Source: Glandiceps talaboti (taxonomy: Eukaryota; Hemichordata; Enteropneusta; Spengelidae). Taken from it: a stretch of 64,000 nucleotides of DNA. The stretch covers positions 9,962,960 to 10,026,959 of the forward strand of contig NC_135557.1 of the NCBI RefSeq assembly GCF_964340395.1, read 5' to 3'. Under the pieces are notes generated by a model that was not told the DNA's origin, searched no databases, and worked only from the letters and a program-made list of their open reading frames with translations. A program made the translations under genes and the position numbers. Positions 1 through 64,000 of this stretch are shown here, one piece after another; the first letter of the stretch is position 1; each line of letters begins with the position of its first letter.

Positions 1-612
1 GTTAATGAATATTTTGCATAATTAATTATTTTTGGTAATTAGGCTATATCTTAAGAATACATACTTCAAATTCAACATAATTTAGTACATACGTTAACCA
101 TAAGAAAACACATATGTCCTATCAATTTTACAGTGTTAATGAATAATTTGCATAATTAATTATTTTCGGTAATTAGGCTATATCTTAAGAAAACATACTT
201 CAATTCCAATATAATTCAGTACACACATTAACCATAACAATTGCATATGTCCTGTAAAGCTTGTTGGTGTACCTTTCAGTGTAAATGAATAATTTGCATA
301 ATTAATGATTCTTGATAATTAGGCTATATCTTACGACTGCATGCTTCAATTTCAATATAATTCAGTACATACATTAACCATAACAAATTGTATATATCCT
401 ATAAAGTTAGTTGATGTACCTTACAGTGTTAATGACTAATTTGCATAATTAATGGCTTTCGGTAATTAGGCTATATCTTAGGACTGCATTAAGCAGTACC
501 ATACACTCTTACATACATTAACCTAAGAAAGCACGCTTGTCTAAGATACAAAGCCTGTTACCATATTTTTTTTTAGTTTAATTAGTTATTTGCATAATTA
601 GCGATTCCCTTA
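1..612. repeat. 146-bp AT-rich satellite, about 4.2 copies
   Basis: Monomers start near 1, 135, 281, 428 and 576 (spacing 134-148 bp). Each opens with a gttaatgaat-like motif, then tttgcataattaat and aattaggctatatctta. Copies differ by scattered substitutions and the last is truncated. The array runs off the left edge, so its full length is unknown. It ends just before the first TRIM duplication unit. Confidence 0.9.
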
Positions 613-838
613 CGGGAGGCATTCAGTTTAAATATGGTCACTTTTGAAAGAGATAACAAACACTTGAATATTAAGATGTACATTTATCATATTTGCCTGA
701 AAATAAAAACAAAACAAAAATCAACAGATCCACGCCAAATGGATAAAAATGGTTGTTAGAAGTATTCGCCAGTGCAATGTAAAATTATTAGCATATAAAA
801 GGTTGTGTCTATCTTCGGGTGTGCCCAGATAGATGTTA

Positions 839-1973
839 TCAATTTTGCAGCAGTATGTCCACAACAGCTGCATTCAGGTTCTGTAGTTTTGTCTCCGCCG
901 AATATTCAAAGTCAATGTCCTTGGGGACGCTTTCTACATCGTTAGTTGTAGCTTGCTCTATTCTTTTCAGAGTATGATTGACTACGTACAGAAACCCAAT
1001 TTCATTACTGTGTTGTAGAAGACTTGTAGTGTCACTTATGCACTTTGACATCTCCGTGACCTTTGACTCACTTTGCCGCAGCTGACTTGCAAGTTCTTCA
1101 TTCTTCATGTCGAATTTTGACTGGAATTCACTCTCAACAGTAGCTATACCAGTTGTTAAGTACTCCGTCGCTATTCGCAATTTAGTTTTCATCTGTTGAA
1201 ACGCTTCTTCTAAGTGTCCCTTTTCCGTTGTCATTCTTTCCGCAAACTCATTTCCAACAATACTTATCTTCGTCAACCTCTGTTCTGACAATGCCAGTTT
1301 GGCTTGTGCCCTTTCTAATGTCTTTTGTAACTTTGCCTGTCTTTTCTCCCTAGCCTCACTCAGTGTTTCGAGTCCATGTTCTGGCTTTGTGTGACCACTC
1401 TCTGTACACTTGACGCACACTGGCACCTCGCACCTGGCGCAGTAGTACGTGATTTGATTGCCTTCGTGGAGGGGGCAGACGACTGGTCGATAAACGCGAG
1501 ATTTTACAAGAACTTCTTCTCTATACTCTTCCAAGCTCATGAGCGTGTGTTTCTTCGTAACTGGTATGTTTCTGTGAGTTTCGCAGCATTGGTTACAAAT
1601 CAGAATTCCACAATCTACACAGAAATTGTCCGCCTGTTTCTTCTTGCAGCTACCGCATAAGTGGATAGTTGCAATATCCTCTTCGACTTCGACTTCTTTC
1701 GAAGATTCTGTGAACTCGAGAAGGTCATTTAGGATGGTACAATTTGGAAGCTCCTTGACGCCTGCTGGTGGCAAGTCATGATTTTGTTGACAAACCGGAC
1801 ACGTTATTTTGTCCCCTGATGCAACTTGTAGTAAACAATTCAGACAGATGGAATGATAACACGGTAGAATCTTAGGACTTTTGTATTGCTCAAGACATAT
1901 CGGACATTCTAAGAATAGTCTGCTGAAGCCTCATGTGCTTGGTGACGTCACGACAAAGTCAGTCAAAGAAATC
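839..1973 (-). pseudogene. TRIM copy 1, exon 2 (RING-B-box-B-box-coiled coil), early stop
   Basis: This exon encodes a complete RBCC module: a C3HC4 RING, two B-box zinc fingers and a coiled coil ending in LLQN then TGA, with no NHL or SPRY domain after it. The splice acceptor (run of T, then tttttccag) and the phase match the intact copies. The frame entering from exon 1 meets a TGA at plus 1931-1933 (codon 138 of the spliced message), where the intact copies encode Glu in S-T-E-G. Downstream of that stop the frame is fully open to the normal end, so the RING region is undamaged but disconnected from the N-terminus. It keeps a TESSKE stretch lost in copy 2 and has an extra VEVE. It could be a recent pseudogene or express a short N-terminal product. 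Confidence 0.82.
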
Positions 1974-2523
1974 CTGGAAAAACAGAAAAAAATAATTATT
2001 ATAATTTATTCATATAAGAAAACAAAGTTGAACAGATGTATTCATAGGGGCGAAATCAATAATTCAATGTAGGATGAACAACTAAATCCTTATACTTAGG
2101 CCTCAACCAACCCTTACCCACCCACCCCCACCCCCACCCCGCCCATCCCTTCTAACTAAATTGGCCAATCTTGAAATATGCTTCAAACCCCACAATCGAT
2201 TTCACATCAGTGTGTAATAGTATGTAGTGCTATGAATATAAAGCCAATATTACTGAGTAAAGAATAGTTCTTTTGTAGACATTTTATTTTTTATTGACAC
2301 ACACATTCACCATGGCAAAAAATCTTCCATTTTTCATTTTGACATTGTTAAAGAAATATTTATATTTAGGGGTACAAAACACATCCATTAAAAGTAAAAT
2401 CGATTTTATGGAATGAGAAATATAATACTGCATATATTTGTGAAGGTGACCTAACACGGTGGAAATCAAAGCATTGTCTTTTTCCTATAGCTAGGAAAGA
2501 TTTTTTTTTTCGTTTTTACTTAC

Positions 2524-2894
2524 GCAAGACTGGCTCTCATTTTGCCCTCTGTTATACCCGTTGTTAGATCAGATGACAAGTGGTTGGACGAATCATTTCC
2601 AGCATAAGAGCCACCCTGGGCGTTACCACTAACATGGCCTAAACTTGGTAGAGAATACGTTGAACGATCTCTTAAATCGAGGCTTTTATACGAGTTAACA
2701 TCTTCGTCTGCACTGGAATCTCCAATGTCTTGATAAGCCCCATCGTCGTCGTCGTTGCTTGAATGATGTGACGCTGCATAGGGTTTGAGATTGACATCAT
2801 TTCGATCTGGCATCTGATCATCGTTATTCCCTGCTAGACATGTTATGTTTTTGAAAGGTCTGATGTCTCTTAGTAAAGACCCGACGCAACCCAT
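2524..2894 (-). CDS. TRIM copy 1, exon 1 (acylated N-terminal region)
   Basis: 371 nt encode 123 codons plus two bases. It starts MGCVGSLL with a good context (G at -3 and +4) and ends at a consensus donor (C|GTAAGT). It differs from the other copies by a few substitutions (ITCLAG for TTCLAG, ASL for ASH at the end) and has one Asp fewer in the acidic run. The exon itself is intact; the break in this copy lies in exon 2. Minus-strand intron 1974-2523 separates the two. Confidence 0.75.
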
Positions 2895-2964
2895 GTCGAT
2901 GATCTGCTGATGGAAATTATTAATTAGAACATTCCAATTCCGCTATCTGCTGGGAATTAAGGAG

Positions 2965-3012
2965 AGGGGTGGTGGTTGTGGTGGTGGTGGTGGTGGTGGT
3001 GGTGGTTGTGGT
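2965..3012 (+). repeat. GGT/GTG triplet run upstream of TRIM exon 1
   Basis: Imperfect (GGT)n about 70 bp upstream of the exon 1 start codon. Equivalent runs of different length occur upstream of copy 2 (about 9887-9910) and copy 3 (about 16688-16735, with GGGGTGG variants). They may lie in the 5' UTR or promoter. Confidence 0.8.
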
Positions 3013-3248
3013 TATGACAAAATACTCCTCATTTCGGTTTTAACTTTTACAAAGTTTCACAGCGGATCTTATGAGCTTCAATGATTCTTTTTTTCATTTC
3101 TATCGTAAGCATATGTTGTCCTCGACCATATTTCATTATTGACTTTTACAGTATCTACTTTGTTTACGGAAGTAAAACCTAGCTCATATGGAGGTTATGC
3201 CATTCCACATTCAAGTGATTTAGCTTATGAAAATATAATGTGTATATA

Positions 3249-3692
<444 letters not shown>

Positions 3693-5190
3693 TTATATAT
3701 ATGAAAATATATGAACGAAAGTTGTCTGGAAGTGCATGCATAGATATCATACCTGTATATATAGGGTGCATTGTATGACAAGACCTAATAATAAGTATAG
3801 GTATTTATGGGACACATTCAGTCAAAATCACAACCAACCAATTAAATAGCCAACATGATGTATACGGACTGTACCACTTTTCTAGGTGATATCCCCCTCC
3901 AGCTCCCAGTATAAGGGTTGATAATCGTACATGTTACCATGCAAAAGCAGAAGACTCAGTAGTAGCGCGTCTACTTTCTAAGTTCTTTTGCCAGTTGGTG
4001 CATTTAAAAAGACGATGTATGTGTGTGTTTTGTTCACGAGCCGTACACAGCTTATGTCAGCTAGGATGTAACAGCTACCTAATTGCCAGCACCCCTACCC
4101 AAACCAAACCAAACATGAGTTGTAACACACAAGAACGGACAGATCAATATAATTTCATGTGCTCGTAAATCGTCTGAGAAATTTACCTTTCAAACCATAT
4201 ATTTACAGGTCATTATAGTTTATCATTGATTGACATCATCACAGACATACAAAACGTGGTTCCAGTGAATTGTCGTAAACCACGGCCTCTTTTACGGCAC
4301 TGTCCAAGACGCACCGCCGATCGCAGTGTCGCGGAAGAAATAACAAATAACAGCGCTACTTTGCGAGAATGCCCGTAACACGCAATAGCGTATCTATAGT
4401 CTTTTCATGACGTGCATTTTTCATGTATGGCATGGTTGTGGCGTTCATAATGAAATGTATTCTTACTGGCTACTTAAAAGCAAAATGCTTCAAAAATTAA
4501 TTGTTTGATCCTTTTTCAGAGTTCTGTAATCATGTCATGATATAGTGGTCGTATAGAGATAATTGCACATTTACAATGAAATTCACATGGCCAGCATGAA
4601 AGGAATAGACAGGAATAGACCCCTGTATATAAACAAATACACTCTTTGGAAAGGCCAATTCAAAGAATCAATGCCAAGTAAGATATCTGATAACAGAAGA
4701 TCGTAAAATACAACCATTACATGAGTTATATAGAAACACCTGTGATCAGAACGTCGTTTTAATATCGGTGGTGGTAAATGAAATCTGACTTAACTTTGAA
4801 GGTGCCGGAAAAAAAGTCTACTTCTTATCACTATCAAACTGACAAACATTGATTCCGGGTCGATAACCATTCTAATCCCCAGTTTATTAGCAACAATCTC
4901 AAGAAAACTTGCATGACTAAAACAATTTCAAGCCAGGCAGAAGGTTTCTTTTTTTTGGAGGGGATTTTCAAAGCAAGTCCTCCAACACCCCCCCCCCCCA
5001 ACCCCAGTCATAAATAATGGTGACTCTTTAATGCGTACCAAGTACTTTAACTATGGACACCCATTTGATAGTAGTACAGATTGATTGATCGTCACGAGTT
5101 TTACTCTTACTTGTCTATATGCATGTATTGATTAACTAAGGCAATTTCTTATTCTGTCTGCGATTGAGAGCATCGACTTATCTATTGAGG
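3693..5190. other. Unit spacer, no gene seen
   Basis: This stretch is highly conserved with 10660-11960 and partly with 17920-18650. It includes a run of accaaacc motifs near 4090 and a poly-C tract near 4985. No recognisable ORF, RNA gene or transposon end was found. Confidence 0.6.
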
Positions 5191-5198
5191 ACATAGAC

Positions 5199-5377
5199 TT
5201 ATCACTTGACGGTCCTGACTATCACTTGACGGTCCTGACTATCAATTCACGGTCCTGACTATCAATTGACGGTCCTAACTATCACTTGACGGTCCTAACT
5301 ATCACTTGACGGTCCTGACTATCAATTGACGGTTCTGACTTGTCAATTGACGGTCCTAACTTGACTGTCAATTGACG
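5199..5377 (+). repeat. 20-bp minisatellite, unit 1
   Basis: About nine imperfect copies of tgactatcaattgacggtcc, with ctatcacttgacggtccta variants. The last copies are interrupted by ttgtcaattgacgg. The same array occurs at 11968-12195 (longer) and 18655-18727 (three to four units). Confidence 0.92.
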
Positions 5378-5837
5378 AGTTCGACTTTTGACGTGAATTA
5401 TGCCCCATAAACGTAGTTCACAGTTATGGTATAATGGGTAAATAGTGCACACTATAGTACTTACTTTTATCAATGATGATCTTGACAAATCGCATGGAAG
5501 TAGAACCGTTGCTTGCAATACAGAAGGCAGCTTTCAAATTAGACTTCTCACTAGTACATATGACGAAGGCGGAAATGACCCTTCATTTACATGAGCGCTG
5601 ACCCAAATAAGAATGTATCCATGCACTCGGTACAAAATGTAGTGTGTGGGGGGGGGGAGAGGAGGAGGAGGGTCATACAGTTCACATACCAGCATGTACG
5701 CACCATTGATAAACACCTGTATCCGTTTATCTAGTCTCGCTGCCAGACTCGTGACTATCGTCGAATTTTCCTAATATGTTTGCCAAGCGGCGCATTTTTG
5801 AACATAAAAATTGGAACTTTATAGAACTATACCATTA

Positions 5838-5878
5838 GTTGTCTGATGATCACAACAGCGTGAAACACAGTGTAACGG

Positions 5879-5879
<1 letters not shown>
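5838..5879 (+). ncRNA. Hammerhead ribozyme-like motif, unit 1
   Basis: Core CTGATGA (5843-5849) and GAAA (5862-5865) are correctly ordered. Stem I GTTGT (5838-5842) can pair with ACGGC (5875-5879) using two G-U pairs. Stem III is ACA-CAG-TGT, followed by a GUA cleavage triplet. Stem II is weakened here by an A-C mismatch. It is followed by (TA)n, as are the Penelope hammerheads in this window. Probably a Penelope-derived relic. Confidence 0.6.
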
Positions 5880-5924
<45 letters not shown>

Positions 5925-5983
5925 TGTGTGTGTGTGTGTGTGTGTGTGTTTGTGTGTATGTGTGTGTGTGTGTGTGTGTGTGC
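5880..5983 (+). repeat. (TA)n then (TG)n microsatellite
   Basis: Dinucleotide runs directly after the hammerhead-like motif. At the same place unit 2 has only a longer (AT)n (12643-12747). Confidence 0.95.
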
Positions 5984-6659
5984 TTTTCGCATTTGTTTTT
6001 GTTTAATTCACTCATATCCCTGGGATTGTGAGAAAAAATATTTTAATGAAATCCCCGGAATAACAAAATGCTCAAAAACCTAATAGCGCATCTCTTGAAG
6101 GTTGCACGAAATATAATTTTGAAACAATTAAATGTGATTTTCGTATATTAAACAAAGTTGTTTTCATAATAAATTAGTGGCTTACTGATTTTGTTCTCGA
6201 TGTTACTAGCGTCAACATCGAGTTTGGAAAAAATATTCGTCTTAAATGTTTTCCGCGAGGTTAACATGATTACATACATATGCGAAGTTTTACCGAATTG
6301 GACTGTCGTTCAGAATTGAACATGATATTTTGAATAGGCCTTTTATAAATTAAACTAGTATTCTGTTGAATTAATTGTATACTACAACGAAATACATGCC
6401 AAATAAAAAAAATCAGATTCTTCGAATATGTCTGTTACTTTTTTTTCTAAACAAAAGGAATAAGTTAAACAGACTGTGGTGGCAGTAATGCATACCTCTG
6501 GAAAATGATACAATAATAACGATATATATATATCCATGGGTTTATTATTCACAGCATTGACCCATGTATGTATTCATGTATCCTACTGATTAATCAAACC
6601 GTTGAAGCAAAAAGCCAGGATAATGTCAACTGTTGCATACGTGTGCACGTCTCACGTTT
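5984..6659. other. AT-rich unit spacer, no gene seen
   Basis: Conserved with 12748-13440 and 44450-45110. Only short chance reading frames are present. Confidence 0.55.
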
Positions 6660-7782
<1,123 letters not shown>

Positions 7783-8890
7783 TCAATTTTGCAGCAGTGT
7801 GTCCACAACAGTTGCATTCAGGTTCTGTAGTTTTGTCTCCGCCGAATATTCAAAGTCAATGTCCTTGGGGGCGCTTTCTACATCGTTATTTGTAGCTTGC
7901 TCTATTCTTTTCAGAGTATGATTAACTACGTACAGAAACCCAATTTCATTACTGTGTTGTAGAAGACTTGTAGTGTCACTTATGCACTTTGACATCACCG
8001 TGACCTTTGACTCACTTTGCCGCAGCTGTCTTGCAAGTTCTTCATTCTTCATGTCGAATTTTGACTGGAATTCACTCTCAACAGTAGCTATACCAGTTGT
8101 TAAGTACTCAGTCGCTATCCGCAATTTAGTTTTCATCTGTTGAAACCCTTCTTCTAAGTGTCCTCTTTCTGTTGTCATTCTTTTCGCAAACTCCTTTCCA
8201 GCAATACTTAACTTCGTCAACCTCTGTTCTGACAATGCCAGTTTGGCTTGAGCCCTTTCCAGTGTCTTTTGTAACTTTGCCTGTCTTTTCTCCCTAGCCT
8301 CACTCAGTGTTTCGAGTCCATGTTCTGGCTTTGTGTGACCACTCTCTGTACACTTGACGCACACTGGCACCTCGCACCTGGCGCAGTAGTACGTGATTTG
8401 ATTGCCTTCGTGGAGGGGGCAGACGACTGGTCGATAAACGCGAGATTTTACAAGAACTTCTTCTCTATACTCTTCCAAGCTCATGAGCGTGTGTTTCTTC
8501 GTAACTGGTATGTTTCTGTGAGTTTCGCAGCATTGGTTACAAATCAGAATTCCACAATCTACACAGAAATTTTCCGCCTGTTTTTTCTTGCAGCTACCAC
8601 ATAAGTGGATAGTTGCAATATTCTCTTCGAACTCGAGGAGGTCATTTAGGATGGTACAATTTGGAAGCTCCTTGACACCTTCTGGTGGCAAGTCATGATT
8701 TTGTTGACAAACCGGACACGTTATTTTGTCCCCTGATGCAACTTGTAGTAAACAATTCAGACAGAGCGAATGGTAGCATGGTAGAATCTTAGGATTCTTG
8801 TACTGCTCAAGACAAATTGGACATTCTAAGAACCGTCTGCTTAATCCTTCTGTGCTTGGTGACTTCACGGTGAAGTCAGTCAAAGAAATC
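7783..8890 (-). CDS. TRIM copy 2, exon 2: RBCC module of a two-exon TRIM protein
   Basis: With exon 1 (9435-9808) this gives a 493-aa protein. Domains in order: RING C3HC4 at residues 147-185 (CPIC, PCYHSLCLNC, CPVC; all eight zinc ligands present), B-box 1 near 221-257, B-box 2 near 281-314 (CPLH, CARC, CVKC, H, H), then an extended coiled coil to about 450. The protein ends with no NHL, SPRY or filamin domain. RING-type TRIM proteins are normally ubiquitin E3 ligases that dimerise through the coiled coil; ligase activity here is inferred. The exon has no in-frame ATG near its start: its frame opens from the acceptor tttctccag|g, and the split codon GC|G joins exon 1 in frame. A 21-bp deletion, between TTCGAA repeats still visible in copy 3, removed seven codons including TESSKE. 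Confidence 0.9.
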
Positions 8891-9434
8891 CTGGAGAAAC
8901 ATTACAAAAGTAAATATTATAATTTAGTCACATAAGAAAACAAAGTTGAAGAGGTATTCTTAGGGGCGAGATCAATAGTTCAATGTAGGATAAAAAAAAT
9001 CATTACACTTAGGCCTAAGACCCACCCCTACCCAACTCCACCCCTCCCAAACCACCATCCCTTCTAACTAAATGTGCCAAACTTGAAAATTGCTTTAAAC
9101 CGCAAAAGCGATTTCAAATCAGTATGTAGTAGTATATAGTGTTATGAATATAAAGCCAGTATGTAGCGAGTAAAGAATATATTTTTGGTTGACCCTTTAT
9201 TGTTTCTTGACACACACATTTACTATGGCAAAAAATCTTCCTTTTTTCATTTTGACATTGTTAAAGAAATATTTATATTTAGGGGTACAAAACACATCCA
9301 TTAAAAGTAAAATCGTTATTGTGGAATGAGAAATATAATGCTGCATATGTTTGTGAAGATAACCTAACACGGTGGAAATCAAAGCATTGTCTTTTTCCTA
9401 TAGCTAGGAAATTTTTTTTTTCGTCTTTACTTAC
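8891..9434 (-). other. Intron of TRIM copy 2 with strong splice sites
   Basis: 544 bp, donor GTAAGT and acceptor TGTTTCTCCAG on the minus strand. Equivalent introns are 1974-2523 (copy 1) and 15693-16237 (copy 3). The intron carries a block conserved in all three copies (about 9210-9400), which may be regulatory or simply reflect recent duplication. Confidence 0.8.
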
Positions 9435-9808
9435 GCATGACTGGCTCTCATTTTGCCTTCTGTTATACCCGTTGTTAGATCAGATGACATGTGGTTGGAC
9501 GAATCATGTACAGCATAAGAGCCACCCTGGGCGTTACCACTAACATGGCCTAAACTTGGTAGAGAATACGTTGAACGATCTCTTAAATCGAGGCTTTTAT
9601 ACGAGTTAACATCTTCGTCTGCAATAGAATCTCCAATATCTTGATAAGTCCCATCGTCGTCGTCGTCGTTGCTTGAATGATGTGACGCTGCATAGGGTTT
9701 GAGATTGACATCATTTCGATCTGGCATCTGATCATCGTTATTCCCTGCTAGACATGTTGTGTTTTTGAAAGGTCTGATGTCTCTTAGTAAAGACCCGACG
9801 CAACCCAT
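9435..9808 (-). CDS. TRIM copy 2, exon 1: MGCVGS acylation signal and acidic linker
   Basis: 374 nt encode residues 1-124 (two bases of codon 124). The start MGCVGS has Gly2, Cys3 and Ser6, the pattern of N-myristoylated and Cys3-palmitoylated proteins such as the Src-family SH4 segment MGCxxS. The rest is polar and probably disordered: a Ser-His stretch, an Asp run (residues about 48-52, from a GAC/GAT triplet repeat), then many Ser/Asn/Gly. No other domain is recognised. Start context GACATGG is favourable. Without splicing the frame stops at TAA right after the donor. Fusion to the RING exon is inferred from splice sites and phase, conserved in three copies. It implies a membrane-anchored TRIM protein. 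Confidence 0.82.
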
Positions 9809-9885
9809 GTCGATGATCTGCTGATGGAAATTATTAATTAGAATATTCCAATTCCGCTATCTGCTGGGAAGGAAGGCCTGAGAGG

Positions 9886-9912
9886 GGTGGTGGTGGTGGT
9901 GGTGGTGGTCGA
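9886..9912 (+). repeat. GGT run upstream of TRIM copy 2
   Basis: (GGT)n about 80 bp upstream of the start codon, shorter than in copy 1 and followed by G-rich sequence. Confidence 0.75.
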
Positions 9913-10182
9913 TGGGGGGTGGGGGGTCGGCTGGTTATGACAAAATACTCCGCATTTCGGTTTTAACTTTTTAAAAAGTTTCTCAGCGGATCTTATGCAC
10001 TTTAATGATTATTTTTTTCATTTCTATCATAATCATATGTTGTCCTCGACATTATTTCATTATTGAATTTTACAGTATCTACTCTATTACTATTTATAGA
10101 ATAGAGACCAATGCCTTTCAAGTTTACGGAAGTAAAACCCAGCTCATATAGAGGTTATGCCATTCCACATTCAAGTTATCTA

Positions 10183-10581
10183 GCTTGTATGTATGTATGT
10201 ATGTATGTATGTATGTATGTATGTATGTATGTATGTATGTATGTATGTATGCGTGCGTGTGTGTATGTATGTATGTATGTATGTATGTATGTATGTATGT
10301 ATGTTTATGTATGTATGTATGTATGTATGTATGTATGTATGTATGTATGTATGTATGTATGTATGTATGTATGTGTGTATGTGTGTGTATGTATGTATGT
10401 ATGTATGTATGTATGTATGTATGTATGTATGCATTTATGTGTGTGTACGTACGCACGTACGTACGTACGTACGTACGTACGTACGTACATAAGTATGTAT
10501 GTATGTGTGTATGTATGTATGTATGTATGTATGTATGTATGTATGTATGTATGTATGTATGAATGTGTGTATATATGTGTG

Positions 10582-10613
<32 letters not shown>

Positions 10614-10657
10614 TGTATGTATGTATGTATGTATGTATGTATTTGTGCATTTATGTA
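10183..10657 (+). repeat. (TATG)n long microsatellite with ACGT block, unit 2
   Basis: Mostly (TATG)n with TTTATG and TGTG interruptions. A self-complementary (ACGT)n block lies at about 10453-10490. The AC and AT blocks seen in unit 1 are absent. Confidence 0.96.
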
Positions 10658-10736
10658 GGTGTGTTGTTGTTAGTCTTAGTAGTAGCGCGTCTGCTTTCTA
10701 AGTTTTTTGCCATTTGGTGCATTTAAAAACACGATG

Positions 10737-10738
10737 TG

Positions 10739-10803
<65 letters not shown>
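10737..10803 (+). repeat. (TG)n microsatellite
   Basis: Nearly pure TG run. Units 1 and 3 have only a few TG at the matching place (about 4020 and 18245). Confidence 0.95.
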
Positions 10804-10806
<3 letters not shown>

Positions 10807-11960
10807 GTTCACGAGCCGTACACAGCTTATGTCAGCTAGGATGTAACATCTACTAAATTGCCGGCACCCCTACCCAAACCAAACCAAACATGAGTTGTAA
10901 CACACAAGAACGGACAAATCAATATCATTTCAAGTGCTCGTAAATCGTCTGAGAAATTTATCTTTCAAAACCATATATTTACAGGTCATATAGTTTATCA
11001 TTGATTGACATCATCACAGACATACAAAACATGGTTCCAGTGAAGTGTCGTAAACCATATTCTTTTTTACGGCACCGTCCAAGACTCACCGCTGATCGCT
11101 GATCGCAGTGTCGCGGAAGAAATAACAGCTCTACTTTGCGAGAATGCCCGTAACACGCAATAGCGTATTTATAGTCTTTTCATGAGGTGCATTTGTCATG
11201 TATGGCATGGTTGTGGCGTTCATAATGAAATGTATTCTCACTGGCTACTTAAAAGCAAAATGCTTCAAAAATTAATTGATTGATCCTTTTTGGGATTTCT
11301 GTAATCATGTCATGATATAGTGGTCGTATAGAGATAATTGCACATTTACAATGAAATTCACATGGCCAGCATGAAAGGAATAGACAGGAATAGACCCCTG
11401 TATATAAACAAATACACTCTTTGGAAAGGCCAATTCAAACAATCAATGCCAAGTAAGATATCTGATAACAGAAGATCGTAAAATACAACCATTACATGAG
11501 TTATATAGAAACACCTGTGATCAGAACGTCGTTTTAATATCGGTGGTGGTAAATGAAATCTGACTTAACTTTGAAGGTGCCGGAAAAAAAGTCTACTTCT
11601 TATCACTATCAAACTGACAAACATTGATTCCGGGTCGATAACCATTCTAACCCCAGTTTATTAGCAACAATCTTAAGAAAACTTGCATGACTAAAACAAT
11701 TTCAAGCCAGGCAGAAGGTTTCTTATTTTTGGAGGGGATTTTCAAAGCAAGTCCTCCAACACCCCCCCCCCCCCAACCCCAGTCATAAATAATGGTGACT
11801 CTTTAAGGCGTACCAAGTATTTTAACTATGGACACCCATTTGATAGTAGTACAGATTGATTGATCGTCACGAGTTTTACTCTTACTCGTGTAATTGCATA
11901 CATTAATTAATTGAGGCAATTTCTTATTTTGTCTGCGATTGAGAGCATTGACTTATCCAT
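10804..11960. other. Unit 2 spacer, no gene seen
   Basis: Near-identical to 4025-5190, with a C-run at about 11762-11774. No coding or RNA gene signal. Confidence 0.55.
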
Positions 11961-11967
11961 TGAGGAC

Positions 11968-12195
11968 ATAGACTTATCGCTTGACGGTCCTTACTATCAC
12001 TTGACGGTAATGACTATCACTTGACGGTCCTGACTATCAATTCACGTCCTGACTATCAATTGACGGTCCTGACTATCAATTGACGGTCCTAACTATCACT
12101 TGACGGTCCTAACTATCACTTGACGGTCCTGACTATCAATTGACGGTTCTGACTTGTCAATTGACGGTCCTAACTTGACTGTCAATTGACGAGTT
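11968..12195 (+). repeat. 20-bp minisatellite, unit 2
   Basis: About eleven imperfect units, two to three more than unit 1. One unit has gacggtaatg in place of gacggtcctg. Confidence 0.92.
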
Positions 12196-12599
12196 CGACT
12201 TTTGACGTGAATTATGCCCCATAAACGTAGTTCACAGTTATGGTATAATGGGTAAATAGTGCACACTATAGTACTTACTTTTATCAATGATGATCTTGAC
12301 AAATCGTATGGAAGTAGAACCGTTGCTTGCAATACAGAAGGCAGCTTTCAAATTAGACTTCTCACTAGTACATATGACGAAGGCGGAAATGACCCTTCAT
12401 TTACATGAGCGCTGACCCAAATAAGAATGTATCCATGCACTCGGTACAAAATGTAGTGTGTGTGTGTGTGTGTGTGGGGGGGGGGGGGTCATACAGTTCA
12501 CATACGAGCATATACGCACCATTGATAAACACCTGTATCCGTATATCTAGTCTCGCTGCCAGACTCGTGAAATTGGAACTTCATAGAACTATACCATTA

Positions 12600-13440
<841 letters not shown>

Positions 13441-13459
13441 GTCTATCTACCCAGTATAT

Positions 13460-13665
<206 letters not shown>

Positions 13666-13786
13666 TGTATATGCTTGGACTGTGCTGAAGTAATCACAGT
13701 GAACTTTGCGATTTCGGGCTCGAGATATTGTGTTTTATAGAAAGGCATTTTTCAATTCATTTCATTGGTTTTTACAAGTGTGTACA

Positions 13787-13937
<151 letters not shown>

Positions 13938-14563
13938 AAACACCAAATTCCAGTCATAACAATGGCAATCGATCGTAAGTATGCTTCCAAAAGTACATTA
14001 TGTATATTCATAGTCTTTACAATTCGCTTTCATTTCCTCGTCGATCATTGAAGTGATTTTATTTTGAGTCAATGCTATTTGAAGAATGACGTAACTTACC
14101 CATTATGTACATTTACCATTAAGACTGAAGAACAATTTATTCCAGTATATATATACCTGGACATAGCTCGATTTAGAATCAACACACAATGAAAGAAACT
14201 GAAACAATAGGGTTAGGGATTTTAGAGTACCGAATACCTTCTGAAGTTCCGATCTAACTTGACCGTTTATACACTTTTTATAATTCGCTGATAAAAATGC
14301 AGTATTTCTAAGACCTTTGATAACGTTATTGTTTTGCAGTGTTTTCACTTGTAAAGTATCACTTTTGAAAGAGATAACAAAAACTTGAATATTAAGATGT
14401 ACATTTATCATATTTGCTTGAAAATAAAAGCCCAAAATAGAATGATCAACAGATCCACGCCAAATGAATAAAAATGCTTGTTAGAAGCATTCGCCAGTGC
14501 AGTGTAAAATTATTAGCATATAAAAGGTTGTGTCTATCTTCGGGTGTACCCAGATAAATGTCA

Positions 14564-15692
14564 TCAATTTTGCAGCAGTGTGTCCACAACAGTTGCATTC
14601 AGGTTCTGTAGTTTTGTCTCCGCCGAATATTCAAAGTCAATGTCCTTGGGGGCGCTTTCTACATCGTTATTTGTAGCTTGCTCTATTCTTTTCAGAGTAT
14701 GATTGACTACGTACAGAAACCCAATTTCATTACTGTGTTGTAGAAGACTTGTAGTGTCACTTATGCACTTTGACATCACCGTGACCTTTGACTCACTTTG
14801 CCGCAGCTGTCTTGCAAGTTCTTCATTCCTCATGTCGAATTTTGACTGGAATTCACTCTCAACAGTAGCTATACCAGTTGTTAAGTACTCCGTCGCTATC
14901 CGCAATTTAGTTTTCATCTGTTGAAACCCTTCTTCTAAGTGTCCTCTTTCTGTTGTCATTCTTTCCGCAAACTCCTTTCCAACAACACTTAGCTTCGTCA
15001 ACCTCTGTTCTGACAATGCCAATTTGGCTTGTGCCCTTTCCAGTGTCTTTTGTAACTTTGCCTGTCTTTTCTCCCTAGCCTCACTCAGTGTTTCGAGTCC
15101 ATGTTCTGGCTTTGTATGACCACTCTCTGTACACTTGACGCACACTGGCACCTCGCACCTGGCACAGTAGTACGTGATTTGATTGCCTTCGTGGAGGGGG
15201 CAGACGACTGGTCGATAAACGCGAGATTTTACAAGAACTTCCTCTCTATACTCTTCCAAGCTCATGAGCGTGTGTTTCTTCGTAACTGGTATGTTTCTGT
15301 GAGTTTCGCAGCATTGGTTACAAATCAGAATTCCACAATCTACACAGAAATTTTCCGCCTGTTTCTTCTTGCAGCTACCACATAAGTGGATAGTTGCAAT
15401 ATTCTCTTCGAATTCTTTCGAAGATTCTGTGAACTCGAGGAGGTCGTTTAGGATGGTACAATCTGGAAGCTCCTTGACATCTTCTGGTGGCAAGTCATGA
15501 TTTTGTTGACAAACCGGACACGTTATTTTGTCCCCTGATGCAACTTGTAGTAAACAATTCAGACAGAGCGAATGATAGCATGGTAGAATCTTAGGATTCT
15601 TGTACTGCTCAAGACAAATTGGACATTCTAAGAACCGTCTGCTTAATCCTTCTGTGCTTGGTGACTTCACGGAGAAGTCAGTCAAAGAAATC
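14564..15692 (-). CDS. TRIM copy 3, exon 2: RBCC module
   Basis: Spliced to 16238-16611 this gives a 500-aa protein, seven residues longer than copy 2 because TESSKE is kept. The RING (CPIC, PCYHSLCLNC, CPVC), both B-boxes and the coiled coil are intact and almost identical to copy 2. Differences include EDVKELPD for EGVKELPN and MRNEEL for MKNEEL. The acceptor is tttctccag after a T-rich tract; the frame is open to LLQN then TGA. This is the least altered copy and the best reference for the ancestral gene. Confidence 0.9.
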
Positions 15693-16237
15693 CTGGAGAA
15701 ACATTAAAAAAATAAATATTATAACTTAGTCACATAAGAAAACAAAGTTGAAGAGGTATTCTTAGGGGCGAGATCAATAGTTCAATGTAGGATAAAAAAA
15801 TCATTACACTTAGGCCTCAGACCCACCCCTACCCAACTCCACCCCACCCAAACCCCCACCCCTTTTAACTAAATGTGCCAAACTTGAAAATTGCTTTAAA
15901 CCGCAAAATCGATTTCAAATCAGTATATGTAGTAGTATATAGTGTTATGAATATGAAGCCAGTATGTAGCGAGTAAAGAATAGATTTTTGGTTGACCCTT
16001 TATTGTTTATTGACACACATTTACTATGGCAAAAAATCTTCCTTTTTTCATTTTGACATTGTTAAAGAAATATTTATATTTAGGGGTACAAAACACACCC
16101 ATTAAAAGTAAAATCGATTTTGTGGAATGAGAAATATAATACTGCATATGTTTGTGAAGATAACCTAACACGGTGGAAATCAAAGCATTGTCTTTTTCCT
16201 ATAGCTAGGAAAGATTTTTTTTTTCGTTTTTACTTAC

Positions 16238-16611
16238 GCATGACTGGCTCTCATTTTGCCTTCTGTTATACCCGTTGTTAGATCAGATGACATGTGGTTG
16301 GACGAATCATGTACAGCATAAGAGCAACCCTGGGCGTTACCACTAACATGGCCTAAACTTGGTAGAGAATACGTTGAACGATCTCTTAAATCGAGGCTTT
16401 TATACGAGTTAACATCTTCGTCTGCAATAGAATCTCCAATATCTTGATAAGTCCCATCGTCGTCGTCGTCGTTGCTTGAATGATGTGACGCTGCATAGGG
16501 TTTGAGATTGACATCATTTCGATCTGGCATCTGATCATCGTTATTCCCTGCTAGACATGTTGTGTTTTTGAAAGGTCTGATGTCTCTTAGTAAAGACCCG
16601 ACGCAACCCAT
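16238..16611 (-). CDS. TRIM copy 3, exon 1 (MGCVGS N-terminus)
   Basis: Differs from copy 2 exon 1 by one visible residue (AQGCSY for AQGGSY). Donor C|GTAAGT at 16237. Intron 15693-16237 is 545 bp. The start codon context is the same as in copies 1 and 2. Confidence 0.82.
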
Positions 16612-16993
16612 GTCGATGATCTGCTGATGGAAATTATTAATTAGAATATTCCAATTCCGCTATCTGCTGGGAAGGAAGGCCTGAGAGGGGTGGTGGTAGT
16701 AGTGGTGGTGGTGGTGGGGGGTGGGGTGGGGGGGTGGGCTGGTTATGACAAAATATTCCGCATTTCGGTTTTAACTTTTTAAAAAGTTTCTCAGCGGATC
16801 TTATGCGCTTTAATGATTCTTTTGTTCATTTCTATCATAATGATATGTTGTCCTCGACCATATTTCATTATTGACTTTTACAGTATCTACTTTATTACTA
16901 TTTATAGAATAGAGACCAATGCCTTTCAAGTTTACGGAAGTAAAACCTAGCTCATATAGAGGTTATGCCATTCCACATTCAAGTTATCTAGCT

Positions 16994-18654
<1,661 letters not shown>

Positions 18655-18727
18655 GTTTGACGGTCCTGACTATCACGGTCCTGACATGTCAATAGACAGT
18701 CCTGACTTGACTCAATTGACGAGTTCG
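18655..18727 (+). repeat. 20-bp minisatellite remnant, unit 3
   Basis: Only three to four degenerate units of the gacggtcctgactatca type remain. A large deletion has joined them to sequence that in units 1 and 2 lies about 700 bp upstream. Confidence 0.8.
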
Positions 18728-19371
18728 ACTTTTGACGTGAATTACTCCCCATAGACGTAGTTCACAGTTGTGGTATAATGGGTAAATAGTGCACACTATC
18801 GTACTTACTTTTATCAATGATGATCTTGACAAATCGCATGGAAGTAGAACCGTTGCTTGCAATACAGACGGCAGCTTTCAAATTAGACTTCTCACTAGTA
18901 GGTATGACGAAGGCGGAAATGACCCTTCATTTACATGAGCGCTGACCCAAATAAGAATGTATCCATGCACTCGGTACACTATGTAGTGTGTGTGTTGGTG
19001 GGTGGGTGGGGGGGTCATACAGTTCACATACCAGCAAGTACGCACCATCGATAAACACCTGTATCCGTATAGCTATCTTGAACAGGAACCTTACAATCGC
19101 GGTATCGCTTATCAACCTGCGTGGAGCTAAAGGTCATTGAAGTATTAACACCAGCTTTGTCACCAACTGAGCTCCGCTGCACTGTAAAGTAGACCGAAGA
19201 CAAGGAAGAAATTTTTTTTTTTTTTTTTTTTTTTTTAATTATTTTTTTATTTTCCAAAAGAATATAGTAACAACAAAAAGGAAGGAAAAGAAAAGGAGAA
19301 AGGGTTACATTGCACGGTATAAATTGCTATAAAATGCTATAAAGTGATTGGAATCCTATAATGCAGAAGTA

Positions 19372-19926
19372 TCACTCGATTCTTAGATTGTCCCACTTGT
19401 TCGAGCAAATTTCTAGCTTATTTTTCCTCTTCGCTATAAAAATCTCTGTCTCTCTAGCGATTCTGACATTTACTTTGACAAGATTGAATGAAGGAATAGC
19501 TTTCCTAATTTTGCAATCATAGACTGTTTTTTTGACAATCAAAATAAGATGGTTGAACAGTATGTTGAATGATGGGTCACCAAGAAGTATCTGCTTAGTA
19601 GACAATGTCAATGGTGAATTAATAGCTTTCCCCCACAAGAGAAGAAAGCTTTTCCAAATAACAACAACACATTCACATTTAACAAACAAATGAACAAGGG
19701 TTTCAACCTCCATATTGCAAAATGTACAATAGCTACTGTTGACTCTCGGGGGATTCATACGACATAACACATAATTTGTATAGAGTATATTATGTAAAAT
19801 TTTAAACTGAAATTCTTGGAGCTTTGAATTCATCGTCGTCCAAAAAGGCAAGGTAAAGATTTTTGACCACTCATCGTTTTGGATGTCAAGAAAACTTGCA
19901 AAATAAATTTTAGCCTTAGGGGGAAT
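19372..19926 (-). CDS. LINE ORF2 C-terminal part (zinc-knuckle region)
   Basis: Open frame of 185 codons including the stop, with no start of its own because it is the downstream part of an interrupted ORF. It contains the typical C-terminal LINE module LQEFQFKILHN followed by a CCHC-like motif (CTFCNMEVETLVHLFVKC) and IWKSF. Its frame matches the upstream part across the insertion when one TAA duplication is counted. Confidence 0.85.
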   Translation of the reverse strand: MPPKAKIYFASFLDIQNDEWSKIFTLPFWTTMNSKLQEFQFKILHNILYTNYVLCRMNPPRVNSSYCTFCNMEVETLVHLFVKCECVVVIWKSFLLLWGKAINSPLTLSTKQILLGDPSFNILFNHLILIVKKTVYDCKIRKAIPSFNLVKVNVRIARETEIFIAKRKNKLEICSNKWDNLRIE

Positions 19927-19928
19927 AA
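19926..19928. other. TAA target-site duplication, left
   Basis: TAA abuts the CACTA terminus at 19929. The matching TAA is at 40969-40971. Confidence 0.88.
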
Positions 19929-20187
19929 CACTAGTAGAAAAAATAGTACAGTTTACGACATTTTCCGTACTATAGTTCAGATTGAGTTCAATTCTGTACT
20001 TTTATGCTGATGAGGTGGACGTTTCTGTACTTTCCCATTAGCGCCTGTCTAATCGGATTATACTCGATCTGAAAAATAGTTCAGATTGCGAGTCGGAAGT
20101 GATTTGAATACATTTGCATTTAGTTCAGAATATATTCATGAGTTCACCCCCATAACTGGGCAGTAAACAAATGAATATTCAAATCTA
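19929..20187 (+). repeat. Left terminal inverted repeat of the CACTA element
   Basis: 259 bp, identical to the reverse complement of 40710-40968. Internal repeats include tagttcagatt (twice, plus a tagttcagaa variant) and tctgtacttt (twice), candidate transposase-binding motifs. Confidence 0.93.
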
Positions 20188-23100
20188 TCTCGCCTGCATG
20201 TGATTCAAGGCGTGTACACTAATTGTTTGACCCACAGAAAACTAACAGTAACACTATTTAGTTAGTTAGTTGTCTGTGTTTGACCCCATGAAGGCGGAGG
20301 GGGAGGGTGCAAAAGAAAAGGGTTACACACATGTACAGTGTATGATATGATGAGAGCTACATTTAATGTACATGTACATACGAACTGACATGTATACGTA
20401 CATGTACAACTACGCTAGCATGTAAACGTTAGCAAAAACTCTTACTACTACCTCAGACCACTAAAATACTAGAGTGGTCTGAGCTACTACTACTTGCAAA
20501 AAGTATTTACAAGCATTTCCATGTAGGTCAATGAAATATCACCTATGTGGTTTATACTTCAATAGTCGGTCAAACAGCGTAAAGGTCTACATTCTACAAT
20601 GACAGACATGATTGTTCAACTCGGTGCGATCTAAGATGAATTCACGGTGTATATTTGGTTACGTCGCCTTTGAATTGATGATGACGACTCGTCCGACCTA
20701 GACTGTTCTGGTCCAGTTTCAAGTGAAAGTCAGAATTATCACGGTGCCATTGATTATACTAACTGTGATGAAACTCGCCCACTCTAGTCTCTATGACTTC
20801 ATTAGCCCCAAAATGCAAGAACTTAATAATGGTATTGTAAATCGAAGTTCATGCATGCTCTGACTGTCGCCTGTTTTTTGTTTTCTTACATTTTATACAA
20901 TTTTGAATTGTTAGCTTTGTATTTCCTGCATTAATGTTGAAAACTGGTCTTTTTACTGTGCGTCTTCAATGCGCAGGTAAAATAGTGTGTTAATCTAGCA
21001 TCGTGAGTACGCGCTCGCTTATGGTTTCGCATACCTTGGACTGCCTGTCATTCAGTATTGTTTTAGCCTATTTATTTCTAAAGAAAAATGGTCTGTAAAG
21101 GGACTGCTTTAGTTGTCACAGTGCCTTTGTGGATTTATAAATCGATTTATGACAAGTGAGTCTACCTATTTTTTTTCCGACCCACTCAGTCAAGGAGTGC
21201 GATACACCAATCACCGTGTATTTAGCTTTGTATACAGTGTATGGATAATAGCAAGTTTCGGGACTGAAAAATCATAAATTGTTTGTTAGACTTATTTTTT
21301 ATTCAATGTAATCTGGGTTGATTGGGAATTTTCAGATATCAGGATTTAAACCTCGGATTTCAACTCAGAAAGGCTATATTTTTTGCCTCAGTCTGAATTA
21401 TATTAGTAGAACTCTCACCAATGTTCCCAATGTGAAGTGATCTGAAAGTTGGTGAGAGGTCCTCACGTTGGATTGCAGCACTGCATGTTCTTGCCGAGAA
21501 GATAAAGAGGTGTAGTAATTATGGTTTAAAACTGACTTTTACAAACGCCAGTCGTGTAGGGTCTATGATGTTTTATGTTGTGGATGAATGCGGCACTTTG
21601 ATCTGAACCTCAGACCACTATAATAGGAACAGACTAGAATCGCTTTTTGTTTTAGGTGTGAATGGGGCTCTAAACCCATCTTCTCTGTCGTGCATGGTTA
21701 CCCTTCAAACCTGCTTCAAGCCGAACGTTGTGCAAAACGATACTTCGTGTCTTTACGGTTTTTTTTTGCAATTGTGTTTTAGTGGCCTGAGTCTGAACAA
21801 GTGTTCATACAGTACAGCAAAGTCCCACCAACAAAATCCATAGCAATAGATGCAGGAAAACCTCAGTATGGGCGACGGTGAAATCATGGTGTTAATTCTA
21901 AAACTTTTGAAAGCAAGAACATATGTTTGTGCAACTTTTGTATTAAAAGCATACCATTCCAATTCAAGGACAACGATTTTGTTCAGAAATGGTGGTAGGA
22001 CTATAATCCTTCCTACCTCCTTCCTTCCTACCTCCATAGTTCAAAACCGCTGATCGTAACTGCATGGTACAGCGCATCTACATTTATTTCTGAGTTCCGG
22101 AGGGCATTATTTGATAAGTACCCCATTCGTCCCTGTATTACTATTAGATCTTGTATAGTCATAACATTACAAAGATATGTGATTGTTGTGATCATTTCAT
22201 TTGCTCATTATGTATTCAAGTGTAGTCAAATTTTCTTAGGTGTATGAGCAACTTTACTTCACCAATAAATTCTACTTTCTCACGAGTATTGTAAAATAAC
22301 ATGGCTATAATATGATACTACACAGCACGTTTTAGACGTATTTGCATATCAATGTCATCTTCAAATTTTCTTGAAGAATTCTTCATCTAGATACTCTAAC
22401 ATACCTGCACACCAAATGTCAGCCCATTCAATCGATTAGTTTTGCGGCTGTCATTCATTTTTACTTTGAATTCTTTTATTTACAAAACAAATGACAGTTT
22501 TTGACCCCAAAAATGACCAAAAACAGAAAATTGAAAATATCTTGCTGTCATAAACAAATATGAATAGACTTCTCGATAAAATTCCATTTACTCATTGGGA
22601 ACATCGAACGTACAATGTCAAAAAGTCGCACTGGCGCAAAGTATCATGGGAAAACTTTCTTTGGCACACCTCACTTAGGAAATATAGCCGCAACAAAAAG
22701 TTAATACTGGGATCATGTCTTTTTAAATTTAGCCTTTACCTTATAGAATAGAAGTATCAAAAGTGTATGCACTAACAAGTTTCTGTGGTTTGTGCAAACA
22801 TGCCAAATCGCTGATGATTGTTAAACAACAAAACTTTGCATACCATTGTCATTAATAATTCTACGTTTTACTTCTGAATCAGTTCTAAACACTTACGATT
22901 GAAATGATCGTCAACGATACGCTGATTTGTAGTTGAGGGTAATTAAAAATATTTTACAATGACGATTTCGACCATTAGCCGATGGAGGTGACCCCAACCA
23001 AACCTGTCACAAGATGTAAACTTGCACACTTTTTTTGTGTCAATATGTCTGTTCTGGTCAGTCTGTTTTGGGAATTTATGGTACACTCACTGTCGCAGTT

Positions 23101-24510
23101 TTCAGCCAGGGTCACGTTATTCGACGATTACTATTTGGATAAACACTGCAAAAAAGTAACACCCGTCATTGTTGCTTAGACATTTTCCTAGGGTCTTTTT
23201 CAACATGATTTATAGTAAGAAGTAACTTTGTTGATGGTGTAGTCACTGAATTTATAACCCTACATCGATGACTTAGTAATTGAACACGCAAATGAATTAT
23301 CATGAACACTGATCTACAACCGATCCGACCCTGGGATTCGATCACAATTCATGGCGTCGCTTGCCAGTCTATGTCTATGTCTTGGTCACGCAAACGTGAA
23401 CACTCTGATATCTGAAACACTTCTTTGCTCCAGATACGCACCTTTTTTTCATGGAAAATGTCATATAGTTTGAAGTAAGCTGGGAGAAAATATTAATGAG
23501 ATATTTGTAGATTTAAATAAGAGTGAAATGATAGTCAAGTGATTTTGAACCATCTCCGTGTATTTTGCTTTAGCGAAAACACTGACAACTACTAGTATGT
23601 GATCGCCCGGTCGTCAAATTGCAAAGAACAATGAAGAACAGCTGAACACCTTCCTGTGGTCATCTGTTCCTTTCCGTACCGACTCTCAATTGTTTTGCTG
23701 CGTTTACTTGTATATCTTTAATAACAATAGTTTTTTAACTAACACCAATGTTCTTCCACTTTCTTTGCTTTCAAAATCAGTCACTTACTGTTGTAGCCAG
23801 TCAAAGACAGCCATCCTCAACTGGAAACACACCATGACAACAAAGATATACCAGAAAGTCATGACGTTTTGAATCATATCATTCGGCCCCCAACCCTGTT
23901 TTTGACAATTAAAAAATGCTCTACTACCCATCACAGCCAGTATCAATCAGACTTTTTCCATATATTATATTCCACCCTAACTTAACCCATATGACCGCCC
24001 CATTTATAACTCGTATGTCCGGACATGAACATGATTGGCTTTTCGCTGACCAAGGGGTATGAGACCATATGTGGAAGTGGGGGATAAGCTTATCAAATAT
24101 GACCGTAGTTCCATGTAAATTAAAACTTATAGTTATGCTTATAGTCGTTACGTTTTCAGTTTATTGTGGTACCCGCTTGATGCTTTCTCTGAAGATGCCG
24201 ACGGGATCAGTCTAAAATTCAGTTCTGGTGTATAAACTACAATGTATCACACATATCATGACTCTCACTATCCAATCCATCGGCTATACACTGGAGAACA
24301 CAAGGACTATACTGACTGTTTTCTATCCAGCACGAAATAAATTGAGAATACGTGGAACTTATATGTACATGAACAGTAGCTCCGACAACTCTGACAAGTC
24401 TCTTTGCTGGAGTTCGCGGAGCGTGTGTTGTCAGTGCTAATCTCGTCTAGTTCCTATCACCGTGTTCCTAAACAGTATCGTTACCATTTACACCTCCACT
24501 CACTAAACTT
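20188..24510. other. CACTA interior, left: no gene recognised
   Basis: Apart from the palindromic insertion at 20452 this stretch has only short ORFs (up to about 95 codons) with no recognisable domains. Codon use and frame breaks do not suggest a conserved gene, but small exons of a transposase cannot be excluded. Confidence 0.5.
20452..20483. mobile_element. Ultrashort palindromic insertion, family 2 (copy 1)
   Basis: 32 bp with arms CTCAGACCACT and AGTGGTCTGAG around an AT-rich loop. Flanked by a 7-bp direct repeat CTACTAC (20445-20451 and 20484-20490); the flank is itself a simple CTA repeat, so the duplication is less certain here than at 36130. Confidence 0.6.
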
Positions 24511-24518
24511 GGTTTAGT

Positions 24519-24555
24519 CATAGAAAATAGAGAGGACCCTCTCTATTGTCTATGG
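24519..24555. mobile_element. Ultrashort palindromic insertion, family 1 copy A
   Basis: 37 bp: catagaaaatagagagg, then ccctctctattgtctatg and one extra G. Flanked by a direct repeat TTTAGT (24513-24518, 24556-24561; GGTTTAGT if the terminal GG is shared). A related sequence at about 35351-35390 has a single ggtttagttaga and no palindrome, giving an apparent empty site. Confidence 0.78.
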
Positions 24556-25612
24556 TTTAGTTAGATACCAATTGGCATCTGGACTAGAGCTAATCACGAG
24601 TCCATCACAACGTGCATGCATCATTTTCTGATGTCCGCATTTTGGACATTGAAGTAAATGATTTTACATTTCTGAGTCTCATTCTGTATTTTTCCACTGT
24701 TCTATATGTGGTAGCTACTACTTTTGGCACAATTAAAAAAAAAGATGTTACGAAGACGAAAAAAAATATAATCGAGATGCACGATAAACATTTTTGGAAA
24801 AAAAGTCACATAAATGACTGCAGTATCCATATTTTTAATTGGCATGATTGAAGACTTTAAAAAATGAATGATGATAAAAGTGAGATTTTGCCTCAGTGAT
24901 GGTTTTTCTATACAAGCGATAACATCACGATACCGGGTACTTCACAAACATTATCTCACTGACTTCAAAACCATAGTGACTAAATCGTTTCGTACAATTA
25001 GACGGCATGATGTTTTTTACGTCTCGCACAAGCATATACAATGGTACACTTTACCAAATTGTAATAGACCATGTAAATATTACATTGACCGATGCAGATC
25101 TTGCTCGCGCAGGTTGGGTAGATTTATATGCTACGTTATGCCTTAGGCCTAAAAAATAACTGTTTGGTTTCTGTTACCCGACCCACCTAGTTTTTCACTG
25201 CCGACCCTTAACTTTTTTTACGTGTTCTTGAAAAACTAACAAAATCGCAACAATTGTGAAGTCTCACGAGACATAGTGGATGCAGAAACTGACATCAACT
25301 TAAAAAGACAATATAAAACTGTTCCTCCAATCTGTAATGGTTGTACATCTAATAGAAAGAAGCCAATAACACAGAGATCATTTGGAAAAAATGGAAAACC
25401 AGAATTAGACACTCGCACATTAATAAAAATAAATCTACCTACCCCACCTATTTATTTATTTTGCCTAATCGGAACAACACAATTTTTTTAATAGGCCTAT
25501 TTCCTAACTCAAGCTTAAATTATTGGACCCTTGTGAACCAAAAATGTGCGAAAATACAACGCCAAAATAGTAACGCTTTGCACGGTTTTCACACTGAGCA
25601 ATACGATTAGAT

Positions 25613-25643
25613 CATAGACAGTGAAGTTCTCCAGTGTCTCTGG
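25613..25643. mobile_element. Ultrashort palindromic insertion, family 1 copy E (decayed)
   Basis: 31 bp starting catagacagtg and ending agtgtctctgg, an imperfect palindrome. Flanks TTAGAT (25607-25612) and TTAGAC (25644-25649) match at five of six bases. Confidence 0.55.
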
Positions 25644-25835
25644 TTAGACCGACAACAATGAAACCGTTAGCGGGATCTCAGAGTCATACTCATTCACATA
25701 CAATTTTTTATGGCTGTTCACGTTGGTTAGCAACATCTCTGTCTTTGAGTTTGAATGAAATCGCTGCCATTCCCTACAGGAAACTGTTCTATGGAATTAC
25801 ATGCCAGGAGCGCTTTCAATATCATAGATTGTTTT

Positions 25836-25898
25836 GTTGATCTTTTTTTTTCTTTTTTTCTTTTCTTTTTTTTTTTTTTTTTTTTTTGGGGGGGGGGG
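25836..25898 (+). repeat. Poly-T followed by poly-G
   Basis: Long T tract with C interruptions, then a run of about ten G. On the minus strand it reads C-run then A-run and could be a retroposon tail, but no retroposon body was recognised. Confidence 0.8.
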
Positions 25899-26538
25899 TC
25901 GACAACTTTTACCAAGACAACCATTATATTAATCATTATAGTAATTACCTAGCATGGCTAATAGCCATACTGAGGTAGAACTGTAGATTGCTAAAATGTT
26001 ATGGGTTGCTGGTTGTACACAACCTCAGCATATGCCACTTGACTTTCAGGCATTAATAGGTGGCAGAAATAGTCCGCACCAGGGCCGCTCTGTAGTCCGC
26101 ATAAAAGGGTGACTAAGCCCAGACAATATTGTCCAGACCAGATTTGGAGGTGTGAACGCATTTAAAGCTGACTCGGTTCTAAATCTTGGTGCATATTCAT
26201 GAGGTCGACACCTAGAAAATGAACCATGTGTACATTTCTTTTGTCTTTTGTTAGTTAATTTATGCGGGTAAACTGTGTCTTCACTAACATTTTCCACTAA
26301 AAGTTTCAAAATTGTCTTGTTTTTTGAAGGACTACTATAATAATATTTCACCGCCCTTGCTTTATTGTCATATCAGGAAAGTCAAGAACTTGACAAAAGC
26401 TATTCAAAACAAAGTAATCAAAGTTGCAAAACCAAAATGGTGCCGTGGAGAGTTGTGTCTGGTCATGTTCTGATCATGGAAGTATAACCCACGGTCTGAT
26501 CTAGTAGCAGTATATCAACGACGAATCTACATTACAAA

Positions 26539-26580
26539 CAAACAAACAAACAAACAACACACACACACACACACACACGG
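26539..26580 (+). repeat. (AAAC)n then (CA)n microsatellite
   Basis: Five AAAC units followed by about twelve CA units. Confidence 0.9.
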
Positions 26581-27856
26581 TGATATTAAAAAGCACGCAA
26601 CACAAAGGTTGGTTCACATCCCTCGCATCAGTACCGGTACCCATTCTACTGAGTTATAAATATAAATCACATTCTCAGCTACAACATTGAACTTGTATGA
26701 TACAAAAATCTTCAGAATGTGCGGGCCATATTTTCACTACCGGCATTGGCAGTAACCATCACTGCCTTTAAAAAAATTAATACAGATAAATGGAAGCAAA
26801 AACAATCCTCTTGACGGTAGTTTAGTAGTCAGTTATGAATTATGTAACGTTAAATAACGCTATTCAAATATTTCCCTCTATGCCTCCCATATACCGATAG
26901 TAAATCTTCAAACATCCATACAGACATGCGGACTTTGCTCCCTACTAGATACATCCATGTTTTACGTTACTTTCGTATTGCAAATTTAGCTGATGATGTC
27001 ATGTCAAAGCCACGTGGTCTAAAAACCTGAATCTCCGTACATACATTTCGATATGAAATTATTTATCCGTGATGTTTAGAATTTTGGTCGGTCAATATAG
27101 TTTCAATGACCAAGTGTGACCCCCACTGATGTCTAAAGTACTAATATCAGTACCTGACCGGCCATGGCCATGGCCTTGTTTTTGTTTTTGATTTTCTTCA
27201 ATATTCAAATCTACGTAATGTCTGGTTTGTTAGGCCATAAATTCCAAGCATATTTACCATGATATCACAAATATAGACCAGTTACAGAAAGTAATAAGTG
27301 TCAGCAAAATACTGTAATATCGACACTGTTTCACGGATTTTAGGGACGCTGGTGCTTGGATTATTTTACGGTTGACATTACCTAGCCAGTAATATAAGGA
27401 GTAGTACATGGGTATTTTATCCCTGGACTCTGTTTATATCGAAATGGAATAAGCTGAAACAGTACTTCTTTGAGCAGGAAATATGTTGTGATTATGGATA
27501 TTATATATATACATGTATATAATTGCCAACACATCGGCAACGAGAGTAATGACATTGACTATACGTAATATGTAAAGATGTAGTGTAAAATTGGAATACG
27601 GTCGTCAGGAACTAGATTAGGGTAGGGGGAGGCTCAGGAGAAAAATTGTTGTCACGGGAAGAAAACGAATTGGGACGTGCGTGAAAATTCGGATTGTCTG
27701 AAAGGGGCCCGGAGTCACGTACAAATATTTTGCTCATGAGTTGAACCAAATTTAACTCCAGGAGCAGACGTTTAACAAGCGTATTTTTAAAAGGGTGACT
27801 GGCAGAGAATGTGTGTCTCTTGAAGGGTAGACAATATACTCGCGATAGACTATGGG

Positions 27857-27936
27857 TTTCAGGCCACTGTGTCAGACGTGGTCTTGGAGGAGTCAGTACA
27901 ATTCCTCCAAGAGTGGTAAGAGGCCAAGCCTGAAAT
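27857..27936. repeat. Imperfect hairpin of about 80 bp
   Basis: Outer arms tttcaggc / gcctgaaa and inner arms cttggagga / tcctccaag pair; the middle of the arms has diverged. Flanked by similar segments (atagactatgggttt and atagacgggttt). Possibly an old MITE. Confidence 0.45.
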
Positions 27937-28330
27937 AGACGGGTTTACAAGTAGAAGTTTACATGCCTTGTCTGTGGTTTACATTGTGCACGCAAAACAT
28001 CTCACAAAACCGGCCATAACTAAAGCGGCATATCAGTAAATATGAAAAACGTGATCTTGGTAATTTGGATACCAGTTCTGAAAATATTCTCTGGGAAAAT
28101 AGGTTAAAATGAACATCGAGATAGCTGCCTATTTCCCATTGTTTATAAATCGTCAAGAGGTTAAGCTATCCACTCAGATGAACCACTCTTTGTCACTTTA
28201 TAATCTGGCATTATACATGGGATAATTTCCAAAATGTACATGTTTTATCGTTTCATTTTGGACTTTATAGAAGTTGATGACTAAAATTACCTTACCCTCG
28301 ATGAAAGTTATGAATGCGACTAGGTTTTAC

Positions 28331-28355
28331 CATAGACAGGGTGGAGGGTCTATGG
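28331..28355. mobile_element. Ultrashort palindromic insertion, family 1 copy B
   Basis: 25 bp: catagacagg, gtgga, gggtctatgg. Flanked by perfect TTTTAC (28325-28330 and 28356-28361; GTTTTAC if one terminal G is counted). The shortest member: the inner arms are lost. Confidence 0.7.
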
Positions 28356-29233
28356 TTTTACCTACTAGAATTAGTTGCGACAAGATTGTAAATGCACATG
28401 GGCGAGTTTTGCCAGATTGCTTTATTTCAAGTGATTTGAAAATTGTGAATGGCGGACTTGGCCGTGGTCCATCGAATTGTCGAGTACTACCGTGGTGGCA
28501 CTAGTCGTTCCTCACTGAAACGGCAAGTGCCACCTTCCGGCGATATTTATTGTCTTTGAACCTTTCTCAACAAATAAATCACACATAACTCCCCAAACGC
28601 TTCCATTCTAGAAATCCGGTGCCGACCCTAAACCTTTTTAATAAAGAAGAAAAATCAGTAAAATCGAAAAAATTGTGAGTGAAGTCTTGCCAGAAATGGT
28701 CATCAACTTAAAAAAGACAATAAAAAAAACGCGGTTCTTCCAATCTGGAATGCAGAGCAGATGTCTTTGAAATAGAATTATTTAGTTTGGTTTAAAATTT
28801 AGTTGAAGTGGGCACAAAACTTGATTTGGTTCTGACTGTTCTGAATTTAGGGACACGAAATCGTCTCCCTGATGGCAGGAGTTCAAAGTGTTGGGACATA
28901 ATGTGGCCTTTGTCATTTACCATTTTCCCAGCTTTGTTTTGTACACGAGATGTAAACATTTCATTCAAATTAGTCTACTTTTCACTCAATACTTTACTAA
29001 ACACATTTACAATTTTGTTCAAGACACTCTTGTAGCTAGTCCCTAGACTACCAAACCAGCACAAAAAAGAAAATGTTAAACCGACTCAAAACTCCGATAG
29101 AATGTCTGTAATACCTTGGCATTTACAAAATTTTAGGCCCCTCAATTGTTGTAGACAGTAAACTCTAGATTGACATTTCTTGTTAATGAAATCTGTGATG
29201 GCCTTAACATTTGATTTATTATCCAAGACTGTT

Positions 29234-29237
<4 letters not shown>

Positions 29238-29328
<91 letters not shown>
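29238..29328 (+). repeat. (AT)n microsatellite
   Basis: About 90 bp of pure AT. Confidence 0.97.
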
Positions 29329-29331
<3 letters not shown>

Positions 29332-29339
29332 TCACCTGT

Positions 29340-30235
29340 TCAACTTTAACATTGTCAATAAAAAGGTCGGGCACTACTTTAGGGTTCTTCCTAAAGTCGA
29401 CCTTTCGTCCAAGTAGTTTTCTTTACACCAAGTAACAAACCTATCAACTTCATCGAAATAAGTACGGTCAGAATTTGACAGGTCAACTAATGCAGAGTTA
29501 TCAGAATATTTGATAAGTGGATTTGTATCGGTACCTGATGAGCAGTCATTTGTGTAAAGTGTAAATAGTTTGTGTGAGAGTATCGTGCTCTGTGAGGCAC
29601 CCCTAAATGTTGAATGGAAGGCTGAACTTAATTTTTGGTAGCGAACAAACTGGGAAAGGTTGACAAGAAAATCCATTATCCAGAGGATGAGTTTGGGGTT
29701 AACGTTTAAATAACTAAGTTTATGAGCCATCATGTTTGGTTGACTTCTGTTAACGACTGATGAAAAATCAATAACCAATAGTCTTACAAATGAACTTGGT
29801 TTTTCAAGATGTGTATACGCATCGTGAAGTAATGTGAGAGTTGCATTATCAGTACCTCTATTACTTTAATATGTAAATTGGTATGGGTCAAGGTGTGAAT
29901 GTTTGTGTGGGTTTTGACAAAGTAAAATACGCTCGAAGCATTTCATCACAATGGAAGTCAGTGCTACAGGACGATGCCTTGGAATTTTTTAGGGACCGGA
30001 CAGATGGTAGATGTTTTCCAAATGGTTGATATCGTATGATCATTGTACGACCAATTGAACAATCTACTGGAAACACTAGCTAACTGCGATGCATAGACAT
30101 TCAGTAACCTACCACATATGTTATCAGGACCCATAGCTTTCCTTATATTTAGTTTCTTAAAAATAGACAACTCGTTTATCACTGATTTCAAATTAACTCT
30201 TCTTTTCTTCTTATTTACTCTCAAGATCTAACCCG
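29340..30235 (-). mobile_element. Decayed LINE reverse transcriptase (CR1/Rex1-like)
   Basis: Minus-strand translations in shifting frames give the RT fingers (NIRKAMGPDNICGRLL), PVPKK, a PYQFTY-like segment, VIDFSS and a ruined catalytic box (KYSDNSAL where the family has KYADDTAL). Several frameshifts and stops. An old, dead copy inside the CACTA element. Confidence 0.8.
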
Positions 30236-30355
30236 ATGTTATCTATTTCCTTTCCAAAATCGTGAATATCAAAGCGACAGTACATTACAACTTCGCCTCG
30301 CCACCACCCTGTGTTGCTTGGCAAGGTGGTAAATAAAACAAGTTTGCCTTTGGGA

Positions 30356-30741
30356 TTATATTAACTGGGATTGTCGACACTGAATAATCCGGTCAATCAT
30401 TGCATTGCGCTCATTGTATGTCACGGCGTACAAGTATAAACGACGTTCATACTTCCATGACCATAGTTTCTGCGACCTGTCATTTGTTTGACCATAGACA
30501 CTCCACCTTTGTGGAGGGTCCATGGTTTGATGGGATGCGTTAATTCTGGCAAACTTGTTTGGCAAATCGATCTGACGCAATATAGCTTGTGACCGTGGCA
30601 TGCATAGCTTGGGTCAAAATCTATAACACCATTAAAGTATAAATAATGTTTAAACTTCCACGATAACACATACCTTTGAGAAATTATACTGACAGTATAA
30701 TTACTCCAAGCACAGACTATTCTCGTGTCAAACCCCGACAC
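30356..30741 (-). other. Two overlapping minus-strand ORFs of unknown origin
   Basis: One frame ends ...NERNAMIDRIIQCRQSQLI, and another covers CHGHKLYCVRSICQT. I do not recognise either. Palindrome copy C adds 39 bp (13 codons) without breaking the first frame. They may be TE-derived remnants or chance ORFs. Confidence 0.3.
30492..30524. mobile_element. Ultrashort palindromic insertion, family 1 copy C
   Basis: 33 bp with arms ccatagacactccac and gtggagggtccatg around cttt. Flanked by perfect GTTTGA (30486-30491 and 30525-30530). Confidence 0.75.
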
Positions 30742-30923
30742 GAACTTGTTTTTCCTTGAAGAGTATATCTCGTGAGACCTATGGAAATTATCAAAATCTA
30801 TATTTTAGTTGAAAAGAGCAAGAATGAAAAGAGGGGAAATTTAAGGGACATCATTTCTATATACACGTGTATTGTGCAAAGAACCCGATATCTTTGACCG
30901 CGTTGCCGTCAACCGAGCAATGG

Positions 30924-30924
<1 letters not shown>

Positions 30925-30965
<41 letters not shown>

Positions 30966-30973
30966 TATATATA
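30925..30973 (+). repeat. (AT)n flanking the Penelope-like element, left
   Basis: AT dinucleotide run immediately outside the left Penelope terminus. An AT run also borders the right end, consistent with insertion into AT repeats. Confidence 0.93.
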
Positions 30974-31061
30974 ACTCAGTGAGTATCAATCTGCTAAGAC
31001 AGTGCTCTATACCGCAGTGGCAGAGCGTAATAGTTTTGGTAGTACTGGAACTCTTTCTTGG

Positions 31062-31102
31062 GTGTAACTCGGAGTTTCACGCATATTGCGATCATCAGAC
31101 AC
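31062..31102 (-). ncRNA. Hammerhead ribozyme, inverted Penelope copy
   Basis: Exact mirror of 34433-34473, on the minus strand: CTGATGA and GAAA cores, stem I GTGT/ACAC, stem III ACT-CCG-AGT. Confidence 0.75.
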
Positions 31103-31303
31103 TCTGAGGCCTACTCTCTGGGTGTGCTGTATATATAGAGTGTAGACAATAGAAATACCATCACTATTGTCTGTGTCGGTGGGTAAGTGTTGTATGTGTG
31201 GAGGTGTTGGTTGTTATTGTGTGGGTTATTGGGTGCGGACAAGTAAGTGTTGGCGGGTTGTTACATGTAGGGCTTTGATGTTCCGTTAGTTAACGGGTTT
31301 AGT

Positions 31304-32412
31304 TTAGGTGATGGATGCTCTATTGGAGTTGGACAAATAAAACTTATTCTCGTGTCGGCATTTGGATATCAACTCAGTTCTTTTGTTTAGTGTGGAGCTT
31401 TTGTCTGCTTTAATAATAGTTAGTTTTTCGGTTAAACACAGGTTGCATCGTTTTGTTTTATTGGTGTATGCTTGGGCTTTCTTGCTGATGGACCAGGATA
31501 CGGAAAAAGGCTCATTGTTTCTTTTCAGTTTCCAAATGTGTTTTGATAGTTCTGTGCTGTTTTCGTGTTTTTCATGTTTGAATGACTGTTTGTGGTTGGC
31601 GTATCTCTGCTTGAAGTTGTTCTCTGTTAGACCGATATATACTTTTGTTTGTTTTCCGTGGACGGTGGCTTGGTATACGATGTTTTCCGTTTGGCATTCG
31701 CCGTTCAGAGGGCAGGTGTCTTTCTGTCTGCAATTACAGGGTTTTTGAGTGGGTTTAGTTTCGCTGTTGGATATGGTGGCGTTATGCGCTTTGATTATGG
31801 TAGCCATGTTTGGCATGCAGCTATAACTGACTTTGACATTGTTTCTGTTGAATATTTTGTGTAACTTAGAGTCTGCTGGGAAGTGTTTTGTGATTAGGTT
31901 GAGGAATCGTTTGCCTACATTGGTGGCTACGTTTTTGCTGTATGGTGGGTTAAACCAGATGGTGTTTCTATTTCTGTTTTTCTTGTTTTTCTGCGTCGGG
32001 GTGCTGGTGTACGTGATGTTCTCTTTGTGGCCGCTGGTTTTTAGTGCATTTTGGTACAGTGGGGCTGCCTGGTTGAAGATGTGTTCGTCGGATGATAAGT
32101 CGGAAATTCTACGGCCGATGGCTGACGATATGTTCTTGATGATGCTGGGTGGGTGGTTAGACTGCGTGTGTATGTACATGGGGTTGTCGTTGGGTTTCCT
32201 GTAAGGGTAATATTTACCGTTGTTGAGGTTGAGCGTTATGTCTAGAAAGTTGACGGTTTTCAGATTGGTGAGTATGGTTATTTTTAACCCCATGGCTTTG
32301 AAGGTTTTAGTTATGTCTTTTCTGACACTTTCTGATTTACTTCCGGTGATGTTCTTGAAGGCGGCGAGTCCGTCGTCCCTATATAGACCTATGTTTTCTT
32401 TACCGTATTTTT
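31304..32412 (-). CDS. Penelope-like RT C-terminal half plus GIY-YIG endonuclease, inverted partial copy
   Basis: Open from the junction at 32412 to the stop at 31304. It begins just upstream of the RT catalytic YRDD and includes NFLDITLNL, the Cys-rich linker (CNCRQKDTCPLNGEC) and the GIY-YIG domain (VYIGLTENNFKQR). Lacking the RT N-terminus it cannot encode a full enzyme. All ORFs on the opposite strand here are shadows. Confidence 0.88.
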
Positions 32413-32413
32413 A

Positions 32414-34231
32414 ATACTTAGAAAAATCAAAAACTCCCGCGAAATGATCATCCCAGCCGATAAAACCAGAAACCTGTACCTCCTTCAAAAAGATCAATAC
32501 AACAAACTCCTTAGAGATAATATAACCAAACACTACAAACCCGCCAGCGATAGAGCCTACAACAGCATTAACGCAGAAGCAAAAAGTATAGCACAAAAAC
32601 TCGATTTAGACGATAGGACTGAAATACTCGCCAAGAAAGAAGCTTTTATAACGTTAAAAGACCATAAAGACAATTTCGAACACAGTTTACCTTGCAGACT
32701 AATCAACCCCGCAAAAAGCGAGATAGGCATTATTAGCAAAAAAATACTTGACACCATCCTCCAAAACATAAGACCCATAGTCGCCGTCAACCAATGGAAA
32801 AATTCTATGTCAGTCATCGAATGGTTCAAGAACTTAGAGGACAAAAACAAACACACTTTCGCCTGCTTCGACATATGCGACTTTTACCCATCCATAACCG
32901 AAAAATTGTTATTAGAATCCCTCAAATTTGCCGGCCAATACACCACCATATCAGATGAAGACAAACAAATTATCATGCACGCGCGGAAATCTCTCCTCTT
33001 TGATAAAACCAAACCATGGGTAAAAAAGAATAGCAATGGATCATTTGACGTCACAATGGGAAGCAACGACGGGGCCGAAATATGCGAACTGGTCGGAATA
33101 TTCATACTACACAAATTAGCCAAAAAATACGGTAAAGAAAACATAGGTCTATATAGGGACGACGGACTCGCCGCCTTCAAGAACATCACCGGAAGTAAAT
33201 CAGAAAGTGTCAGAAAAGACATAACTAAAACCTTCAAAGCCATGGGGTTAAAAATAACCATACTCACCAATCTGAAAACCGTCAACTTTCTAGACATAAC
33301 GCTCAACCTCAACAACGGTAAATATTACCCTTACAGGAAACCCAACGACAACCCCATGTACATACACACGCAGTCTAACCACCCACCCAGCATCATCAAG
33401 AACATATCGTCAGCCATCGGCCGTAGAATTTCCGACTTATCATCCGACGAACACATCTTCAACCAGGCAGCCCCACTGTACCAAAATGCACTAAAAACCA
33501 GCGGCCACAAAGAGAACATCACGTACACCAGCACCCCGACGCAGAAAAACAAGAAAAACAGAAATAGAAACACCATCTGGTTTAACCCACCATACAGCAA
33601 AAACGTAGCCACCAATGTAGGCAAACGATTCCTCAACCTAATCACAAAACACTTCCCAGCAGACTCTAAGTTACACAAAATATTCAACAGAAACAATGTC
33701 AAAGTCAGTTATAGCTGCATGCCAAACATGGCTACCATAATCAAAGCGCATAACGCCACCATATCCAACAGCGAAACTAAACCCACTCAAAAACCCTGTA
33801 ATTGCAGACAGAAAGACACCTGCCCTCTGAACGGCGAATGCCAAACGGAAAACATCGTATACCAAGCCACCGTCCACGGAAAACAAACAAAAGTATATAT
33901 CGGTCTAACAGAGAACAACTTCAAGCAGAGATACGCCAACCACAAACAGTCATTCAAACATGAAAAACACGAAAACAGCACAGAACTATCAAAACACATT
34001 TGGAAACTGAAAAGAAACAATGAGCCTTTTTCCGTATCCTGGTCCATCAGCAAGAAAGCCCAAGCATACACCAATAAAACAAAACGATGCAACCTGTGTT
34101 TAACCGAAAAACTAACTATTATTAAAGCAGACAAAAGCTCCACACTAAACAAAAGAACTGAGTTGATATCCAAATGCCGACACGAGAATAAGTTTTATTT
34201 GTCCAACTCCAATAGAGCATCCATCACCTAA
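32414..34231 (+). CDS. Penelope-like reverse transcriptase and GIY-YIG endonuclease, N-terminally truncated
   Basis: First ATG is at 32444 (595 aa), but the frame is open back to the junction at 32413, so the true start is lost. Domains in order: RT fingers and palm (IPADKTRNLY; FACFDICDFYPSI as motif A; GLYRDDGLAAF as the catalytic box; NFLDITLNL), a thumb-like region, a Cys-rich linker, then GIY-YIG endonuclease (VYQATV, YIGLTENNFKQRYANHKQSF) and a closing KRCNLCLTEKL/CRHENKF Cys-His pair. Such proteins drive target-primed reverse transcription of Penelope-like elements. No stop or frameshift breaks the 1.8 kb, so this is a young copy. Confidence 0.92.
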   Translation: MLRKIKNSREMIIPADKTRNLYLLQKDQYNKLLRDNITKHYKPASDRAYNSINAEAKSIAQKLDLDDRTEILAKKEAFITLKDHKDNFEHSLPCRLINPAKSEIGIISKKILDTILQNIRPIVAVNQWKNSMSVIEWFKNLEDKNKHTFACFDICDFYPSITEKLLLESLKFAGQYTTISDEDKQIIMHARKSLLFDKTKPWVKKNSNGSFDVTMGSNDGAEICELVGIFILHKLAKKYGKENIGLYRDDGLAAFKNITGSKSESVRKDITKTFKAMGLKITILTNLKTVNFLDITLNLNNGKYYPYRKPNDNPMYIHTQSNHPPSIIKNISSAIGRRISDLSSDEHIFNQAAPLYQNALKTSGHKENITYTSTPTQKNKKNRNRNTIWFNPPYSKNVATNVGKRFLNLITKHFPADSKLHKIFNRNNVKVSYSCMPNMATIIKAHNATISNSETKPTQKPCNCRQKDTCPLNGECQTENIVYQATVHGKQTKVYIGLTENNFKQRYANHKQSFKHEKHENSTELSKHIWKLKRNNEPFSVSWSISKKAQAYTNKTKRCNLCLTEKLTIIKADKSSTLNKRTELISKCRHENKFYLSNSNRASIT

Positions 34232-34432
34232 ACTAAACCCGTTAACTAACGGAACATCAAAGCCCTACATGTAACAACCCGCCAACACTTACTTGTCCGC
34301 ACCCAATAACCCACACAATAACAACCAACACCTCCACACATACAACACTTACCCACCGACACAGACAATAGTGATGGTATTTCTATTGTCTACACTCTAT
34401 ATATACAGCACACCCAGAGAGTAGGCCTCAGA

Positions 34433-34473
34433 GTGTCTGATGATCGCAATATGCGTGAAACTCCGAGTTACAC
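34433..34473 (+). ncRNA. Type I hammerhead ribozyme in Penelope terminus
   Basis: Stem I GTGT (34433-34436), CTGATGA (34437-34443), stem II CGCA-ATA-TGCG flanked by a T-T pair, GAAA (34457-34460), stem III ACT-CCG-AGT, cleavage triplet GUU ending at 34469, then stem I strand ACAC (34470-34473). All conserved core bases are present; the usual G-C closing pair of stem II is replaced by U-U. Confidence 0.78.
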
Positions 34474-34499
34474 CCAAGAAAGAGTTCCAGTACTACCAA

Positions 34500-34502
<3 letters not shown>

Positions 34503-34576
<74 letters not shown>
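34503..34576 (+). repeat. (TA)n flanking the Penelope-like element, right
   Basis: Pure TA run starting where the right Penelope arm stops. Confidence 0.95.
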
Positions 34577-34579
34577 AGG

Positions 34580-35560
34580 TAAGTCATAAACTGAAGGAAA
34601 AGTGCTCAATACTGAGAAGTAGAGCTGTATTTACACAAAGTACACAAGTTATGGTACGGAGGCCGTTACGATCTTCAGACGACTAAATAACGGAAATTCA
34701 AGTGATAGAATTCGAACTCACAGAAGAACTGGTACCCGGATGTGATGCGCGTTGTTGAGTGACATGGTGGAATGATAGAATGTATTTGTTTTCGTGGACG
34801 ATTTAGTGGACGATCTAGTGGAATTAGTCTCTAAAAAAAAACATGAATCATGGTCTGAGTACTTCACAAATGTATTCAATGCTCAAGTCCAAAGTGATGA
34901 AAGTTTCTCGATTTCCATGATCTTATCAGATCCACCTTGATAGACATAAATTCAGGCATTAATGGTGAGATTAATATCCGACTGTAGTCTTTTGGACAAG
35001 GTAATTACTTTGATAGTCTAGTTCCTATACTGTATCATTACCATTTATACCTCCACTCACAGTATAGTCAGAGTCGTTACTCTAGAAGTCTTGAAATGCA
35101 TGAGATGCAATTTAAAATTCATTTAAAGCCACCCACACAGTCATTAACATCATGTCTTTGTTAATAAATCACAAAACTCTAACCAATAACACAGTCCCTC
35201 ATAAAGTTAGTGTTTATTGGGACAGTAATGTTCAAATGTGGTATATTTGTCAGCTCATGATGCTACTTATATACTGTTTACATCACCAAAACATTTAGGT
35301 TTCACTGATTGGGTGAACAACTTTTTGTGCTATTTGAGGGGCTTTTGGCTAGACGTGGTTTAGTTAGAAACCATATTGGCATCCAGACTATTACTTTGAA
35401 GGAGATCATTGAAGAACAATAAAAATAAAACTCAAGGTGTGGATATGGGATCAGTGTGGCATTCTACATAGACATTCTCCAACAATTCTTGTAGACATGT
35501 TATGTAACCATTTTTTCTTCACGAAAGGCATGTTCTCACAGGAATCAATGGGATAGGGGT
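34580..35560. other. CACTA interior with traces of LINE-like sequence, no gene
   Basis: Near 34855-34990 the plus strand reads like a ruined LINE segment (YFTNVFNAQV). At about 35019-35065 and 35345-35395 it matches 24441-24600. No intact ORF. Confidence 0.45.
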
Positions 35561-35589
35561 TTCTAACATTGTCTTTTGAAAGTAAATTA

Positions 35590-36060
35590 CATGTATGTCA
35601 AAACTAAAATTATTGTATTTACTAAGAGATGAAATTCTTAAGAAAATTGAAAAGTGGTTATTGGTGGTCATAAACTCGACGTTGTTCGCTTTTTATGAAT
35701 ATCTAGGCGTGATTATGTCAAGCAGTGGTCTATGGTATTTAGCGCTTACAGCTCAAGCGAGTAAAGCAATGATTGCGGTCATGAGTCAACTTGCAAAACT
35801 TGGGGACCTCCTAGTCAAAACTAAATTTAAAAGTTTTTGACTGTAAACTATTACCGATATTAAATTATACAGTGGAGATTTTGGGTTTTAATAGGTCTAC
35901 TGAAACTGAACGTGTTCAAAGTAAATTTCAGTGTTATATTTTGAGTCGTATATAAACATATATGTAGTCTTTGAGTATGGGAGCTACACAAATGCTTGAC
36001 AAGTGTTCATTACGGGAAGTAGGCTGAAATGTTTTGGGATTGCTGAACGAGAGCTGCAAA
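35590..36060 (+). mobile_element. Decayed LINE ORF2 C-terminal fragment
   Basis: The plus frame reads EYLGVIMSSSGLW, then KLGDLLVKTKFKSF, a stop, and VEILGFN-RSTETERVQSKF. This is the typical post-RT region of a LINE in which FxYLGxxxSSxG and a C-terminal thumb occur. Broken by stops. Confidence 0.65.
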
Positions 36061-36129
36061 ACTTTAACCTCAGACCACTTCTCCTCAGCCCTGGTTCAAG
36101 TTCTTAGGTCATAGTGGTGTAAACTACAT

Positions 36130-36155
36130 CTCAGACCACAATGTAGTGACCTGAG
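36130..36155. mobile_element. Ultrashort palindromic insertion, family 2 (copy 2)
   Basis: 26 bp: CTCAGACCAC, aatgta, GTGACCTGAG. Flanked by a perfect 7-bp ACTACAT (36123-36129 and 36156-36162). A further CTCAGACCACT half-site lies just upstream at 36069. Confidence 0.65.
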
Positions 36156-36232
36156 ACTACATGTACATGTAGGCCCTACCTACTGGTATATTATGTAACT
36201 GCACTTGACGCCAGTGTGATTTCTAACTAAAC

Positions 36233-37069
36233 TGTGTTATTGAAAGAACCGATGTGACGTCATCTGTTTTCTTTGTACCTGACACAATCCCAGCTGCTGT
36301 ATTTTGGGCATGTTCAAGAGGGACAATGTTTTTAGCTGGCAGCCCATACAGAAGGGCCATTCAGTAGTCAGGTATCGATGATATAAGTGCATGACCAAGG
36401 TTCTGACAAACTCCGTTTGTAAGATACTGGCGTATGCGACCATAGACAGTGGAGGGGCCCCCTCCACTGTCAATGATGCGACCTATTGTTCGGGGGTGAA
36501 AAAGAACTGATCTACATGTCAACGAGATGTGCTTCTTGAGGTTATAACGGTCATCAATTGTTACACAAATGGTACATGCTGAATCCACTAACTGCACAGA
36601 AGACGATCCCATGTTGATGTGGTTCATGAGACGAGGAAGCCTGTTGAACTGAGACGTGATAAGGAGGACCTCGGTTTTGCCATCATTAAACTAGCTTATT
36701 TTGGGTCGTTTAATATCATGTGCAACAGTTTCCATCTTAGTTACTGTAGTTGACGTATGTGATTGGGGAAATATATTGGTAAATCTGGTTGTCGTCTGCA
36801 TGTTGTTGCATATTGAGATTTTGATGTCGGATTAGCTTTCCAAGTGGTGATGTGTATAGACAGCATACGCGTGTAAGAGTGGACCAAGCACAGGGTTTTG
36901 TGACACTCCACACTGCAAATGTTTGGTTTCTGATATGCCTTGTACAGAAATGGACTGTTGTATATCTTTGAGGTATAAAGACTCTAGTCGAATGCCTGTA
37001 ATACCGAGCTCGGAATAAACTTGAAATTATGCTGGAGTCAGAATTTACGGGGGGGGGGGGCATGAACAA
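36233..37069 (-). mobile_element. Decayed LINE RT (L2/CR1-like) fragment
   Basis: The minus strand reads LYTSPLGKLIRH, QHADDNQIY (family pattern YADDTQLY), then NLKKHISLTCRSVLFH, RQYLTNG and ALISSIPDY in shifting frames. Palindrome copy D interrupts it between GRI and RQYLT. Confidence 0.75.
36440..36475. mobile_element. Ultrashort palindromic insertion, family 1 copy D
   Basis: 36 bp: ccatagacagtggagggg and ccccctccactgtcaatg, a palindrome with one mismatch. Flanked by ATGCGA (36434-36439 and 36476-36481; ATGCGAC counting one more base). It adds 14 codons in frame within the decayed LINE, where the family sequence runs straight from GRI to RQYLT. Confidence 0.8.
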
Positions 37070-37209
37070 AATTGAGGTTCAAAGGGAGGGGGGCATGACA
37101 ATTGTGAGGGTCTGAAAGGGCCCCCGAATATTCTGCTCATGATTTGAACCAAAATTAAACCTCAGGAGCAGTTGTTTACCAAGTAAATTTACATTTGTAT
37201 AAGTGTATG

Positions 37210-37318
<109 letters not shown>

Positions 37319-37439
37319 GCCGTATGTCTCCTTCTCTCTTGCTCTATCTCTCTGTGTGGAGACTTTGTTGAACATTCAAACCACAGGAGCAATCGTTTAC
37401 CTTGTACTTTGCAAAATTGTTCACTTCATTTACCTACCA

Positions 37440-38255
37440 CACATTTAATTATTAGGCAGCCAATGGCCAAACGAATGTGTGTGTCTGCCAAAATATCTAT
37501 GTATTAGTTAAAGCGTAGGTAATACAGTTGTAAAATAATTTAATGAGAGTACAATTTGGGTATTGAAGACAATTTTCAAGTACTTTATGGCTTCCAATAA
37601 TGTGTATGGTTTGAAATATTATGCCGCTAAATGGCCTCCTACATGTCCTTATTTTTCAAACAATTGCCTACTGTGGGAGGGGGACACACCCTCCCCACTA
37701 GTTATCGAAGGGGGATGCCGTTTCTGTCAAGACATAGGATTCAAAAAGAAAACTCTGCTGGTTAAGTTTTTCCAAGTACAGGTTACAGCCCAATGAGCCC
37801 ACATCCATTTGTAAAGAAATCTCTATGTCTGATATGTATGGACACTGAAGTTGATTTCCACTGTTAGCTTACAGTGTGTCATATAGTGTACCATACTGTA
37901 TTTCTCTGACGTGTATGGGGAGGGGGTAATGTATAATTGCATATTGAAATATGTGCAGCCGGGGGGGGGGGTATGGACGTCGCCATCTTTCAAGCGCTAA
38001 ATTACCTGTTAATCGAGATTTGTTTCAAAACATTAGCATGGTTGATAATATATGTGAAAGGGGTAAACTAAGAATGGTTTCTGGGATCGCCTAAGTCAAC
38101 ACGACATATATTGTGGATGGTCTGAGATATTCGATTACGATTCACATCGTCCGATTTCCAATCGTCACAATATCCATATTAACATTCTTTTATCGTTTCA
38201 AAATCACAAAAATGCATATGTCGTGGTGGGGTGAGTACCGACTCTAGTTTGGTCT
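37440..38255. other. CACTA interior, no gene recognised
   Basis: One 77-codon ORF (37563-37796, plus) lacks any known motif. A G-rich/C-rich inverted pair at about 37671-37699 lacks flanking duplications. Confidence 0.45.
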
Positions 38256-38256
38256 C

Positions 38257-38370
<114 letters not shown>

Positions 38371-38399
38371 CTCCCCCTCTCTCTCGTCTCCGTATCGAA

Positions 38400-39510
38400 A
38401 CTTATTCAGTCATAAAATCATCAGGTTTCTGACAATTTCCAATACCTGTTACAAGAAAGACTGCAGTACAAGAATATTTGGTTAGCTACATGTATTACAT
38501 CTGATGCCTTATACGTGACACGCACGATAATTGTCCAGTTTGCATCAGAGGGTGTGCCTCGCCTTCTGTACATGTGCCGTACGTCTGGCTTGTCTGTCAG
38601 TGTCACATTTTGCTTCCCCTCTTCAGTTTTCTCAGATGTTTTAAGAATTTAAACATAGTCAGTGTCTGATCGACAAAAATTCTTTCCACTGAAGTTTAGA
38701 AAACATTTAGTGCAACTTTACGTAAACGTCATGTTGATGCATCATACATCATCATGAGACGTCACATTGACCTCACACTTCGCTTCGCGCTTCCTTCAAC
38801 GTCCGGTCGTTATGAAACTAGTTCGAAGGCTTTCGCTAGCGATAGCGTGGCCAGTCTTGTTTTACTGCGTAATCGTCTAATGTTTTCCAAATAATTATGA
38901 ATTAATTTATCTTTTTGTTTACACTTTGGGTATTTTACTTGCTATTAGAACTCCCGGGCAACTCATATTTAATTTTCCAACCTTAGAATTTGTTCAATGA
39001 TCGTCAGGTTTGAGTACTTTCCTAAGCCGGTCCCACAACTGTTATACTTATACGTTATAGCTGGGCGTTGTGACCGGTAACCGGCTATTATCTACATCAC
39101 TGCCTACTAGGTACGTCAAAAACACACCGTTCGCACATGTGAGCCTGATTTTAGGCAAAATATCGGGCTATTAGAGTGCATACAGGCCCTTTTGTTCGCT
39201 TGTATTGTTTGCATTTGGTATTTGGCATTTCGCACGTTGTTTATTTGCACCATTCACAGTGTCTTATCATGCTTTGTGTAACTTGTAAGCCTAATCGACA
39301 ACTGGGCCAACGGTTTTTACTAGACAAATTTGAAACAAATTTTGCGTCAGTTTGATGGTAAACCTGCGATATTGACTACCAAACTTAGTTAACCCCAGTT
39401 ATTTTTACTCATGTTGCATCACCATATATTTAGAAAGAGTATATATGAAATATGAGAGCCATGTGAAACTTCTTCAGTGCAAAATGGGATGAAGATATGA
39501 GGGCAAAGTC
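38400..39510. other. CACTA interior, no gene recognised
   Basis: No ORF above about 61 codons. A less AT-rich block with CGCTTCGCG-like sequence lies near 38760-38840; its role is unknown. Confidence 0.45.
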
Positions 39511-39522
39511 AGTGCTCCTTAT

Positions 39523-39674
39523 AGTCTCGCTGCCAGACTCGAGACTATCGTCCCTAATCTGTTTACCGAGCGGCGCAGCCGCGAGAAGATCGGGACCAGT
39601 CCCCCTCTATTCTCGCGGCTGCGCCGCTCGGTAAACAGATTAGGGACGATAGTCTCGAGTCTGGCAGCGAGACT
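39523..39674. mobile_element. Hairpin MITE with 65-bp TIRs (MULE-like)
   Basis: Arms begin agtctcgctgccagactcga and end at the mirror tcgagtctggcagcgagact, with about 65 bp per arm and a 22-bp centre. Arm identity looks perfect. Flanked by a 9-bp direct repeat TGCTCCTTA (39513-39521 and 39674-39682, overlapping the tip by one base). Long TIRs with 9-bp duplications suggest a Mutator-like origin. Half-length relatives occur in the TRIM unit spacers at about 5733 and 12548. Confidence 0.82.
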
Positions 39675-39689
39675 GCTCCTTACAGCAGT

Positions 39690-40705
39690 TTGTTTTTCCC
39701 GCATATGCATACATTACCCATAATCCTTTTAAGTATTCTGCAGATATCTGGATATCTGTGCAATGTGCACTCATGACTCATGAAAATCTGGAATGCACTG
39801 ATCGAAGCCAATTGTACAGTTATACTATAAAAACAGGAGTTATGAGTATACCACATTGAAATAAAACAAGAGAATAAGAGATGAGGGCCCTCAGAATCGT
39901 CACGTAGAGTGATATAACAGTTACATGGATGCCGGGCATGTACCCATAGGTACGGGCCCGGGGGGGGGGGGGGTTCTGCATGCCGAACGTCATTAAGTAC
40001 ATTGTATTTCCTTTACTTTGGTGCTCATGATCGTAATTTGGATGATGCCCAAGATATTTGAGGCGTGAATACCTGTTGTTCTTCTAAAGGCTTGTTTATT
40101 ACTGTGAAGATCACACCCTAACACTTAATTGTTCTATAAACGACACATGGACAAGAATACTATTCCCATAGAGGTTAGTCTAGTTAATTCCTGATGGACC
40201 GTATTTCGTTCAGCGTTACGTTGTACATAACACGGTCAGTCAGAAACTATAGACGACATGGACGACATGGATGCCATATAATATTCCCAATAGTCACTCA
40301 ATTTTACTTAGCTAGAAATAATGTCCACAGACTCAAATCTGTCAGCACGTCTCTACTGTGAGTTTGTTGACGCTATTGGCCGGTCAGGTTTGTTAAGGAG
40401 CTCCATACACTAGCAATATTTGTGGCCCAATTTTAAACTATTATTGGAAACGATTGTCATGTCATCTAAATCTGTATTACTATGCATCAAACGCGTAGAA
40501 ATGTGAAACACGTTTAGTGGTGGCGGTATGTAGTGCATAATGAAAAGGCGTACTACGAACATTTATTTCAAAATGAGCCCTGTGATATTACAATCTACGT
40601 ACGTCCTAACCATGTAGTTCATATCATAAGCCTGCTTATATACATACATATGTATCGAATACACTAGCTACACGTATAGCGTTTATGTACGTATTGATTG
40701 CAAGC
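39690..40705. other. CACTA interior, right end, no gene recognised
   Basis: Unique AT-rich DNA with a G-run at about 39960-39973. No ORF above 60 codons. Confidence 0.5.
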
Positions 40706-40709
40706 ACGG

Positions 40710-40968
40710 TAGATTTGAATATTCATTTGTTTACTGCCCAGTTATGGGGGTGAACTCATGAATATATTCTGAACTAAATGCAAATGTATTCAAATCACTT
40801 CCGACTCGCAATCTGAACTATTTTTCAGATCGAGTATAATCCGATTAGACAGGCGCTAATGGGAAAGTACAGAAACGTCCACCTCATCAGCATAAAAGTA
40901 CAGAATTGAACTCAATCTGAACTATAGTACGGAAAATGTCGTAAACTGTACTATTTTTTCTACTAGTG
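40710..40968 (-). repeat. Right terminal inverted repeat of the CACTA element
   Basis: Reverse complement of 19929-20187, ending in TAGTG. Homology stops sharply at 40710. Confidence 0.93.
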
Positions 40969-40971
40969 TAA
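40969..40971. other. TAA target-site duplication, right
   Basis: Matches 19926-19928; abuts the TAGTG terminus. Confidence 0.88.
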
Positions 40972-41779
40972 AGTAATCTGATGTCAATCTTTTCCTGATA
41001 TGCCTAGTTTTGCATTCATTAAGACGTGTTAGTTTGCCACAATTAAGAAAACCAATTGGTATCTCTGGCCTTACAATCTCTGCCTTGCCCTTTTTCCATT
41101 GAGTCGGAATCGAATGCAAAATACCGTACCAACATAAAAGATTATTGTGATTACACCCTAGACGAGAGAGTTCCTCCCAGCCTTTCAACTTATTTTCTTC
41201 GTTAAAAATATCAGCAACAAATACAATTCCTATTCCGTATAAAAACTGGTTAAATACAGACTTATGATTCACGAGAATTTCTGAATTGTTCCAGATAACT
41301 TGGTGTTCTGTAGGGAGATTAGAAATATAATTGATTTCACTCCAACACACAAGGCTTTCTTTAAAGAAACTTGGAAGTACAACTGGCAATAAATTGACAT
41401 TATAATTACATCGCAAAATAAGCTTACCACCAATAGGCCTCAGAAAGAGGTCTAATATTAATTTCCATGGGTGTTTGAAATCATCAACATGGTATCTACT
41501 TAGCCAAGTTACTCTGAAGGCCTTGTACAAAGCAAAAATATCAATCATACCTAACCCCCCTTCATTAATATCACCAATCAATGTGTTTCTACTAATTCTA
41601 TCCGGACCTTTCCATATGAAACGGTGAATATGACTATTTACAATCTTAATATCCCTTTTCTTGACTTGGATGAGATTAAAAATATACAGAAACTTTGGGA
41701 TGATAAGTGACTTTATGATTTGAATCTTACCAATCAAAGTTAGCCCTCTAGAGTTCCACAGGTTGAGTAAACGATGCAT
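40969..41779 (-). CDS. LINE ORF2, RT thumb region
   Basis: Open frame with the post-RT motif LLNLWNSRGLTLIGKIQIIKSL, then RFIWKG and INEGGLGMIDI, typical of L1/Tx1 ORF2. It runs into the CACTA TIR at 40968; the extra residues that the ORF shows beyond that point are TIR sequence. The frame continues properly at 19926. Confidence 0.85.
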
Positions 41780-41853
41780 AGACTTAAGCGGGGCCGATAT
41801 ATTTTCCGAATATGCAAGTGAAGTGTTGTAGGAAAAGAATATTCCGACAATTT

Positions 41854-43320
41854 TTATTGGCGTTTTAGACCATTTGAAGTCGAGTCAAAAGGCTCATCCT
41901 GTCTATGCCTCCATTTACCCAGCCACATTGCTTCTGTTTTACAACGGTTGAGTGAGAGACCAGAAGCAGAATGGAAATTACGCAGCAGAGACATAAGATT
42001 TACTACAGAGTCTTCGTCTGATATAAAACATGTTAAATCGTCCGCAAATGCAGAATTCTTGACCTGTGTACCTGAAATGTCTATGCCCTTTATGGAATCT
42101 TTTTGAATAATTGATACTAAAAGTATTTCTAGACCTAAAATAAACAGTATGGGGGATAGGGGGTCGCCTTGGCGTACACCTCTTTTGATGTCAAAATATC
42201 CTGTGGTGAGTCCCCGATTCATAACACAGCTGCTTGGGTTCGAATAGAATAAATGAATCCATTTACTTAAGGAGGTACCAAAATTAAACTTATCTAGAGT
42301 TTTAAATAAAAAAGACCACTCCAGACTGTCGAAGGCTTTCTCAAAATCTAATGCGACAAGAATTCCTGGTAGGTCTACTATTTTCGTATACTCCATGATA
42401 CCTTCAATAATACGAACACAGTCCCCAATCTGACGTCCTTTGATAAATGCTGACTGGGTTTCATTAATTACAAAAGGGAGAACCTTCTCTAGGCGCTTAG
42501 CGATGCATTTCGCACCAATTTTGTAGTCTACATTGAGTAAAGTAATTGGCCTCCAATTCTTAATAAAACGTTTATCTTTGTCCTTCTTTTCTATGAGGGT
42601 AATTACTCCTTGTTTTTGGCTAGGGGTTAGTTCTCCTTTGTCACATGCAGCGTTCAAGCAATTGACAACAAAAGGTCCAATAAGAGGCCAAAATGTGATA
42701 AAAAATTCACCAGTGAGTCCATCATTTCCCGGAGTTTTGTTTTTGGGCATATCAGTTAACGCATTAAACGCTTCATCAAGGGAAATTGGACCCTCGCACA
42801 CTAATCTATTGGTTTCACTTAACTTGGGTAAGTTTAAACCGGTAAAAAACTCTTCAATGTTCTGAGGCTCAGGCTGTCTACTACTATATAAATTGGAATA
42901 AAAGGACTTGATCTCTTGCGAGATATCCGCGTGGTTGGTGACTATTTGACCCTGATTATTCATAAGTTGAGTAATTTTGGACTTGTTCGCATTAGCTTTT
43001 TCGAGACTCAGGAAGTACTTAGTATTCTTTTCACCTAGTTCGTACCAGTTAGCCCTGGAACGAATAATACTCCCCTCGGTCCTGTAGTCAATCTCGCATT
43101 GAAGTTCTCTCCGTGTACCCTCGATTTCAATCTTAGTGTTATCGGAACAATCTTCTACGAGCTGGCGTTCTAGAGTATTCAGCTTTTCTTCTAGATTCGC
43201 AATAGCTTCCTTTTTCTCCCTAGCTTTCTTTTTACCATAGTCAATAGAGATCATTTTGATCCTGTATTTCAAAAATTCCAGAGTAAACGGGGGTCGTTTG
43301 TGTGATATTCGTTTACCCAA
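41854..43320 (-). CDS. LINE ORF2, reverse transcriptase domain
   Basis: Contains a linker helix region, then RT motifs in order: MPKNKTPGNDGLTGEFF, NWRPITLLNVDYKI, QSAFIKGRQIGDCVR, VALDFEKAFDSLEW, GVRQGDPLSPILF and the catalytic box NSAFADDLTCF. The FADD catalytic aspartates are intact. Separated from the endonuclease part and from the thumb part by frameshifts. Confidence 0.9.
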   Translation of the reverse strand: MGKRISHKRPPFTLEFLKYRIKMISIDYGKKKAREKKEAIANLEEKLNTLERQLVEDCSDNTKIEIEGTRRELQCEIDYRTEGSIIRSRANWYELGEKNTKYFLSLEKANANKSKITQLMNNQGQIVTNHADISQEIKSFYSNLYSSRQPEPQNIEEFFTGLNLPKLSETNRLVCEGPISLDEAFNALTDMPKNKTPGNDGLTGEFFITFWPLIGPFVVNCLNAACDKGELTPSQKQGVITLIEKKDKDKRFIKNWRPITLLNVDYKIGAKCIAKRLEKVLPFVINETQSAFIKGRQIGDCVRIIEGIMEYTKIVDLPGILVALDFEKAFDSLEWSFLFKTLDKFNFGTSLSKWIHLFYSNPSSCVMNRGLTTGYFDIKRGVRQGDPLSPILFILGLEILLVSIIQKDSIKGIDISGTQVKNSAFADDLTCFISDEDSVVNLMSLLRNFHSASGLSLNRCKTEAMWLGKWRHRQDEPFDSTSNGLKRQ

Positions 43321-44096
43321 TTATAGAAATTATCATGAATGGTATTTTTGTAATCTTCCTCAAATAGGAAACTATTGTTGAATTTCCAATATGAACGTCC
43401 CAATTTTGTACGACTGTCCCCCATTGAAAGCGTTATTGCAGAATGGTCCGAAAAAATGCAAGAAATAACCTCCGTATTGAGTACTGCTTGTTGAAATGAA
43501 TTACTCACAAGGAAAAAATCAATGCGACTTTGAATCAGAACCGGGCGAAGCCTACGCCAGGTGAAGCGCCTTGTAGAGGGGTTGCGAATTCTATATATAT
43601 CGACAAGGTCATATTTAGAACAGATATTATCTAAAGTACTAACTGCCTTTTTCCAACAAGAGGGATTTCCTCCGAACCTATCTATGGTCGGATTAAGGGC
43701 TAAGTTGAAGTCTCCACCCCATATAACCTCTCTGTCGGGCTCTAACTCCATATCATTGATCATATTACAGAGCTGAGAAAGATTATAAATGTGGTCCTTT
43801 TCAGTATTTGGAGCGTACCAGTTAATTAATAGGTAAGGTTTATCGCAGATGTTTACAGATATAATGATAATTCTACCCTCGGAATCCGTGCTTACCTTGT
43901 TGATTACAAAATCTACATTCCTAAAAGTGACGGCTACCCCTCTACTGTTGGAATTACCATGTGAAAAGACAAAATGACCAGGCAGCTGCTTTGGCCAAAT
44001 TAATTCATCATTTTGAACACTGTGAGTTTCTTGAAGAAAGATTACAGGAAGAAATTCTTTGTCTTTGAGTAGTACGTATACTGGTGTGACGGGATG
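43269..44096 (-). CDS. LINE ORF2, APE-type endonuclease domain (N-terminus missing)
   Basis: Motifs FLQETHS, SHGNSNSRGVAV, NWYAPN, GGDFNLALNPTIDR, SRIDFFLVS and SDHSAITL mark the apurinic-endonuclease fold that nicks target DNA in non-LTR retrotransposons. The first catalytic Asn segment is absent. The ORF overlaps the RT frame by about 50 bp, indicating a frameshift near DPRLLWNF. Confidence 0.88.
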   Translation of the reverse strand, partial: HPVTPVYVLLKDKEFLPVIFLQETHSVQNDELIWPKQLPGHFVFSHGNSNSRGVAVTFRNVDFVINKVSTDSEGRIIIISVNICDKPYLLINWYAPNTEKDHIYNLSQLCNMINDMELEPDREVIWGGDFNLALNPTIDRFGGNPSCWKKAVSTLDNICSKYDLVDIYRIRNPSTRRFTWRRLRPVLIQSRIDFFLVSNSFQQAVLNTEVISCIFSDHSAITLSMGDSRTKLGRSYWKFNNSFLFEEDYKNTIHDNFYNWVNEYHTNDPRLLWNF

Positions 44097-44277
44097 TAAA
44101 TGACCGACTGTCACATTTGATATGAATATTCACTTTAAAATTCTACAATCAACTATCAATGAATAGTTTCTCAAAGTGTAATTGCAATGGTTGTAAGAGG
44201 TTATAGAGTATATGTTTGACTACGTGAAAAGGAATTTTTGAACTTTGAAATTGGAACTTCATAGAACTATACCGTTA

Positions 44278-44323
44278 GTCGTCTGTCTTATGATCGTAAC
44301 AGCGTGAAACACTGTGTAACGGC
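44278..44323 (+). ncRNA. Disrupted hammerhead-like relic
   Basis: Same context as 5838 and 12600 with better stem II (CGT/GCG) and stem I (GTCGT/ACGGC), but the core CTG-ATGA is split by four inserted bases (tctt). Presumably inactive. Confidence 0.6.
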
Positions 44324-44344
44324 TCCTGTGTATATTACTTGACA

Positions 44345-44345
<1 letters not shown>

Positions 44346-44429
<84 letters not shown>
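44346..44429 (+). repeat. (AT)n microsatellite
   Basis: Two AT runs with a phase flip at about 44390, then TGTGTG. Confidence 0.95.
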
Positions 44430-44433
<4 letters not shown>

Positions 44434-45113
44434 GTGTGTGTGGGGGGGTTGATTTTTTTGTATTTGTATTTCTTTAATTCCCTCGTATTCCTGGCATTGC
44501 GCGCAAAAATATTTTTGAAATGAATTATAATTTTGAAACAATTAAAGGTGATTTTCGTACATCAAACAAAGCTGTTTTCATAAAAAAAATAATAAATTAC
44601 TGATTTTCTCCTCGATATTACTAGCGTCAACATTGATTTTGGCGAAAATACTCGTCTTAAAATGTTTTGAAATTTTGGAAAAAAGTCCGAATTGGACTGT
44701 CGTTTAGAATTGAACATGACATTTTGAAAAGGCTTTTTATAAATTAAACTAGTATTCTGTTGAATTGATTGTATACTACAACGAAATACATGCCAAATAA
44801 AAAAGTCAGATTCTTCGAATATGTCTGTTACTTTTTTTCTAAACAAAAGGAATAAGTTAAACAGACTGTGGTGGCAGTAATGCATACCTCTGGAAATGAT
44901 ACAATAATTACGATATATATCCATGGGTTTATTATTCACAGCATTGACCCCTGTATGTATTCATGTATCCTACTGATTAATCAAACTGTTGAAGCAAAAA
45001 GCCAGGATAATGTCAACTATTGCATAAATGTGTACGTCTCACGTATCATCATCTCTCTATTTGTCTGTCTATCAGTGTGTATGTCTATCTACCCAGTATA
45101 TACCTACCTACGT

Positions 45114-45114
45114 C

Positions 45115-45200
<86 letters not shown>

Positions 45201-45205
45201 CTGCC

Positions 45206-45250
<45 letters not shown>

Positions 45251-45271
45251 GTCAGTCTGTCTGTCTGTCTA
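45114..45271 (+). repeat. (CTAT)n / (CTGT)n microsatellite
   Basis: Same position in the unit as 6730-7050; shorter and without the TC block. Confidence 0.95.
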
Positions 45272-45359
45272 ACTACGCCCACGAATTATGCTTTACGTCG
45301 CTAACGACATATTCGACAAGTGGGCCGACAGACATTGATTTTTCAATGCCTCTTTGATA

Positions 45360-47060
<1,701 letters not shown>

Positions 47061-47186
47061 TAAAATAGATATGCCAAATGAATAATAATTGGAGAACATT
47101 ATATTAACATTATAATCTTTACAATTCGCTTTCCTTTCCTCGTTGGTTTTTATTTGAGTCAATGATATGTCAAGAATGACGAACAC

Positions 47187-47418
47187 TTTTTTAAAGACAG
47201 AAACTTTTATAGCGAAGAGGAAAAATAAGCTAGAAATCTGCTCGAACAAGTGGGACAATGTAAGAATCGAGTGACACTTCTGCATTATGGGATGCCAATC
47301 ACTTTATAGCATTTTATAGCAATATATACCGTGCAATGTAACCCTTTCTCCTTTTCTTTTCCTTCCTTTTTGTTGTTACTCAACTCCTTTGGAAAATAAA
47401 AAAAATTAATTTAAAAAA
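47187..47418 (+). mobile_element. Severely 5'-truncated LINE copy with target duplication
   Basis: 232 bp: the last about 27 codons of the same LINE ORF2 (AKRKNKLEICSNKWDN), its 3' UTR and an A-rich tail. Flanked by ATGACGAACAC (47176-47186 and 47419-47429). Shows that this LINE family has been active at this locus more than once. Confidence 0.88.
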
Positions 47419-47425
47419 ATGACGA

Positions 47426-47429
<4 letters not shown>

Positions 47430-47466
<37 letters not shown>
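47430..47466 (+). repeat. (AC)n / (AT)n microsatellite
   Basis: Short dinucleotide runs directly after the LINE target duplication. Confidence 0.9.
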
Positions 47467-47628
47467 GATTGGTAAATATCATTAATTCATAGACTTTACA
47501 TTTCTCTTTCATTTCCTCGTCGATCATTGAATTTATTTCATTTTGAGTCAATGATATTTCAAAAATGATTTAACTTTATCATTAAGACTGAAGAACAATG
47601 TATTCCAGTATATATACCTGTACATAGC

Positions 47629-47991
47629 GTTGTTTACAAAGCAACAGTCACCACTAACCAAGATCACAAATCATACATAGGTGTTAGTGACACAGAATTC
47701 AAAAGCAGGTTTAACAACCACAAGTCTTCATTTAAACTTGATCACAAGAAGAAAGACACTGCGCTCAGTAAATACATTTGGCACCTAAAAGACAGCAAAA
47801 CTAATTATGACATACACTGGTCAGTTCTCAAGCAGGCTTCCTCATACTCTAACGTTACAAAACGATGCCAACTATGTCTCTGGGAAAAATATTTTATTAT
47901 AACTGCCGACAAATCAACGAACTTGAACAGCAGAACTGAATTAATCAGTAAATGCCGGCACGCTAACAAGTTCTTACTTAATAATACGTAA
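47629..47991 (+). CDS. Penelope-like GIY-YIG endonuclease fragment, second family
   Basis: An uninterrupted 120-codon frame without an ATG start near its beginning. It reads VYKATV, SYIGVSDTEFKSRFNNHKSSF, LSKYIWHLKD, HWSVLKQ, KRCQLCLWEKYFI, then ELISKCRHANKFLL and a stop: the GIY-YIG domain and terminal Cys-His motif of a Penelope-like element. It differs at many residues from the element at 32414, so it is another family. 5'-truncated at about 47629. Confidence 0.88.
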   Translation, partial: VVYKATVTTNQDHKSYIGVSDTEFKSRFNNHKSSFKLDHKKKDTALSKYIWHLKDSKTNYDIHWSVLKQASSYSNVTKRCQLCLWEKYFIITADKSTNLNSRTELISKCRHANKFLLNNT

Positions 47992-48087
47992 CCTTTGTTG
48001 TCAATTTTCTTTAGCCGTCAGTGAACACACATAAGTTATGTACATAAAGCAGAATGTATAGCTAACGAATACTATTAAACCACACTA

Positions 48088-48129
48088 TTACACCTGACGA
48101 TCCTTCTGGTGAAACGGTCCGTAGTGTAA
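48088..48129 (+). ncRNA. Hammerhead ribozyme of the second Penelope family
   Basis: Stem I TTACAC (48088-48093) pairs perfectly with GTGTAA (48124-48129). Core CTGACGA (48094-48100), stem II CC-ttct-GG within a T-T pair, GAAA (48111-48114), stem III ACG-GTC-CGT, cleavage triplet GUA ending at 48123. It lies 97 bp after the GIY-YIG stop codon, as expected for a Penelope terminal region. Confidence 0.75.
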
Positions 48130-48167
48130 ACCCACAATGTAATATCAGACTCGTCTTCTTTCATTTT

Positions 48168-48533
<366 letters not shown>

Positions 48534-49359
48534 TCCATCCAAACACTTTACAGGTATGGTTAATTTTATCAGCAACAGTTATGCATGTGTGTTGCTGTCT
48601 ATGGTGTGATCTCACGAATTCTCAATTCTCTTTTTAACTATTACAAACTGTCATCACATATAAATTTACCATTGGGATGATGATAGCCCTCCCAACTCCC
48701 TTCAGTCACTTGGAGTACCATGCAGCTTGCCATTAAAAAAGGAAGTTACCGTCCACCTCCTATAAGTCCTCTTAGACTGACATAAGGTTGCACTCGAGAC
48801 CAAAATGTCAATACTTAAATGCCAATATGTCAACGTTTTAGTATCAGAAGAAGGAATCCGTTCATAATTCCCTTAGTTAACAAAAGTTGATATTATGTGT
48901 GTACTAGCTTTTTTCTTGTCATCCATGCATAAACATCATAATTGCAAGAAGTAAATAATAAGGGCTGCTATATAGAATATCTGAGGGTGCGACAATGTGA
49001 AATATCTGAACCTGAAATTACTTATATTTTATTTTACATTTAGCAGTATTGCCGTTTAGCTCCCCTCCCTCTCAACATGACCTTCAACCTTTCAGCCGTA
49101 TCACTAGAATGACATGCAGTGTTTATTTTCTCAGTGTACTAATTTAGTATTGCAAAAAAAAAACCTCCTCATGTTTAGAAAACGTGATTTCTTATAGTGC
49201 TCACATTCACACTGAAATCAAGACAGGAAATTTAATTAGTTATTTACTTTAATTTCACAACTCCACAGTCAAATATTTTAAGATAACAAATGTACAGAAA
49301 CAAACCATGTAGTAGAACGGCATTATTATATTCAGAATATATTACGGAATATGTACAAT

Positions 49360-49606
49360 AGGGGACTTGCAATCAAGACTGAGCATGCTCAGACACAAAG
49401 GGCTATGGGATTATCTGTGGTTATCGTAATACCTAATCTGGAGCTACCGATAAAATAACCCCCCCCCCCAAGGTCAGGGTGACTATGAATTGATTATCAG
49501 TGGTTACAAACAATGTAACAATATTGTTTACAATACTAATTGATTAGCATTTATTATCCCATTTCCCACGATGCAGCATTCAACATGGAGGGTTTGCAAG
49601 TTCCCT
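49360..49606 (+). mobile_element. MITE of 247 bp, copy 1
   Basis: TIRs AGGGGACTTGCAA and TTGCAAGTTCCCT, flanked by AT. The paralogous X3 sequence (gtgcaattaaagcc near 63195) is an empty site that fits a 2-bp AT duplication. No coding capacity. Confidence 0.75.
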
Positions 49607-49767
49607 ATTGAAGCCACATAAACCGTGATTGGAAAGTTTTATTTTAAAGTGATTTGTTCCAGTACACCCTGCACACAGTATTGAATAAAACATCCCCAAT
49701 CAAATGGATTTTTGTATCTGTGGCCAAAACTTAGTCTCCTAATGAGTCACAAATTCAGACTTTTAAT

Positions 49768-50016
49768 AGGGAACTTGCAAACCCACCATGTTGAACGTTG
49801 CATCGTGGGAGATGTGATAATAAAAACTAATAAATTGGTAATGTAAACAATACTGTAACATTGTTTGCAACTACGAATGATCAATTCATAGTTTACCCTT
49901 ACCATTGTGGAAGGTTTTTTTTTTATCGGTAGCTCCAAATGAGGTTTTACGATAACCACATATAATCCCATAGTCCTTTGCGTCTGAGCATGCTCAGTCT
50001 GGATTGCAAGTTCCCT
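49768..50016 (-). mobile_element. MITE of 249 bp, copy 2 (inverted)
   Basis: Inverted relative to copy 1, 161 bp away, with the same TIRs (AGGGAACTTGCAA) and AT flanks. Internal similarity is high (gagcatgctcag, ggagctaccgataaa) with scattered changes. Confidence 0.75.
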
Positions 50017-50680
50017 ATTAGCATGTACAATGTCTACCTTTTGTATATGACAATTTTAAATTAATATATTGTTGGTTGTCTGGTCGAAAACAAAATAATA
50101 CCCTACTTTACAAATGTAAATTCACGTAGATACAACTTAGTCAGTATGATATATCACAAACTGTCACCCATACTGTATAGGGTAGGTTTGTCCGACATTG
50201 TATGGAGTCAATCATATGTTCTTTCAAAACAACAATATCTTATCATTGTATTCCCACTATGATTACAATATCACGTGCAAATATTACAACATATTTTCTG
50301 TCACTTATATTGAAAATGAAGACATTGAAAAATACAAGTTTACATCAAATACTGTAAAGGTCTAAATAGTTCAATTAAGTACATGTATGTAAGCGTATCT
50401 GATATTAAACATTTTCAAAAAAGGGAGACAACATACTACATTCCATCTGTTCATTATTAGTTGTTATTACTGTGCAACAAGCAGTATTTAGTGATATTTT
50501 AGTCAAGCCAGATGATGAAATCTAGCATTGGTAGCAACTTTTAAGATTGTCCTTGAGGGAGGCAGGTGTCGTTTTGTCTGATCAAATACATACGTGCATA
50601 TTTATAACGGGAAATAAAGTTGAACTTATTACATGCTTATATTCAAATATATCAAGTATTACCAGTCATCAATGAACAGA

Positions 50681-51769
50681 TCAGACATCAGCTTTAACAG
50701 TTGTTGTTGTTGATGATGATGATGTTGTTAGAGTACGTGCAGTGCTCCCAGGTCCACTGACGGTGGCTCCTTCCGATACAGTTACTATTGGCGTCACCTT
50801 CATGTTTGTTGTTCTTCTGCATGGGAGTTTCCATACAATCACAGCTTTATAAGCCGCACGGACGTGGCGATTGGTGATACCGTAGAGAATTGGGTTGACC
50901 AGCCCACACACGTGTATCAAGGGGTATATCAGAACCATAGAACCGATAGGAATTGGTTTGCCCATTGCCTTGCAGACGAAAAGCAGAATGACGAACGGCA
51001 GGTAACCAAACATGACCAGTACAAAGACAGCCAACGTCACTACGACCATGCGAACTTCTTGAGCACTTGGGCCTCCATGGTTGTTGGCTGAAGTCGTCGG
51101 GTTGTTTTCATTGTGAGCCTTCATTCGCATCCGTGTCTTGCGAACATAGATGAAAATAAAGAAATAGCAAAGAATTGCGACGGCCGACGGGACGTAGAAC
51201 AAAGTGCATACGAATATTACAGATCTGGTCTTTGTAAATGTAGAGGTGTAACGAAAAGCTAGGGGGACGTATTGAGACGATGGTTTTTGAACGAAGTTGT
51301 CGAGGACCACGGCAGCCGGTACTAACCATGCAAGTACAAGTGCTAGTGTCACTGTCAATCTGTTGGTTACAGTTCCGTACTTCGAATTGTGGACTATGTA
51401 AACGTAGCGATTAACAGCGACAAACATGGTTAGCCAGAGTGAGATACTAAGTAAGGTTGGATGTAGATAGTTGTGCAGTATACCGTAGTTGCGACCGAAA
51501 CGCCAGCCACGATTGAAGTACGAGTCCGTACTTGGGATGCAGACAAAGAGGATAGCTATCAAATCCGTAATGCTAAGGTTTACTAGAAAGATGTTGCTGT
51601 ATGTACGTAGTTTCTTTTTTGTCATTACGGCAGCTATGAACAAAATATTGCCAATCAATCCACCAGTACAGATGATCGTCTCCAATGAAGCCGAAAACAA
51701 AGTTGCCCATTCTGGTGTCATCCGGATTGTTGGTGTGGGTAGCTTTACTGTAGCGTTGGTAGAATTCAT
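50681..51769 (-). CDS. Class A (rhodopsin-like) GPCR, melatonin-receptor-like, single exon
   Basis: 362 aa from the ATG at 51769 (A at -3); an upstream GTG at 51775 is not a likely start. Seven hydrophobic segments are evident. Landmarks: Asn41 (GN, TM1), Asp69 (LSITDL, TM2), NRYVYIVHNSKYG at about 120-132 ending TM3, FGYLPF in TM6, and LVNPILYGITN in TM7. NRYxYIxHxxKY is the signature of melatonin receptors and close relatives, so a plasma-membrane G-protein-coupled receptor is likely; the ligand is unknown. Extracellular N-terminus has NST and NAT glycosylation sites. The usual TM3-ECL2 cysteine pair seems absent. C-tail ends in a Ser/Thr-rich stretch, a likely phosphorylation region. Unlike vertebrate melatonin receptor genes there is no intron. 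Confidence 0.9.
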   Translation of the reverse strand: MNSTNATVKLPTPTIRMTPEWATLFSASLETIICTGGLIGNILFIAAVMTKKKLRTYSNIFLVNLSITDLIAILFVCIPSTDSYFNRGWRFGRNYGILHNYLHPTLLSISLWLTMFVAVNRYVYIVHNSKYGTVTNRLTVTLALVLAWLVPAAVVLDNFVQKPSSQYVPLAFRYTSTFTKTRSVIFVCTLFYVPSAVAILCYFFIFIYVRKTRMRMKAHNENNPTTSANNHGGPSAQEVRMVVVTLAVFVLVMFGYLPFVILLFVCKAMGKPIPIGSMVLIYPLIHVCGLVNPILYGITNRHVRAAYKAVIVWKLPCRRTTNMKVTPIVTVSEGATVSGPGSTARTLTTSSSSTTTTVKADV

Positions 51770-51774
51770 CCTCA

Positions 51775-52870
51775 CTGTTTTGAGTTATAGATGGTATTAT
51801 TTCTTCGGATTGTGGCTGACTTCACCTTCTACAGCTCGTATCTGCTGAGAATTCTACACTTAAATGCACATTTTTATAACATCTGGAGGTTCACCAAAGT
51901 ATATAAATTGACCAATTACCTATTACCTGAGGCTAAACATCACTAATAGTACGTTGGGAACTGTATACCTGACACTCTCAATAATGTATTAAAATCGTTT
52001 ACCTGGCTTAAATTTCAGAGTCTTGAAATGAAAAGGAACACCTCATTTTTACAATGAGGTTGTTTATATTTTGCATCAATTTCAGAAGTCATAAAACATT
52101 TTCTTTAAAGCAACTCTCGCTCAACAGTTTTCACATTCATAGAGTACATGTCAAAGTGGCCATATGAGTGAAAATTGGCTATTGATCTTGGAATTTTAAT
52201 TGATAAAACAGCTCCACTACGTTTTCACTCCTTGGAAATACAATTTGAAAGAATAAATATCACGTTATTGTTTGTAACTCAATAAATGGCAAAACATGAA
52301 ATATGTGTAAACTATTTATTAACTTTTTACACACTTTTTAGTTTTTGCATCCTAACAAGTCAAAGACATAATTAGGTTGTTTTATAAATTAAAAATCCAA
52401 GATAAATAGCCATTTGTCATCCATACGGCCACTTTAAGGTGATTTTTTTTCAGAATTTCAGATTTTCTTTCATAAACTTAATCATTTGTAACAATTAATC
52501 TGCTGAAATTTCGTATGTAGTTATATAAATTAATAACATGTTTTTTTTACTCTGAAAAATTAGTTCAAATGCAAAACAGTTTGAAAAGAGTTATTGCTAA
52601 AATTGAACCTTTGTTTAAAGCAAATACCCCTTTTCGCACAGTTTTGCATTTGTCGAGGCAATTTGTAAAAAAAAGTAAAAAAAAAACATTTGCATAAGCA
52701 AATGACCTTGTCTAAAGTGACGTGAATATATGTTGATTAAGATAGGTTTTGTGTTACTATGTAATTGACTGAAACTGTATTCAACAAGTTAAAACATTTA
52801 AGATTCATGTAATTCCCCTCTTAAACGTCATTTCGCATTATCTTTTGAAAGTTGAAAGCATCGCTCTCAA
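51775..52870. other. GPCR 5' flank and intergenic DNA, no gene seen
   Basis: AT-rich with T-runs and A-runs; no convincing ORF or promoter motif could be assigned. Confidence 0.45.
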
Positions 52871-52873
52871 GAG

Positions 52874-52996
<123 letters not shown>

Positions 52997-53146
52997 ACAG
53001 TCAAGGTTATGTTATATAAAAGAATACATTTCAAAGATTATGTATAAGTTAATTACACTTTAGTGAAAACCCCAGTTGCCTTACCTAACTTGTTATGTTT
53101 TATTTTTATTTCAACATGACTTCACTCGAATACATCTGTATTAAAT

Positions 53147-53185
53147 GACGAGGTGGCCGAGTGGTTACGAATCCAATCCTCGTCG
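53147..53185 (+). pseudogene. tRNA-Ser pseudogene with internal deletion
   Basis: 39 nt: gacgaggtggccgagtggtt matches the 5' half (acceptor and D arm, box A) of a tRNA-Ser. It is followed directly by acgaatccaatcctcgtcg, the 3' T-arm and acceptor end. The 7-bp acceptor ends gacgagg/cctcgtc still pair. Anticodon and variable arms are gone, so it cannot work as a tRNA. Confidence 0.72.
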
Positions 53186-53189
53186 AAAA

Positions 53190-54700
53190 TGCCAAGTATA
53201 CTTATGCTCCCATGTAACGGCAACTGTAATGGTGCAATGTAATATCGTGTCCTGTGAAAGAAAGTAGACTTCTTGACTGCTATCATAGCGGTCATGGTGT
53301 TTTTAAAGGTATTTTGGTAAGCCAGTCTGTTAAACGAGGAAGATGAAAACGAAGACAAACAAAAAATCAATTAGAATCGTATTATGACGTATATAAATGT
53401 ACATTGATTTATATATTTTTTTCTTTTACTGTTATACCTACAAACTTTAATTAGTGCGATCGATAAAATCAAAGAAGGCGGATAACTAACCCAAATCAGT
53501 TATTATCTGTAAACAGGTCACCAGTATTTTCATTTCCTCCTTCCCCCAGTAAACCATTACGCTTTATCATGTCAACACATTTATTCCATACTAAATTTGA
53601 CTATTCAATACCTACTGACACTTGTACACTGCATCGTACTTGCATAGACTATATGGAAGGAAAATATGCGGGATTATATCGAATGTGCTATTCTTTAGCA
53701 AAAACATGATGGCTATAACTTTTAACGCGTCCTTGAATACAGATAAATTAGATGAAATGAGCGTTATTATAATGAAATCGAAATTGCACGTTATTGCTTT
53801 TCTTCAGGCTAAAAAAATTACTTACAAATTATTTGCAGTCGCATTCAAATACATAGTATGTAATTAATTCCTGGAGGGGGTGGGGTAACTCCCATACGGA
53901 AAGGGGTGGTTTCATTGTGCTCACAAGATATCGCAAAACGATGTGAGTTTAATTGTTGATTTCGTTGACAATGTCGTGTTTTGATGTCTTCTTGTGGTAC
54001 TTGCTTTGACGCTACATTGTATTTAGTACAATTGACGATATTAAGATGAAAACATCAATATATTGACACAATGTGTCATATTCTTGCAAATTGAACAGCA
54101 ATCCATAATATCTATTTTGTGCGATACAGTTGATATGAGAAATGGTCTTTTTTTGTGTGTTTGGAGGTTTCAGATGAGCTCCGTACCATTTTATACACAG
54201 TTAGCCCCCCCCCCCCCCATTTTTACATGAATACACTCAAACACCATACCCCATATTATTGGATTCAAGTCATATATTAGTTTAATTTATAAAGTAGAAA
54301 AGCGAATAGCATCCTCTAGCAATGAATTTGGTAAACACATCGATAAATGGGGCCAGACTATTACTTATTTTGATATATAGGTGTTTTCGGTTCTCTGTAT
54401 TAGTCTTGTGGTTTGTTTGTACTTTGTTTTGCCATGTATTCCTTTTTCCTTTTTACAAAAATGGATATTTGTAATGAGACAGGATAATATTGACGGGGAG
54501 CAATGTCCTTCTTAGTCAAGTATAAAATTTGTACATGATAATGGTCATCCAGTCTACAGAATACAATAGAACTTAATTTAAATTACCTGAACCATGAAAC
54601 AGTACAGACTTACTAACATATACATTTTATAATCTGGCTCGACAAAAAAAATCTGTATTTACACTTATTAGATTTTATACCTTTCAAAAAAGCGTGTCGA
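53190..54700. other. Intergenic, no gene seen
   Basis: ORFs under 83 codons without recognisable domains; a C-run near 54205-54218. Confidence 0.5.
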
Positions 54701-54875
54701 AGAAAACATTGGTAAGATTCTCGTTGAACCAGACGACAAAATGTAGCAATGTTAGTAAGATTTTACTTAAGCCAGACGATACAATATAGCAGTCTTAGTA
54801 AAAAATGTTATTGTGCTAGACGATAAAGTTATTAAGCAGTATTAGTAATTTGTTTGTTGATCCAGACTGTTTTGT
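54700..54875 (+). repeat. Degenerate 50-55 bp tandem repeats
   Basis: Three to four units of the form (tt/ct)gaaccagacgacaaaatgtagcaatgttagtaaga with many changes. Similar units occur at about 50480-50540 and at the window end (63965-64000). Confidence 0.6.
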
Positions 54876-56330
54876 CTCAGATTTACTGACTTATGTTGTA
54901 TTTTGCCAACTAATGGAGTGTCAAGATGTATACACGTGATTAAAAGAGATATTGACCCCTGTTCCATTCAAATACTCTTCAATCTTCAAGCAAATCAATA
55001 TACGTCAATACATTCAATGTGAATATAAAAATTGCAAACAATTCATGTTTGTAAGTAACTGTTGTTGCCTGAAGGAATTAGTAATAGCGCGCTATTATGA
55101 AAGTGCTCATTTGATGTTAATGTTGTCAGGTTTCAAGGGAAACATGAGAAATGCAGACGACATCATGGTTTTGCAAAGAAATGACGTACAAAAACGACAA
55201 TGTCTCCTGCCTACCCTACTGAGGCCTTGTTATTGGCAACACACAATTATATTACCCACCTAACTATCAATTGTGTGTAGTGTTTAGATTTATATGTTGA
55301 TACTGTAATCTACACAGATGACATTGCATCAATACATGATCAGGTTTTAAATGCTGAACTTGATAATCAAATAAATGTGTTTTGATAAAATGTTCACCTT
55401 GCCAATGTACAATTCGACACTAGCATTATATGTACACTGTACAGTATCAATTGTATTATTTTGACTGCTGTTCACAAACAGCCTAACTCTAAAAATGGAA
55501 CATTGGTAAAATATATCAACAAACACGGACCGTTCTTGTGACCACTCATTGTACGGTGAACATATAATAGTAATATTTGTTGACGGACAACAACAAGGTT
55601 ATAGAGCGTCATCGGCCGATATTTTATTTAGCTCCTCAATACATCTAAACAGAATTAAAATATCTCCATATGCATATTCATGTTTCCATTCCATCTGGAA
55701 TGGAAAAGACAAGTGATAGTGACTGTTTATATACTATATCTGCTATATGACACGGACTGTTAAAATTGATAGGCATTCACCGACTTATCTAGGACAATGG
55801 ACTGTGGGATAAATATCAATATTATACTTCATTAGTATAGACTGTAAAATTAGTATAGACGGTTGGTCAGTATGTAGACCTGTACTTGATAATAGTGATA
55901 TTACGAATATACAGTACCTGTCTTCAAACAACAAAAACAATTACAAGGGAGATAGTTAACTAATTACTGACCTCTGAACTGTGTGTCATCAGCTGTGAGT
56001 TTATTTATAGCCATAGCGTAATGTAGACAAGCACCCACTTTTCATAGTCACGATTTGCACAGGCAATAATTTGAAGTTAACAACAGGCTTTCCCCAGTCC
56101 TTTAAAACTGTTAATATTACAATATATTAGAATGTTTTGTAACATGTGTAGAAGTGGTTCTGCTGTTCAGCTCTTCCACTATGAAGCTCTGTTTTTTTAG
56201 CAAAGTAATAAAGTGATTAGTGGTGTCACATGACTCACTCAAACACACACTATAGAACACATTTCACACATAAAGTTTGTAAAATATTGTAGTTATATTA
56301 TTTAAAAAAATAAACTCACTTTCTCTCTCT
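54876..56330. other. Intergenic, no gene seen
   Basis: A 103-codon ORF (54952-55263, plus) has no known domain and an unusual composition; I treat it as chance. Confidence 0.45.
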
Positions 56331-56333
56331 TTC

Positions 56334-56335
<2 letters not shown>

Positions 56336-56381
<46 letters not shown>

Positions 56382-56404
56382 CCTATATACGTACTATAAT
56401 ACCT

Positions 56405-56460
<56 letters not shown>
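56336..56460 (+). repeat. (CTGT)n and (CT)n microsatellite in X3
   Basis: CTGT to about 56376, short unique segment, CT run to 56460; corresponds to the compound microsatellite before X1. Confidence 0.94.
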
Positions 56461-56462
<2 letters not shown>

Positions 56463-56908
56463 ATATCTTTTCGAATTGCAAGCTGAAATTAAAAAAGAAA
56501 CTTCACTCACTCTCACCGTAAAGAGTTGCTCATATTGTCATTCCATTTTGCGAAGGTACAGTCATGTTACTTGAAAGTAAACATTCAAAATATCACGCTT
56601 TTGTATAAATTGTCATGTTTGCACATCTTCTTCAAATAAAGATGAAAATAGAAAACACTTAATGACCATGCCTACTCTGAAAGCAAACTGAGCAAGGTCA
56701 GTTAATGACCACTTCAAAGGAAACACGACGACCTCTACTTTTAGATTCAAAGGTATGAGTTTAATTTCAGTGAATATCAGCATAAAATAGCCTCAACGGA
56801 TATATGCACTGCTCTATATTGTCATCTAGTATACTGTATATAAGATAGATGAAAGGAAACGTGTGAATGTGAAACTTTGGTGATGGTTATTCAAACGATA
56901 TCTGATCA

Positions 56909-57027
<119 letters not shown>

Positions 57028-57059
57028 TGGCAATATAAGTATGTAACATACATTTCATT

Positions 57060-57626
57060 TCTTTGTTCTACAATTCAACTATTTATACAGTCCTCAGTTA
57101 TGCGAACATTGCATTCTATGATATGCTGCCTACCTATCTTAAACACGATCTAAACCGTCCTAGGAACATATGCAGAAAATTAGTTAGTAATGAATTCTAC
57201 GAACTATCTGATAACTCTACATTGTATAAACTCAAATCGTTTAAGACTGCTACAAAAATTATCAAAGATTCAACACATCCACTACATACAGAATATGAAT
57301 ATCTACCAAGTGGTCGTCGCCTCAGAGTACCACGTGCACGTACAAACAGATTTAAGTATAGCTTTGTTCCAAGATCTATTCATCTCATAAATAACATGTA
57401 ACCGCTACTGTCTGTATGTAAGTATGTATGTATGTATGTATGTATGTATGTATGTATGTATGTATGTATGTATGTATTTATATGTATTGTAATCCTAACT
57501 TTACTTTTCATGGATTATGTATTTAATTAATGTAAACTGTGTGGATATGTAGTTTGTCTATTTTCTGTCAATGCAACGAAAATTTCATGATCGACATGAC
57601 GAATAAAGTTATTATTATTATTATTA
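57060..57626 (+). mobile_element. 5'-truncated LINE 3' end
   Basis: The frame 57063-57401 ends with the typical C-terminus of RTE/CR1-type ORF2 (HPLHTEYEYLPSGRRLRVPRARTNRFKYSFVPRSIHLIN). After the stop come an internal (TATG)n run, a 3' UTR and aataaagttattattattatt, a microsatellite-like 3' tail. Different family from the L1/Tx1-like element. Confidence 0.75.
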
Positions 57627-57934
57627 CATGCATACATATACATACATACATACATACATACATACATACATACATACATACATACATGCATACATACATA
57701 CATACGTACGTACATACGTACGTCATACGTACGTGCGTGCATGCATACATACATACATACAGACAGATAGACATACATACATACATACATACATACATAC
57801 ATACATACATACATACATACATACATACATACATACATGCATGCATGCATGCATGCATGCATGCATGCATACATACATGCATACATACATACATACATAC
57901 ATACATACATACATACATACATACATACATACAT

Positions 57935-57990
<56 letters not shown>

Positions 57991-57992
57991 TC

Positions 57993-58028
<36 letters not shown>
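57626..58028 (+). repeat. (CATA)n / (CATG)n / (CAGA)n microsatellite
   Basis: CATA with ACGT and GCAT blocks to about 57935, then CAGA to 58028. Long ORFs on both strands are artefacts. Confidence 0.96.
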
Positions 58029-58029
<1 letters not shown>

Positions 58030-58879
58030 TGCATACACATTCTGCTTCTCCGCAATCCCTCAATAAAAATGATTACAAATTTTGCAGATAGGAATTCAGC
58101 TCCATTGCCATGATATTCACATCAACCATCAAATTTAACTAAATATCACATGAACAATGCGTATTTGATTTGATTGAAGTGACGTATATATTACACATTG
58201 TAATTCAGACCTAAGCAAAGCAATGATTGATTCAAGGTATAGCCATGAAAAAGAGGATGTAGTGAATAAAGCGAGAGCAGTTTGACCATGAGGAATTGAC
58301 GAATTGTATCAGCAACATTTATGCATGTGTGTTGTTCTCTGTGATCTCACAAATTCTCAATTATATTTTTAACCATTACAAAATGTCACGACTCTAATAA
58401 TCAAATGTAAGATGTCACCATCTGGGTGATGATACCCCTCCCAGCTCCCTTCAGTCACGTGGATTACAATGCAGCTTGCCATTTAAAACAAGAAGAAGTT
58501 AAACACACGTACCTCTACAAATCATCTAAAATGACTCCAAGTGGCACTAAAGAACATTATGTCAATACGCAAATGTTAATTTGTGAAATTTGGAATATCA
58601 GAATATGGACTCCGTTCATAATGGGCCTTAGTTAACAACAGTTTATATTATATGTGTTCTTGCTTGCCTTTCTTGTCACACAGGCATCAAAATCATAAAC
58701 GCGAGACGTAAATGATAAGGGATATATAGTATATCTGAGGACGTAGCAATGTGAAAAGATCAGAACCTGAAATTAATATTGTTTTACATTTAACAGCATT
58801 ACCGTTTAGCTCCCCTCCCTCTCCACACGAAGTACTGGGTACGTACACCACATTTAACCTTTTAGCCGTGTCACTAGAA

Positions 58880-58885
58880 CCGCAT
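58880..58885. other. CCGCAT target duplication, left
   Basis: Repeated at 62957-62962. The empty paralogous sites are near 46632 (actagaatgacatgcaca) and 49113 (actagaatgacatgcagtg). Confidence 0.85.
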
Positions 58886-59242
58886 TGTACAACCGACATT
58901 TGTAATAATTGCCGAAATTTGTAATAAACCGAAATTTGTAATAAAATTGCCGACATTTGTAATAAATTGCCGTTATTTGTAATAAACTGACGACATTTGT
59001 AATAAATTCTGTGAACGACAATTGTAATAAAAATAGCCGATATTTGTAATAAATTTCAGAAAAAATTGTGTAATAAACCTGCCGAAATTTGTAATAAAAA
59101 AAAGTTAAGGGGGTTCCTCTCTGACTTTCAAAGAAATGGTGTTACTCATTCTAAACTTAGAAGGGATTTAAAATATCGTCATTACAGGCTTCCTAGAATT
59201 AATTTACAACAATTATGTCAGCCACTTGGATCTTTGAGTCTT

Positions 59243-59403
<161 letters not shown>

Positions 59404-59489
59404 CTTGTTGGTTGGTTGGCTGGTTGGCTGGTCAGTTGGTTGACTGACTGACTGACTGACTGACTGATTGGCTGACTGACTGACTGACG

Positions 59490-60430
59490 GAGGGATGGAA
59501 AGACGGGCGTATGGAGGGTAGCTAAAAAGTAATTTCAATCTGTTTTCTAACCTGATTTTATTTAGAGTTCTTAAATCTTACTTCCTCTAGTGTACAAGCG
59601 GCGAATGTATGAGTTGTTTGTGATTGTGAAGGCTTCTGAGTGATGAATGAATATACGAACTAGCATCATCAATCCATCACTTGATCAACACTTCGTGCTT
59701 GTATGATCGAATGTATATATTTTAATCATTGCGGACAAAGTGTTGGTTGGTTGGTTAGCTGGTCGGTTGACTACCAACAAACTGATTTCTCTAGAAATCT
59801 TAGAAACGGCGATTTCACAACCCATTTTATGGTGCATTTGGGGGCAAAAATTGAAAGCTTCATAATGGCTTGAGAAGTAATTGGTATGAGTAATTTTTAA
59901 AAACAAGTTAGTTAGTGTATCAATAAGTCTACAGGGACATATTCTTGTCCGTGAGTGTGAAGAGATTAATATGCATAAAGGCGAATATTTCAGACGTCAT
60001 ACATTACGGACAATTGGTGTTATGGATACTGTATATCGCTATATCTCACCAAAGTCTAGCGACACACACACCAGTTTCCATTTTCGATTATTGTTGGTCT
60101 GTGAACTAATTGTACTTATGTATAAAAAGAAACATAATCACTTGCCAATATTTGCCTGATGTTTTTATTAACACAAGCCTATGACAGGCCAACCAACGAT
60201 AAACTCTGATATGTAAAGGAAGAATTTTGGAGTTGAATCATACAAGTAAACACATAATAATATAGTTCTGTATCAATTTTTGGTGCTAAATACCGACGCA
60301 AAACTTCCCTGGCTTAACTTGTAGAATAAGTTCTTACACAGGGAATTTTAATAAAGTTTCTTAGATCCAGGTGTTTAATGTGTTGAAATCTAGGATTGGT
60401 GAAGATGAGGCATTGATTGTAAATTTTTAT
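59490..60430. other. Interior of the TIR element, no gene recognised
   Basis: Only short ORFs (59685-59906 minus, 59971-60159 plus) with no known domain. Confidence 0.5.
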
Positions 60431-60433
60431 TGT

Positions 60434-61445
60434 CAGTTTTACTTCAAATGTCGTTACAAATGTCGGCAATTGTGTTACAAATGTCGTTAGTTTATTACAA
60501 ATGTCATCAATTTTATTACAGATGTCGTTAGTTTATTACAAATGTTGGCAATTTTATTACAAATGTCTTCAATTTTATTACAAATGTCGTTAGTTTATTA
60601 CAAATGTCGGCAATTTTATTACAAATGTCGTTAGTTTATTACAAATGTCGGCAATGTTATTACAAATGTTGGCAATTTTATTACATATGTCGTTAGTTTA
60701 TTACAAATGTCGGCAATGTTATTACAAATGTTGGCAATTTTATTACATATGTCGTTAGTTTATTACAAATGTTGGCAATTTTATTACAATTGGCGTTAGT
60801 TTATTACAAATGTCGTCAATTTTATTACAAATGTCGGTAGTTTATTACAAATGTTGGCAATTTTATTACAAATGTCGTTAGTTTATTACAAATGTCGGCA
60901 ATGTTATTACAAATGTCGGCAATTTTATTACAAATGTCATCAGTTTATTACAAATGTCGGCAACTTTATTACAAATGTCGGCAATTTTATTACAAATGTC
61001 GTTAGTTTATTACAAATGTCGGCAATGTTATTACAAATGTCGGCAATTTTATAATTGGCGTTAGTTTATTACAAATGTCGTCAATTTTATTACAAATGTC
61101 GGTAGTTTATTACAAATGTCGGCAATTTTATTCCAAATGTCGTCAGTTTATTACAAATGTCGGCAATTTTATTACAAATGTCGGCAATTTTATTAAAATT
61201 GGGGTTAGTTTATTACAAATGTCGTCAATTTTATTACAAATGTCGGTAGTTTATTACAAATGTCGGCAATTTTATTACAATAGTTGGCAATTTTATTACA
61301 AATGTCAGCAATTTTATTACAAACGTCATAGTTTACTACAAATGTCAGCAATTTTATTACAATTATCGTTAGTTTATTACAAATGTCAGCAATTTTGTTA
61401 CAAATGTTGATAGTTTATTACAAATGTCCGCAATTTTATTACAAG
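60434..61445 (+). repeat. 20-21 bp minisatellite, about 49 units
   Basis: Alternating tttattacaaatgtcgttag and tttattacaaatgtcggcaa units with point changes. Same unit as the TIR arrays at both ends of the host element. Confidence 0.95.
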
Positions 61446-62055
61446 TTTTCAACATCGTTATTACAAGTATATTCGTAATTGATACAAGTCTCTGTAAATA
61501 TACAAAACAAGTTGTAATGTTATATATAGTAGTGGCCACAACAACATTTGGCTGGGCTATTATAAAACATTCAACAAGTTCAAAATTGAAATACAGAAAA
61601 TAATGATTTAATTGAAATGGAGATAAGATTTCATTATTTTAGAGAAAGGGATTGGGGAGACGTTATTCTCCCCTTTTTTCTGTCTTTCATCTAAATCAGA
61701 ACTCATGAACTCATTCCCGGCTCTACTGGTCAACTATCCCTGAAATCCCTTCCCTATCAGATTTAAAATGATGAACTACTACCTATAGTGCACAGCTCAC
61801 TAAACCATGCACATCCTCGAAAACGCCACTAAAATTGAATAGACTGACGAAGAATAGAAAATCACTGTAATGATATAAGGGGGATGCTGTACTCAAACAT
61901 TGATGGTATAAGTCAAATCGATACACATCAGTGGCGACAAATCTCACAAATTTCATGTAAATGTCATGCAAACACATATTTTCTAATATATTCTGTCGAA
62001 TTGCTCAGTATCCCCGGCAGCTTGCAAAATATAACAAAACTCCGCTAAGAATTAC
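61446..62055. other. Interior of the TIR element, no gene recognised
   Basis: Unique AT-rich DNA; a 64-codon minus ORF lacks motifs. Confidence 0.5.
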
Positions 62056-62057
62056 AC

Positions 62058-62375
62058 AGTGTACATTCATTCATTCATTCATTCATTCATTCATCCATCC
62101 ATCCATCCAACCATCCATTAATTAATTTGTTCATTCATTCATTCATTCATTCATTCATTCATTCATTCATTCATTCATTCATTCATTCATTCATTCATTC
62201 ATTCATGCATTCATTCATTCATTCATTCATTCATTCATTCATTCATCCATCCATCAATTAATTAATTGGTTCCTTCAAATGAATGGCATCCACTCATCTA
62301 TTAACTACTTAATTAATTTGTTCGTTCATTCATTCATTCATTCATTCATTCATTTATTCATTCATTCATTTATTC
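62058..62375 (+). repeat. (ATTC)n microsatellite with CATC and ATTA variants
   Basis: Two long ATTC blocks separated by about 60 bp of related, decayed repeat. Confidence 0.95.
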
Positions 62376-62442
62376 ATCCATCCATTTCTTTGTTCGTTAA
62401 TTCGTTTGTTTGTTTGTTGAATCATTTTTACACTTCCTCATC

Positions 62443-62489
62443 ACATACATACATACATACATACATACATACATACATACATACATACA

Positions 62490-62519
<30 letters not shown>
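62443..62519 (+). repeat. (CATA)n microsatellite
   Basis: Pure CATA run inside the TIR element. Confidence 0.96.
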
Positions 62520-62522
<3 letters not shown>

Positions 62523-62962
62523 GCGGATTGATTGAAATAATAATAACTTGTTTAATTGTTCAATTAATTATTATATTAATCAATTCAATTAATGCTTGTT
62601 AAATCTACTTTCGTTTGACGTGATGTTTTTGCGATCTTGTATTTCTTTATTTAGATAACCCATGTTTTAGTGTGAAAGGAAGGACCCTCCTTAATGTAAT
62701 TTTTTATTACAAATTTCGGCAGTTTTAATACATTTTTTTCCTGAAATGTATTACAAATATCGGCAATTTTTATTACATTTGTCGTTCATAGAAATTATTA
62801 CAAATTTCGGCAATTATTACAAATGTCGGTTTTATTACATGAAAAACGTGATTTTTATTACAAATTTCGGCAATTATTACAAATGTCGGTTTTATTACAT
62901 GAAAAACGTGATTTTTATTACAAATTTCGGCAATTATTACAAATGTCGGTTGTACACCGCAT

Positions 62963-64000
62963 GCACAGTGTATGTTTTATCCTTGGTCTAATTCATTATT
63001 GCTAATAAAAGTCCCATCATGCTTATAAAACGTAGCAAATTAAATATCTAATAGTGTTCAAATATAAACGGACAGCAAGACAGGACATTTAATCATTATT
63101 TACTTTAATTTCACAATAACACAGTCAAAAAATGTACAGATACAAACCCTGTGGTAGAATGACATTGTTACATTCACAACATATTACAAAATATGTGCAA
63201 TTAAAGCCGAGCAAGATGTGATTGGAAAGTTTGATTTTAAAGTGTTTTGTTCCATATGAATACCCGGTCGTAATATTGTACATCCTGGATACAGTATTAA
63301 AATTACACATTAGCCAATCATATAGAGTTTTGGGTTCGCGTCCAAAAATTATTCCCATCATTAGTCACAAATTCAACTTTTACTACACTACTTTATATGT
63401 GCATGTATGTATGTATGTATGTATGTATGTATGTATGTATGTATGTATGTATGTATAGTATCATTGTACATATATATAGGAAACTTCCAATTGACATGAA
63501 CAGTGTGTCTACTTATTGGGATATACAAATTTTAAGTCATTAAATATGTTGTTGGTTGTCTGATCGAAATCAAAATAATACCCTACTAAGCTAGTGATGG
63601 TTTCACTAATGTAAATCCACCTAGATATAATTTAGTCAATATGATACATCATAAACTGTCACCCGTACTATATAGTGTAGGTTTGTCCGATATTATATGG
63701 AGTCAATCATATGTTCTGTCAAAACAACAATATCTTATAAATATATCGTATAAATGTTAACATTTATTTTCTATCACTTTTATTGAAAATAAAGACCGAG
63801 TAATGCAAGTCTATATCAAATACTATGAAGATCTAAAGCACTAATTAAAATCATATATGTAAATTCATCTGATATTTAACATTTACAAAAAGAAAACTAT
63901 ATACTACATTTATATATTTCCATTTGTTCTGTTGACTTTTAGTAACTGTTATTACTTCGCAAGAAGCAGTATTTAGTACATATAATAATTTAGTCAAGAC
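62963..64000. repeat. Paralogous block X3, right part
   Basis: Continues X3 after the element; matches 46640-47060 and 49125-50520, including caaactgtcaccc...ggtttgtccga (about 50157-50200 and 63650-63690). Runs to the window end at the point where X2 is about 175 bp from the GPCR stop codon. Confidence 0.8.
63401..63456 (+). repeat. (ATGT)n microsatellite in X3
   Basis: Pure tetranucleotide run absent from X1 and X2 at this position. Confidence 0.95.

Follow-up and report, generated by a model that had tools for sequence, protein, structure and literature searches.

The short palindromes found in the window, a 64,000-nucleotide stretch of Glandiceps talaboti DNA, are very probably excision scars (footprints) of P-superfamily transposons (we put this at roughly 0.88) and not ultrashort mobile elements. 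The assembly contains a parent transposon with its own terminal inverted repeat (TIR), and the short copies are marked by 7-bp target duplications, by arms that seldom exceed 20 nt in the sample and by a variety of ragged forms. The palindromes of 24-36 bp that an earlier note had described as mobile elements consist mostly of just the outer 16-20 bp of the TIR, are often one-armed and may carry filler.

All five of the insertions described earlier (E1-E5) are present in the window, with ends of the CATAGAC...GTCTATG type in each. The flanking repeat measures 7 bp at all five and not 6 bp as first read; three of the repeats are exact, one has a single mismatch and one has two. The arm type of E1 is unlike that of the parent transposon found, while the left arm of E5 is identical to the outermost 17 nt of that parent's TIR and its right arm differs by one mismatch. 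Three further small insertions and one candidate were recognized, and all nine lie inside a CACTA-type carrier element. The carrier is multicopy, with other copies at ∼97-99% identity; E3 occurs in four other copies that were fetched (L030, L033, L038 and L042), and E5 is common to other copies as well. As far as motif-free scans can see, the earlier statement that the family is confined to the CACTA element is true of the window.

Putative scars in the window, their carrier and the complete parent elements
Feature	Position	Length	Structure	Flanking repeats
E1	24519-24554	36 bp	two 17-nt arms (1 mismatch between arms) + 2 nt	GTTTAGT at 24512-24518 and 24555-24561
E2	25613-25642	30 bp		ATTAGAT (25606-25612) / GTTAGAC (25643-25649), 2 mismatches
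E3	28331-28354	24 bp		GTTTTAC at 28324-28330 and 28355-28361
E4	30493-30524	32 bp		GTTTGAC (30486-30492) / GTTTGAT (30525-30531)
E5	36441-36475	35 bp	17 + 1 + 17 nt	ATGCGAC at 36434-36440 and 36476-36482
Further small insertion	20233-20278	46 bp	arms CACAGA(A/C)AACTAAC	TTTGACC, exact
Further small insertion	20452-20483	32 bp	arms CTCAGACCACT; repeat-like context	CTACTAC
Further small insertion	36130-36155	26 bp	arms CTCAGACCAC-like	ACTACAT
Candidate further small insertion	30674-30710	37 bp	arms ∼17 nt + 3 nt	CACATAC/CACAGAC (1 mismatch)
CACTA-type carrier	19929-40968		270-bp terminal inverted repeats, 266/270 bases paired (4 mismatches)	TAA both sides
Parent 1	C14:24543531-24552984	9,454 bp	perfect 36-bp TIR CATAGACAGTGGAGGGGAGAAGGACAGGAAAGCCGG	GTATAAT both sides
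Parent 2	on C19		complete	GTTACTC both sides

The occurrence of such structures was compared with chance by scans that used no motif. With arms of 8 (at most one mismatch), an exact 7-bp repeat and a length of 20-60 bp, seven places were detected in the window, whereas 20 dinucleotide shuffles gave 0.05 on average; two of the seven, at 59-61 kb, are AT-rich and were taken as repeat noise. When arms of 9 were scanned by repeat length against 40 shuffles, the observed numbers and shuffled means were 12 and 3.60 at 4 bp, 4 and 0.88 at 5 bp, 2 and 0.33 at 6 bp, 5 and 0.07 at 7 bp, 2 and 0.03 at 8 bp, 1 and 0.00 at 9 bp, and 0 and 0.00 at 10 bp. Of the five 7-bp places, the one at 44512 is AT-rich; at 8-9 bp, two of three matches repeat 7-bp places in a shifted register. 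The 7-bp repeats exceed the shuffles, and the earlier view that these are true insertions with target duplications is borne out. Genome-wide, near-matches to a 16-base arm numbered 957 + 857, versus 3 + 3 for the reversed control; the many additional copies anticipated earlier do exist. An origin as chance palindromes or by local slippage, with no transposon involved, would fit the repeat-like sequence around 20452-20483 and the presence of the arm in two tandem arrays; it is set against the arm counts, the scan excess, which is largest in number at 7 bp, and intact parents with identical ends, and can be practically dismissed. For the CATAGACAGTGG arm in particular, the parent elements rule out such an origin.

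The longer transposase-coding element that had been predicted to share these ends is present, with a 36-bp TIR, and two complete copies were traced, both of which start with the same arm as the short copies. The 751-aa open frame of the parent matches PF21787 (TNP-like_RNaseH_N) at 2e-23, its sole Pfam match, and the only sequence match of this frame in the PDB up to E 1 is a weak one (E 0.045), to the Drosophila P transposase 6p5a. No THAP or GTP-binding-domain model matched the parent's 751-, 344- and 123-aa frames, the three frames searched, at E values up to 0.001. Together, the transposase match, the 36-bp TIR and the 7-bp duplications identify the parent, at the level of sequence, as a P-superfamily element. 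IS3EU elements make duplications of 6 bp and Dada elements of 6-7 bp, each with transposases of their own. A superfamily with 6-bp duplications was rejected on the 7-bp length, and the tentative mention of IS3EU or Dada gives way to the P-type transposase of the parent, which speaks against both (7 bp alone would not exclude Dada). The genome search returned 13 PF21787 matches, including the two complete parents; the remaining 11 were viewed as loci of ∼3 kb in which no ends appeared. The TIR ends were not found in thirteen PF21787 loci of ∼3 kb, and no full-length parent with these ends, sought within 9 kb, appeared in the window or in twenty 10-kb loci. The CTCAGACCACT ends gave a single match in L049-L066, in L049, facing away from the transposase.

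The short copies were examined for the point at which they depart from the TIR. Among 51 distinct ends, to which some palindromes contribute both ends separately, six break at 12-15 nt, eight at 16, ten at 17, nine at 18, one at 19, eleven at 20, two at 21, one at 23, none at 24-35 and three at 36 nt, the last three all belonging to intact elements; the seed required 16 nt of one arm, and these counts are blind to shorter tips on that side. With intact elements set aside, 42 ends extend to 16 nt or more; 39 of these stop between 16 and 20 nt, and the other three at 21-23 nt. Exact 20+20 palindromes occur at five loci, each flanked by a different 7-bp repeat, which is exact at four of them. Many other short copies are lopsided, one-armed or contain filler: right arms span 0-20 nt across the 17 places with a repeat in the sampled set of 33, and 0-13 nt, unselected, in the 12 duplicated places outside the palindrome picks, while 0-16 nt separate the arms (31 nt in the doubtful L034). 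In one one-armed place, L004, 18 nt stand between two exact copies of ATTGAAC; other one-armed places show no right side. Overall, the short copies are 18-46 bp long (one doubtful case at 51) and have no common interior outside the 20+20 class.

The 7-bp repeat is exact in 9 of the 33 sampled places (shifted control, 0/33) and is present with at most one mismatch in 17 (control, 5/33); with the five palindrome picks removed, the figures are 6/28 and 12/28. Because the shifted control reached 5/33 at up to one mismatch, only the nine exact duplications are individually safe. One of these nine, L034, lies in CAAA-rich sequence. The outcome is divided for the earlier proposal that copies without duplications would count against insertion: 16 of the 33 lack the repeat even at one mismatch, and nine have it exactly. 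Among the 33 places, A occupies position 6 in 31, T position 2 in 23 and C/T position 7 in 28, and the preferred target is a GTTNAAC-like palindrome.

In the proposed course of events, a P-type element would insert at a GTTNAAC-like target and duplicate 7 bp. On excision, the transposase would cut one strand at the element end and the other ∼20 nt inside the TIR, and because of this second cut the donor chromosome would retain up to 20 nt of TIR per side; the overhang of ∼20 nt (17 in Drosophila) is suggested by the arm lengths of the scars themselves. End joining, the probable route, would then fill in and join the single-stranded tips to give duplication, tip, optional filler, inverted tip and duplication. 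Unprocessed tips would yield the perfect 20+20 palindrome; the shorter, lopsided and one-armed forms would arise where tips are trimmed or joined at microhomologies, filler is added or flanks are deleted. The variant arms (those of E1, E2 and E4, and the CTCAGACC, CACAGAC and CTTTGAG types) presumably derive from sister P families.

Several observations weigh against the scars. Only two complete parents were traced versus hundreds or more scars, three ends extend to 21 or 23 nt, and a mobile 40-bp palindrome would likewise account for the five 20+20 copies that recur unchanged at separate sites. In the single assembly examined, the full transposon and its excised state did not both appear at any locus. 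Two candidate empty-site comparisons were discarded. For E5, the reading frame of an apparent surrounding retroelement was tried; the joined 95-aa reading has no protein-database homologue and no Pfam family, does not recur elsewhere in the window, and has one PDB match at chance level (E 0.83). For E1, a partial paralogue (35021-35060 and 35356-35390) resumes at GGTTTAGT, and its left side fails to align.

Rather than scars, the copies could be non-autonomous elements of 24-46 bp, made of two TIR tips, that the P-type transposase mobilizes in trans. Such TIR-only MITEs would produce what is seen here: 7-bp duplications at different targets, common ends, a high copy number and an identical 40-bp palindrome at five separate sites. 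This is nevertheless unlikely, given that interior and length vary from copy to copy, that one-armed copies either keep the two duplications (L004) or show no right side, that the arms end near 20 of the 36 TIR bases and that the copies lack internal binding sites, which the Drosophila P transposase requires. Two intact TIRs with a common interior, as expected of a MITE, are absent from the short copies, the five 20+20 palindromes excepted. For this class, an origin as a scar followed by recognition by a P-type transposase and movement as a 40-bp element without an interior is conceivable, if slightly more doubtful still; such an element would be the smallest known eukaryotic transposon.

Internal deletions from aborted gap repair are familiar in P elements, and repair from a sister copy that was aborted very early after excision would likewise leave tip and inverted tip between duplications. 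Aborted copying should, however, end at many positions without a ceiling near 20 nt, whereas the interval of 24-35 nt is empty among the 42 non-intact ends that extend to 16 nt or more, and we regard this origin as very improbable.

If the scar reading is right, the genome of a former P-type host retains a readable record of past excisions; this record suggests the cut position (∼20 nt) of a transposase known from sequence, its GTTNAAC-like target and the germline end-joining spectrum of an animal that is difficult at the bench. It would also caution against cataloguing short palindromes with target duplications as new ultrashort transposons.

In the literature, no paper was found in open-access sources on Glandiceps talaboti together with transposable elements, and fossil P-element scars of this kind were absent from the titles and abstract openings of the open-access matches listed. 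The TIR of the Drosophila P element has 31 bp, and the transposase cuts at 17 nt within it (PMC7776569); a staggered cut with an end-joining outcome is described at donor sites (PMC7776569, PMC3878927). Drosophila footprints, like the scars proposed here, carry a target duplication on either side of a TIR tip as long as the overhang and its inverted counterpart; ours differ in the 7-bp duplication, in a ceiling of ∼20 nt in place of 17 and in their occurrence as numerous fossils in a wild genome. The P-MITEs of Anopheles gambiae are non-autonomous and have TIRs in common with their masters, the named families measuring 205-2,450 bp and having 8-bp duplications (PMC1562414), unlike the far shorter copies here with no common interior outside the 20+20 class. 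In rice, filler and deletions are described at sites vacated by DNA transposons, detected by genome comparison (PMC4423477); these features recur here, although the rice footprints belong to other superfamilies and came from a two-species comparison, and ours from a structural signature. Galileo, a P-superfamily element of Drosophila, makes 7-bp duplications at palindromic GTANTAC-type targets (PMC4168063); it resembles the present family in duplication length and in its palindromic GT...AC target, and differs in its long, foldback-like TIRs, compared with 36 bp here.

All five palindromic insertions of the earlier note (E1 to E5) were recovered in the window sequence at their positions, but the target duplication, claimed there to be 6 bp, measures 7 bp once the ends are placed at CATAGAC...GTCTATG. 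The 7-bp flanks are exact in three insertions, with one mismatch in another and two in the fifth. A motif-free scan of the window returned seven such structures; 20 dinucleotide-shuffled versions averaged 0.05. Among repeat lengths of 4 to 10, compared with 40 shuffles, the excess was clearest at 7 bp (5 versus 0.07), followed by 8 bp (2 versus 0.03) and 6 bp (2 versus 0.33); AT-rich places (2 of the 7 in the motif-free scan, 1 of the 5 at 7 bp) were taken for repeat noise.

We consider these palindromes to be scars, i.e., excision footprints of a P-superfamily transposon, with a probability of about 0.88. A genome search with PF21787, the P-type transposase domain, gave 13 matches, and two of the loci (on contigs C14 and C19) share one element at 97–99.5% identity, with the left end CATAGACAGTGGAGGGGAGAAGGACAGG and flanks that differ between the loci. 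The C14 element spans 9,454 bp, its right end carries the same 36-bp terminal inverted repeat (TIR), and GTATAAT occurs on either side; the C19 element is flanked at both ends by GTTACTC. The 751-aa open frame of this parent element matched PF21787 at 2e-23, and its sole match among PDB sequences up to E 1 was the Drosophila P transposase (E 0.045). An opposite-strand frame of 123 aa gave a weak C2H2 match (0.0008, under the model's cut-off), and a Pfam scan of a 344-aa frame gave no match. Element ends were sought in the remaining 11 PF21787 loci (∼3 kb each), and none were found. Within the intact P element itself lies a palindrome of 36 bp (L062:7819–7854) that resembles a scar, has arms of a related type and is flanked by TACTAGC and TTCTAAC.

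Scar ends were measured against the TIR in 51 distinct ends, with identical contexts taken once and both ends of palindromes counted; nine loci that contained arrays or repeated fragments of E5 were excluded. The match lengths, whose lower limit was shaped by selection with the 16-base seed and whose upper limit is free of selection, were 12–15 nt in 6 ends, 16 in 8, 17 in 10, 18 in 9, 19 in 1, 20 in 11, 21 in 2 and 23 in 1; none fell at 24–35 nt, and the three ends matching all 36 nt are those of intact elements. The ends at 21–23 nt may reflect chance matches past 20. Under even breakage over 16–35 nt, the probability that 42 of 42 ends stop by 23 is ∼2e-17, an optimistic figure, since ends belonging to the same palindrome depend on each other. 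As an exact 20-mer, the TIR start occurs 87 + 107 times genome-wide (control 0). Among the matches listed, at least five loci form a perfect 20+20 palindrome; their 7-bp repeats are ATCAAAC/ATTAAAC, GTTTAAG, CTGCAAC, CTCTAAC and TTATAAC.

For the P transposase, the cut in the second strand falls 17 nt into the TIR (PMC7776569), and end joining leaves the overhang sequence as a footprint between the target duplications (PMC3878927). The parent's transposase would cut with a stagger of ∼20 nt within its TIR, and such a stagger, if it applies to this element, would account for the structural features of the scars. An ultrashort mobile element, as the earlier note proposed, would equally produce target duplications, but leaves unexplained the one-armed forms, the varied interiors and the ceiling near 20 of the 36 TIR nucleotides. 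On the excision reading, the variant arms (E1, E2, E4; CTCAGACC, CACAGAC and CTTTGAG types) would derive from putative sister P families.

The forms of the scars were compared in 33 places. The starting set was the first 48 loci, made up of 8 returned with the arm search and 40 stretches picked from its listed matches; 15 of them were set aside as arrays or as E5 copies carried by CACTA elements. Within 60 bases, 9 of the 33 had an exact 7-bp repeat (0 for a control using the preceding seven bases), and 17 had one with at most one mismatch (control 5). Five places had been picked because they were listed as palindromes; without them, the counts were 6/28 and 12/28. The right arms measured 0 to 13 nt in the 12 repeat-bearing places not so picked. 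Individual forms included 18 nt between two copies of ATTGAAC (L004), arms of 18 + 5 nt (L041), an apparently templated 16-nt filler (L005) and a doubtful scar with its repeat in CAAA-rich sequence (L034). In 16 of the 33 places no repeat with up to one mismatch was found within 60 bases; among these, the right arm was visible in L002, L029, L035 and L047, and not visible by inspection in L006, L026, L039, L040 and L046. Missing repeats are to be expected if joining removed flanking DNA or the duplication decayed. The preferred target is palindromic, of the form GTTNAAC.

Across the 590,416,875 bases of the window's genome, and with at most one mismatch allowed, the 16-base arm gave 957 + 857 matches, versus 3 + 3 for the reversed control. 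By our own reading, 21 of 100 listed matches lay in two tandem arrays and 16 were E5 copies (five fetched stretches, L009–L013, each contain two E5, spaced 292 bp). Owing to these arrays and copies, and to palindromes counted twice, independent scars with this arm are fewer, some hundreds to about a thousand. One array (L014, G000:C1:2409700-2410700, 158–803) consists of 17 repeats of 38 bp that combine a scar-like segment of 31 bp with 7 bp, GTCTAAC or GTTAGAC; this minisatellite seems to have grown out of a transposon scar via its flanking duplications. The second (L015) has 42-bp units, and C10:26300200 may hold a third, spaced 29 bp.

Every one of the nine insertions recognised falls inside the CACTA element, leaving the other 43 kb of the window with none. 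This element, already named in the earlier note, is real, as judged from its 270-bp terminal inverted repeats (4 mismatches, start CACTAGTAG), TAA on either side and other genome copies at ∼97–99% identity. In five long copies (L030, L033, L037, L038, L042), E5 was present in all, and E3 in the four reaching far enough on that side. E3 and E5 predate the spread of the CACTA element and multiplied along with it; some of the genome-wide arm matches are therefore duplicates of the same scar. An insert in the CACTA element, absent from five other CACTA copies fetched, looks like a Penelope-like element whose tail is of GIY-YIG type; a Pfam scan gave no match for that tail. A foldback element has 72-nt arms (96% complementary), an 8-nt loop and flanking TGCTCCTTA repeats of ∼8–9 bp.

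Features of the window
Feature	Position	Strand	Remarks
TRIM/B-box-like frame	839-1930	-	one of three closely alike, ~7 kb spacing
TRIM/B-box-like frame	7783-8901	-	second of the three
TRIM/B-box-like frame	14564-15703	-	third, alone covered by Pfam scan; 96% identity to protein of the acorn worm Glandiceps talaboti, hence probable origin of the window in this species or a close one; next best hit, Ptychodera flava, 50%
CACTA element	19929-40968
Further insertions, other arms	20233, 20452, 36130		window scans
E1	24519-24554
E2	25613-25642
E3	28331-28354
E4	30493-30524
Candidate further insertion	30674		window scans
Penelope-like candidate insert	31041-34500
Long inverted partial copy of reverse-transcriptase-like frame	31304-32410	-	in the insert
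Reverse-transcriptase-like frame	32387-34231	+	in the insert
E5	36441-36475
Foldback element	39523-39674
Rhodopsin-type GPCR	50681-51784	-	single open frame, 367 aa; PF00001 3.3e-29
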